NCBI GenBank assembly: GCA_026770025.1
Contig: JAMXDE010000041.1
Span: 553,937 to 617,936, forward strand
Source: Craspedostauros australis
Taxonomy: Eukaryota; Bacillariophyta; Bacillariophyceae; Mastogloiales; Achnanthaceae
DNA: 64,000 bases
Direction: 5' to 3'
Shown: positions 1-64,000 of the stretch, in pieces
Numbering within the stretch: position 1 is the stretch's first letter
Layout of the letters: the number at the start of each line of letters is the position of its first letter
Position numbers and translations under genes: made by a program
Notes under the pieces: model-generated
What the model was told of the DNA's origin: nothing
The model's database searches: none
The model's input: only the letters and a program-made list of their open reading frames with translations

Positions 1-480
1 CCTTTCCGTTGCATGCCGTCTGGATGCAAGTGCTGCTGCTACCAGGAGGCCTCCTTCACCAGCGGCGGCACCATGCTGGGCACCATCAAGGAGGACTACT
101 GGTACTGCGTCCCATCCTTCAAGATCTTCGATCACACCGGCGAACCGGTGTACAAGATCCACCAGCCAACCTGCTGGGGTGGTATGTGCGTCAACTGCTG
201 CGCCGAAGGCAATCCATGTGGCAAGGGTTGCTGCAAGGTGTCGTTCCGCATGTACCCCGCCGATCAGGCAGAGACCGACGGCGAAGCTCCGTACATCGGA
301 ATGATCATGAAGAAGCCAAAGTCTTTGAAAACCGAGCTCTTCACCGACGCCGATGCCTTCGAAGTGGACTTTCCTGAGACTGCGACAGTCGATCACAAGG
401 GAATGCTGATGGCAACCACCATTTTCATCAACACCAACTTCTTCGAAGGCGCTGAAGGAGGTGGCGATGCGGCGGCGTAA
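1..480 (+). CDS. Phospholipid scramblase family protein, 3' end only
   Basis: The reading frame is open from the window edge to a stop at 478-480, giving the last 159 residues. The order of features fits the C-terminal half of the scramblase family (Pfam Scramblase): a Cys-rich entry (RCMPSGCKCCC), the strands around YKIHQPTCWGG, the CCAEGNPCGKGCCKVSF cysteine cluster, and a closing hydrophobic stretch near MLMATTIFINTNFF, where the family has its C-terminal helix. Scramblases move phospholipids between membrane leaflets and the Cys clusters may be acylated (family knowledge). The N-terminus lies outside the window. An in-frame ATG at 13 is not the true start, because homology-like sequence runs through it to the edge. 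No intron is needed in the visible part. Confidence 0.8.
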   Translation, partial: PFRCMPSGCKCCCYQEASFTSGGTMLGTIKEDYWYCVPSFKIFDHTGEPVYKIHQPTCWGGMCVNCCAEGNPCGKGCCKVSFRMYPADQAETDGEAPYIGMIMKKPKSLKTELFTDADAFEVDFPETATVDHKGMLMATTIFINTNFFEGAEGGGDAAA

Positions 481-1406
481 AGTTCATGACCATGTCTCTC
501 TCAAGCCTGGACAGAAGCCGAAGCATGCCAGCACAAGTACATCACCAACATTTTAGCTTGCCTTTTCCTGAGTAAACGATAACAGAAGGAAAACTCTCAT
601 TCTCCACTAGTATTTGCAACGCACAACAACAACGTTACCAAAGCGCTGCACAAATGAAGATGAACGAGAGGCATGACGCAACACATCACTCGCAAACACA
701 CACACACACAGAAGGAGAGAGAGAGAGAGGGTGGGTGGCAGCATGGTCAGTCTGCAGGGGCCATTGCAAACATCCAGCGCTCCGACGCCATCTGGACCTG
801 CAGCTGCCCTCGTAATAACTTCGTATCTTGTCGTCATTTCTTCCAACTCTCTCGCTCTCTCTCGCTCTCTCTCGCTGCGGCAAGAGACTTGCGTGAGCCA
901 AATTTCCAAGATCGCGCGTTGCCCAAAGAGTGGGGGCGGTCGCAAGATCCGAACGCTGGTGAGGCAAGTTCCGTTCTTCCTCCTTGTGACTAGAACAGTG
1001 TATTGAATGCGACATGGTTGCGACCAATTTTGTATCATTCTGTCTTCGTTGCTTACTAGTCATGGAACGGTTTGGAAGTTCCTGCAGGTCGCTGACACGT
1101 GCGATTTCGCCTCAAAAGATTTTGCCCAAAACGGTTCTGGCACAAGATACTGGAACATCACAGCACACCACGAATCACCGAAAGATCATGTTCCCCTCTT
1201 CGCAAGGGCCCACGTCCGCGCCTTCTGCGCTCTGTGCGGTGGTGGCAGCCAACCCAACCCAACAGCACCTTCGACCCTGCCTGCCGCAACCCCAGGCACA
1301 TTCACATTTACAACCGCAGCCGCAGGTCGATCGTGCCACACTCTCGCTCGCTTGGGTTAGACTTGCATGCAACGAACATCTCTCCGCACAATCGTATGGT
1401 TGATAG
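481..1406. other. Intergenic spacer with GA/CT microsatellites
   Basis: No convincing gene is seen. There is a CA then GA run at about 697-730 and a CT run (ctctctcgct units) at about 846-880. These lie about 120 bp apart in opposite purine/pyrimidine sense, so they could pair as a weak hairpin. Short open frames here are driven by the simple repeats. The region would hold the scramblase 3' UTR and the promoter of the next gene. Confidence 0.6.
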
Positions 1407-4088
1407 ATGCATGGTCCAGACGCTCTTGATTCCGACACAACTCAAACCAACAGAGGCAACGAAGGCAACGCAGTTGCATGCGGCAATACGAACGATCCAG
1501 GCACAGTTGCGCACGCCATTCCACGCCATCCGAACCACAGCCACAACGACATCCGCAAACACTGGAGCAGCCAACAAGTCTGGCTAAGCAACATCAAAGA
1601 CAGCCAAGTCGACCGCCAAGTCGATAGCCAAAGCAACACTACTGGTAGGTATCCTACAGAAGCGATATCACCACATGCTTCAGGATCGACACCACTGTCT
1701 CCACTTCAATCGGCACCGATTGTCACCCCGCATCGTACGAGTACTCGTATCAACACACTCATTGTGACCAACCACGCCATGAATCCAACAACAGAAGCAA
1801 CACCAGCTGCCGAAGTTGAAATGAGCACGGGAGTGTCCATCGTCTCGCGTTCAAACGGAGATGAACCAGAGACTCCTGTTCACGACGAAGGAGCTCCGGA
1901 TGGAGGAGGTAGCCTTGAGCTTAGAGATTTAAGCACCCGCAACGCTGATGAGACCAATGCCTTCCTCGACGGGGCAAACGACAACACGCCTGAAGACGAA
2001 GTCATGGCTGCAACCATATCACGACGCAAGCACAACAGGCGAGAGTCAGTCATCGAACTGAAAGAACTGCCGCACAATCTGTACAGCGTCATGTTCCTCG
2101 CCGCGCTCGATAGCAACAGCTTCACCTTCGCGACCATCGTTTTCATGTTCCAGGCCGCCATGATCTCGCTCGCTCTCGTCGATCTCATCGACATGGACAA
2201 CGAGAAGAATCCGTTGAAGGTGCCAGAAGATGTGGTCGGCACCATCCGCGCTGCACAGGGGCTGGCGCTCATTCTCGCGGTGGCCGTCCAGAACGATCTC
2301 AAGCAATCCATCCAGATGCTGCACGCGGGATATGATCCCAGCATCACAAACCGGCTTCCGGATGCGACGTTCACCACGTGGATGATTGCCTACATTGCGC
2401 AGCTCCTGGTCGGATCGGCATTCCTTGCCGTCATCTTCGTCCTCGTCGTCCGCAGCAGCTCCGTCATCGAGATCTTTCTCAACTTCGCCGCGCTGGCCTT
2501 CATCTCCGAGATTGACGACGTCTTCTTCGAGCTCGGGCTGCAGGGATTCTTTGAGGAGTCGATCCGGGATACTTGCAAGCTTGTCGACGAGCAGCGGGTT
2601 CCAATCCAGAAACGCCGGTACCCTCTCCATAGAATCATCATGACCTTTACTCTTCTGGGTATGCTCGGCGGTTGGTGTCACATCATCGTCCAACAGTTCA
2701 GCGGCTACTATATATGCAAATCCATCCTCGTGCAATTCGGAGACGCCTACCATGCCACACTTCCGACTCACAGCGGAACATTCGTCAAGAAGGGCACCCA
2801 TCACCTTGACGGACGCCAAGTATACATCTCTCGTGAGTATGAGGGAGATCTGGCATCGTACTTCCGATACTGTCACAAGCACAAGGCGTGGGTCTTTCAG
2901 GTCATGGACTACGCGGACGCCACAAGCGTTGACCAAATCTGCGACGACTACCTCATGATTTCAAAACAAACGGAGACCTTCAACCTCCTGAGGCTCAGCA
3001 GCGCCTCCGACTGGAAGATCCGAACGTTCGGCACGAAGCAGAACATCCTCAGCTCTCTCGAAGTGCCGGTTGATCATTTCTACATGCAATGCGTGACGTG
3101 CGGCAGCGGGAATTGCAACGGACCCTGCCACAACGACCGATGCATTTGCGATGACAGCCAGTTCGGTGAACGGTGCGAATTCGATGATGTTTGTCCCGCC
3201 ATTGGCATTGATTCCAGAACGAGGTCATTTTCCAGCACCTTCATCTTCCTTTCCGAGACGTTCATCCGACTGGATTATAGAGATGAGTCGACGAACACCA
3301 CCACGCCCGTGAGAGTCAATCATCGTCCTGTGTACATCGACGAATACGTCACCGATTATCCCCACCTACACGAGCTCGTCATGTTCAACGGCCGCCGTTG
3401 GATGATCATGGATTCCAACCGCTTGGCTACGTCGCAGGAGCTCGCCGAAGCCTTTCGAGATGAGTCGTTTCACATCCTGCTGGCCAACGACTTCCAGTCC
3501 GTGCCATTGTACCTCTCGTCGACGGTGGATCTCGCCACGCCTTCCAACGTGGCCACGCCCACAGGCCTCAGCTGGTTCCGACGCGGATCAGTCACTGCGC
3601 AGGACTACAGCGTGGGACAACCGATCGATTCACGTTTCCTTTGTGAGGTATGCGATGCCGTCACCAACGCGTGCTTCAACGACCTCGCTTGCAACGACGG
3701 TAAATGCGAATGCCTCTCACCAGTGACCGCGACGACCGGCGCCCTGTGCGAGAAGGAAGCATCCTGCTTGGACGAGCCATGTCAGAATGGCGGAATCTGC
3801 GATGCGACCACGGGAGTATGCGACTGCGAAGGGTCCTTCGTGGGCGTTCTGTGCCAGATTCACCTTTGCCTCGAATCCGACCAAATCTGCTTCAACAAAG
3901 CGACCTCGTGCAATGCTGATGGATCCTGCAATTGCACGGCAGGCTACATCGGAGAGACTTGCGGTATCTTTGATTGCAGCGACGCCAGTATTTGCAAGAA
4001 CGGTGGCACATGCACCGTGGTGAATGGCTGCGACTGCTCGGACACCTTCTTCGAGGGCACATTCTGCGATATTCCGCTCATCATTTAG
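1407..4088 (+). CDS. Multi-pass membrane protein with C-terminal EGF-like repeats
   Basis: This is one uninterrupted frame of 893 residues. The first 124 codons (1407-1778) are low-complexity and read like 5' UTR. The ATG at 1779 (MNPTTEATPAAEVEM) is the more likely start, giving 769 residues. From it run an acidic Ser/Thr-rich N-terminus, then about four to five hydrophobic segments: around 2105-2190 (FATIVFMFQAAMISLAL), 2250-2290, 2365-2455 (MIAYIAQLLVGSAFLAVIF), 2465-2510 and 2635-2700 (IIMTFTLLGMLGGWCHIIV). The long C-terminal part holds EGF-like modules: one Cys cluster at about 3085-3180 and a tandem set at 3640-4070 with typical CxNGGxC patterns. These imply an extracytoplasmic tail with disulfides. 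Such proteins are common in diatoms, but I know no assigned function. A sensor or adhesion role is only a guess. Confidence 0.75.
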   Translation: MHGPDALDSDTTQTNRGNEGNAVACGNTNDPGTVAHAIPRHPNHSHNDIRKHWSSQQVWLSNIKDSQVDRQVDSQSNTTGRYPTEAISPHASGSTPLSPLQSAPIVTPHRTSTRINTLIVTNHAMNPTTEATPAAEVEMSTGVSIVSRSNGDEPETPVHDEGAPDGGGSLELRDLSTRNADETNAFLDGANDNTPEDEVMAATISRRKHNRRESVIELKELPHNLYSVMFLAALDSNSFTFATIVFMFQAAMISLALVDLIDMDNEKNPLKVPEDVVGTIRAAQGLALILAVAVQNDLKQSIQMLHAGYDPSITNRLPDATFTTWMIAYIAQLLVGSAFLAVIFVLVVRSSSVIEIFLNFAALAFISEIDDVFFELGLQGFFEESIRDTCKLVDEQRVPIQKRRYPLHRIIMTFTLLGMLGGWCHIIVQQFSGYYICKSILVQFGDAYHATLPTHSGTFVKKGTHHLDGRQVYISREYEGDLASYFRYCHKHKAWVFQVMDYADATSVDQICDDYLMISKQTETFNLLRLSSASDWKIRTFGTKQNILSSLEVPVDHFYMQCVTCGSGNCNGPCHNDRCICDDSQFGERCEFDDVCPAIGIDSRTRSFSSTFIFLSETFIRLDYRDESTNTTTPVRVNHRPVYIDEYVTDYPHLHELVMFNGRRWMIMDSNRLATSQELAEAFRDESFHILLANDFQSVPLYLSSTVDLATPSNVATPTGLSWFRRGSVTAQDYSVGQPIDSRFLCEVCDAVTNACFNDLACNDGKCECLSPVTATTGALCEKEASCLDEPCQNGGICDATTGVCDCEGSFVGVLCQIHLCLESDQICFNKATSCNADGSCNCTAGYIGETCGIFDCSDASICKNGGTCTVVNGCDCSDTFFEGTFCDIPLII

Positions 4089-4485
4089 AGAGGTATTGTT
4101 GATGCAGAGCGCTGGTAAGCTAAGCTTGCGGATTACAACTTCAAGATTGCAAAGTCTACAAAATCTACACAACCGTCGTAGACTTGAAAGTGCTTGGTAA
4201 ATCTGTTGATCGCGAAATAGCTGTAAAACAGATTGAAATTGTACATATATTTAGCGTAAATTGTCATACCGAATGTTACGTAGCGCTAATACAACCACCA
4301 AAACACGAATCAAGAATTGATGCCAACCCAACGCCTCAACCTGAATAAGAGCAACAAAGACAACAACAACAACAACACGTACTCATCAGCGCAGCAGGTT
4401 GAATGTCAAAACGAAAGAGTGATGCTCCATTTGCGTATTGCCATTGCGTCCGTCCATCGATGACGGATCAACAAGCATCCATTTG
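4089..4485. other. Spacer upstream of SNM1 copy A
   Basis: AT-rich 3' UTR-like sequence follows the EGF gene, then a CAA-repeat stretch at about 4345-4378. A short frame starts with ATG at 4403 and ends in a TGA just before the SNM1 ATG at 4486. It could be an upstream ORF or an alternative first exon. No other gene is seen. Confidence 0.4.
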
Positions 4486-7140
4486 ATGGTGCGACGTATC
4501 AAAGAATGCGGTCTCTGCGTTCGTCGATTCATCGCGTTGGCCGACGCACCTGTGTGCGATGCATGTTGCGACGCAGTTGACACAGCGCAGAGTTCCGATG
4601 CAGCACCAACGAACACAGTAGACATGATCGATCTGCTGTCTTCAGCTCCTGAGGAGGATGCGGGTGGCACTGCTCATGTTCATGCTGCTGGTGCCGATGA
4701 TGCCAGCGTGATTTGCTGCGGCAGCGAGGGCGGCGACGACATTCATTGCACACAAGGCAGCTTCGACGTGGAAGACAGCAACAACAAAGATGGACGGTTG
4801 GATGATACTGAGGATGGGACAACAGATTCAGCACTTTGCAAAGCCGGACCTGCCAATGTCAATGCACACGCACGCACTCCACCCATACAGACGACTCCGG
4901 TTGATTTCCACACCGTGACCATCACGAAGACAGCAACTGCCAATGGCAGCAGCAGCACCGACTACGACGCACACCGCGAGGACAGCATCTGCTTCATATG
5001 TGGCAAGTCGCTGCTGCAGATCAAGCACCGTGTTGCTCACATGAAGCGGTGTGCCAAGAAACACCAAGGCGCGACGGCCGATTTGGGAATGCGGGACAGC
5101 CGGATTGGTCTGATGAAGGATGATGGTGCATTCCCGAACGATCAGTGCCAGGTAACGCAGAGTTCTGCCTCCACCAACACCACGATTACCCGCAACCCCT
5201 ACGCTCAGAAGGGAAGCATAACCTGGCATGGTGACGCAAACGATGTGTTGAAATCTCATGAATCGGAGACACACAGCCGAGTCTCCAGTATGGCGAGCAG
5301 CAGTACGCTTTCTTCGTCCATCGCTGGCACTGGCGGAGGATCAGCGCAAGTCAGCCAGCACGGTGGAGAAGGCACGTCGCTTGCCAGCAAAAAGCCACCA
5401 GCGCGTGATTTGAACAGCGTGCTGATTGCCAATGCACGACGATTGTCACAAATCGAGGCAATCCGGGCAAAGCAACGTGCAGACAGCCGCACGCAACACA
5501 CCTCCTACGGTCGTGGGAGGGGTGCTTGGAGAGGGCCGTACAAGAATCGCAAATACAACAGCGTAAGTGATCTTGCTTTGTGTGTCCGCGATATGTCATG
5601 CATGGAAAGATCGATCATTGAAAAGTCTGCATTCAATCTTCATCTCACAAGTCGCACCTGTGCATGTCCATCATTTCTGCCCATCCTGTATCCTCCACCA
5701 CTGTACATACACGTATGCAACTGCAGGAAAACTGCCCATCATACAAGAAGATCACTGGGACCGATTTCGTCTGCGATGGATTTTACTACGCCAACGAGTA
5801 CGTCGCCTGTCTCATTTTCATCTCGCCATCAGCTGGCTGCATTCCTCGACCCGGCCGCTGACCTTGTCCACCGATGAGACTATCCCTTTGTAGCGTGCTT
5901 CTTTTCATCCGAAGGTCGTACCTTGCCGACACATCAACGACGACGACCCCCTGATGACACCTCGTCTCATCCTGCCGTAATTCTCGTACACCAAATCGCC
6001 CACTGCCATACTCGTATGAATACTGACACAATGGCATTCCTATCAATTATACTATGCAATGCGATACAACTCTATGCTCGTTATCATCTCAGATCCTTCA
6101 CGAAGAACTACTTCTTGACGCATTTCCATTCCGACCACTACGGTGGCATCACATCCGCATGGAACCAAGGCATCATCTACTGCTCGCTGCCGACCGCGAA
6201 TCTGGTCAATGCACAGCTCGGAGTTGACAAGAAGTATCTGCATCCATTGCCCATGATGGTACCCACGGTCGTGGAGAGCAGGGGCAAGGCCGTGACTGTG
6301 ACGTTGCTGGATGCCAACCATTGTCCCGGTGCGGTCATGTTCCTCTTCCAGGTCGGCCCGAAGCATATCCTCCACGTTGGCGATTTCCGATGGAGCCGCG
6401 ACATCATGTTCCATCAGCAGTACCTGAAGCCATTCCTCTTCAGCCGGAAGTTGCGGCTCGATGAGCTGTTCCTGGATACGACGTACTGCAATCCCAAGTA
6501 CACGTTGCCGTCGCAGGAGCAGACCGTCCAGGCAACGCTCAAGGTCGTGCAGGATGAAGTGAAGCGGGCGAAAGAGAGCGGCAGCAGAGTCCTCCATTTG
6601 TTCGGTGCGTACACGATCGGGAAAGAACGCATGTACATGGCCGTTGCCCAGCACTTCGGATGGCGCATCTTCGTCGATAGGCGGCGGTACCGTGTCTTGC
6701 AAGCATCAGGGTGGCCCCCAGAGCAAATGACACTATTCACGACGACGCCAACCAACGACAGCTGTATCTGGGTTGTGCCTATGGGAGACCTCAACATGAA
6801 GAAGCTACCGAAATATTTTGAGACTGCAATGTCGCTCTCATTGGCGTCGCCTGGCGTGGCACCATGCGATCGTATCGTTGGGTATTCGCCGACGGGCTGG
6901 TCGCTGTCGGCCAAGCCAGGACGCGGACTGGTGGGCAAACGATCCTCCGGCAAAATCACCATCTACTCTGTTCCCTACAGCGAGCATTCCAGCTTTCCCG
7001 AACTCGTGGACTGCTTGAAATGCCTGAACCCCAGGAGGACAATTCCCACCGTCTCCGTATCGAAGACGAAGGAGCAGCTGGCGTTGCTCGAAAAGGGGGC
7101 GAGAGAAACGCAGACCACAATTCAACTTCGGTCCTCATAG
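4486..7140 (+). CDS. SNM1A: SNM1/PSO2 (DCLRE1A-type) DNA interstrand cross-link repair nuclease, copy A; three exons
   Basis: The exons are 4486-5562, 5727-5797 and 6093-7140. Donors are GTAAGT (5563) and GTACGT (5798); acceptors are CTGCAG (5726) and CTCAG (6092). All phases agree, and the joined frame gives 731 residues from the ATG at 4486. The start is inferred, because an in-frame TGA precedes it. Domains in order: a disordered N-terminus; a UBZ4-type ubiquitin-binding zinc finger (CFIC ... HMKRC, C-x2-C/H-x3-C) near residues 168-188; a metallo-beta-lactamase domain opening with CPSYKKI; HFHSDH near residue 393; DANHCPG near 456; the HVGDFRW aspartate near 477; and the beta-CASP/DRMBL region ending in VPYSEHSSF and IPTVSV. 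All metal ligands I can check are present. The family trims DNA 5'-to-3' past interstrand cross-links, recruited in part through ubiquitin (family knowledge). The gene is convergent with LRR gene A, 143 bp away. It is the only intact SNM1 copy in the window. Confidence 0.9.
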
Positions 7141-7283
7141 CTCGTCGAGATCTGTTCCTTTCGAGTATTTTACAGACGCATTTGATGAAACCTCATCGTG
7201 CTTACGAGTATGTCAGTATGTGTACATGTGTACATGTATGGATGGTGCTCGCCCACTACGAGTATCCCTCTGCGAGAACACCA

Positions 7284-10200
7284 TCATTGTCTTCTGCCGG
7301 GAGAGCTGTCAGGAAGATCATAGCACGCTTCATCGCCCATCATGTCACAGCAGATCGTGGTGTTGCAGCAGACGCTGCAGCAATCACACGTAACGGCCGG
7401 TGGCTCACCATCATCGAATGGTAGGCATTGGGCTGAGTATTCACCGGCATTGCGTTGCTGCGTTGGATCTGTTGCGTTGCAAACAATCGAATTGATGTCG
7501 CCGGTGACACTGATGTTGACCATTGTCAAGAGTTCCAGATCGAGAGTTGCGGAGAGCTGATTGAGTTCCGTTGGGATGGTACCAATAAAGTCGTTGTAGC
7601 CGAGGTAAAGCCTCCGAAGGTTGCTGAGTTTGCCAAGTTCGGATGGGATTTCTCCAAACATGACAGCTGATTCTGCGTATGAGTACGCACGAGTACGACA
7701 ATGAGAGAAGGTGATTGTGATGATGTGAAATAGACGAAGGAGGTTGGCCATTGTGAGTTACGACCTGTCGTGGACAAGCACCCAATGCTCATCAGCGACT
7801 TGGATAGGTCGATGAACTGATCGAGAGGAATGGGTTGAATATGCCAAGCACACATCAAACATGCGCCAAGCATGTACCAAGCATGTACCAAACGAGTCCG
7901 TGCTCAGACGAGTATCGTGACTTACCCAGATCCAATCGAGTCAACTTTGTGAGCAACCCTATTTCTGATATCAGCGGTCCTTTGACTTCGTTCCCAGCTG
8001 TGTGAAACAAAATGTGGAGGTGCGAGCAATGTATGAACATTGTGTGAGGATGCCATCTGAGCCAGAACATGGAACAAGACCGTCCGGTCACGGTGGATTG
8101 GAGTGTGTCTGCGGTATGCAATACACATGGATACTTCGATTGCTGAGATGCATACTTACAGAGATTGAGATGGCGCAGATCAGTGAGCAACCCCATCTCT
8201 GTCAACATGGAACTCTTCATTCCGTTGTTGGCTGGAGGTTGGGAATCAAATAGAATGGTCGAGTCAAGATGATGAAAACAGAGTGGCGAGGTGAGATGAC
8301 AGGAGGCAAGGTGAAAATCAGACGATTCATCTGCTCAATGCACACCAAGAGCGACACGAAGGACACAGAGTCCATCAAAGCGATTAACAGAAGCATACGT
8401 ATCACTGTGTGTGCGCACTACTCACGTGCGTTGATTTGATCAATGTTGACGCTTTCTCTGTGGTCGCAGCTGAGTCCTATCCAATTGCAGGTCTCAAGTT
8501 CGCTCAACCAACCATTTTTCACGATCCAATTTGGTCCATCATACTGATAGTATGTAGCGACCATGATGTACCGCTCCAGCAACTGTTGTGCGGGGAGGGT
8601 GGGAAAGTCCAGCTTGGCGGGATCATCTTGGACCAACCACCACAGTGCACGATTGTACGGCGATTGGGGTTCGGAAACTGCAGCCGCTTGGCTTTGCGTG
8701 ATGTTGGGATACAGCAAGCCCACCAGAAGATCGTATCGTTCCAAAAGTAGCCGCTGTTCCTCTGTGGAGGGTGCTGATGATGGTGCTAACGATGGTGTCA
8801 ACGTCGGCTGTTGAGATGGTTGCCATGACGGAGCATCTGATTGCGTAACGGACGGCCTTCCTGATGATAGGATTGGTGCTGTCGGACCGCCGGAATCACT
8901 TTCACCTGTCAGAAGTACAGCGATGATCACAACACCAGCAACGATGAAGACGAAAGCGATGGAACAAATCCATTGAGCCCGGCCCCGTTCCATCCCGAAA
9001 ATTGTCTTGTGGTCATCTTGCGATTCAATGGCTTCCGCAGTCACAATCATCATTTTAGATTGTTCGGAGCCTTGCACAGCCGCAGTTTCTTCGTCGACTG
9101 TCCTCGTTGCGACACCAGGAATTGTCGTGCTTTCGTCAAGACCATTCTCATTTCGAGCAGTTGTTGATGTTGCTGCAACGCTGAGCCGTGTGCTCCCATC
9201 GCCATGGCGCTCCAGATCTTGTCGCTTCTCCATCATCTGTTGCCGTTGCGCTTCGAGCTGTTGAGTACGTGCCTCCAGCTCCTGCAACCGCTCTCTGGCA
9301 CGGATGGCTTCTGGCGACATGAAGTCATCGTCTCCGACTAAGTGCCCTTCGACCATCTGCGTTTGTCCCCGCTTCATGGATGGCATGTCACTACTATCGT
9401 CACCGTGAATATGGGCTGCCAAGGCGTTGTCCGATTGCGCTTCATCGTTCCAAGCATCTTCGGAACTATTGTAGTCATCATCGGATCTGCCTGTGTTGTT
9501 AACCCCAGCGACGCGGATAGCTCCTGGCCGACGCAAATCGAAGGAGGGTGTATCGGACGGCGATGCAGGTGCGGTTGCGGCAGCAGAAGGCATTGATGAA
9601 TTGTGAGGTCGGGGTCCCGTTTCCATTTCCGTTCCTGCTTCTGGTTGCGTCGATGCCAATAGATGCGCTTGATGTGTTGTCGACGACGTGTCCATTGCCA
9701 TCCCATCTGCGTGATCGTCATACGCCACATCATAGTTTTCCCTGACATCTCTCATCATGGGCTTTTCCTGTTTCGCGTTCGGGTCCGACCGAAGAGAGGC
9801 AACCTTGGATGGGTTGGGGTTCCCTTGTGTTGCAGCATGCAACTGCTCCTCGCGTCGCGATTTCGTCGGTGTGTTGCTTTTGTTCGCTCCTGGTTTGGTC
9901 GCCAAGCCTGTTTCATCCTTGATGTATTGTGGCATCGCTGCTTCCCGTTTCGCTTGCGGCATTCTATCGTCGGATGCCGCAGTATCCAACTGGCGTTGGG
10001 TTGGTGCTGACGCGAACTGCTTGCTGTGTGCCGACTCTGGAGCAGACGCAAACAGACTTGGCGGAGACGATTGGAACCTTTGCTGCTGCTCCTTTGCGTG
10101 TTGTGAGTGTTGTGCGTGGTGGACAGAAGTCGGCTGTTCTGCCACTGCTCCAAAACGCGATGATCTCGCGCTGCGTCCGTAGCTGGAGCTCGGTACGGTC

Positions 10201-10532
10201 ACCAACCCGCTCACTTCCTCAGACAGCGCCAATTTCGCAGCTGATTTTGCAGCTCGCATGGCAACCGAGTTTCGTGATGTCATCGTTCGATCGGTCGCCG
10301 ATGATTGATCGAGAGGAGCGACTCTGTCTGCATCACCGTCGCCGCCATGATCTTGTTGACTATTTGCATCGTACGCAACTCCTGCATTGGGTCGTCTCTG
10401 CCGCTGCACTTCGTTGAGCAACTCCAGCACCTCGTTGGGATCGTCTTGGACATCTTCCTCCTCCTCCTCGAAGCTGTCGTCCCTCGCTTGTCCGTGGTTG
10501 CTGGCGTTTCGGCGATGGTTGGGATCGCTCAT
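7284..10532 (-). CDS. Single-pass membrane LRR protein, gene A; four exons
   Basis: On the minus strand the exons are 10532-8426, 8231-8160, 7997-7926 and 7672-7284. Donors are GTGAGT, GTAAGT and GTAAGT, and all acceptors end in AG. The joined frame is 2640 nt (879 residues). The start is the ATG of MSDPNHRRN at 10532. The N-terminus is long, acidic and disordered. A coiled coil (RERLQELEARTQQLEAQRQQ) precedes one transmembrane helix (WICSIAFVFIVAGVVIIAVLL, about nt 8905-8975). A Pro/Ser stalk, an LRR-N-terminal-like cap (NWIGLSC) and about four LRRs follow, then a Cys-rich tail (CDCCSVCCNTTICCD). Exons 2 and 3 are both 72 nt, phase 1, and each encodes one 24-residue LRR. The architecture is typical of diatom LRR receptor-like proteins without a kinase. 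The ligand is unknown. Confidence 0.85.
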
Positions 10533-11309
10533 GGTCCCAGTTCTTCATTCAATTCTATTCCACTCTGCTGTTTCTCGTTGTTGAGCTTGGTCCAACTCAC
10601 CGACTTCTGCCAAACCTCTCTTTCGCGATACCTGTCGATCGACGGGCTCAGATCTGTGTTGATGCGTTCTTGTGGGTGGTCATCGCAGTCGCATCCTTCG
10701 TCGGCCTGGGACACTCAACATTTTGTCCAGAAGACCCATCTTGAACGTGATTGAAAGTTTTCGACACAACATTTTCTCTCTTTTGACAGAACTGATCGAG
10801 AAAACGATAGTGTTGCTCATTTTTACTAGTTTCGAAAATTTGAGAAATAGCGGTTTCCTTGGTTGTCAACAGTGACACCTGGCAAAATCCAGAAAATTGG
10901 TCCATGTCCGACTAATTCGACCTCTATTTCGTTGAGCTGCGCGAAACACTTCGTTGGGCCTAATCGAAACTGTGACAATGACCATCCATCCTAGAACACC
11001 CATCAATTTGTCCAAACTAAAGTGAAAAAACCAGTTTGAGTCTTACAGGACACGAATTAGAAATAAGTATTTTTTGCCAAAGAAAGTTACAGATTCTGTA
11101 GCACATGAACATTGAAGTAAGAACTTGCATCTAACGGACTATGTCGGACATATACGGACAGACTCGACCAACTTGGACAACTCAGGACAAATCTGGACAA
11201 CTCCGGACAGCACTAGAACACAAGAGATTACCGAATCCAATAGAACAGATCTAGTGTCTCGTGGCTTGAGTGGAGGCCAATTTTTTGGTAACCATTGGTA
11301 ATTTTTGGT
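10533..11309. other. Intergenic region; end of the SNM1-LRR duplication
   Basis: Sequence up to about 10705 matches the region upstream of LRR genes B (49664-49838) and C, so this is shared promoter and leader DNA. It diverges abruptly after the word catcgcagtcgcat. The rest is AT-rich without a convincing gene. A cluster of GGACA words (tcggacatat, cggacagact, tggacaactc and relatives) lies at 11145-11210. Confidence 0.5.
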
Positions 11310-11314
11310 AACTA

Positions 11315-11840
11315 TAATAGAGCCCAAACGAAATGGCTGTTATCTTGTTGGCTGTTGTTTAGCTGTGGGCAGAGGCTTGATTGGCAAGCGGTCCGAACGT
11401 GAGTCTTCTGGATCACAAGTAGTCAATTGAGAATACTGATGATGGGTGAAGAAACGTGCAGATTATGAGATTAGTGCTAAAGTTCTTCCCTGCGGGGAGG
11501 ATCTCTTGTGGTGTCCTGAGTGACAGTGTGTATGGGTCATGTAGCCCAAGTACCGTGGGTCAAGATCCCTTGGTTGAATTCTGTGAGAGACAAAGGGTGT
11601 TGATGTGCATTGCTGAGGCGCTGTTCCCATGTGTTGGTGTTTTGGCGATGGAGGGTGTCAGTGGCTTGGTTATCGGAACCCTTCTGGTTCCTTGACGCGG
11701 GTTCCAAAGATCTGCTTCAATGTTCTGGATCTGTCCCCAAACGTGGGGGCCGGTGAAGTATTCATTCGACCTACTGGAATGCTGACGAGTCGGATGATTC
11801 GTAGTCTCTCTCTAAGGTGGGTACTAGTTTAGCTCTATTA
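11315..11840 (+). mobile_element. Non-coding insertion element, family X, copy 1 (526 bp)
   Basis: It begins TAATAGAGCCCAAAC and ends GTTTAGCTCTATTA, so it has short imperfect terminal inverted repeats. It is flanked by a perfect 5-bp target duplication, AACTA (11310-11314 and 11841-11845). It contains no transposase. A second copy lies inverted at 15244-15771 with a different 5-bp duplication, so both are independent insertions. The ends do not look like canonical LTR ends (TG..CA). A MITE or an atypical solo LTR are both possible. Confidence 0.7.
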
Positions 11841-11845
11841 AACTA

Positions 11846-12107
11846 GTCGTACGAGTCGAATTTGACGTAGACGACGGTACATTTTGTACGTCAGTCCCAC
11901 GCGAAGTGGCCCCAAAACCATCATTTTGACACAAACCTCCTTGGCAAGTCCATGCCGCTCCGTTTGTTTGAGCTCTCCTTTGGAGAACATTCCCATGTGC
12001 GGCTTGTAATCACCCTCTCTAACTTTGGTGGCGATTGGTTGGGTAGTGGTCGAGATCTGCTTGTTTCTCTGGAGCCGCCACTCGTTCTTGGCATTCACGA
12101 ATGCCAA
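11846..12107 (-). pseudogene. Possible coding remnant between the insertion element and the solo LTR
   Basis: The minus strand has an open frame from about 12107 into the element boundary (TRHGLAKEVCVKMM, GPLRVGLTYKMYRRLRQ) with a composition closer to coding than the surrounding DNA. There is no start, no recognised domain, and the frame is closed by the flanking insertions. It may be a fragment of a gene cut by the elements, or chance. Confidence 0.2.
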
Positions 12108-12215
12108 TCACCGCGATGTATCGTGGCGAATTTCTGTGTGCCCCAGCGCGTGTTAACACGTGGTTGAAATGATCACAAAACAATGTGGTGCCAACCGATG
12201 CGTTCCTCACATGCT

Positions 12216-12999
12216 TGTCGAGATGTACATGTGAGTATATGTCGAGATGTACGTGTATATGTGCATCGATCACCCGTTACTCTCTAATACGCACTTGGAC
12301 GGTACAACTATATTCGTGTCGATAGTATGCTGTGATTCGTCAGAATTACAGCGGAAATGGAACACACGAAAAGGGGCAAGATTTCTGGAGGAAATTTGCA
12401 AATAACGATTTCTGAGAGAATCAGAAGATCGTCCGTCCATGCATCAATGGTACCAAGAGAATCTCGAGGTACTTCCCAACTAAACCTCAGATGACGATAT
12501 CATCTGACAGACTCATGCATCACCAATGGAACGTGACATCTGGAGAGCAGAAGGACGCCTACTGACGTCGACAGGATGGCATCGTGTCACCATGTCGACA
12601 TCTGTCTCCAAGTCAGAGCAGGAGGCGAAGATCTGATGACCAACAGGATCATGGATACAGAAGGTGAACTTCAAATGGTAAGTACTCATGGAGTAGGAGC
12701 CAGTACTGAATGAACGGAGTGTCGAATGTGGAGTACGCATTGAACACGGAGTATCGTGTAGCACGAGCACACGATGTTGAGAGAGAGAATACAGAGAGGA
12801 GCAAGAGAGCATCTCGCGTACCGACTCATAGTCGGAGATCGAATCTACAAAACAGATTGAAGCACCGAGAGCATCGGGCAAGAGAACGGGCATACACCGA
12901 GAGGATCGGAGTAACCAAGTAATGAAATAGCAAACGAACGACTATCAACCAACACCATCTTCCACGATCGTAGGTTACCGTGAGCGGAACTTGCCAACA
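12216..12999 (+). mobile_element. Solo LTR of the copia family (784 bp)
   Basis: This is the same sequence as the two LTRs of the full copia element (20528-22117 and 29005-29799), but in the opposite orientation and without internal sequence. It starts TGTCGAGATG and ends CTTGCCAACA, the proper TG..CA ends. The 5-6 bases on each side (atgct and tgcat) do not match, so the insertion may have lost its target duplication through recombination between different elements. Confidence 0.85.
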
Positions 13000-14033
13000 T
13001 GCATTGTGAGTTGATCAGATTGAGATGTAGGATGAAGAAACAATGCTCAGTTGGGTAGTGTGGCTCTGCACTGATCATAAGAGGTTCAGTGTTGAGAACG
13101 GACGATCTCTTCCTCTCTCTCTCTCCACTATCTGTAGTAGTTGTTCTATGCTTGAGTACAAAGGCTTGACATCTTGGTTGAGGTTGTGTTTGAGAACACA
13201 GGTTGTCAGGCGACGGGAATTGGGGTTAGATTCCCTGCTCATGTTGAAGAAGGGAGGATCTCCTTGTTGTCGTCGAGTCAAGTTGGCAGTTGACATGGCT
13301 GACAATGGAATCAGAATTACGTGCGACACGAGATTTCAGAGGAGCATATAGTTCCCGGAGTGCATTGATCTCGGTGATTCAAGTGAGGTTTGAATCAGCA
13401 GTGATTCATGAGTAAGAGTGGGAGAAGGAGGGAGAAGGAGGGAGAATAGGAGTTTTCGTATTTGTAGGTGGAAGGTTTCGCGCCAAAATTGACGCGCCAA
13501 AAACAATTTGATAGTGCGACACGGGATGCACTAAGTGGAAAGTAGTCTGTTCTTTAGATGAACTTCAACTGTTGCCAACGAGAAAATTCCGAAATTGCGT
13601 CCGTACGTCGTCCGTATGAAAAAGGCCGACAAGGGGTTAAAACAGGCATCGAGATGAACGGAAAGCGGAGACCGTTTGCGTGCAATGAACACATCAACAG
13701 AGAGCTCTCACTCTCCTCTTTCTAATGATGTAAAGATGTCAGGCACCGGCCATCAACTCATCGAATGGCAGCTTGTGCCGTCGGCGATATGCCAATGGTT
13801 ACCAATAATTACCAAAACGTGCCAAAAACCGGAAATTAGCCAATAGCCACCAGACATTCCATACTTCTCACGAACCACAACACAAATACTACTACAATCG
13901 CAATCATAATCACAAGTGAACACCTCCCAATCAATCAACCTCCCAACCAACCAACCATCTCCCTTTTCCATCCTACTCGTACAACAACACACTCACATGC
14001 ACCAGAGTATCAATACTGTCTTCATGTGCTGTT
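13000..14033. other. Spacer without a supported gene
   Basis: A minus-strand open stretch at 13330-13075 (MSTANLTRRQQGDPPFF onward) has mildly coding-like composition but no domain or context. Other contents are a purine repeat (gggagaagga units) at 13422-13450 and AT-rich DNA. The 3' flank of the broken gene at 14034-16021 lies at the right edge. Confidence 0.4.
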
Positions 14034-16021
14034 CTAATTACTCGACGACCAGAGTACTCCAAGGCAATGCAGGATCGCATCAATCATCGATGTGCCGTTG
14101 TTGTCCACACAGCAAGCAGAAGCATCATCAACTCGGACGAGCCGATCCGCTCTCTTGTCATCCCACGCCTGTTTCAACGCCTCACTGCCCTGCAGCAGAA
14201 TGTTGAAAGTCTCGCTCGTGGGATCTATTGTACTCATTAGACCCAGCGCATCCATTGTACTCCGTTTGCTTGTTCTCATCAGCATCTCTCCAAACAGGGC
14301 CAGTGGCCTCGACCATGTCGGAAGGGAACACAGCACTGCTCTCACCTTGTTGCGATGATTTCGCCGCAAGCTATGTTCAACAACCGCATTGTACCAAGGG
14401 GCATGTTCGTCAGGCGGGCGTGGTCGAATGTTGAGATAGGTGAGTTGCGTAGTCTGCTCCAAGGCTTGCTGAAGTGCTTCCATCTGTGCCGAGAGCGTCT
14501 CAGGCGCACCTTTAAACATGCCAGGATTACCATCGACATAGTATCTGAGAGATGACAAGCCCTTGTTTCCCAGGAGCGAGATCAATGCGTCGAACATGAT
14601 CATCTGCTTTTGTTGCGATGGCATGTTCCAGTAACAGGAAACCCTGAGCTTCTTCAAGTGTGATGCATCTGAAAGGAGTTTGATGATCTGGTCGATTTCT
14701 TGTTGTGAGTAGATGTGGTATCGCTCGTAGATCACACCGAAATCGATGTCGAGCTTGTTGATGCGCTTGTTTGACTGGAATAGCTTTGCCAAGCTATCGC
14801 AAGTGACACGGGTGTATATAAAGGAGACTTTGGTGATGCTGCAATTGTTTGGAGACAGCCATCTGCACAGATCAGCGCCCCCATTGGCGATCTTACTGAT
14901 ATGAAACATAACGTATTTGGAGTTTTGGGAGATATTGAACATGAGCTTGTCGCAATCAACAAGATCACATGAATGCAAATGCACACGATGTATCACAAGA
15001 GGGATATCGTGGAGCTGCTTCATCTCCACGAAGCATTGAGGCAAGCGGATACATTGATCGAATGGAGATTTGAATGGGTGTTTGGCAGCCAATCGAAGTC
15101 CGAAGCGAATCGCTTGCTTGTCTTCTTCTCCGAATTGGTCATTGCTGCCGAATTCCAGATTCAGGGATCGAATGCCTATCTGCCCGTAGCCCCTGTGACA
15201 ACCATCGCTCAGTAAAATACAAGGCGATAAAGCAACGTGTTTGTAATAGAGCTAAACTAGTAACCACCTTAGTGAGAGAGACTACGAATCATCCGACTCG
15301 TCAGCATCCCAGTTGGTCGAACAGACATTTCGCTGAACCCCACGTTTGGAGACAGATCCAGAACCTTGAAGCGGATCTTTGGAATTCGTGTCAGGGAACC
15401 AATGGGGTTCCGATAACCAAGCTTCTGACACCCTCCATCGCCAAAACGCCGACGCACGGAACTAAAGCCACAACAACGAGCATCATCGCCCATTGTCTCT
15501 CACAGAACCCAGACGACGGATCTCGACCCACGGTACTTGGGCTACACAACCCACACGCATTGTCATACAGGACATCACAAGAGATTCCCCTCGAAGAGAA
15601 GAACCATAGCACTAATCTCATAATCCGCATGTTTCTTCACCATCTACCAGTATTCTCAATTGACTACTTGTGGAACAGAAGACTCACGTCCGGATTGCTT
15701 GCCAGTCAAGCCTCTGCCTACAGCTAAAGAACAGCCAACAAGACAACAGCCATTACGTTTGGGCTCTATTAGTTTGTGCCGGCGCTCCATCGATTCCAAG
15801 TCAGCAAAGGTGAATCCTGCTTCGATGGCCATGTCCCAGTGTTTCATCTGCTTGGGTGTGACACTGTAGCAGTCGATCTGCCGTCTTGGATGACTCTGCA
15901 CATTGAACACAGTCTTCGATGACAGCTCTTTTCCATGGAGCTGTTTCCAGAAAGTCTTGAAGTCTGGATCATGATGGCTGTTGGTATTGGTGTTGGCAAC
16001 AGCATCCATGTTGTGGTTCAT
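14034..16021 (-). pseudogene. LRR/ribonuclease-inhibitor-like protein gene, interrupted by insertion element copy 2
   Basis: On the minus strand, coding sequence runs from an ATG at 16021 to 15772, is broken by the 528-bp element plus its 5-bp duplication, and resumes at 15238 to a stop at 14034. Taking out the element and one GTTTG gives 1455 nt, exactly in frame, for 484 residues, with no ATG needed at the right part. The protein has a basic Asn-rich start, then Leu-spaced segments (LKKLRVSCYW, LSSLRYYVDG, LTYLNIRPRP) that resemble irregular RNI-type LRRs. I recognise no named family. The insertion splits it near residue 84, so the allele is probably dead unless the element is spliced out. 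Confidence 0.65.
15244..15771 (-). mobile_element. Non-coding insertion element, family X, copy 2 (528 bp)
   Basis: This is an inverted copy of the 11315-11840 element, roughly 90% identical by eye, with the same TAATAGAGC / GCTCTATTA ends. A 5-bp target duplication GTTTG flanks it (15239-15243 and 15772-15776). It lies inside the coding frame of the gene at 14034-16021. Its sequence carries no long frame of its own. Confidence 0.75.
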
Positions 16022-17136
16022 CCTTTTCTTGTTGTCGCTGTTGTCGCTGTTGGTGGTCGTCCCTGTTGGTGGTCGTTGGTGGTACAATCGTACGAGTAGA
16101 GCTGGTAGAGTATGTGGTCCCAAATCAGTTGCGCTTGGATGGCGATTATGAGCTCATCTGCTCAAGTTTGCTGTCCTCCATCTCATGATCCTGTACATTG
16201 ATCACAAAGCAACGTGTCGTCAGTCTACGCGCCAGCATGGACTTGCGCAGTTCCACCACGGTGTATGGTATGGTATGGTATGGTATGGTATGATGTGGCA
16301 TGGCATGGTACGACCGTGGACAGCCCATCATGATCCGAAGCTGACTAGCTCGTTCGCTCGCTCGCTTGCACGATACGACCTTCGATGATGCCCAACTTGG
16401 CCACGCTGCGCAGTTGTGCCTCTTCATGTGATACCATAGTTTGTGTCACATGAGTACATCCCTCTGTGATGGTCTTGGGGGAATCAACCACGATACTGCT
16501 CCAATCGATACAGTTCTTCGGGAGTTGGATGTTATCGAACGACTCCGATGAGCTGATCCACGATGTGGAGAATCCACCACGATGAATTCTTCGGTGGACA
16601 CCAAAGGCGTGTCTCGTGTTTTGTGTTGGTGATGAGGATGACACCACTCGTGTTTCAATCCACAACAAACGTATCCAAGACTCCTTCCTGCCACCACGAT
16701 GCGATCGGCACGATGCGAGCGTCAAACAGCACAACAACACGACAAGAAGCAGACTTCAAGCCGCTCCTCCCTTTCGTTCTTGGTGCGTCACCATGTGAGT
16801 ACTATGATCGTACCCATGCATGCACAGAACATCTCATCGTCAGTCGCCACTCACATGGACAAAGATCAAGACAAGGAGTGATTGGAGCAGTGCGCACACC
16901 ATCCCACTACCATCAGCCAGTTGATCATCATTGACAGCTTTCACTGTACTGCTCACCTTTTTGCAAATCGTATTAATCCAAAATACTGGTCGGAGATCGT
17001 CCTTGGGCGACTCACAATAAAAGACAAGAGCTCCGACCAGGGCATGCAACAACGGGCCAATACTTCTACCGTGGTTACTTGTGCAGTTTGACAGGCAGGA
17101 TGCAAGTGCCAAGCTTCCTGCGAGCGCCGTGGATGG
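16022..17136. other. Spacer up to the left breakpoint of SNM1 copy B
   Basis: A pentanucleotide microsatellite (ggtat)n lies at about 16262-16300. Several overlapping frames on both strands at 16345-16930 have no domain and are not called. Similarity to SNM1 copy A begins at about 17137 (gggtggcactgctca), so this is the left edge of the duplicated block. Confidence 0.45.
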
Positions 17137-18209
17137 GGGTGGCACTGCTCACGTTCATGCTGCTAGTGCCGATGATGCAAGCGAGGGAAGCAATGATGCC
17201 AGCGTGATTTGCTGCGGCAGCGAGGGCGGCGATGACATTCATTGCACACAAGGCAGCTTCGACGCGGAAGACAGCAACAACAAAGATGGACGGTTGGATG
17301 ATGCTGCAGATGGGACAACTGCAGATGGGACAACAGATTCAGTGCTTTCCAAAGCCGGACCTGCCAATGTCAATGCACACACACGCACTCCACCCATACA
17401 GACGACTCCAGTTGATTTCCACACCGTGACCATCACGAAGACTGCAACTGCCAATGGCGGCAGCAGCACCGACTACGACTCACACCGCGACGACAGCATC
17501 TGCTTCATATGTGGCAAGTCGCTGCTGCAGATCAAGCACCGTGTTGCTCACATGAAGCGGTGTGCCAAGAAACACCAAGGCGCGACGGCCGATTTGGGAA
17601 TGCGGGACAGCCGGATTGGTCTGATGAAGGATGATGGTGCATTCCCGAACGATCAGCGCCAGGTAACGCAGAGTTCTGCCTCCACCAACACCACGATTAC
17701 CCGCAACCCCTACGCTCAGAAGGGAAGCATAACGTGGCATGGCGACGCAGACGATGTGTTGAAATCTCATGAATCGGAGACACACAGCCGAGTCTCCAGT
17801 ATGGCGAGCAGCAGTACGCTTTCTTCGTCCATCGCTGGCACTGGCGGAGGATCAGCGCAAGTCAGCCAGCACGGTGGAGAAGGCACGTCGCTTGCCAGCA
17901 AAAAGCCACCAGCGCGTGATTTGAACAGCGTGCTGATTGCCAACGCACGACGATTGTCACAAATCGAGGCAATCCGGGCAAAGCAACGTGCAGACAGTCG
18001 CACGCAACACACCTCCTACGGTCGTGGGAGGGGTGCTTGGAGAGGGCCGTACAAGAATCGCAAATACAACAGCGTAAGTGATCTTGCTTTGTGTCTCCGC
18101 GATGTCATGCATGGAAAGATCGATCATTGAAAAGTCTGCATTCAATCTTCATCTCACAAGTTGCGCCTTTCCATGTCCATCATTTCTGCCCATCCTGTAT
18201 CCTCCACCA

Positions 18210-18212
18210 CTG
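18210..18212. repeat. Harbinger target-site duplication, left (CTG)
   Basis: The same three bases recur at 33555-33557. In copy A the uninterrupted sequence reads ccaccactgtacat with one CTG, which proves the empty site. Confidence 0.8.
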
Positions 18213-18256
18213 GGAGTTGTCGGAAATAGAGAAAATCACGTTTTTTGTGTCGGAGT

Positions 18257-19415
18257 CTGTTCACAAATGACAAGAAACTACCAGTTGCCAGTTCGCCACA
18301 CGTGATGGAACGCGATTCGAGATGTTCGACTCATACGACTAGGACAAGAATGCCGAGTTGGTTCACGAGAGCAATCGATCATCTCTGAGTCCCGCATTGT
18401 CGCGGGTGTGGAGATGGGATTTCCTCGCGACGGCGGTGTGTTGGTGTTGTTCGTTCTCGTCACACTTTGCTGCGGTGGTCCACAAAGCGCACTGTCTTCT
18501 TGGTTGGCAGAACAAGTCCTTGTCTTCTGGTTTGTTGGCTTGTACTACTGTTATATTGAACTCATCAAAATCCCACCAGGGACGATCGAGTATCGTTCCT
18601 GACCCAAGCCATGTACCTTCTTGATGATGTGATGCGTTTGATTCCCATCAGTGAGAGTTGCTTGCAGGGTAGTGCGCGAGGAATCCACCAGCAGTATCGC
18701 ACGGCAAAAAAATCACCACAATGCGAGGTGGCCTGATGACCAACCACCAATCGTCACTCTCCACATCACTATGCACTGGGTGTCACTCTCATCCATCTTT
18801 GTGCAACATTGATAGCAGCAGACTCAAGGAGTAGCAGCCCAATTGATGTTGATAGAGTATGAATCCTTGTCCCGTGCAATGATATCAGAGCTGATCACGC
18901 GCCGACACGCTCCATTTTGTTGCAACATGCGCAGACCGTGCACGCACACCGCAGCATACTCCCTCTGGAGAGAGAGAGAGAGAGAGATCGTACCTCCATG
19001 GTCGCGTTGTTGAGTCTCGTATCGTTGAATACGAAGCAACGTTGTACACACCCAAGCGAAGGCGGTTGCTCTATTGGGTCTCCTTCGTTGCGCTTTGTTC
19101 TCGAGTTGACTGTCTGAAGAGCTCACACAATTTTGCGCACGCAGAGTAGTGCAGTACTTTCTCATCGTGCTGCGCTTACATGCTCGTTGACGTTCTATCC
19201 ATCCCAGAATTGCTGCATCGTCTCACAGTTTGGGACAAGGTGTGGTGTATCTGGTCAATATAATAGTTGATAATTGATCTAATATGATTATAGTTCATGA
19301 GTGGCGGTGCGGTGCTCTTCTATTTGCCAGATTCGATGCGATTCAATCTCGTGCTTGGTGTTGCAAGATGCGTTCCAGACCACGAATCCCTCAGTATTGT
19401 TGAAACTTGTATAAT
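18257..19415. other. Harbinger left non-coding flank
   Basis: The stretch between the left terminal repeat and the transposase stop shows no supported gene. It holds a GA run at about 18968-18988 and AT-rich DNA at 19255-19290. Confidence 0.5.
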
Positions 19416-20406
19416 CTAGTATTGTACTTGGAATAGAGAGTTGCCATGTTCGATTTGAAGCTGGGTTATGGTGACAATTGCTTTCATCACATGCTTGTGC
19501 AACATAAGGTCATGGCGGAAACGATTCTCCAGGATCTTCCAATTCTTGAAGCGGCCATTCACAGTCTCATGGCGAGCACGAGCTTGGCTTTTTGCTTGCT
19601 TCTCTGCCTCTGTAACAAAATCATCGGATGTTTGGACAGCTTCGTCACCGCGGTATCCACGATCAGCCTCCACCATCTCACCATCATCCAAGTACTGTTT
19701 CAGCAAAGAGCGGAAGATCTTGAGGTCTGGGTGCCGCCCACAAGCAAACGGACCATTCATCCATACGATATCTCCCTTTTGGATCGACACAGCGATCTCA
19801 TATCTGATTCCAGCCGATCGGAACTTGTGCGAATACCACTTGCGGTCAAATGGGGTTGGCTCATTGATCTTGAAATCAGTGCCATCGACAGTGACCAGGC
19901 ACGATCTGTTCAAATCCCCAGAGTATCGGTTCTCCCACAGGATCTTTTCATGGCGACGTCAAAGAGAGACAAGCAGTGCAAAAGATGTGAGCTTGTTTGT
20001 TGCTGAATCAATTGTGAGTGAAGTGCATTCCCCTTGGACTTACCACATCATTTTTCAAATCCGCTACAGCCTTGATGGCTGACCAGATATGGAACTTGAG
20101 AGTCTTATCTGTGGCCCGAAGGAAGACGCATGCCATGCGCACGGATGGGTAGTGCCGCATGTAGTACAGGGCCCAAAGGAGATGCTTTGGCTTCAAGTCC
20201 CCACGACGTGTTGCAAGTGCCCACAGCACAGAGCAGAGATGAGGCGAAATCCCAAATGCAACAGTGAAGTCCTCCCCGAATGCACCTGATCGGCATCGTA
20301 GATTGGTGATGCACTGGCCAGGGGTGAGAAGGATGTCGCGCGCAAGATCGAGAAAGTCTTGCACACTGCCAATAGAATATCGATGATCGTAGGCGCCATT
20401 CAACAT
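19416..20406 (-). CDS. Harbinger (DDE_Tnp_4-type) transposase, two exons
   Basis: Minus strand: exon 1 runs 20406-20044 from an ATG (MLNGAYDHRYSIG), donor GTAAGT; exon 2 runs 19943-19416, acceptor AAAAG. The join is phase 0 and yields about 296 residues. Exon 2 has ILWENRYSGD, VDGTDFKINEP (first Asp), a region corresponding to YSHKFRSAGIRYE, ADRGYRGDE (second Asp) and RHETVNGRFKNWKI (Glu), the usual Harbinger nuclease order. The protein is short for the family (often 350-420). In the same frame upstream of the ATG there is a TGA, then an open segment (SPKSVGRFYMIWRGRDS) whose ATG overlaps the copia target site. The copia insertion and the TGA may therefore have removed the natural N-terminus. 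Activity is uncertain. Confidence 0.8.
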
Positions 20407-20521
20407 CGGTTGGAGATTGGATCAAAGTAAGAAGCTGGAGCTGAAGAAGTGGCTGTCCCTGCCTCTCCAAATCATGTAGAATCGGCCAACTGACTTGGGA
20501 GAATCTGTGTCCGATGATGGG

Positions 20522-20527
20522 GCTGTC
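20522..20527. repeat. Copia target-site duplication, left (GCTGTC)
   Basis: The same six bases recur at 29800-29805. Copia elements usually make 5 bp; here 6 bp match. Confidence 0.75.
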
Positions 20528-22117
20528 TGTTGGCAAGTTCCGCTCACGGTAACCTACGATCGTGGAAGATGGTGTTGGTTGATAGTTGTTCGTTTGCTAT
20601 TTCATTAGTTGGTTACTCCGATCCTCTCGGTGTACACCAGTTGTCTTGCCCGATGCTCTTGGCGCTTCAATCTGTTTTGCAGCTTCAGTCTCCGACTATG
20701 AGTCGGTACGCGAGATCCTCTCTCGCTCTTCTCTGTATTCTCTCTCTCTCTCTCTCTTAACATCGTGTGCTCGTGCTACACGATACTCTGTGTTCAATGC
20801 GTACTCCGCATTCGACACTCCGTTTGTTTAGTACTGGTTCCTACTCCATGAGTACTTACCATTTGAAGTTCACCTTCAGTATCCATGATCTTCATGGATC
20901 ATCGCATCTTCGCCTCCTGCTCTGACTTGGAGACAGCTGTCGACGTGGTGACATGTTGACATCCTGTCGACGTCAGTAGGCGTCCTTCTGCTCTCCAGAT
21001 GTCATGTTCCATTGGTGATGCATGAGTCTGTCAGATGATATCGTCATCTGAGGTTTAGTTGGGAAGTACCTCGAGATTCTCTTGGTACCATTGATGCATG
21101 GACGGACGATCTTCTGATTCTCCCAGAAATCGTTATTTGTCAGGAATCGAGGGTGCGACTATGTCGTATTATCCTAGATTGCCGCACCTCCCATAATACC
21201 AAAATTAGACTGACCGATCTATCAAAGTCGGACACACTCCCAAGTCCATTGTGGACCTCCTCCTCTGTGTGTCAAGAGTATGACGGACGACGGACAGACT
21301 AATCGTGAGACATGGTTTGAGTGGATTGACGAACTGGCATGGCGAACGATGGATGTGAAAGGGAGACTGGAACACCGAAGTGTTCCAAACATGAGGGTTG
21401 ACCGGTTAACCTGAAACATCTATGCGAATGCGCTATCACGGTTGAGTCGCTCGGAACCCAGAACATGATTACGTGACTGACAGAGAACCAGCGAAGGAGA
21501 ACAAAGCGCGGACTGGAACAGCATCGAAGGACTGCACTGATCGTGCCAGAACTCCATGTTCTGAGCAAGTGTGAATGTTGGTGGACAAGTGAGAAGAGTG
21601 AGTGAACAACACAGAAGAGTGCACTGAATGAGTGATGGATGTCTGATGAGAAGAGAGTGAATCGAGCATCAGCATACATGCGCCTCAGGAGTGTAGACTG
21701 ATCTCTCAACAGCTGAGCATGATGAAATGCACTTGTCATGAGCAATGAAATGGACATGACGGAGAGAGATTGCAATGGTGATCATGAAGGGCAACTACAG
21801 GAGGCCATCAGCATCATCATGGGCAAACGAGTTGACGATTTGAGAAATGAGTGTGTTGTTCTCACAGTTCTAAAACGGTACAGTTTAATAAGCATTAGAC
21901 TCTACTATAACCCCGGATTTCCAACAGTTATTTGCAAATTTCCTCCAGAAATCTTGCCCCTTTTCGCGTGTTCCATTTCCCCTGTAATTCTGACGAATTA
22001 CAGTATACTATCGACACGAGTGTAGTTATACCGTCCAAGTGCGTATGAGAGAATAGCGGGTGAACGATGCACATATACACGTACATCTTGACGTATACTC
22101 ACATGTACATCTCGACA
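20528..22117 (-). repeat. Copia 3' LTR, interrupted by a hAT-like element
   Basis: It comprises 20528-21139 and 21935-22117. After removing the 787-bp insertion and one 8-bp duplication it is 795 bp, exactly the length of the other LTR. Confidence 0.9.
21140..21926. mobile_element. Non-autonomous hAT-like element (787 bp) nested in the copia LTR
   Basis: It is flanked by a perfect 8-bp duplication GTTATTTG (21132-21139 and 21927-21934); the other LTR and the solo LTR show the empty site. The ends are TCAGGAATCGAGGG and, complemented, TGTTGGAAATCCGGGG: imperfect inverted repeats. An 8-bp duplication and this size fit a hAT MITE. No transposase frame is present. Confidence 0.7.
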
Positions 22118-22137
22118 CCCTTCCTGTGTGCATTCGG

Positions 22138-25100
22138 TCATTCGAATGTTCTCGATGTGTCAAGGTACGACTTCTCATGTTCGCGTTGTAAGTCGGCCTT
22201 GATGTTCTTGGTGAATCCGTCGCTTGTGTTCTGTTCGGATTTGACGAAAATGATTTCGATGGTTTTGTTGATTACCATGTTCCTCACGTAGTGATGGCGC
22301 ACGTCGATGTGCCGCGATCGTTGGGATGTTGATGGGTTCTTGGCGATGAAGATCGCTCCGATGTTGTCCACGCGGACCTTGATCGGTGTCTTCACTAGGA
22401 CGCCCACACTTTCGAGTAGCTGCACGACGAAGAAGATTTCCTTTGCCGCTTCGGAAAGGGCAACGTATTCTGCTTCGGATGAGCTGAGTGTGACGGCCTT
22501 CTGTGCTTTGGATCGCCAAAGGATTGGTACCTTGCACAGGTATAGGATGAACCCTCCTACGCTGATTCTCGTGTTCTTGTCTCCTGCATATTCGCTATCA
22601 CAGAAGAGTTCCATGTCCCAGCCGTCCTTGTCTGGACGCACTGGGTGAATCTTCAATCCATAGTCCTTTGTATCGATCACATACTTGATGATCCGATACA
22701 TCTCCTTCATTGCGGCCTTGGTGGGCCCGATCAATACCTTGGAGAGTTCCCTCACAGGGTTCGCGATATCTGGTCGCGAGTGCTTGATGAGGAAGAGTAG
22801 CATACCGACGCCTCGGCGGTATTCGGCATGTTCTTCCGGTCCGACCTTCTGCAGTCCGTTATCTTCGGATGGTCGTACAATGATTTGACCCGGGGTTCCC
22901 GGTGTCCTGTAGCGTTGTATCTTCTCAACCTTGGTTCCGAACTCTTCAATGAGATGTCGGATGAGATATGGTTGACGCAATGTCGCTCTAGTCTTGTCAT
23001 GGTTCAGTTCGATATTGCAGCTGAGGTAGTCTCCGAGTCCGCGCTCGATTGTCACCTTGAATTTGCTGCCTTGGATGTCCTTCAGGAATGTCTCCAGTGC
23101 CTTGGAGTCTCCACAGCAGAAGCAATCGTCCACGTAGATGGCCACGATCATGCTTCCTTCGTTCGTCTTCCTGTAGAACAGGCACGGGTCTGCTGCGCTC
23201 TGTTCGAAGTTGATATTCTTGAGGGTCGATACCAACATCTTGAACCATTGCCTGGCGCTCTGCACAAGTCCGTAGATTGGCTTGTGTAGGGTCAGGGCTT
23301 CGTCTGGTTGATGATCCATCCCGTTGGGACAGTTCATGTAGATTTCCTCGTCGAGGTCTCCATGTAGGAATGCCGTTACGACATCGACGAGTGCGCAGTC
23401 CATCTTCTTGATTAGCATGATCACCATCATGACCCGATAGGTCACATCATGAATGACGGGTGAGTAATGCTCTTGGAAGTCTACTCCTGCGACTTGTGAA
23501 TAGCCACATGCAACGAGCCGCGCTCGATGTGTGCCGTCACGCTTCAACTTGAAGACCCATTTGCACTTGCAGCATCTGCGGCCGCGTGGGATGGCGTCTC
23601 GTTTGATCTTGCTGCATACTTTGCGTGTATCCATGGAGTCGAACTCCTTCTTGATGGCTGCTCGATATCCCTTTCGATGGATGGGATCTGGGTGATTGAA
23701 GGCTCCGTCGAACGTTGTAGGTTCGATGTGTTTCTCTGGTTCCTTGTTCTCGTCCTGCATCGATAATCCGATATCGATCGCTGATGTCTCGGTAATGATT
23801 GCATTCATTCCGTATACTCCTGTTGTACTATGGTGGGTGATCTCGATTTCTCCTTCATCCATGATTTCTTCATCATCTGTAGTTTCGTTGTTGGAATCAT
23901 CGATCATCTCGTCGCTGAGTTCGTCATTTGCCTCATCGGATGATGGATCGCTCTCATAGCCTTCTTCCTTTCGACCTCGTTCGTTGAAGTCTGCGAGCTC
24001 ACGCAGAGCTCTGGGAATGCTCTTCCCTGCAGTTGATTTGGGATTAGCTTCTCCCTTCCTGCCTCGTGCTTCATGACGTCGGATTCTCTCCTTTCTAGCT
24101 ATGTCATGCTTGCTCAGTTTGCTTGGTGGAGGTCTGGATGGTGTGTCATGTGTAGACCTCGCTGGTGTATTTGGAGGGGTGACACCTGTCTCATCATCGG
24201 CTTCGTCGCCGGAGGGTAGGATTTCGTCATCCTCATGATTGGATTCGCTCCGATCTTCCTCGTCATTCTGGATTAGTTGAGTCACTACTCCGTCGTCCTC
24301 ATTATCCTCATCATCGCTGTCTGATAGGATGTAGTACCTGTTGCTGTCAGCGAAAGATACTCTCTTCGCTTCCGATGTTTGACACGTTGCCGTCCTTGGC
24401 GTTACTCCCTTCCGTCCAATGGTTGTGAAGCCGTCTGCATCCGTTGTTCCTGTTTCGTTGGATATGTTCGGTGCTGGTGCCCAGCCACGGAACTGTCCGT
24501 ATGATTGGTTGAGCCACTTGATGTCCCGTGAACAGATGAGTGACTTGGTCGATGGTCTGTACATGTTGTAGACCCCTGATGCGTGTTGGTGTGCATATCC
24601 AATAAATACCATCTCTTCTCCTCTGTTCTTGAGTTTGGCGGTGATCCCGCCGTAGGTAGTCTTCACAACACCCACCTCTCCAAATGTGCGGAGTGCATCC
24701 GCATATGGTGGATCGTTGCCAAAGAATTGTCGATGTGGTGACTCCTTTTGGTTCTTCGCTACGGTGATGTTGGCGATGGCGGTGGCAGTGCTAGCAGCTG
24801 CTGCCCATAGGCCATGCCTATACTCTTCGTCGAGTTGTGCTCCATTGAGCATGGAACGGATCTTGGTGTAGAGGTACGCGAACTTGCGTTCCACTCTACC
24901 GTTCTGTTGCGGCGTGTTCGATGCCGTGAATTCGAATTTCACGTTGAGTCCTGCATCGATGAGAATATCCTGCGTGGATTTGTTCTCTCCGCTGTTGTCA
25001 CCTCGGAAGATGATCTGTTGGTCACCAGTCTGTGATTTGATCGTTTGAACGAATCGTTTGATGTATTCTGGTTGATCACTCTTGTTCTTGAGGAAGAAAC

Positions 25101-28100
25101 TCCAGCAATGATCCGTGCAGTCGTCCACGATCAGGGTCCAGTAGCGTTTATCTCCGAAGCTTATGTGTTTAGTGTAACTAATGTCAATGAAGAGCCGTTC
25201 GCCGCGGCGAGTTGCTCTTGGGATCGTTGCCTTCGGAATGTTCTTCACTCTTGCGTTCGCGACCGCGCAGTCGCGACATACCGGCATCTCGCCGATTATC
25301 TTCCATCCGTATTGAGCGGCTGTCCGCTTCATGGTTTCGAGTGGCGCGTGGCCGAGCATTCGGTGCAGGTTTACCGCGCTGATCGCCTTGGATGGATTCT
25401 TGACGATAGCTGTGCAAGCCTTGTCGTCGTCTGTTGGCATGATGGGATGCATCTGCACTCCTGTGATGAACCCGTTGGATGTGGGGAAGACTCGATCGAA
25501 CACGATCTTCGTTCCGGATCTGTTGATGATGTCCATCAGAATGCCGTTGTTACCAAGCTGGTAACCGTTGTACAGAGCCTTGTTTGTGGAGAAAAGGTTC
25601 ACCGCCATTTTCGGTGTGTACTTCACATCATCGAGCCGGATGATGTGGCCAGTGTTGTCTTGTTGCTTGACCTTCAAGCGAATGGATCCCATTTTGGGAG
25701 AGTCCAGCTTCGTGCTGTCTCCCACTTGGACGAAGGACTTGATGTGCCGCACGTTGAAGAGAGCGGCGTCTGAATTGACGATGTGACACGAAGATCCGCT
25801 GTCGGCAAGCCAGGTGTCCTTGTTGACCTTGTCCTTGTACTTGGTGCTCAGCTCGTGGAGTTGCTCCACGGCTGCCGCAGCTATCTCGTCGTTGAAGCTG
25901 CCGTCATCGTCGTCTTCGTGAACTCCATCTTCGTTGTATGGATGATGATGGTCTCCGTCATCCATGTCGTCGGGTAGTTGCGCATAGTCCGATGGAATTG
26001 TGCTGTTTCGATGTGATCCTGTGGCTGGATCGTACGGGTGGACGCGTGGTCGTTCGCGTAAGAGTACGCGCATACATCCTCCAAGGATGTAATGAAGATC
26101 CGTCTCTGGGATCGTCTCTGTCTCGGCTGCTTCCAGTATGCGATTGATCACAACCGAATTGGCGAGAATCTCTTCGATTGATCTGAAGTTCTCGGATAGG
26201 ATGGATCCCATCATGTTCACCCATATTGGTCTGAGCACTCCTTGTGCGACTCCTGGGAACAGCTTCACCCCTGCTTCCATCACAGCATCGAAGATGAGTT
26301 GCTTCTGGATTACCAATGCTGTTTCCGTTCCATACGGAATCGTGTCATGACGATGGAGGTAGTTTGATTCGTTGGGATTCCCAATCGGTGGGAAGTCGAT
26401 GTCTCTTGGATAGACGACACGTTCGTTTGGATTGAAGCTGTCGTCTGGATGGTCTTCGGTTTCGTTGCTGTCATCTTCATCAAAGATACCCGATCTGTTG
26501 TTCCCCGCCGCTGGAGGAGGCGGTGCTGCGCCGCCGTTCGTTTCGTCTCGGCCTCTATCATTGTCGTTGATCTCGTCGTCGGCCTCTTCGCTCATGGCCT
26601 CTTCGATGTCGCTATCGTTGGCCTCGTTGCCCATCTCGGCTCCGTCGCTGTATGGACCGATCAGGTCGTGCGCGTTGAAGCAGCATTCGTAGCTCACTTC
26701 GCGTCTTGGATCCACCTCGTGGATGATTGGCTCCTCGTTGAGCCACTCAGGGATGATCTCATCATCCTGCACTTCGTCGTCACTCCCGACGTACTCGAAG
26801 TTATCGAAGAAGGAGTCTTCGATGTAGTTGTCGGACACCAACATGCAGAGCGGCATGTCCTTTGCCAAGAGTACCATCTCATGCCCGCTCTTGTCGTGTC
26901 CTTCCGTTGCCGTGTTGGCTTGTTCGTTGGCCTTCTTGTTCTCGTTGAACTTCTTCTTTCGGCACTCCGCCTCGCGGTGTCCGAAGATGCCACAGTAGTT
27001 GCACTTCCCGTTGAAGCCGCTTCCTTTGTTGCGATTGTTGTTGCGCTTTCTGTTCATCTTGTTGTTGTTGTTGTTTTTCTTGTTGTTCGATTTCTTGCGT
27101 TCTGGGCAATCGGCGGATCTATGGCCATACACACCACAGTTGTGGCAGGTCCCCTTGAAGTTACCGGTGCTCGCAAAGCCGGTGTCGTTGCTCTTCGTGT
27201 TACTGTCTTGGAAGTCGTCGATGTACGCCTTGCCTCCTTGATGAGTGGCGTATGCTATGCGGAGTACTCCTCTGATCGTGTTGATGGTGACCAGTTCCGG
27301 ATTGAACGTGAGTTGGTGATGGAAGTTCACGATGTGGGTTCTGTATTCCACGCTTACCGTGCTGAGGATCTGCATGATCATCTCCTCGTCCAAGATCTCG
27401 TACTTGACATCGTGGAGACGCGATCGTAGACCCTCGAGTCGTGTGATGTAGATGTCCGGGTCTGATAAAACGATAATGAAAACGAGGTGAACTTACTGAA
27501 CGCCGAAGGGTGATCAATCCGTGGTAGTGCAGTAGGTTGGTGAGTTTGATTGCAAGAGTGTGTCTTAGTCTTTAGAGCTGTACGAATCCAAATGAGACTT
27601 TCAATTGGATTGTGAGCATGTGATGTGCAGCATCCATTATAGTTGGATCTGCAACATCTCTATTAGTAGTAGTATAGTGGAGCGTTGAGTCTCCGTACGT
27701 GTAATCATCGCGGTGTCGATGTTGCCATTTCCAAGAGGAGACATCAATTTCGTGACGGTCGGAGAGAGAGTTTGTTGTTCACTCTCTTCCGATCAATTTG
27801 GGGGAACAAGGTTCACCCAACGGTTTGACCCGATTGTCCGTTCTGGACAGGTCATGTCACGCCCATAAGTGGCGTGGGATGGCCCGATCGCCCAAACCCA
27901 AATTCAGCGGACACGCGACATCGTCTTAAGTAGAGCACGATTCGAGGGTGGGACCCCATCCCACCGACATCGAGTCACGCTTCAATCCCGCTCAAACTCT
28001 GAGCAGTCGGTCATTTGATTAACTCGACTAAATCTTAACACGACTAATAGGAATACTAGTTTGAGCTAATAGGGTCCGAGTCTTTCTTCATCTTTTCGTT

Positions 28101-28922
28101 GTTGAACTGACGCTTGAGTTTGATCTTCGTTGCTGCGTCGGATGGACGGAACTTCTCCGCGAGAACGTTCCACGCTGCGTGTGGATCTCCTTCGGGGTAG
28201 TCATCGGAGACGCATTGGTTGATGTACTGGATGGCCTGCTTGCCCTTTCCTTTCTCTGCATCCATCATGAGGATCAGATCACTGAAGCAATCGCATCCCA
28301 GTTCGTAGATCTCTTCCATCGCTTCCTTGGCCTCGTTGGTGGCTGCCGCGATCTCGCTCACCGTTGGTATCTTGATCTTGCCCAACATCACGTCTCTCGT
28401 CTTCTGTGCACGAGCGTATGCCTTCGCTTGGGACTCCCATGCGCTGTAGTCTTCCTGTTCACCGCTGAACATCGGCGCCTTGATGCGTCGCTTGTTCATG
28501 TTGGCTGATGTCGCCATGTTGATTCGTTGTTTCGTTGTTGGTGCGCTCGCGCCCTTGATTTCCGTCTGTTTCTGTGTTGTCACTTTTTCGATTTTCGCTT
28601 GTTGTTTCGCAAGGATTGATTTGCTCACAAATTCTCCTCCTGGTGGTGTCTCACTTTTACCACTTCGTTTGGCTGTGCGAATGCTCTCCGTCACACCAGT
28701 CTCCTCTTGCTTGATCGCCTCGGGAATCCTCTTCTCCTTACGATGTAGTCTTGCAGACCGTTCTTCTTCGGTCTCGTCGATCGCGCTTGCGTATGCGCCT
28801 GATAGGACAGTAGCCGCAGCTGCTTCCTTCTCTTGTCGTGGTGGAGTCTCACTCGCACCTTCTTCTCTCTTGATAGTCGGATTGGACAGAGGGATGTCTC
28901 TCAATTCCTCTTCCTCACTCAT
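22138..28922 (-). pseudogene. Copia Gag-Pol polyprotein, split once by a 609-bp insertion
   Basis: Minus strand from the ATG at 28922 (MSEEEELRD) to a stop at 22138. Gag lies at 28922-28077, followed by the insertion; the frame then resumes at 27457. Removing the insertion and one 5-bp duplication leaves 6171 nt (2056 residues) open throughout. Order: Gag; two CCHC knuckles (CHNCGVYGHRSADC about 27149-27108, CNYCGIFGHREAEC about 27004-26963); a long acidic linker; protease WLADSGSS (DSG at 25803-25795); GAG-pre-integrase LHRMLGH; integrase D,D,E as FIDISYT, RGDNSGEN and NGRVERKF; reverse transcriptase with YVDD at 23136-23125; RNase H with CDSEYAG and SSSEAEY. Integrase before RT makes it Ty1/copia, similar in layout to diatom CoDi elements. 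The only visible lesion is the insertion. Confidence 0.9.
27463..28071. mobile_element. 609-bp insertion in gag, probable solo LTR or small element
   Basis: It is flanked by GGGTC on both sides (27458-27462 and 28072-28076). It begins TGATAAAACG and ends GAGCTAATA. It contains no coding frame. It includes a GC-rich stretch (27840-27990) resembling an LTR regulatory part. A 5-bp duplication suits an LTR, but the TG..TA ends are not standard. It inserts stop codons into gag. Confidence 0.65.
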
Positions 28923-29004
28923 TCAGTCTGCTGCACCTGAATGATGTTCGTCTTCCTCGCACGATCCGATCCGCGGGCTCGCCCTGATCTATCGTTTATA
29001 AACG

Positions 29005-29799
29005 TGTTGGCAAGTTCCGCTCACGGTAACCTACGATCGTGGAAGATGGTGTTGGTTGATAGTCGTTCGTTTGCTATTTCATTAGTTGGTTACTCCGATC
29101 CTCTCGGTGTACACCAGTTGTCTTGCCCGATGCTTTTGGCGCTTCAATCTGTTTCGCAGATTCAGTCTCCGACTATGAGTCGGTACGCGAGATCCTCTCT
29201 CGCTCTTCTCTGTATTCTCTCTCTCTCTCTCTCTTAACATCGTGTGCTCGTGCTACACGATACTCTGTGTTCGATGCGTACTCCGCATTCGACACTCCGT
29301 TCGTTTAGTACTGGTTCCTACTCCATGAGTACTTACCATTTGAAGTTCACCTTCAGTATCCATGATCTTCATGGATCATCGCATCTTCGCCTCCTGCTCT
29401 GACTTGGAGACAGCTGTCGACGTGGTGACATGTTGACATCCTGTTGACGTCAGTAGGCGTCCTTCTGCTCTCCAGATGTCATGTTCCATTGGTGATGCAG
29501 CAGCCTGTCAGATGATATCGTCATCTGAGGTTTAGTTGGGAAGTACCTCGAGATTCTCTTGGTACCATTGATGCATGGACGGACGATCTTCTGATTCTCC
29601 CAGAAATCGTTATTTGCAAATTTCCTCCAGAAATCTTGCCCCTTTTCGTGTGTTCCATTTCCCCTGTAATTCTGACGAATTACAGCATACTATCGACACG
29701 AGTATAGTTATACCGTCCAAGTGCGTATGAGAGAATAGCGGGTGAACGATGCACATATACACGTAAATCTTGACGTATACTCACATGTACATTTCGACA
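29005..29799 (-). repeat. Copia 5' LTR (795 bp)
   Basis: It starts TGTTGGCAAG and ends TTTCGACA on the plus strand and is the intact partner of the 3' LTR. A long CT microsatellite lies at about 29215-29233. The short leader between this LTR and the gag ATG is 82 bp. Confidence 0.92.
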
Positions 29800-29805
29800 G
29801 CTGTC

Positions 29806-31036
29806 TGATTCATCTGCCTTCATGTGCCCATGGTTGCTGGCTTGCACCAGTAGATGCAGCCACTGGCATGGAGCCATTCGCATCCCTCTGCATTTGAATC
29901 GTTGGAAGCAGAGCATCACGTTGTGTTCGTGGTTTTTGATTGATGTTGGCTGTGCGATGATGGCGATGCGAAAACCAAAGAGCATGGTTCTGTGGTGACT
30001 GGAGTACCCCAGTTGATGATGTTCTCCACCAAGAGACCACCTCCGGAAGGGTTGGATGGTGTTCTTCCTTCGTCTGAACTCAACACAGGAGAGAGGAGCA
30101 AGAGATGTTGGTGCTTTGCTTGAATCGTCGTTGTGAAGCACCACCCCTGGTTCGCGTGTCTGCTTCCGTTGCATGTGGCAACGCAAATCGAAGAACAGGC
30201 CGATCGGCCAAAGCGCACCTCTGCGATGAGCTGTCCTGCGACAGGGTCAACATGCTGTTCGGTGGGACCAACTTCGACACAAGCCAATGACAAGTAGCGT
30301 TGAGTACTCCACTCCACACCATTTCAAATCGAGGAGCCAAATAGGCGTCCGACAAGTACGCAATTCGCATCCGACAAGTACACGATTTCCATCCGACAGA
30401 TACTAAATAGGCAAGAAAATTAACGGTTTAGTAACCGTCGGACTAGAACTTTAGAATTGTCGGAGTAGAAATGGCGAACCACAAATTCTATCTTTTGATT
30501 TCTACGTGAGCTACTACTGACTGTTGCGTAGGAAAGTACACATGAGACTTGTCGGCGAAAACCAGGTACTTGTCCCCCCAAAAACGAATACCGTCGGTTC
30601 CTAAGAATTTCTTGTCGGAGGGTCAATATACAGATTTGAAGACATCATTCCAAGTGAGCCGTCCAAAGCACATGAAGCTGAGTATGCTCACCAAATCCAA
30701 CTGAGCTCCCACAAAAAGCAAATTCGACCCACGAGGAAGTTGCATTCCAAACCAAACAGGATGATGGGACCTCATGCCCTCATGTACGCACCACGATCCT
30801 CCTCATCTGTGCAATGCTGCTGATTGAAACAGGCAATGACGAATGTGACAGCCTGAATGCTTGCCGTAGTCTGGCTGCGTTGCTCCTACCTGCGTGCTTG
30901 ATTTGAATAGACAGCTGGCTGATCGGTTGACGATACCATCTCCCAGCATTGGTCGAGTTGTTTGCAGCGTTGCACTCGCAGTATCTGCTGTAACAGGGGT
31001 GTCCATCACAAGCCCACAATTCAGCTTACCTCCAAG
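29806..31036. promoter_or_regulatory. Harbinger internal region with clustered TGTCGGA motifs
   Basis: This region lies between the transposase side and the second gene. No gene is certain, though a minus-strand frame at 30317-29916 (SPVLSSDEGRTPSNPSGG) is mildly coding-like and could be an upstream transposase exon. Between 30345 and 30620 the word TGTCGGA/TCCGACA or a close variant occurs at least six times, in both orientations (for example cgtccgacaagt, catccgacaagt, ttgtcggagtag, cttgtcggaggg). The same word is part of both terminal repeats, which suggests binding sites for an element-encoded protein. Confidence 0.5.
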
Positions 31037-33163
31037 ATGGCACAAATCCAAGTTGCTCGAGCTCAAAGGTGGCCACCCGCAGGAGATCACGCCGCATACA
31101 TCATCAAAGGCTTCATCTCTAATCCTCCTCGCTTCCAACCAACCAAGGAAGGCTTCTCGAACTTCTGGGAGTCGCACGTCGAGTGGCACAGTCTCTACAG
31201 CCAGAAGAACACGAAGAAGAATTTTCTCAATTGTTGGGCCCGTCTGCTGAAGTTCCTTGAGAGTGGAAAAGGTGCGTCCGTTTTGTGATGTTGCCTGTTG
31301 TGACTATTATTGTGATCGCCGACTGTCCTGACATGTTTGTGAACCAAATCTCTTCTCACACAGCTCTGATTTGCTTCGCTGTGCACAGGATTTGGATCTG
31401 ATTTTCGCAAGAGGTGCGGTCTGGATTCCACAGAACGCCTTGCAGAATTGCGTGAACAACGCGGAATCGACCTGAACTACCGACCAGCACAAGGCGCTGT
31501 TAACAACACCGATGCCAATCACCCTCCTGCTGCTGATCTTGCTCGCGGTTCTTCTTCGGACGACAACGAAAGTTACCTTCCTTCTGTTCATTCTGATTGT
31601 CTTGGTTCTGCTGTATCTTCAGACAGCTTGGAGCTCGACCCAGGATTCGTTGACGACGATCTCTCTCAAGCTACCCCACCATTCATTATGCCTCGTCGTG
31701 GAGTTCAAGGCCCTCGTGGACCCCCTGTCCGAGACGTGAGCAAACCAACACCTCCTCCTGCCCCCAAGCGCGACGCCACACCCAACGACAAGACCATCGT
31801 GGATGCCATGAACAACATGGGAATCCGGAGCGCAGATCGCGCCATGAGCCCTGCACTGGACATGGTCAAGCTCGGATCATTCACTGAACGTGCTTTTGAT
31901 CCATTGACAGCTGCAAACGGAACAGGGCGCTACCGTGAGGGGATTCACATGTTTGTGGTCCTGGACGCAAAGGTGGATCCGGATTCTGTGGCGCTGTCTA
32001 CGGAGGATGAAGGATGGACACTGAAGCTGACATACAAGGTACCAAAGATGTACTTCACAGCAGAGTGCATCTATGGAGTCTACGGATACGACAAAGGGTT
32101 TTCTACAAGCCTTGCGGCAGCTAAAAATTATTTCCAAGATCTCGCTCGGAAGGTCACTGACGATGCAGGCGAGCTTGTCGTCAGCTGCCAGTTCAGCCTC
32201 CCAAGGAAGATTGACAGTCTCTTCCGCAATGTCAAGACCAAGGACCTCGAGGAGCCCAACTTCGAGATAGTTGAGAACTATCTTGGCACCACCACACTGG
32301 TGACATTCTGCTTTTTCCAGGAGAGCTTCAATCAGCAGCAGTTTGGGACGGCTGGTCGTCGTGGCGTCCGAGGCTTGGATGGGATGGTGTACTCCTTCAA
32401 TCCCACCATGCCTTTGCCTGCAGCCCCAACTGCACAAGGATTTGGCTCCCACCCCTTTGGCCATCCTGCTCCAACCCAACCAGGCGGCGCCAGCGGCAAC
32501 CATCATCCTGCTCCGTTCGGATCTCCGATTCCAAATCCTGGTGGCGGGTTTGCCAGCCCTGCAGCAGCCACCCAGAATGCTGCCCAGACTGCTGCGCAGA
32601 CTGCTGCGATCCGCCAGCAGATGGAGCGCGAGGCCGCGGCCCAAGTTGCTCGAGCGCAAGAGCTAGCTCGCAAGGAACGTGTCGAATGCGAGGCTCTCTT
32701 GCGTGCGGCAAAAGAGCGCTCCCAGCTTGATGCTCAGGCCAAGGCCCGAATTGAGCATGAAGCTCGGGCCCAGTTCGAGGCCATGCGCAACGAAGCTCAT
32801 GCTCGTGAGCAGCATGCGCGGGCCCGGTTGGCTGAGCTTGAGGCGCAGCTCCTTCAAGCTCACACCAACGCATCCCTGGCTTCCCACAATCCCAGCGGGT
32901 TGCCTGGTGGTGGTGTTCCCGACCCAGTCTGGAGCTCCTCTCAATCCAGCAGTACTGGGAGCTCCATCCCCACTGTCGAGATGGAGATGACAGCTCTGAC
33001 GGGCTCTGTGTGCCCCCGCAACGGTGAGGACGCCCCGCGTCGTGATGATGTGCTCCGCCTGAAAGTGGATGAGGTATCAGGCGGAGCTGCAGCAGGAATG
33101 CCTGATGGAGTGAATGGCAGTGTTGTGTCTGCCGATGCAACAGGGCACACTGTGAACGCCTAA
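31037..33163 (+). CDS. Coiled-coil protein carried by the Harbinger element, two exons
   Basis: Exons 31037-31271 and 31389-33163; donor GTGCGT, acceptor CACAG. The phase agrees (1+2) and the product is 669 residues from the ATG at 31037 (MAQIQVARAQRW). The N-terminus is basic and aromatic (FWESHVEWHSLYSQKNTKKNF). A middle region (about 31850-32330) looks globular (GIHMFVVLDAKVDPD, YFTAECIYGVYGYDKG). A Gly/Pro/Ala linker follows, then a strongly predicted coiled coil at about 32615-32870 (many AREEL/ARA heptads), and an Asp/Val-rich tail. I recognise no family. Harbinger elements often encode a second, Myb-like DNA-binding protein needed with the transposase; this gene holds that position, but no Myb motif is evident. 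It could also be cargo. Confidence 0.7.
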
Positions 33164-33554
33164 GTGCAGCGCAACGCAGCACACCGCATCAGCCTGGATA
33201 CGTCAACAACAACAACAACACCAAAATCACCGCATCAGCGTGAATGCGTCAACAACAGGAACATCACACGAGAACCAGCAAAGCAGGCAGAAATCACAGA
33301 CAGAGAGCACTACTCCCCAGAGTAGATCACACAGAATAACAACAACAGTACGAACAAAACCAAAACAAACACCAAAAAACAACGAAAACAACAGAAACAG
33401 AAACACAAAGGAGAGAACTAACTAAGTACTCAATAGTAGTAGGAACAAACAAAGTACCATGATGGGTGCAAATCACATATTTATGTCTAATCAAGTACCT
33501 GGTCTTGCCAATTCCGACATAAAAAGTAAGCTTTTCTCCTTTTCCGACAACTCC
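33164..33554. other. Harbinger right flank and terminal repeat
   Basis: A CAACA/AACA-rich 3' UTR-like stretch (33200-33410) is followed by the right terminal inverted repeat ending TTTCCGACAACTCC at 33554. No gene is seen. Confidence 0.6.
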
Positions 33555-33638
33555 CTGTACATACACGTATGCAACTGCAGGAAAACTGCCCATCGTTCAA
33601 GAAGATCACTGGGACCGATTTCGTCTGCGATGGATTTT
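33555..33638 (+). other. 84-bp island of SNM1 between two transposons
   Basis: It equals copy A positions 5701-5784: the end of intron 1 (acceptor CTGCAG) and the first 58 nt of exon 2, up to the duplicated site gatggatttt. Two or three substitutions separate it from copy A. Confidence 0.9.
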
Positions 33639-33995
33639 GAGGAAATTCACTAACCAGCCATTTCGAAGTGCCGATTTGCACTAACCAGCCTGTTTTGGGT
33701 GACTTAGAGTATCAAAACGTCCAAATGTCGATGCGACATCCCATGGACACAGAGATTTCTTGTCGACATCCGAGGTTAGCACATAAATGTAGACTACCTG
33801 TACCATGCACAAAAAGTACAATCCACATCATACATGATTGCCATACTAGTCATACAATGCAAGTAAATAGTCCATCCGAATATATGACGTCCAGTGAAGG
33901 GAATTAATGCCTACTTTAGTCGTAGATATGCGCATCATCCATCCGTTTGCTCCGATTCTTTGCGCCTTGGATCGTGCTCTGACCAAATGTATCAT
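33639..33995 (+). repeat. MULE left terminal inverted repeat
   Basis: It is nearly identical to the complement of 44534-44891 except a divergent block of about 45 bp at 33691-33735. The 12-mer cactaaccagcc occurs twice (33648-33659 and 33679-33690), 31 bp apart, a likely pair of transposase-binding sites. Confidence 0.9.
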
Positions 33996-34121
33996 CGAGT
34001 GGCTCCATACCAATGCACTGTGTCCTTCTGAGCATGCGAAACAACAGGCTGCCGAACCATAACATAAATTACATCCAACGTAGCAAACACAACAATTGCA
34101 TCAAACTGTTCAACAACCAGC

Positions 34122-36056
34122 ATGTCCAGCAACAACAAATCGTTCATCACCCTTGCAAAGGGAGCGGAAAAGCAAGGAGTGGACTTCATTCATGTTTGCG
34201 CGGCTGTATTGTCGCACAGCTTGTCTGTTGGTGCCGGATACATTCAAAAGAAGAGGTCAGGCGATGCAATCAAGCTCGTGTGCTCTGTTTCTACTGACTG
34301 TCCCTTCGACTGCCGTGCTTGTCTCTTGCCGAATGGCAAAGGGGTCCGCATCACGCACTTCGTTGGCCATGCTTGTCAGGGTACATGTACCCGCAAGAGA
34401 AGCTACAAAACTGCCATCTTGGACGAGATGACTGACATCATTGGGAAGTATCAAGTTCCTGCTGCAGGTGGGCGCCAGCAACTGGGTAACATGATCAAGA
34501 ACGAATTGTCCATCACGGTCAAAAAGGGGCAGCTCTACAATATCATCAGGGACAAAGGAGATACAATTGAGAAGCACTTGGCTGAGTGCAAGTTGATTCG
34601 GTCCTACATCGGTGCTGTGGCTGAGAAAGACAGTGGAGGAGTGTACAAAGTTGACATTGGTCCAGTCCAAGGTGACATCAATGGTGATGATGGAATGCAA
34701 TTGCGCCGCGTCTTTTGTGCACCTGGTGGAAGCATCAAGACATTCTCTCATTTCGATGGTATGGTGTGCGTGGATGCCACTCACCTTCGATCTGCAGTGA
34801 AGGGTTACATGTGCCTCCTGACCGCTTATGATGCATCACGCCAACTCGTCATTCTTGCATTTGGCATTCTCCCTGTTGAAACAGCAAGCAACTGGAAATG
34901 GTTCCTCGATCATGTGAGGAACAGCTTTCCAAAGGTGCGCCTGCTCATGAGCGATGGTGCGAAGGGCCTTGAGAGTGGCGAAGTGCAAATGATGTTGGCA
35001 GGATGGGGCGTCACTCACACGCGTTGCATGTACCACATCTTGGACAAGAATGTTTCATCCAACAAGCAGCTGACAATGACCTCAAGACAGCACAAGCTCC
35101 TCAAGTCAGCTGTGTATGCCTGCAATGAGAATTATGCAGATCAGAAGTTGAGCCAAGTCCAGGCACAGAATCCAAAACTCCACGAATGGTTTATTCAACG
35201 CCAACATAAATGCCTGACACATTTGTTGCTTCGCAAACCCAATCAACATCGCTTTGGTATCGTCACGTCTAATTCTTCCGAACAGGTCAATGCAGCCCTC
35301 GAACACATCAGAGACAAGCCCCTTTGCACACTGGTGGCAGGTGTTATCAAGTACATGGCTGACAAGCGCATGGAGAAAGCCATGAAGGCAGAAGAACACT
35401 GGAACACTGGAAATGTCTTGACTCCTCGTTGCATGTCTGACATGGACATGCTGAACAAAAAATCCGGGAAACTAAACGTGCTCGTGGACAGTGTACATGA
35501 CTCCGAGATCAAAGCGAGTGTCATGTGGTATGACAGCCCTACCATTTCTGAGGAAGTGACTCTCAGATCGGACTTTGCAATGACCTGCACCTGTGGTGCT
35601 CCATTGGAGTACAAGAGGCCCTGTCTCCACATCCTGGCAGTGTTCCGCGCAGACGCTGCTAGGCCCAGGAATGCACCGCCAGGCGTCTTTCACTACAAGA
35701 ACGTTGGTTGGTACAGCAAGGAATGGCATACTGCCACATGGTTGGAGCAACACGGAAAAAAGGTGGTGCCCATTCAACGAGCAAGGGTGGAACGAAGACA
35801 ATTGGTGGCAGAGAATGTGGTGCCCATGATGATTTCCGCGAAGTCGGGTCGGAAGCGGAAAACTACCAATAGCGACAATCCATCAGCTACCAGAGGAGTG
35901 CGACTGTGCCCAGGATGCGGCGAGCTCGGCCACTTCCTTCACAGTTGCCCAAAACCAATTCCATCCACCCTTGTGAAGAGCAAAAAGAAACAAGTCGACA
36001 AGATCCTGCCCCAAGTGATGGAACAACTGGGAGGCAGCGTGCAGGATGAAGAATAG
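34122..36056 (+). CDS. MULE transposase with SWIM finger and CCHC knuckle
   Basis: An intronless frame of 644 residues begins at the ATG at 34122 (MSSNNKSFITLAK). A Cys/His-rich N-terminal part (CSVSTDCPFDCRACLL ... GHACQGTCTRKR) resembles the FAR1/FLYWCH-type DNA-binding fold of MULE proteins. The catalytic core has VDATHL (Asp 218), MSDGAKG (Asp 278), the CMYH pair and SSEQVN (Glu about 387), the DDE order of Pfam MULE. A SWIM zinc finger CTCGAPLEYKRPCLH starts at residue 489, and a CCHC knuckle CPGCGELGHFLHSC at about 596. All key residues are present and there is no frameshift, so it could be active. The start is supported by position just inside the terminal repeat. Confidence 0.92.
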   Translation: MSSNNKSFITLAKGAEKQGVDFIHVCAAVLSHSLSVGAGYIQKKRSGDAIKLVCSVSTDCPFDCRACLLPNGKGVRITHFVGHACQGTCTRKRSYKTAILDEMTDIIGKYQVPAAGGRQQLGNMIKNELSITVKKGQLYNIIRDKGDTIEKHLAECKLIRSYIGAVAEKDSGGVYKVDIGPVQGDINGDDGMQLRRVFCAPGGSIKTFSHFDGMVCVDATHLRSAVKGYMCLLTAYDASRQLVILAFGILPVETASNWKWFLDHVRNSFPKVRLLMSDGAKGLESGEVQMMLAGWGVTHTRCMYHILDKNVSSNKQLTMTSRQHKLLKSAVYACNENYADQKLSQVQAQNPKLHEWFIQRQHKCLTHLLLRKPNQHRFGIVTSNSSEQVNAALEHIRDKPLCTLVAGVIKYMADKRMEKAMKAEEHWNTGNVLTPRCMSDMDMLNKKSGKLNVLVDSVHDSEIKASVMWYDSPTISEEVTLRSDFAMTCTCGAPLEYKRPCLHILAVFRADAARPRNAPPGVFHYKNVGWYSKEWHTATWLEQHGKKVVPIQRARVERRQLVAENVVPMMISAKSGRKRKTTNSDNPSATRGVRLCPGCGELGHFLHSCPKPIPSTLVKSKKKQVDKILPQVMEQLGGSVQDEE

Positions 36057-36295
36057 ACTAACCATCATAGCACAATGGTATAGTTTGCCATTACATTCCC
36101 TGTAGATAACACTCTACAATACAATGATGATGTATAGTAGTCTGTTGAATCATCATGGCTCTAGAAGTGTCTCATGCTGTCTACAGTGTGTCATGCATTG
36201 GCACGGTGTACATTAGAAGGCCCAAGCTGATGGCATTTGAACACTTGCAGTGCATCAAGGGCGTTCGACTGGGTACACTCCCAGCTAACCAGGAC
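36057..36295. other. MULE spacer between transposase and satellite
   Basis: AT-rich 3' flank of the transposase. No gene is seen. Weak similarity to the satellite begins near 36296. Confidence 0.5.
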
Positions 36296-39200
36296 CAGGA
36301 TCCTTCTGGAAGGTATTCAAATCTGAGTTTGTGGATATCGAGTGCTGTGGGTGGTAGTACTGTGACCTACGCACAATACTGTGCAGTAGATTGTCAAAAT
36401 GTGCATATAAAATGTCAATCACAATCGAATCCAACCTGACGGGCACTTACAACACGCCCAAAAGTGTCTGGTCACGAAGTATGAGGTCTCCAGGCCATCT
36501 GGAAGGCATCCATATCTGAGAATCTAGATTTGGTGTGGTGTTGTGGGTGGTAGTACTACGAGCTACGCACAATACTGTGCAGTAGATTGTCAAAATGTGC
36601 ATATAAAATGTCAACCACAATGAAATCCAACCTGGCGGAAACTTACAACACGCCCCAAAGTGTCTGGTCACGAAGTATGAGGTCTCCAGGCCATCTGGAA
36701 GGCATCCATATCTGAGAATCTAGATTTCGAGTGGTGTTGTGGGTGGTAGTACTACGAGCTACGCACAATACTGTGCAGTAGATTGTCAAAATGTGTGTAT
36801 AAAATGTCAACCACAATGAAATCCAACCTGGCGGACACTTACAACACACCCCAAAGTGTCTGGTCACGAAGTATGAGGTCTCCAATCCATCTGGAAGGCA
36901 TCCATATCTGAGAATCTAGATTTTTGTGTGGTGCCGTGTGTGGTAGTACTGTGACCTACGCACAATACTGTGCAGTAGATTGTCAAAATGTGCATATAAA
37001 ATGTCAACCGCAATGAAATCCAACATGGCGGACACTTACAACACACCCCAAAGTGTCTGGTCACGAAGTATGAGGTCTCCAGGCCATCTGGAAGGCATCC
37101 ATATCTGAGAATCTAGATTTGGTGTGGTGTTGTGGGTGGTAGTACTGTGACCTACGCACAATACTGTGCAGTAGATTGTCAAAATGTGCATATAAAATGT
37201 CAACCACAATGAAATCCAACCTGGCGGAAACTTACAACACGCCCCAAAGTGTCTGGTCACGAAGTGTGAGGTCTCCAGGCCATCTGGAAGGCATCCATAT
37301 CTGAGAATCTAGATTTGGTGTGGTGTTGTGGGTGGTAGTACTACGAGCTACGCACAATACTGTGCAGTAGATTGTCAAAATGCGCATATAAAATGTCAAT
37401 CACAATCGAATCCAACCTTGCGCCGACTTACAACACACCTCAAAGTGTCTGGTCACGAAGTATGAGGTCTCCAATCCATCTGGAAGGCATCCATATCTGA
37501 GAATCTAGATTTTTGTGTGGTGCCGTGTGTGGTAGTACTGTGACCTACGCACAATACTGTGCAGTAGATTGTCAAAATGTGCATATAAAATGTCAACCGC
37601 AATGAAATCCAACATGGCGGACACTTACAACACACCCCAAAGTGTCTGGTCACGAAGTATGAGGTCTCCAGGCCATCTGGAAGGCATCCATATCTGAGAA
37701 TCTAGATTTGGTGTGGTGTTGTGGGTGGTAGTACTGTGACCTACGCACAATACTGTGCAGTAGATTGTCAAAATGTGCATATAAAATGTCAACCACAATG
37801 AAATCCAACCTGGCGGAAACTTACAACACGCCCCAAAGTGTCTGGTCACGAAGTGTGAGGTCTCCAGGCCATCTGGAAGGCATCCATATCTGAGAATCTA
37901 GATTTGGTGTGGTGTTGTGGGTGGTAGTACTACGAGCTACGCACAATACTGTGCAGTAGATTGTCAAAATGTGCATATAAAATGTCAACCGCAATGAAAT
38001 CCAACCTGGCGGAAACTTACAACACACCCCAAAGTGTCTGGTCACGAAGTATGAGGTCTCCAGGCCATCTGGAAGGCATCCATATCTGAGAATCTAGATT
38101 TTTGTGTGGTGCCGTGTGTGGCAGTACGATAGCCTACGCACAATACTGTACAGTAGATTGTCAAAATGTGTGTATAAAATGTCAACCACAATGAAATCCA
38201 ACCTGGCGGACACTTACAACACGCCCCAAAGTGTCTGGTCACGAAGTATGAGGTCTCCAGGCCATCTGGAAGGCATCCATATCTGAGAATCTAGATTTTT
38301 GTGTGGTGCCGTGTGTGGTAGTACTACGAGCTACGCACAATACTGTGCAGTAGATTGTCAAAATGTGCATATAAAATGTCAACCACAATGAAATCCAACC
38401 TGGCGGACACTTACAACACACCTCAAAGTGTCTGGTCACGAAGTATGAGGTCTCCAGGCCATCTGGAAGGCATCCATATCTGAGAATCTAGATTTGGTGT
38501 GGTGTTGTGGGTGGTAGTACTGTGACCTACGCACAATACTGTGCAGTAGATTGTCAAAATGTGCATATAAAATGTCAACCACAATGAAATCCAACCTGGC
38601 GGAAACTTACAACACACCCCAAAGTGTCTGGTCACGAAGTATGAGGTCTCCAGGCCATCTGGAAGGCATCCATATCTGAGAATCTAGATTTGGTGTGGTG
38701 TTGTGGGTGGTAGTACTACGAGCTACGCACAATACTGTGCAGTAGATTGTCAAAATGTGCATATAAAATGTCAACCGCAATGAAATCCAACCTGGCGGAA
38801 ACTTACAACACACCCCAAAGTGTCTGGTCACGAAGTATGAGGTCTCCAGGCCATCTGGAAGGCATCCATATCTGAGAATCTAGATTTTTGTGTGGTGCCG
38901 TGTGTGGCAGTACGATAGCCTACGCACAATACTGTACAGTAGATTGTCAAAATGTGTGTATAAAATGTCAACCACAATGAAATCCAACCTGGCGGACACT
39001 TACAACACACCCCAAAGTGTCTGGTCACGAAGTATGAGGTCTCCAGGCCATCTGGAAGGCATCCATATCTGAGAATCTAGATTTTTGTGTGGTGCCGTGT
39101 GTGGTAGTACTACGAGCTACGCACAATACTGTGCAGTAGATTGTCAAAATGTGCATATAAAATGTCAACCACAATGAAATCCAACCTGGCGGACACTTAC

Positions 39201-42200
39201 AACACACCTCAAAGTGTCTGGTCACGAAGTATGAGGTCTCCAGGCCATCTGGAAGGCATCCATATCTGAGAATCTAGATTTGGTGTGGTGTTGTGGGTGG
39301 TAGTACTGTGACCTACGCACAATACTGTGCAGTAGATTGTCAAAATGTGCATATAAAATGTCAATCACAATCGAATCCAACCTTGCGCCGACTTACAACA
39401 CACCTCAAAGTGTCTGGTCACGAAGTATGAGGTCTCCAGGCCATCTGGAAGGCATCCATATCTGAGAATCTAGATTTGGTGTGGTGTTGTGGGTGGTAGT
39501 ACTGTGACCTACGCACAATACTGTGCAGTAGATTGTCAAAATGTGCATATAAAATGTCAACCACAATGAAATCCAACCTTGCGCCGACTTACAACATACC
39601 CCAAAGTGTCTGGTCACGAAGTATGAGGTCTCCAATCCATCTGGAAGGCATCCATATCTGAGAATCTAGATTTTTGTGTGGTGCCGTGTGTGGCAGTACG
39701 ATAGCCTACGCACAATACTGTACAGTAGATTGTCAAAATGTGTGTATAAAATGTCAACCACAATGAAATCCAACCTGGCGGACACTTACAACACACCCCA
39801 AAGTGTCTGGTCACGAAGTATGAGGTCTCCAGGCCATCTGGAAGGCATCCATATCTGAGAATCTAGATTTTTGTGTGGTGCCGTGTGTGGTAGTACTACG
39901 AGCTACGCACAATACTGTGCAGTAGATTGTCAAAATGTGCATATAAAATGTCAACCGCAATGAAATCCAACCTGGCGGAAATTTACAACACGCCCCAAAG
40001 TGTCTGGTCACGAAGTATGAGGTCTCCAGGCCATCAGGAAGGCATCCATATCTGAGAATCTAGATTTTTGTGTGGTGCCGTGTGTGGCAGTACGATAGCC
40101 TACGCACCATAGTGTACAGTAGATTGTCAAAATGTGTGTATAAAATGTCAACCACAATGAAATCCAACCTTGCGCCGACTTACAACATACCCCAAAGTGT
40201 CTGGTCACGAAGTATGAGGTCTCCAATCCATCTGGAAGGCATCCATATCTGAGAATCTAGATTTTTGTGTGGTGCCGTGTGTGGTAGTACTACGAGCTAC
40301 GCACAATACTGTGCAGTAGATTGTCAAAATGTGCATATAAAATGTCAATCACAATCGAATCCAACCTTGCGCCGACTTACAACACACCTCAAAGTGTCTG
40401 GTCACGAAGTATGAGGTCTCCAGGCCATCTGGAAGGCATCCATATCTGAGAATCTAGATTTGGTGTGGTGTTGTGGGTGGTAGTACTGTGACCTACGCAC
40501 AATACTGTGCAGTAGATTGTCAAAATGTGCATATAAAATGTCAACCACAATGAAATCCAACCTGGCGGAAACTTACAACACGCCCCAAAGTGTCTGGTCA
40601 CGAAGTGTGAGGTCTCCAGGCCATCTGGAAGGCATCCATATCTGAGAATCTAGATTTGGTGTGGTGTTGTGGGTGGTAGTACTGTGACCTACGCACAATA
40701 CTGTGCAGTAGATTGTCAAAATGCGCATATAAAATGTCAACCACAATCAAATCCAACCTGGCGGACACTTACAACACACCCCAAAGTGTCTGGTCACGAA
40801 GTATGAGGTCTCCAATCCATCTGGAAGGCATCCATATCTGAGAATCTAGATTTTTGTGTGGTGCCGTGTGTGGTAGTACTACGAGCTACGCACAATACTG
40901 TGCAGTAGATTGTCAAAATGTGCATATAAAATGTCAACCGCAATGAAATCCAACCTGGCGGAAATTTACAACACGCCCCAAAGTGTCTGGTCACGAAGTA
41001 TGAGGTCTCCAGGCCATCAGGAAGGCATCCATATCTGAGAATCTAGATTTTTGTGTGGTGCCGTGTGTGGCAGTACGATAGCCTACGCACCATAGTGTAC
41101 AGTAGATTGTCAAAATGTGTGTATAAAATGTCAACCACAATGAAATCCAACCTTGCGCCGACTTACAACATACCCCAAAGTGTCTGGTCACGAAGTATGA
41201 GGTCTCCAATCCATCTGGAAGGCATCCATATCTGAGAATCTAGATTTTTGTGTGGTGCCGTGTGTGGTAGTACTACGAGCTACGCACAATACTGTGCAGT
41301 AGATTGTCAAAATGTGCATATAAAATGTCAATCACAATCGAATCCAACCTTGCGCCGACTTACAACACACCTCAAAGTGTCTGGTCACGAAGTATGAGGT
41401 CTCCAGGCCATCTGGAAGGCATCCATATCTGAGAATCTAGATTTGGTGTGGTGTTGTGGGTGGTAGTACTGTGACCTACGCACAATACTGTGCAGTAGAT
41501 TGTCAAAATGTGCATATAAAATGTCAACCACAATGAAATCCAACCTGGCGGAAACTTACAACACGCCCCAAAGTGTCTGGTCACGAAGTGTGAGGTCTCC
41601 AGGCCATCTGGAAGGCATCCATATCTGAGAATCTAGATTTGGTGTGGTGTTGTGGGTGGTAGTACTGTGACCTACGCACAATACTGTGCAGTAGATTGTC
41701 AAAATGCGCATATAAAATGTCAACCACAATCAAATCCAACCTGGCGGACACTTACAACACACCCCAAAGTGTCTGGTCACGAAGTATGAGGTCTCCAATC
41801 CATCTGGAAGGCATCCATATCTGAGAATCTAGATTTTTGTGTGGTGCCGTGTGTGGTAGTACTACGAGCTACGCACAATACTGTGCAGTAGATTGTCAAA
41901 ATGTGCATATAAAATGTCAATCACAATCGAATCCAACCTTGCGCCGACTTACAACACACCTCAAAGTGTCTGGTCACGAAGTATGAGGTCTCCAGGCCAT
42001 CTGGAAGGCATCCATATCTGAGAATCTAGATTTGGTGTGGTGTTGTGGGTGGTAGTACTGTGACCTACGCACAATACTGTGCAGTAGATTGTCAAAATGT
42101 GCATATAAAATGTCAACCACAATGAAATCCAACCTGGCGGAAACTTACAACACGCCCCAAAGTGTCTGGTCACGAAGTGTGAGGTCTCCAGGCCATCTGG

Positions 42201-42782
42201 AAGGCATCCATATCTGAGAATCTAGATTTGGTGTGGTGTTGTGGGTGGTAGTACTGTGACCTACGCACAATACTGTGCAGTAGATTGTCAAAATGCGCAT
42301 ATAAAATGTCAACCACAATCAAATCCAACCTGGCGGACACTTACAACACACCTCAAAGTGTCTGGTCACGAAGTATGAGGTCTCCAATCCATCTGGAAGG
42401 CATCCATATCTGAGAATCTAGATTTGGTGTGGTGCCGTGTGTGGTAGTACTACGAGCTACGCACAATACTGTGCAGTAGATTGTCAAAATGTGCATATAA
42501 AATGTCAATCACAATCGAATCCAACCTGGCGGAAACTTACAACACACCTCAAAGTGTCTGGTCACGAAGTGTGAGGTCTCCAGGCCATCAGGAAGGCATC
42601 CATATCTGAGAATCTAGATTTTTGTGTGGTGCCGTGTGTGGCAGTACGATAGCCTACGCACCATAGTGTAAGGTAGATTGTCAAAATGTGTGTATAAAAT
42701 GTCAACCACAATGAAATCCAACCTTGCGCCGACTTACAACATACCCCAAAGTGTCTGGTCACGAAGTATGAGGTCTCCAATC
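36296..42782. repeat. Satellite array, direct orientation, ~196-bp units (about 33 copies)
   Basis: Units of 196-197 bp contain the constant words ggtctccaggccatctgg, catatctgagaatctaga and cagtagattgtcaaaatg. The first unit (36296-36475) is clearly diverged; central ones are nearly identical. Variant units recur at 786 bp (4 units, for example 38104, 38890, 39676), 983 bp (5 units, 40070 and 41053) and 589 bp (3 units), so there is higher-order structure. Unit length is not a multiple of three, and the short frames inside are by-products. Confidence 0.92.
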
Positions 42783-42863
42783 TGTCAGGAATGTATCCAT
42801 GTGGAAGGGTCAGTCTAGCCTGATGCCAAGGTCACCGTGCGGCCTCACAAGGCACCTCTCAAA
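42783..42863. other. Spacer at the satellite inversion point
   Basis: About 81 bp of sequence found once (gtcaggaatgtatccatg onward) separates the direct and inverted arrays. It would be the loop of a giant hairpin. Confidence 0.7.
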
Positions 42864-44460
42864 ATCTAGATTCTCAGATATGGATGCCTTCCAGATGGCC
42901 TGGAGACCTCATACTTCGTGACCAGACACTTTGAGGTGTGTTGTAAGTGTCCGCCAGGTTGGATTTGATTGTGGTTGACATTTTATATGCACATTTTGAC
43001 AATCTACTGCACAGTATTGTGCGTAGGTCACAGTACTACCACCCACAACACCACACCAAATCTAGATTCTCAGATATGGATGCCTTCCAGATGGCCTGGA
43101 GACCTCATACTTCGTGACCAGACACTTTGGGGTGTGTTGTAAGTGTCCGCCAGGTCGGATTTCATTGTGGTTGACATTTATAGGCACATTTTGACAATCT
43201 ACTGTACACTATGGTGCGTAGGCCATCGTACTGCCACACACGGCACCACACCAAATCTAGCTTCTCAGATATGGATGCCTTCCAGATGGCTTGGAGACCT
43301 CATACTTCGTGACCAGACACTTTGGGGCGTGTTGTAAGTGTCCGCCAGGTTGGATTTCATTGTGATTGACATTTTATATGCACATTTTGACAATCTACTG
43401 TACACTATGGTGCGTAGGCTATCGTACTGCCACACACGGCACCACACCAAATCTAGATTCTCAGATATGGATGCCTTCCAGATGGCCTGGAGACCTCATA
43501 CTTCGTGACCAGACACTTTGAGGTGTGTTGTAAGTCGGCGCAAGGTTGGATTCGATTGTGATTGACATTTTATATGCGCATTTTGACAATCTACTGCACA
43601 GTATTGTGCGTAGGTCACAGTACTACCACCCACAACACCACACCAAATCTAGATTCTCAGATATGGATGCCTTCCAGATGGCCTGGAGACCTCATACTTC
43701 GTGACCAGACACTTTGAGGTGTGTTGTAAGTGTCCGCCAGGTTGGATTTCATTGTGGTTGACATTTTATATGCACTAATTCTCAATCTACTGTACACTAT
43801 CGCGCGTAGCTCGAAGTACTACCACCCACAACACCACTCGAAATCTAGATTCTCAGATATGGATGCCTTCCTGATGGCCTGGAGACCTCATACTTCGTGA
43901 CCAGACACTTTGGGGTGTGTTGTAAGTTTCCGCCAGGTTGGATTTCATTGCGGTTGACATTTTATATGCACATTTTGACAATCTACTGCACAGTATTGTG
44001 CGTAGCTCGTAGTACTACCACCCACAACACCACTCGAAATCTAGATTCTCAGATATGGATGCCTTCCAGATGGCCTGGAGACCTCATACTTCGTGACCAG
44101 ACACTTTTGGGCGTGTTGTAAGTGCCCGCCAGGTTGGATTTCATTGTGATTGACATTTTATATGCACATTTTGACAATCTACTGTACACTATGGTGCGTA
44201 GCTCGTAGTACTGTCACACAACACCACATCATATTCACGTCCAGATATGAATGCCTTCCAGATGGACTGGAGACCTCATACTTCGTGGCCACGTCCTTTG
44301 GGGTGTATTGTAAGTGGGCGCCGGGTTCGATGGCATTGTTATCTACATTTTTATGCACAATCGTTCTGCATACTCTTCAACGCGATTCGTCTGGCACCGC
44401 ATCAGTAGATTCCTAGATTTGGATAGTGTGACCCCTTCCAGAAGGATACAGATCCTCAAA
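42864..44460. repeat. Satellite array, inverted orientation (about 8 copies)
   Basis: This is the same ~196-bp unit on the opposite strand, starting aatctagattctcagatatg. The outermost unit (44224-44460) is strongly diverged, mirroring the diverged outer unit on the left. Confidence 0.9.
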
Positions 44461-44533
44461 CGCTACCCCAAACACACTGAATTGCCATTGATGTGATGAC
44501 ATTTGTGTAAATTTACTATGTCTATCTTTTCCT

Positions 44534-44891
44534 ATGATACACTTGGTCAGAGCACGATCCAAGGCGCAAAGAATCGGAGCAAACGGATGGATGATGCGCA
44601 TATCTACGACTAAAGTAGGCATTAATTCCCTTCACTGGACGTCATATATTCGGATGGACTATTTACTTGCATTGTATGACTAGTATGGCAATCATGTATG
44701 ATGTGGATTGTACTTTTTGTGCATGGTACAGGTAGTCTACATTTATGTGCTAACCTCGGATGTCGACAAGAAATCTCTGTGTCCATGGGATGTCGCTTCG
44801 ACATTCGCACGTTTTGTGCCACTAAGTGTTGTCAAATCAGGCTGGTTAGTGCAAATCGGCACTTCGAAATGGCTGGTTAGTGAATTTCCTC
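44534..44891 (-). repeat. MULE right terminal inverted repeat
   Basis: Complement of the left repeat; ends GTGAATTTCCTC at 44891. It also carries the paired 12-mer (ggctggttagtg at two places). Confidence 0.9.
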
Positions 44892-46408
44892 GATGGATTT
44901 TACTACGCCAACGAGTACGTCGCCTGTTTCATTTTCATCTCCCTATCAGCTGGCTGCATTCCTCGACCCGGCCGCTGATCTTGTCCACCGATGAGACTAT
45001 CCCTTTGTAGCGTGCTTCTTTTCATCCGAAGGTCGTACCTTGCCGACACATCAACGACGACGACCCCCTGATGACACCTCGTCTCATCCTGCCGTAATTC
45101 TCGTACACCAAATCGCTCACTGCCATACTCGTATGAATACTGACACAATGGCATCCCTTTCTATTGTACTATGCAATGCGATACTCCTCTCTGCTCGTTA
45201 TCATCTCAGATCCTTCACGAAGAACTACTTCTTGACGCATTTCCATTCCGACCACTACGGTGGCATCACATCCGCATGGAACCAAGGCATCATCTACTGC
45301 TCGCTGCCGACCGCGAATCTGGTCAATGCACAGCTCGGAGTTGACAAGAAATACCTGCATCCATTGCCCATGATGGTACCCACGGTCGTGGAGAGCAGGG
45401 GCAAGGCCGTGACTGTGACGTTGCTGGATGCCAACCATTGTCCCGGTGCCGTCATGTTCCTCTTCCAGGTCGGCACGAAGCATATCCTCCACGTTGGCGA
45501 TTTCCGATGGAGCCGCGACATCATGTTCCATCAGCAGTACCTCAAGCCATTTCTCTTCAGCCGGAAGTTGCGGCTCGATGAGCTGTTCCTGGATACGACG
45601 TACTGCAATCCCAAGTACACGTTGCCGTCGCAGGAGCAGACCGTCCAGGCAACGCTCAAGGTCGTGCAGGATGAAGTGAAGCGGGCGAAAGAGAGCGGCA
45701 GCAGAGTCCTCCATTTGTTCGGTGCGTACACGATCGGGAAAGAACGCATGTACATGGCCGTTGCCCAGCACTTCGGATGGCGCATCTTCGTCGATAGGCG
45801 GCGGTACCGTGTCTTGCAAGCATCAGGGTGGCCCCCAGAGCAAATGACACTATTCACGACGACGCCGACCAACGACAGCTGTATCTGGGTTGTGCCTATG
45901 GGAGACCTCAACATGAAGAAGCTCCCGAAATATTTTGAGACTGCAATGTCGCTCTCATTGGCGTCGCCTGGCGTGGCACCATGCGATCGTATCGTTGGGT
46001 ATTCGCCGACGGGCTGGTCGCTGTCGGCCAAGCCAGGACGCGGACTGGTGGGCAAACGATCCTCCGGCAAAATCACCATCTACTCTGTTCCCTACAGCGA
46101 GCATTCCAGCTTTCCCGAACTCGTGGACTGCTTGAAATGCCTGAACCCCAGGAGGACAATTCCCACCGTCTCCGTATCGAAGACGAAGGAGCAGCTGGCG
46201 TTGCTCGAAAAGGGGGCGAGAGAAACGCAGACCACAATTCAACTTCGGTCCTCATAGCTCGTCGAGATCTGTTCCTTTCGAGTATTTTACAGACGCACTT
46301 GATGAAACCTCATCGTGCTTACGAGTATGTCAGTATGTGTACAAGTGTACATGTGTACATGTATGGATGGTGCTCGCCCACTACGAGTATCCCTCTGCGA
46401 GAACACCA

Positions 46409-49400
46409 TCATTGTCTTCTGCCGGGAGAGCTGTCAGGAAGATCATAGCACGCTTCATCGCCCATCATGTCACAGCAGATCGTGGTGTTGCAGCAGACGC
46501 TGCAGCAATCACACGTAACGGCCGGTGGCTCACCATCATCGAATGGTAGGCATTGGGCTGAGTATTCACCGGCATTGCGTTGCTGCGTTGGATCTGTTGC
46601 GTTGCAAACAATCGAATTGATGTCGCCGGTGACACTGATGTTGACCATTGTCAAGAGTTCCAGATCGAGAGTTGCGGAGAGCTGATTGAGTTCCGTTGGG
46701 ATGGTACCAATAAAGTCGTTGTAGCCGAGGTAAAGCCTCCGAAGGTTGCTGAGTTTGCCAAGTTCGGATGGGATTTCTCCAAACATGACAGCTGATTCTG
46801 CGTATGAGTACGCACGAGTACGACAATGAGAGAAGGTGATTGTGATGATGTGAAATAGACGAAGGAGGTTGGCCATTGTGAGTTACGACCTGTCGTGGAC
46901 AAGCACCCAATGCTCATCAGCGACTTGGATAGGTCGATGAACTGATCGAGAGGAATGGGTTGAATATGCCAAGCACACATCAAACATGCGCCAAGCATGT
47001 ACCAAGCATGTACCAAACGAGTCCGTGCTCAGACGAGTATCGTGACTTACCCAGATCCAATCGAGTCAACTTTGTGAGCAACCCTATTTCTGATATCAGC
47101 GGTCCTTTGACTTCGTTCCCAGCTGTGTGAAACAAAATGTGGAGGTGCGAGCAATGTATGAACATTGTGTGAGGATGCCATCTGAGCCAGAACATGGAAC
47201 AAGACCGTCCGGTCACGGTGGATTGGAGTGTGTCTGCGGTATGCAATACACATGGATACTTCGATTGCTGAGATGCATACTTACAGAGATTGAGATGGCG
47301 CAGATCAGTGAGCAACCCCATCTCTGTCAACATGGAATTCTTCATTCCGTTGTTGGCTGGAGGTTGGGAATCAAATAGAATGGGTGAGTCAAGATGATGA
47401 AAACAGAGTGCCGAGGTGAGATAAAAGGAGGAAAGGTGAAAATCAGACGATTCATCTGCTCAATGCACACCAAGAGCGACACGAAGGACACAGAGTCCAT
47501 CAAAGCGATTAACAGAAGCATACGTATCACTGTGTGTGCGCACTACTCACGTGCGTTGATTTGATCCATGTTGACGCTTTCTCTGTGGTCGCAGCTGAGT
47601 CCTATCCAATTGCAGGTCTCAAGTTCGCTCAACCAACCATTTTTTACGATCCAATTTGGTCCATCATGTTGATAGTATAAAGCGATCATGATGTACCGCT
47701 CCAGCAACTTTTGTGCGGGGAGGGTTGGAAAGTTCAGCTTGGCGGGATCATCTTGGACCAACCACCACAGTGCACGATTGTACGGCGATTGGGGTTCGGA
47801 AACTGCAGCCGCTTGACTTTGCGTGATGTTGGGATATAGCAAGCCCACCAGAAGATCGTATCGTTCCAAAAGTAGCCGCTCTTCCTCTGTGGAGGGTGCT
47901 GATGATGGTGCCAACGATGGTGTCAACGTCGGCTGTTGAGATGGTTGCCATGACGGAGCATCTGATTGCGTAACGGACGGCCTTCCTGATGATAGGATTG
48001 GTGCTGTCGGACCGCCGGAATCACTTTCACCTGCCAGAAGTACAGCGATGATCACAACACCAGCAACGATGAAGACGAAAGCGATGCAACAAATCCATTG
48101 AGCCCGGCCCCGTTCCATCCCGCAAAGCGTATTGTGGTCGTCTTGCGATTCAATGGCTTCCGCAGTCACAATCATCATTTTAGATTGTCCGGGGCCTTGT
48201 ACAGCCGGAGTTTCCTCGTCGGTTGTCCTCGTTGTGACACCAGGAATTGTCGTGCTTTCGTCAAGACCATTCTCATTTCGAGCAGTTGTTGATGTTGCTG
48301 CAACGCTGAGCCGTGTGCTGCCATCGCCATGGCGCTCCAGATCTTGTCGCTTCTCCATCATCTGTTGCCGTTGCGCTTCGAGCTGTTGAGTACGTGCCTC
48401 CAGCTCCTGCAACCGCTCTCTGGCACGGATGGCTTCTGGCGACATGAAGTCATCGTCTCCGACTAAATGCCCTTCGACCATCTGCGTTTGTCCCCGCTTC
48501 ATGGATGGCATGTCACTACTATCGTCACCGTGAATATGGGCTGCAAAGGCGTCGTCGGATTGCGCTTCATCGTTCCAAGCATCGTCGGAACTATTGTAGT
48601 CATCATTGGATCTGCCTGTGCTGTTAAACCCAGCAACGCGGATAGCTCCTGGCCGATGCAAATCGAAGGAAGGTGCCTTGGACGGCGATGCAGGACCGGC
48701 CGCCGCTATCGCAGCAGAATGCATCGATGAAATGTGAGGTCGGGGTCCCGTTTCTATTTTTGTTCCTGCGTCTGGTTGCGTCGATGCCAATAGATGCGCT
48801 TGATGTGTTGTCGACGACACGTCCATTGCCATCCCATCTGCGTGATCGTCATACGCCACATCATACTTGTCCATGACATCTCTCATCATGGGCTTTTCCT
48901 GTTTCGCGTTCGGGTCCGACCGAAGAGAGGCAACCTTGGAGGGGTTGGGGTTCCCTTGCGTTGCAGCATGCAAACGCTCCTTGAGTAGCGATTTCGTCGG
49001 TATGTTGCCTTTGTTCGCTCCTGGTTTGGTCGCCAAACCTGTTTCATCCTTGATGTAATTTGGCATGACTGCTTCCCGTTTCGCTTGCGACATTCTATCG
49101 TCGGATGCCGCAGTATCCAACTGGCGTTGGGTTGGTGCTGACGTGAACTGCTTGCTGTGTGCCGACTCTGGAGCAGACGCAGACAGACTTGGCGGAGACG
49201 ATTGGAACCTTTGCTGCTGCTCCTTTGCGTGTTGTGAGTGCTGTGCATGGTGGACAGAAGTCGGTTGTTCTGCCACTGCTCCAACACGCGATGATCTCGC
49301 TCTGCGTCCATAGCTGGAGCTCGGTACAGTCACCAGCCCGCTCACGTCCCCAGACAGCGCCAATTTCGCAGCCGATTTTGCAGCTCGCATGGCAACCGAG

Positions 49401-49663
49401 TTTCGTGACGTCATCGTTCGATTGGTCGCCGATGATTGATTGAGAGGAGCGACTCTGTCTGCATCACCGTCGCCGCCATGATCTTGTTGACTATTTGCAT
49501 CGTACGCAACTCCTGCATTGGGTCGTCTCTGCCGCTGCACTTCGTTGAGCAACTCCAGCACCTCGTTGGGATCGTCTTGGACATCTTCCTCCTCCTCCTC
49601 GAAGCTGTCGTCCCTCGCTTGTCCGTGGTTGCTGGCGTTTCGGCGATGGTTGGGATCGCTCAT
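46409..49663 (-). CDS. Single-pass membrane LRR protein, gene B; four exons
   Basis: Minus-strand exons are 49663-47551, 47356-47285, 47122-47051 and 46797-46409, with the same splice sites as gene A; 2646 nt, 881 residues. Exons 2-4 are almost identical to gene A. Exon 1 differs by a few substitutions and small in-frame indels in the disordered region. Domain order: acidic N-terminus, coiled coil, transmembrane helix (WICCIAFVFIVAGVVIIAVLL), Pro/Ser stalk, LRR cap, LRRs encoded partly by two 72-nt exons, Cys-rich tail. It is convergent with the dead SNM1 copy B 152 bp away, as gene A is with copy A, so both genes were duplicated as a block. Confidence 0.85.
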
Positions 49664-51470
49664 GGTCCCAGTTCTTCATTCAATTCTATTCCACTCTGCT
49701 GTTTCTCGTTGTTGAGCTTGGTCCAACTCACCGACTTCTGCCAAACCTCTCTTTCGCGATACCTGTCGATCGATGGGCTCAGATCTGCGTTGATGCGTTC
49801 TTGTGGGTGGTCATCGCAGTCGCATTCTTTGTTGGTCTGTTGGGAGTGCCGCGAACACCATCACGAATTGTACGACCAACACTTGAGCTTTTCCCCTTCG
49901 ACTTTTTCTCACTCGTGACCAAATCTGTCTTGCGTTGTGTCTCTGACGGTTTCGAAACGTTATGACAATCCACAATCTGCCATGCAGGTAGGACGCACTA
50001 AGTTGTGAGGTTGGGTGAAGCGATTGTGTCCACATGAGCTGACTGCGTACCCACGTGCATCAAGAAGAGTGCGAGCTATAATACGATCTATGGAACCCGA
50101 GCACTTCCAATTCAACTCAAGACTGCTGTGCTGCCATCGTTCTGCACAAGAGCTGGCGATGGATGGCATCGCGAGGAAGCACAGCGAAAACGGTGCGGTC
50201 CTTGGCGAAGCCATTTGCGATACCACAGCTCATAGATCGTAGATCGTGTAATAGATCGTCGATCGTACGCAGTCCCATAGACTCTAAACTAAAAAGGAGA
50301 AAGAGAATTCTGTATCAACGGCATCAACGATTGAACTGCAAGTGTAGTACTCGGAGAGTGTCATGTACTCCACACGTGTTCCTCTGCTACGGAATGATTT
50401 GCGTCAAAGGACTTGTTGCAACACGCAACTACCGCACATCATGCCACAGCAGAGCGTCAGAGTACGACAACTGGCTGTCTGCACTCGTCCATGTGTTCAT
50501 GGAGATGCTGATGCGAACATCCAACGACAAGAATCATCCAAGAACCCAAAGTCATGACGCGTGTGGAGTAAAGTACTGTTATATATATATATATTCATAT
50601 TACACCGTTATGACCAGCACTTTGGGTTTTTCCACATCGCCGAAAGACTTTGTTCTGTGGATCGCCAAGGAGAGAAGAATCCGTTCTGTGGGCATCGTCA
50701 GAAACTGGACACTGTCAGATGACTGTTCGATCCTCGCTATGCCACCCATGTCTGCGATAATGCAGCACAAGTATTGGTGCATGTACGAGCTAGGCACATC
50801 AACTATTTTACTTTTGAACCAACAGTGTTCGTACGAGTACGAGTACGTTTTCATTCTCGCCACTGTGCTTGCCATCGGAGGTTGGTTTCCTTGTTGAGGA
50901 TCGCCACCAGGTTCGCATCGATGGATCCAAGACATGAGGTTGGAGTCTTTCGGGCGCTGCAAATGTCCAAACAAATGCCAGGCAACCACAGCGCAACTCG
51001 CAGACCACTCTGTTTTGGAATCGCCTTGACACCTTGATGAACTTGCATGTACTCGTAGCGCATGGGTACGAGTAGTCGACGAGGATCACACCCGCAGGCA
51101 TCAATCTGTTTCGAAATGATATTGTCTTGATTGCATGTGATGAGGAAAACATGAGACGAAAGCGAAATCAGTTCTCTGCATAGTCCCGAAAATGAGGGCG
51201 TGTGATGTGTTGGAGGTACTACTATGGTGAAAGTACTCTGCCATTAGCTCGTGACCATATCACGCAGCGAAAGTCACGATGTCACACCACTCGTCACATC
51301 CCGCGCACTCGTACCACACCATGCACACGACAAGCTCATGGTATTGACTGGAATCAATTCCGTCCCTCCAACACCGACAGTCGCTGTCTCATAAAATCAA
51401 TCGATGAACAGATTGAAAAGCAAACCATCACCAGCCAGCAACCACAACGACAACAACGACAACAGCAAAG
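49664..51470. other. Divergent spacer between LRR gene B and the secreted-protein gene
   Basis: No supported gene. A plus-strand frame of 244 codons at 50163-50897 has no domain and a biased composition, and spans an AT run (about 50580-50593). Its conservation at 58849-59583 only reflects the recent tandem duplication. Repeated TACGAGTA/TACTCGTA words occur at 50830-50847 and 51050-51076. CAACGA-rich 5' UTR precedes the ATG at 51471. Confidence 0.5.
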
Positions 51471-54106
51471 ATGTTCAACACCAAGGCAGCATTCGTGGCT
51501 TTCCTCGCCCTCGCCAATATGGCAACGACCAACGCCGTGCTCCGAGGCAGCAGGACTCTCTTGGATCCATCCGAAGAACTTCACGGCATGATGAAGAAGA
51601 CCCGCATCCTCAAGGGTGGCGTCGACGCCGCGAAGGCAGCCAAAAGCAACAAGGGTTTCAACGAGGTACCTGCTATCAACGACCCAGATGACATGGAAAC
51701 CTCTGCGCCAACCGCATTACCGACTGTGCCACCAACCGCCGCTCCGACGACCACCGACTCCACCGGTCCCCCTACCTCATCTCCCACAGATGAAGTGACC
51801 GGACCGCCAACGGGTCCTCCAACTGAGATGCCCTCAATGCCGCATGTCACCCAACCAACCTCTTCGCCGACTTCGCAGCCGACTTCGCAGCCAACCTCCC
51901 AGCCAACTCCTCTGCGCGCCTCCATGCCATCGGTTGCTCCAGCCCCCTTCGATTCCACCATCTCCGTTGTCTGCAAGCCGGATGGCACTACCTATCTCAC
52001 AACAGAAGAGCAAAGCGCCAAAACCATCATATGCAACTCCGCCAAGCCATCCTGCCGTGAGGCCGTGGCCGCCGTCAAGGGATCTATGGCATTGCAGAAC
52101 TTCTTCGCATGCGCAGGAGATCTCGGCGAAGGGGCGGCGCGCAAGCTATTCAGCAAGTACGCGTCAGATGACGTGCTCGCTGAGCAATTGACGCTCATTG
52201 CTGCCACCAAGACTGTGCTCGTCACGGAGCGACCGGGTGCGATGAAAGCGGCCTGCATGGACATCGCCACAATGCAGTCACCTTCCGTCGCCAATCCATG
52301 CTGCCAAGGATCCTCGGGATGCACCTCCGTCACTGGTTCTGCATCCGACTTTCCACCATTCATGACCGTCGCCATCACAGCATGTGTCGGCGACAGCGCA
52401 TGCAAGGACATGGGACCCAATGCTCTCATCATGGACTCTTCTTGCAATGGCGCGAGCGCATGCGAGTTGATGAACGAAAACGAAATCAACCCATCCATCA
52501 CAGGAGTCACCTTCGTTGGTGAGATGGCATGCACCAGCCCTAGATCTTGCGAGGGAGTGGGGCGTCGCTCTCATGGCGATGTGATCATCCAGACCGGTGC
52601 ATGCATTGGATCAGAAGCATGCAATGCAGCTGGACGCCGAGTTGTGCAGAAGGCACCATCATTTCGCTTCCGCAGCCACATCAACATCGGATCGAATGCC
52701 TGCGTTGGCAGCAACGCCTGCAAGGACGCCCACTCGACGGTGAATCATGGCACTGCGGGAAAGACTGGAGGAAGCTTGACAATTGGGGATGGTGGTTGTC
52801 CCGCTGACCGCTCCTGCGAGAAGATGGGCTTCAACGATCTGATGAAAACAGACATCATTGTTCCTGCTGGTGAATGTGCTGACGCTCTCAGCTGCAGGGG
52901 ATGCATGACGAAGAAGGAGTGCAGCTATGATGAAGTCTACTTCATCAGTGATGCTGGTGCGGCCTGTCCACATGGCGGAAGCGGAAGCAATTACAATCCC
53001 ACCGGTGATAAGATGGAAGATTACTGCGTTGCCAAGGACACCTTGCCCACAGATTGTCCAACTTTCTTTCCAACGCCTATTCCCACCATCTCTCAAGATC
53101 CCTCAGACTCACCGTCTGAGATGCCCTCAAAGACTCCCTCTGCCATCCCATCGGATATCCCGAGCTCATCGCCGTCAGAGGGTCCGTCACGAATTCCGTC
53201 AAATGGACCATCTGAGACACCGTCCAATCCACCATCCAATCCACCGTCCGAGATGCCGTCCAATCCACCATCCATCCCACCGTCCGATACACCGTCCGAG
53301 ATGCCGTCCAATCCACCATCCAGGTCACCATCCAACCCACCGTCCGAGATACCGTCCAGTCTACCATCCAGCCCACCATCCGATTCACCGTCCAGTCTAC
53401 CATCCAGGTCACCATCCAATCCACCATCCGAGATACCGTCCAATCCACCATCCAGTCTACCATCCATCCCACCATCCAGGTCACCATCCAATCCACCATC
53501 CGAGATACCGTCCAAGCCACCATCCATCTCACCATCCAGGTCACCATCCAATTCTCCGTCTGGCGTACCATCATCAATGCCAACAACCCTACCTGCACTG
53601 AAGGTTGGCTGTCTTGCAACTCCTGGAGATGCGGATTCAACGTTCCATGAAGTTCCTGGAATGGTCACATGTCCGACTATTCAAGGTCCGTGCGCAGACT
53701 TTGTTGCTGCAGTTGAGGCCTTGGATCCAAAGCAAGCCTCATGCTCAGGAGCATCTTCGGGTGCAATGGTGGTCCCTCTCCTGGGACTACTGATCTCGAG
53801 TCTGCTCAGGACGGCTTCATCGAAATCGCGAGTAACTCATTTTTTTCTGCTATAGCGTTGGCAACAGTGGCCAACGGTGGGCTCCTGTTCTCAGGCAGCG
53901 CAAGTGAGGTGAGAGAAGCATGCAATGATAGATGCTGCACATATCCAGGTTATTGTACGACCTCACCAAGCGATGGTTTGATATTTGTGACCGAAGGGGC
54001 CTGCAATGCCAGGCAGTCAGGTTGTTCCAATGCCAACCCATCCTCCATCCATTTTTCATCTGAAGTATTCCAGCTTGCCATGAAAAACTTAAACGAAGTG
54101 AGGTAA
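51471..54106 (+). CDS. Secreted Cys-rich protein with PT and PSxxPS spacers, copy 1 (frameshift near the 3' end)
   Basis: The ATG at 51471 starts a signal peptide (FLALANMATTNA). A Pro/Thr-rich stretch (51700-51930) follows, then a Cys-rich domain (51965-53060) with repeated pairs such as ACVGDSAC, SCNGASAC, ACIGSEAC and ACVGSNAC, and a long PSxxPS spacer (53100-53585). The open frame stops at 53855, but coding character moves to another frame at about 53731 and continues to 54106 with a second Cys-rich domain (CTTSPSDG, GACNARQSGC). Copy 2 has one more A in the run at 62412-62415 and keeps this frame. Copy 1 is therefore either truncated or carries a one-base error. Proteins like this in diatoms are probably wall or matrix components (inference). 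Confidence 0.75.
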
Positions 54107-55050
54107 ATCTACTCAGAATACGCACAACTTCATTTGTCGTACAATCTCGTTACTCGTTCATGTCGACTTTCCCCGATCGTCCTCGGTAAGGGCCAGCTCG
54201 TTGATTCTCGTGGACAGTGTCGGACGTACGAATACTGGTATGTTGTCCCGTTCAACGCTGACTCGCTTGCCTGTTGTACAAAGTAGAGCATGGTTGGCTT
54301 GAGCTACTCTCGGTGTATTGCGGTTGTTGCGACTAAAGCTGCTTCTCAACCGCTTCTCCCTCCATTCAGTGCATAGGATGAGATGGCATCACCGTCCATG
54401 GTGTGCTTCTCACCCATGGCGTGCTTCTCGCCCGTGGCGCAGCATCTTTGGACCTGGAGGGTGTTGTTCAGATCCTGTGCTCCTTCTCTTTCACCTTTCG
54501 CGTCCTGGACGGAACGTCATTTGCGTGCGGTTGGACAAACAAGAAAATCGAAGCACGGTCAGAAGGGGGTTGTGAGCGACATCGCCGTCCTATCGCTGCT
54601 ATCGTCGTCGCTGCCGTCCAATCTACTGGCGGTTGGACCGTATTCGCCATGCACCATTTGCCATTTGTTCCATTCACTTGTATGGTATGACGATTGAGCA
54701 ATGCGACGGGATGGGGATGGGGATGGGGTTGATCCTTTGATGCTGCACAAGCAGGACGGAGCCCGATCTGCTTCCACCTGTTGGGTAAGGCATGGACAAT
54801 CGCATGACAAGCGCAAGCGGAGAGGATCCGTAGACGGCAATAACGACCACGACGACGACCACGACGACGACCACGACGACGACCACGACGACGAGAAAAG
54901 CAACAGTGATGACACCGGTGCCGTCGAATAGGTCGGCAACCTTTTGGACCAATGCGATCGTCTTTACCACGACCTGCTTTCCTGTATTGCGGTCAAGCTG
55001 GTGCGTGTGGCTGCAAAGAGATGCGAATCTAAACGATACAAATCTGAATG
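54107..55050. other. Spacer with an ACG/ACC microsatellite
   Basis: No gene is supported. A (cacgacgac)n tract at about 54848-54892 creates spurious long frames on both strands, as do runs of gcttctcgcccgtgg-like repeats at 54400-54440. Confidence 0.5.
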
Positions 55051-58000
55051 TTAGTTTATGTCCTCTAAGTCACCACGAAGATCATTGAAACATCCCTCGT
55101 CTCCAATCATGTCGCAACAGATCACAGTGTTGCAACAGACATTGTAGCAGATGTTGCAGCAATCACACGCAATAGCTGGCAGCTCACTGCCGTGCGAAGG
55201 TAGACATTGAGCTGAGTATTCACCGATAGTCCGTTTCTGCGTTGGATCCGTTGCATTGCAAAGGATCGAATTGAGATTGCCGGTGACAGTGACATTCACC
55301 ATGGTGACGAGTTTCAGATCGAGATTTGCGGAGAGTTGATTGAGTTCAGTTGGGATGGTGCCAACAAAGCCGTTGTGGCTCAGTTGGAGCCTTCGGAGGC
55401 CGCTGAGCTTCCCAAGTTCCGAAGGAATCTCCCCAGTCATGACAGCCAATTCTGCAACGGTCCGGAGAGCTGTGGTGTTGGTGTTGGTTTTGGCGATGAT
55501 TTTGAAGAATGCGAAATAGAAGGAAGAAGTTGTGCTTTGTAAGTTGCAAGCTATCATACCACGCACACGAGTTCCACTCTACTATTCAATACTGAGTCAG
55601 CCGCAAGTAGAGCCTGGTAGGAATCCAGCGAATGTACATATTTTTGCAACTTACCAAGATCTAGTCGACCCAACTTTGTGAGTTGTCCTATTTCTGATAT
55701 CAACGGTCCTTTGATGCTGTTCCCGGCTATGCAACAACGAATGGATGTGCGAACAACGTGTGAGGATGCAGTCTGAGCACAAGCCAATATGTACGGGCAC
55801 GTTGGATTGGATCGCTTCGTTGGCATGTGAGTGTTGTTTTCTTCCTTTCTTTCTTTCAAAGCTGTTCGTCTCCCCTGAATCACAACGCCGCGACGAATGC
55901 AAGTGCACTCACAAAATTGATATTATAATACGTCCCATATCAATGAGCACCCCGATCTCGGTCAACATCCTATTCTTCAGTCCATTATTGACTGAAGGGT
56001 CGAAGTTCAACACACACAGAGACAGGCAGTAGAGTCATGTGGAAGTATGGTTCGCAGGTGCAATCACGATCAAGGGATGGTGGGGAGTTATGTGCAGCAA
56101 GGGTGGAGCGAATTGCCAGACGAGGGAGACGATGTGGTGAGGCAGAGTAGGCTGTTGCGCAAATCATCAAGTATGTAGCTCTGTGCAATCAGCGCCATCA
56201 TACAAACCATACATATGTGTAATCGTAAGCTGTTTTTTCACAGTATGTACCAATGGATCACTCACGTGCGTTGATTTGATCCAAGTTGGCGGCATTATCA
56301 TTTGTGCAACTGATTCCCAACCAAACAAAGGTCTCCAGTCCAGTCAACCAATCCTTGTTGAAGACCCAATTTGGTCCATCGTGCTGATAGTATAGAGCGA
56401 TCATGATGTACCGATGCACCGATGTACCGCTCCAGCAACTGTTGTGCGGGGAGGGTTGGAAAGTTCAGCTTGGCGGGATCATCTTGGACCAACCACCACA
56501 GTGCACGATTGTACGGCGATTGGGGTTCGGAAATCGCAGCCGCTTGGCTTTGCGTGATGTTGGGATATAGCAAGCCCACCAGAAGATCGTATCGTTCCAA
56601 AAGTAGCCGCTCTTCCTCTGTGGAGGGTGCTGATGATGGTGCCAACGATGGTGTCAACGTCGGCTGTTGAGATGGTTGCCATGACGGAGCATCTGATTGC
56701 GTAACGGACGGCCTTCCTGATGATAGGATTGGTGCTGTCGAACCGCCAGAATCACTTTCACCTGCCAGAAGTACAGCGATGATCACAACACCAGCAACGA
56801 TGAAGACGAAAGCGATGCAACAAATCCATTGAGCCCGGCCCCGTTCCATCCCGCAAAGCGTCTTGTGGTCGTCTTGCGATTCAATGGCTTCCGCAGTCAC
56901 AATCATCATTTTAGATTGTCCGGGGCCTTGTATAGCCGGAGTTTCCTCGTCGGTTGTCCTCGTTGTGACACCAGGAATTGTCGTGCTTTCGTCAAGACCA
57001 TTCTCATTTCGAGCAGTTGTTGATGTTGCTGCAACGCTGAGCGGTGCGCTCCCATCGCTATGGCGCTCCAGATCTTGTCGCTTCTCCATCATCTGTTGCC
57101 GTTGCGCTTCGAGCTGTTGAGTACGTGCCTCCAGCTCCTGCAACCGCTCTCTGGCACGGATGGCTTCTGGCGACATGAAGTCATCGTCTCCGACTAAATG
57201 CCCTTCGACCATCTGCGTTTGTCCCCGCTTCATGGATGGCATGTCACTACTATCGTCACCGTGAATATGGGCTGCAAAGGCGTCGTCGGATTGCGCTTCA
57301 TCGTTCCAAGCATCGTCGGAACTATTGTAGTCATCATTGGATCTGCCTGTGCTGTTAAACCCAGCAACGCGGATAGCTCCTGGCCGATGCAAATCGAAGG
57401 AAGGTGCCTTGGACGGCGATGCAGGACCGGCCGCCGCTATCGCAGCAGAATGCATCGATGAAATGTGAGGTCGGGGTCCCGTTTCTATTTTTGTTCCTGC
57501 TTCTGGTTGCGTCGATGCCAATAGATGCGCTTGATGTGTTGTCGACGACACGTCCATTGCCATCCCATCTGCGTGATCGTCATACGCCACATCATACTTG
57601 TCCATGACATCTCTCATCATGGGCTTTTCCTGTTTCGCGTTCGGGTCCGACCGAAGAGAGGCAACCTTGGATGGGTTGGGGTTCCCTTGCGTTGCAGCAT
57701 GCAAATGCTCCTTGAGTAGCGATTTCGTCGGTGTGTTGCTTTTGTTCGCTCCTGGTTTGGTCGCCAAACCTGTTTCATCCTTGATGCATTTTGGCATGAC
57801 TGCTTCCCGTTTCGCTTGCGACATTCTATCGTCGGATGCCGCAGTATCCAACTGGCGTTGGGTTGGTGCTGGCGCAGACAGACTTGGCGGAGAGGATTGG
57901 AACCTTTGCTGCTGCTCCTTTGCGTGCTCTGCGTGGCGGACAGAAGTCGGCTGTTCTGCCACTGCTCCAACACGCGATGATCTCGCTCTGCGTCCATAGC

Positions 58001-58349
58001 TGGAGCTCGGTACAGTCACCAGCCCGCTCACGTCCCCAGACAGCGCCAATTTCGCAGCCGATTTTGCAGCTCGCATGGCAACCGAGTTTCGTGACGTCAT
58101 CGTTCGATTGGTCGCCGATGATTGATTGAGAGGAGCGACTCTGTCTGCATCACCGTCGCCGCCATGATCTTGTTGACTATTTGCATCGTACGCAACTCCT
58201 GCATTGGGTCGTCTCTGCCGCTGCACTTCGTTGAGCAACTCCAGCACCTCGTTGGGATCGTCTTGGACATCTTCCTCCTCCTCCTCGAAGCTGTCGTCCC
58301 TCGCTTGTCCGTGGTTGCTGGCGTTTCGGCGATGGTTGGGATCGCTCAT
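55051..58349 (-). pseudogene. LRR gene C: chimeric, frameshifted at the duplication junction
   Basis: Minus strand. Exon 1 (58349-56266) is nearly identical to gene B until about 56420, where it changes abruptly to a diverged LRR-cap sequence. At that point 16 extra bases (atgcaccgatgtaccg, a partial repeat of gatgtaccg) shift the frame. The ATG frame then ends at 56298 instead of joining exon 2; the expected sequence (NWVFNKDWLTGLETF) is readable in the next frame. Exon 2 (55991-55913) is 79 nt rather than 72 and poorly LRR-like. Exon 3 (55726-55655) and exon 4 (55451-55051) are good LRR exons, clearly diverged from A and B (SELGKLSGLRRLQLSHN) and end in a Cys-rich tail. Two in-frame deletions shorten the disordered region. 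Probably non-functional as read. Confidence 0.8.
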
Positions 58350-60156
58350 GGTCCCAGTTCTTCATTCAATTCTATTCCACTCTGCTGTTTCTCGTTGTTG
58401 AGCTTGGTCCAACTCACCGACTTCTGCCAAACCTCTCTTTCGCGATACCTGTCGATCGATGGGCTCAGATCTGCGTTGATGCGTTCTTGTGGGTGGTCAT
58501 CGCAGTCGCATTCTTTGTTGGTCTGTTGGGAGTGCCGCGAACACCATCACGAATTGTACGACCAACACTTGAGCTTTTCCCCTTCGACTTTTTCTCACTC
58601 GTGACCAAATCTGTCTTGCGTTGTGTCTCTGACGGTTTCGAAACGTTATGACAATCCACAATCTGCCATGCAGGTAGGACGCACTAAGTTGTGAGGTTGG
58701 GTGAAGCGATTGTGTCCACATGAGCTGACTGCGTACCCACGTGCATCAAGAAGAGTGCGAGCTATAATACGATCTATGGAACCCGAGCACTTCCAATTCA
58801 ACTCAAGACTGCTGTGCTGCCATCGTTCTGCACAAGAGCTGGCGATGGATGGCATCGCGAGGAAGCACAGCGAAAACGGTGCGGTCCTTGGCGAAGCCAT
58901 TTGCGATACCACAGCTCATAGATCGTAGATCGTGTAATAGATCGTCGATCGTACGCAGTCCCATAGACTCTAAACTAAAAAGGAGAAAGAGAATTCTGTA
59001 TCAACGGCATCAACGATTGAACTGCAAGTGTAGTACTCGGAGAGTGTCATGTACTCCACACGTGTTCCTCTGCTACGGAATGATTTGCGTCAAAGGACTT
59101 GTTGCAACACGCAACTACCGCACATCATGCCACAGCAGAGCGTCAGAGTACGACAACTGGCTGTCTGCACTCGTCCATGTGTTCATGGAGATGCTGATGC
59201 GAACATCCAACGACAAGAATCATCCAAGAACCCAAAGTCATGACGCGTGTGGAGTAAAGTACTGTTATATATATATATATTCATATTACACCGTTATGAC
59301 CAGCACTTTGGGTTTTTCCACATCGCCGAAAGACTTTGTTCTGTGGATCGCCAAGGAGAGAAGAATCCGTTCTGTGGGCATCGTCAGAAACTGGACACTG
59401 TCAGATGACTGTTCGATCCTCGCTATGCCACCCATGTCTGCGATAATGCAGCACAAGTATTGGTGCATGTACGAGCTAGGCACATCAACTATTTTACTTT
59501 TGAACCAACAGTGTTCGTACGAGTACGAGTACGTTTTCATTCTCGCCACTGTGCTTGCCATCGGAGGTTGGTTTCCTTGTTGAGGATCGCCACCAGGTTC
59601 GCATCGATGGATCCAAGACATGAGGTTGGAGTCTTTCGGGCGCTGCAAATGTCCAAACAAATGCCAGGCAACCACAGCGCAACTCGCAGACCACTCTGTT
59701 TTGGAATCGCCTTGACACCTTGATGAACTTGCATGTACTCGTAGCGCATGGGTACGAGTAGTCGACGAGGATCACACCCGCAGGCATCAATCTGTTTCGA
59801 AATGATATTGTCTTGATTGCATGTGATGAGGAAAACATGAGACGAAAGCGAAATCAGTTCTCTGCATAGTCCCGAAAATGAGGGCGTGTGATGTGTTGGA
59901 GGTACTACTATGGTGAAAGTACTCTGCCATTAGCTCGTGACCATATCACGCAGCGAAAGTCACGATGTCACACCACTCGTCACATCCCGCGCACTCGTAC
60001 CACACCATGCACACGACAAGCTCACGGTATTGACTGGAATCAATTCCGTCCCTCCAACACCGACAGTCGCTGTCTCATAAAATCAATCGATGAACAGATT
60101 GAAAAGCAAACCATCACCAGCCAGCAACCACAACGACAACAACGACAACAGCAAAG
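58350..60156. other. Second copy of the spacer at 49664-51470
   Basis: Offset is 8686 bp. I found only one difference by eye (t/c at about 60024), so the duplication is very recent or was homogenised. No supported gene. Confidence 0.7.
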
Positions 60157-62748
60157 ATGTTCAACACCAAGGCAGCATTCGTGGCTTTCCTCGCCCTCGC
60201 CAATATGGCAACGACCAACGCCGTGCTCCGAGGCAGCAGGACTCTCTTGGATCCATCCGAAGAACTTCACGGCATGATGAAGAAGACCCGCATCCTCAAG
60301 GGTGGCGTCGACGCCGCGAAGGCAGCCAAAAGCAACAAGGGTTTCAACGAGGTACCTGCTATCAACGACCCAGATGACATGGAAACCTCTGCGCCAACCG
60401 CATTACCGACTGTGCCACCAACCGCCGCTCCGACGACCACCGACTCCACCGGTCCCCCTACCTCATCTCCCACAGATGAAGTGACCGGACCGCCAACGGG
60501 TCCTCCAACTGAGATGCCCTCAATGCCGCATGTCACCCAACCAACCTCTTCGCCGACTTCGCAGCCGACTTCGCAGCCAACCTCCAGCCAACTCCTCTGC
60601 GCGCCTCCATGCCATCGGTTGCTCCAGCCCCCTTCGATTCCACCATCTCCGTTGTCTGCAAGCCGGATGGCACTACCTATCTCACAACAGAAGAGCAAAG
60701 CGCCAAAACCATCATATGCAACTCCGCCAAGCCATCCTGCCGTGAGGCCGTGGCCGCCGTCAAGGGATCTATGGCATTGCAGAACTTCTTCGCATGCGCA
60801 GGAGATCTCGGCGAAGGGGCGGCGCGCAAGCTATTCAGCAAGTACGCGTCAGATGACGTGCTCGCTGAGCAATTGACGCTCATTGCTGCCACCAAGACTG
60901 TGCTCGTCACGGAGCGACCGGGTGCGATGAAAGCGGCCTGCATGGACATCGCCACAATGCAGTCACCTTCCGTCGCCAATCCATGCTGCCAAGGATCCTC
61001 GGGATGCACCTCCGTCACTGGTTCTGCATCCGACTTTCCACCATTCATGACCGTCGCCATCACAGCATGTGTCGGCGACAGCGCATGCAAGGACATGGGA
61101 CCCAATGCTCTCATCATGGACTCTTCTTGCAATGGCGCGAGCGCATGCGAGTTGATGAACGAAAACGAATCAACCCATCCATCACAGGAGTCACCTTCGT
61201 TGGTGAGATGGCATGCACCAGCCCTAGATCTTGCGAGGGAGTGGGGCGTCGCTCTCATGGCGATGTGATCATCCAGACCGGTGCATGCATTGGATCAGAA
61301 GCATGCAATGCAGCTGGACGCCGAGTTGTGCAGAAGGCACCATCATTTCGCTTCCGCAGCCACATCAACATCGGATCGAATGCCTGCGTTGGCAGCAACG
61401 CCTGCAAGGACGCCCACTCGACGGTGAATCATGGCACTGCGGGAAAGACTGGAGGAAGCTTGACAATTGGGGATGGTGGTTGTCCCGCTGACCGCTCCTG
61501 CGAGAAGATGGGCTTCAACGATCTGATGAAAACAGACATCATTGTTCCTGCTGGTGAATGTGCTGACGCTCTCAGCTGCAGGGGATGCATGACGAAGAAG
61601 GAGTGCAGCTATGATGAAGTCTACTTCATCAGTGATGCTGGTGCGGCCTGTCCACATGGCGGAAGCGGAAGCAATTACAATCCCACCGGTGATAAGATGG
61701 AAGATTACTGCGTTGCCAAGGACACCTTGCCCACAGATTGTCCAACTTTCTTTCCAACGCCTATTCCACCCATCTCTCAAGATCCCTCAGACTCACCGTC
61801 TGAGATGCCCTCAAAGACCCCTCTGCCATCCCATCGGATATCCCGAGCTCATCGCCGTCAGAGGGTCCGTCACGAATTCCGTCAAATGGACCATCTGAGA
61901 CACCGTCCAATCCACCATCCAATCCACCGTCCGAGATGCGTCCAATCCACCATCCATCCCACCGTCCGATACACCGTCCGAGATGCCGTCCAATCCACCA
62001 TCCAGGTCACCATCCAACCCACCGTCCGAGATACCGTCCAGTCTACCATCCAGCCCACCATCCGATTCACCGTCCAGTCTACCATCCAGGTCACCATCCA
62101 ATCCACCATCCGAGATACCGTCCAATCCACCATCCAGTCTACCATCCATCCCACCATCCAGGTCACCATCCAATCCACCATCCGAGATACCGTCCAAGCC
62201 ACCATCCATCTCACCATCCAGGTCACCATCCAATTCTCCGTCTGGCGTACCATCATCAATGCCAACAACCCTACCTGCACTGAAGGTTGGCTGTCTTGCA
62301 ACTCCTGGAGATGCGGATTCAACGTTCCATGAAGTTCCTGGAATGGTCACATGTCCGGACTATTCAAGGTCCGTGCGCAGACTTTGTTGCTGCAGTTGAG
62401 GCCTTGGATCCAAAAGCAAGCCTCATGCTCAGGAGCATCTTCGGGTGCAATGGTGGTCCCTCTCCTGGGACTACTGATCTCGAGTCTGCTCAGGACGGCT
62501 TCATCGAAATCGCGAGTAACTCATTTTTTTCTGCTATAGCGTTGGCAACAGTGGCCAACGGTGGGCTCCTGTTCTCAGGCAGCGCAAGTGAGGTGAGAGA
62601 AGCATGCAATGATAGATGCTGCACATATCCAGGTTATTGTACGACCTCACCAAGCGATGGTTTGATATTTGTGACCGAAGGGGCCTGCAATGCCAGTCAG
62701 TCAGGTTGTTCCAATGCCAACCCATCCTCCATCCATTTTTTCATCTGA
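60157..62748 (+). pseudogene. Secreted Cys-rich/PSxxPS protein, copy 2, with several one-base indels
   Basis: This is the tandem copy of 51471-54106. Against copy 1 it lacks one C near 60587, one A near 61167, one T near 61818 and one C near 61937, has a shifted C near 61766, and gains one G near 62356 and one A near 62412. Frames therefore break repeatedly (stop at 60876 in the ATG frame), though each piece still encodes the same domains. The last change restores the natural C-terminal frame that copy 1 lost. Most changes are in short homopolymers, so sequencing error is as likely as decay. Confidence 0.75.
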
Positions 62749-63715
62749 AGTATTCCAGCTTGCCATGAAAACTTAAACTCAGTGAGGTAAATCTACTCCA
62801 GATACGCACAACTTCACTTTGTCGTACAAATCTCGTTACTCGTTCATCGTCGACTTTCCCCGATCGTCCTCGGTAAGGGCCAGCTCGTTTGATTCTCGTG
62901 GACAGTGGTCGGGACGTACGAATACTGGTACTTTGTCCCTGTTCAACGCTGACTCGCTTGCCTGTTGTACAAAGTAGAGCCATGGTTGGCTTGAGCTACT
63001 CTCGGTGTATTGGCGGTTGTTGAGACTAAAGCTGCTTCTCAAACTCACCGCTTCTCCTCCATTCAGTGCATAGGATGAGATGGCATCACCGTCCATGGTG
63101 TGCTTCTCCCCCGGCGTGCTTCTCGCCCGTGCGCAGTATCTTTGGACTGGAGGTGTTGTTCAGTCGTGTCCTTCTCTTTCACCTTTCGCTTCCTGACTGA
63201 ACGTCATTTGCGTGCGGTTGGACAAAACAAGAAATCGCATCACGGTCAGAAGGGGTTGTGAGCGACATCGCCGTACTATCGCTGTATCGTCGTCGCTGCC
63301 GTCCATCTACTGGCGGTTTGACCGTATTCGCATGCACCATTTGCATTTGTTCCATTACTTGTATGGTATGACGATGAGCAAATGCGACGGGATGGGATGG
63401 GGGATGGGGTTGACCTTTGCTGTGCACAAGCAGGACGGAGCGATCTGCTCCACGTTGGGTAAGGCATGGAAACGTTTGACAAGGCAAGCGATAGGATCGT
63501 AACTGCAATAACGCCACGACGACGACCACGACGCCGACCACGACGACGACCACGACGACAGAAAAGCAACAGTGATGACCCGGTGCGTCGATAGGTCTGC
63601 GTGGCTTTTTGGACCAATTGCGATTCGTTTTTACCACACCTGCTTTCTGTATTGCGGTCAAGCTGGTGCGTGTGGCTGCAAAGAGATCGAATCTAAACGA
63701 TACAAATCTGAATGT
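62749..63715. other. Low-quality copy of the spacer at 54107-55050
   Basis: It is homologous to 54107-55050 but with one-base indels every few tens of bases, mostly insertions up to about 63050 and deletions after. No gene is seen. Confidence 0.6.
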
Positions 63716-64000
63716 TAGTTTATGCCTACGTCACACACGAAGATCATGAAACATCCCTCGTCTCCAATCATGTCGCAACAGATCACAGTGTTGCAGAACA
63801 GACATTGTAGCAGATGTTGCAGTCAATCACACGCAATAGCTGCAGCTCACTGCCGTTCGAAGGTAGACTTGAGCTTCATATTCACCGATAGTCCGTTTCT
63901 GCGTTGGATCCGTTGGCAGTTTCAAGGATCGAATTTGGAGATTGCCGGTGACAGTGACATTCACCATGGTGACGAGTTTCAGGATCGGATTTTGGGCGGA
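63716..64000 (-). pseudogene. 3' end of a further LRR gene (partial, indel-ridden)
   Basis: It matches the last exon of gene C (55051-55340): the complement encodes the Cys-rich tail region and the end of the LRR block, but with several one-base indels. It marks the right continuation of the second tandem unit, past the window edge. Confidence 0.6.

Follow-up and report, generated by a model that had tools for sequence, protein, structure and literature searches.

A Mutator-like element of Craspedostauros australis enclosing a tandem array with an inverted arm on one side of the transposase gene

In the window analyzed here (the whole 64,000-nucleotide stretch of contig JAMXDE010000041.1 from position 553,937 to 617,936, assembly GCA_026770025.1), an autonomous-looking DNA transposon, a Mutator-like element (MULE), forms a complete insertion in one copy of a segmental duplication and contains a large array of 196-bp units with an inverted arm. 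We consider it likely that this array, which lies 3′ of the transposase gene and resembles the inverted tandem arrays of foldback elements, is cargo that was carried to the present site by the MULE, and that its direct arm has grown by block duplication. The case bears on how satellite arrays originate and spread to new sites. Here, an unbroken transposase, terminal inverted repeats (TIRs), an empty site, and the array are all found in one sequence, so that the diversity of the units can be compared with the age of the insertion and the order "array first, jump later" becomes testable in a single species.

The MULE extends from 33639 to 44891 (11,253 bp). Its TIRs, approximately 358 bp each, are in inverted orientation and their alignment has 344 matches, 13 substitutions, and 2 gap columns. 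The sequence GATGGATTTT is present once on each side of the element, which gives a target-site duplication (TSD) of 10 bp (10 or 11 bp, as the element boundary is ambiguous by one base), within the size of approximately 8–11 bp that characterizes MULEs. In the whole window, GATGGATTTT occurs only at 5775, 33629, and 44892, and the first of these occurrences is a single copy without any TIR remnant in a paralogous segment. Self-comparison of the window matched 5774–10708 to 44891–49839 (97.2%) and 5701–5784 to 33555–33638 (97.6%), and the stretch between these two matches is missing from the first segmental copy. Because GATGGATTTT is found on both sides of the element and only once in the other copy, it represents a target-site duplication with a corresponding empty site. 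The coordinates of all features are listed in Table 1. As to the two TIRs themselves (33639–33996 and 44534–44891), their first 54 bp are identical, and so are the inner approximately 260 bp save one base near the inner end; the remaining differences cluster between those stretches, as if the rest had been homogenized.

Table 1. Features of the MULE, its tandem array, and the empty site (positions in the window)
Feature	Position	Strand	Basis or remark
Empty site, single GATGGATTTT	5775..5784	+	Self-comparison of window
Left TSD, GATGGATTTT	33629..33638	+	Direct repeat flanking MULE
Left TIR, ~358 bp, begins GAGGAAATTCACTAACCAGCC, two copies of CACTAACCAGCC inside	33639..33996	+	Alignment to right TIR
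MULE transposase gene, 644 codons, unbroken	34122..36056	+	Pfam and translation
Probable diverged partial unit, outer left array edge	36288..36335	+	Weak alignments to consensus and right edge
Direct arm, 32 full units (D01–D32), 196/197 bp	36336..42621	+	Tandem Repeats Finder and unit decomposition
531-bp stretch, exact repeat at lag 589, three-unit block	36852..37382	+	Second copy 37441–37971
Four-unit block, 786 bp, repeated at lag 786, 3 differences	37700..38485	+	Lag comparison
1,104-bp stretch, exact repeat at lag 983, five-unit block	39834..40937	+	Second copy 40817–41920
592-bp stretch, exact repeat at lag 589, three-unit block	41172..41763	+	Second copy 41761–42352
Truncated 33rd direct unit (D33), adjoins spacer	42622..42779	+	Unit decomposition, corrected cuts
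82-bp spacer (loop) separating arms	42780..42861	.	No unit likeness beyond shuffles
Inverted arm, seven units (R07–R01)	42862..44231	-	Tandem Repeats Finder and unit decomposition
Degenerate outermost inverted unit (R00)	44232..44465 (end approximate)	-	18% substitutions and indels vs consensus
Right TIR	44534..44891	-	Alignment to left TIR
Right TSD, GATGGATTTT	44892..44901	+	Flanking direct repeat

The transposase codons were counted from the first ATG and contain no stop; the stop-to-stop open reading frame (ORF) covers 34068–36056. Transposase domains of MULEs were detected in this ORF by Pfam, namely MULE (PF10551, 4e-10, 40.5 bits, cut-off 27.6) and Transposase_mut (PF00872, 4.2e-7, 29.6 bits, cut-off 21), together with a SWIM-like zinc finger (SWIM, 4.2e-4) whose 20.2 bits are just over the cut-off of 19.6. 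By eye, from known motifs, we take D218, D278, and E387 to be candidate catalytic residues and 596–609 to be a candidate C-terminal CCHC knuckle, for which the ORF had no Pfam match. The fold predicted from the single sequence was too poor for use (mean pLDDT 32.5), and no PDB chain matched the transposase in sequence. Relatives were detected neither in viral contigs nor in prokaryote contigs (33 stretches fitted a pattern and none was confirmed), both of which say little about a eukaryotic element. In principle, the transposase and the TIRs would give the MULE mobility.

Two arrays of 196-bp period were identified by Tandem Repeats Finder, one at 36342–42779 (32.8 copies, 92% matches, score 10683) and one at 42862–44359 (7.7 copies, 90%), the second being the reverse complement of the first. 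The entire array (36288–44465) occupies 73% of the MULE and comprises about 41 units, with both arms 3′ of the transposase gene; along the whole direct arm, the units follow one another every 196 or 197 bp. Compared with shuffled sequence, the spacer shows no resemblance to the unit in either orientation (scores of 23 and 25, where shuffles reach 37 and 32), the shuffles used for this and for the edge and TIR alignments having permuted two-base blocks rather than kept exact dinucleotide counts. Likeness to the unit is strong in the right edge stretch (44234–44534, score 190, maximum 57 in 200 shuffles) and weak in the left one (36057–36345, score 52, maximum 60 in 200 shuffles). As in foldback elements, there are inverted arms of tandem subrepeats (33 direct and about 8 inverted units); repeat arms within the terminal repeats at both ends, flanking a middle domain, were not found, and since the arms are not at both ends, a defining foldback feature is absent. 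The original prediction had described about 33 direct units of about 196 bp, an 81-bp spacer, and about 8 inverted units inside one transposon. Both counts agree with the two decompositions, the spacer measures one base more, and the TIRs, the 10-bp TSD, and the empty site enclose the whole array. The inverted arm was also correctly recognized, and the wording that the array ends in an inversion may understate its symmetry, as a private marker is found in outer units of both arms, in keeping with a foldback inverted duplication, although other rare variants common to the arms do not all obey that mirror.

The direct arm contains blocks of three, four, and five units in two or three copies each, in a nested and irregular arrangement, and its exactly identical units fall into nine classes. 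D19–D23 are identical to D24–D28 and D26–D27 to D29–D30, with a single difference between D28 and D31; likewise, D04–D05 are identical to D07–D08, and D09–D11 to D13–D15 save one difference. The longest exact repeat in the array, 1,104 bp at lag 983, contains the 983-bp block with 0 differences. When the order of D01–D32 was shuffled, none of 1000 permutations reached the observed longest same-lag run of near-identical unit pairs (at most one difference), which is five units. Mean lag distances, taken alone, are only weakly periodic (z -2.1 to 2.8 for lags 1–15), a pattern that agrees with duplications of a local, nested kind and speaks against any regular higher-order period. Lag comparisons thus bear out the block sizes of 786, 983, and 589 bp (four, five, and three units) noticed at the outset, and the likeness to centromeric satellites that had been drawn from the sequence is a loose one: block duplications are present in this array of about 41 units, whereas a regular multi-unit period over a long array, as in centromere-type higher-order repeats, is not, and the divergence gradient does not run simply from old edges to a young core.

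Pairwise, linkage, and rare-variant statistics were calculated from 38 of the 41 units (D01–D32 and R02–R07), with R00, R01, and D33 set aside, and divergence from the consensus was measured for all units with corrected cuts. The mean pairwise difference among D01–D32 is 6.3% (496 pairs), and 92% of the pairs differ by more than 2.8%, so the inner units, originally held to be nearly identical, are so only where they are copies of a block. The further claim that the outermost units are diverged holds for R00 (18% substitutions, 46 inserted and 8 deleted columns) and for the left partial unit, both clearly degenerate. It does not hold for D01 (4.7% substitutions and small indels) or R01 (6.7%), whose values fall between the extremes of the other full units (0.5–10.7%), and among the 33 direct units divergence is highest in an inner one, D33 beside the spacer (13.4%). 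Within units (25 distinct sequences among the 38), mean r2 decreases from 0.45 at 0–10 columns to 0.03 beyond 100 columns, and the four-gamete fraction increases with distance from 0.04 to 0.72. This decay of association and the presence of all four combinations at most distant site pairs imply that the units are mosaics that have exchanged sequence. Consequently, a tree of the units (without support values), in which the six inverted units used scatter among the direct ones, is not readable as a clean genealogy.

With regard to the relation of the two arms, the motif CGAGTG in unit orientation is restricted to D01 (where it sits 3 bases out of register), D03, R02, and R03. If R00 is counted, these units lie within the outer four of each arm, R03 being fourth from outside (chance 7e-4, or 5e-3 without D01), and if it is not counted, within the outer three (1.6e-4, or 2e-3 without D01), values to be read with the choice of the marker after it had been seen. 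Six rare variants common to both arms give a mixed picture of the mirror: two (one event) link D03 with R02/R03, two link D20/D25 with R05/R06 (one also with R03) and are carried by D33 as well, one links D06/D23/D28/D31 with R04, and one, against the mirror, links D19/D24/D32 with the outer unit R02. The closest direct units are D09/D13 for R02, D16 for R04, and D12/D31 for R07. The direct edge and the inverted edge align with a score of 46 (shuffled mean 26.6, maximum 52 of 300), a likeness that is only suggestive, and the mirror of the arms is likewise suggestive. In our reading, the array probably arose in the manner of a foldback element, after which the direct arm grew and the two arms exchanged sequence; alternatively, an older array may have undergone an internal inversion before such exchange.

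The empty site implies that the MULE is younger than the segmental duplication, whose paralogous copies thereby set a bound on the age of the insertion. They differ by 2.6% in the right flank (4,924 aligned bases) and at 2 of 73 bases in the left flank, with a dS of 0.036 in a flanking metallo-beta-lactamase ORF. Since the units differ more than the flanks (6.3% vs 2.6%), a multi-unit array probably travelled with the MULE: if repeats and flanks mutate alike, the variants predate the insertion and an array of several units was transported. On the other hand, the absence of differences over 983 bp places that block duplication after, or shortly before, the insertion, suggesting that an array of several units came in with the MULE and went on changing afterwards. 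This favors the earlier proposal that the array was carried by a mobile element, transposition with the array being deduced from relative ages because a single MULE copy was seen. Several processes could disturb the comparison. Divergence between 5785–10708 and 44902–49839 is unevenly distributed (from 0 to 6.5% in stretches of 500 bp), which suggests gene conversion, and conversion between the paralogues may make the flanks look too young; repeats may also mutate faster than flanks, and a precise loss of the MULE from the other segmental copy is possible.

In the history that we favor, a 196-bp unit downstream of the transposase gene would have been duplicated in tandem and inverted, forming a palindrome with few units per arm, and exchange among units (by unequal crossing-over or conversion, perhaps aided by hairpins) would have shuffled their variants. 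The direct arm would have reached 33 units by successive duplications of three-, four-, and five-unit blocks, part of this growth taking place after the MULE had carried the array to its present site. We favor the array as recombination-amplified cargo tolerated between the TIRs, and the lack of likeness between unit and TIR speaks for this role rather than for additional transposase-binding sites. A bolder proposal would make the transposase-bearing MULE the vehicle of a living satellite, in which the array predates the insertion, moved along, and still grows through the duplication of blocks; every jump would then deposit an already structured array able to give rise to free satellites. We regard this proposal as tentative and rather doubtful.

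Other explanations of the array deserve consideration. The arms could be functional: they might offer the transposase subterminal sites for binding or enhancement, and their copy number would have been selected. Foldback elements often hold subterminal repeats, the discussion of the Drosophila virilis element Tetris proposes that repeats added binding sites (PMC4079207), and the inverted arm stops approximately 70 bp from the right TIR. However, on neither strand does the unit resemble the left TIR beyond the level of shuffled sequence (scores 35 and 34; shuffled means 32.9 and 34.0), so its derivation as a TIR copy is not supported, whereas the repeats of Tetris share a 37-bp stretch with the outer TIR (PMC4079207). 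Moreover, the left end has no units (the 72-bp stretch that separates the left TIR from the open frame scores 20 and 20 against the unit, with shuffled means of 21.7 and 19.0), and the duplicated motif CACTAACCAGCC is confined within the window to the TIRs, even with one mismatch allowed. Such a function is unlikely to account for the array.

It is similarly improbable that the array is an insertion of its own within the MULE, either a foldback-like element or a satellite of the host. This explanation would suit the two inverted arms, which have some sequence in common at their outer edges and both lie on one side of the transposase, but the array edges fade instead of ending sharply, and they have no TSD: the longest word they share is 6 bp, a length reached in 325 of 500 shuffles of single bases. 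Misassembly, through a wrong copy number or inversion or the joining of MULE ends to a genomic satellite, has to be weighed as well, as a single assembly is the source of both the copy number and the inversion, and exact repeats of 1.1 kb are difficult for short reads. It is nevertheless very unlikely, given that TSD and empty site agree at both ends, the array is joined by non-repeated sequence to the transposase on one side and the right TIR on the other, distinguishing variants lie in different units of a block, and a private marker is common to the outer units of the arms.

Several searches addressed the nature of the unit. Satellite DNA typically forms long arrays at several, usually heterochromatic loci, and the original suggestion that a mobile satellite could seed arrays elsewhere in the genome is a conjecture. 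Self-comparison of the window revealed no unit outside the MULE, and Rfam had no match in the array when 33500–45000 was searched, its one match (E 2.5, below the gathering score) being in the transposase ORF. A coding role was rejected: in a concatemer of four consensus units, stop codons interrupt each of the six frames and the longest open run is 90 codons, and the array itself contains no stop-to-stop ORF that reaches 150 codons. An exact 27-base piece of the unit had no occurrence in viral contigs or prokaryote genome contigs, nor had 32 bases of the TIR in viral contigs, and such misses mean little when viral and prokaryotic collections are set against a presumed eukaryotic source. A transcript across the spacer could form a hairpin and feed small-RNA silencing.

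Inverted repeat arms are also found in Drosophila FB/NOF, where NOF encodes a MULE-type transposase, and in FARE of Arabidopsis, but in both the arms flank the coding part, which the present array does not. For FARE, a MULE-type transposase is mentioned in the report on Tm1, a Mutator/Foldback family of Meloidogyne (PMC3169594). Tm1 itself resembles the present element in its MULE transposase domain, internally repeated inverted ends, and 9-bp TSD, and differs in having repeats of a motif of approximately 14 bp at both ends and, in the part of the report available, no array of units of approximately 200 bp (PMC3169594). There is likeness in several respects to Tetris, for which membership of the Mutator superfamily was suggested and which has TSDs of 8–10 bp, internal tandem repeats of approximately 220 bp in inverted arms, a duplicated repeat put down to possible unequal crossing-over, and satellite arrays of up to 66 copies (PMC4079207). 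According to the accessible sections of that paper, Tetris copies have no conserved ORFs and no transposase-bearing copy was found, and the repeats are in both TIRs, whereas here the transposase ORF is unbroken and the arms are one-sided. Foldback elements are regarded there as one proposed source of satellite DNA, and the subterminal repeats of Galileo are reported as binding or enhancer sites of the transposase, a role suggested for early Tetris as well (PMC4079207). Galileo of Drosophila has long, internally repetitive TIRs with tandem repeats of approximately 210 bp that expand and contract, yet its transposase is of the P superfamily and its repeats, up to three as reported, are inside the TIRs (PMC3573991). 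Muta1 of Aedes aegypti, an active MULE classed as type-2 foldback, also has subterminal tandem repeats, but is only 3.2 kb long, and its 145-bp TIRs hold a 12-bp repeat in 9 copies (PMC5225508). The present element works like a foldback MULE, as a one-sided variant, and what sets it apart from Tetris, Tm1, Muta1, and Galileo is the one-sided position of the array and its multi-unit blocks. Among the matches listed in a search of titles and opening abstract lines, with few subscription journals covered, there was no MULE whose inverted array lies on one side and contains blocks of several units, and the available part of a review on satellites derived from transposons contains neither "MULE" nor "Mutator" (PMC12628747).

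The window contains further mobile and duplicated sequences. A Copia-type retrotransposon at 20528–29799 has its pol ORF on the minus strand (22138–27492, RVT_2 1.4e-41) and long terminal repeats (LTRs) at 20528–22117 and 29005–29799, the first of which is split by a 787-bp insertion (21140–21926) flanked by the 8-bp repeat GTTATTTG. Self-comparison revealed a further LTR of this retrotransposon at 12216–12999, inverted, 92% identical, and with no adjoining partner. Duplicated segments also include 4697–5703 and 17193–18212 (96%), as well as 49169–55327 and 57864–63992 (approximately 6.1 kb, 97.7% identity, offset approximately 8.7 kb). Both copies of the latter contain a minisatellite of 12/36/48 bp (CACCATCCAATC), at 53218–53552 and 61901–62234, and the ORF around the first (51417–53855) matched DUF7640 below the cut-off and PT disordered repeats at 2.2e-7.
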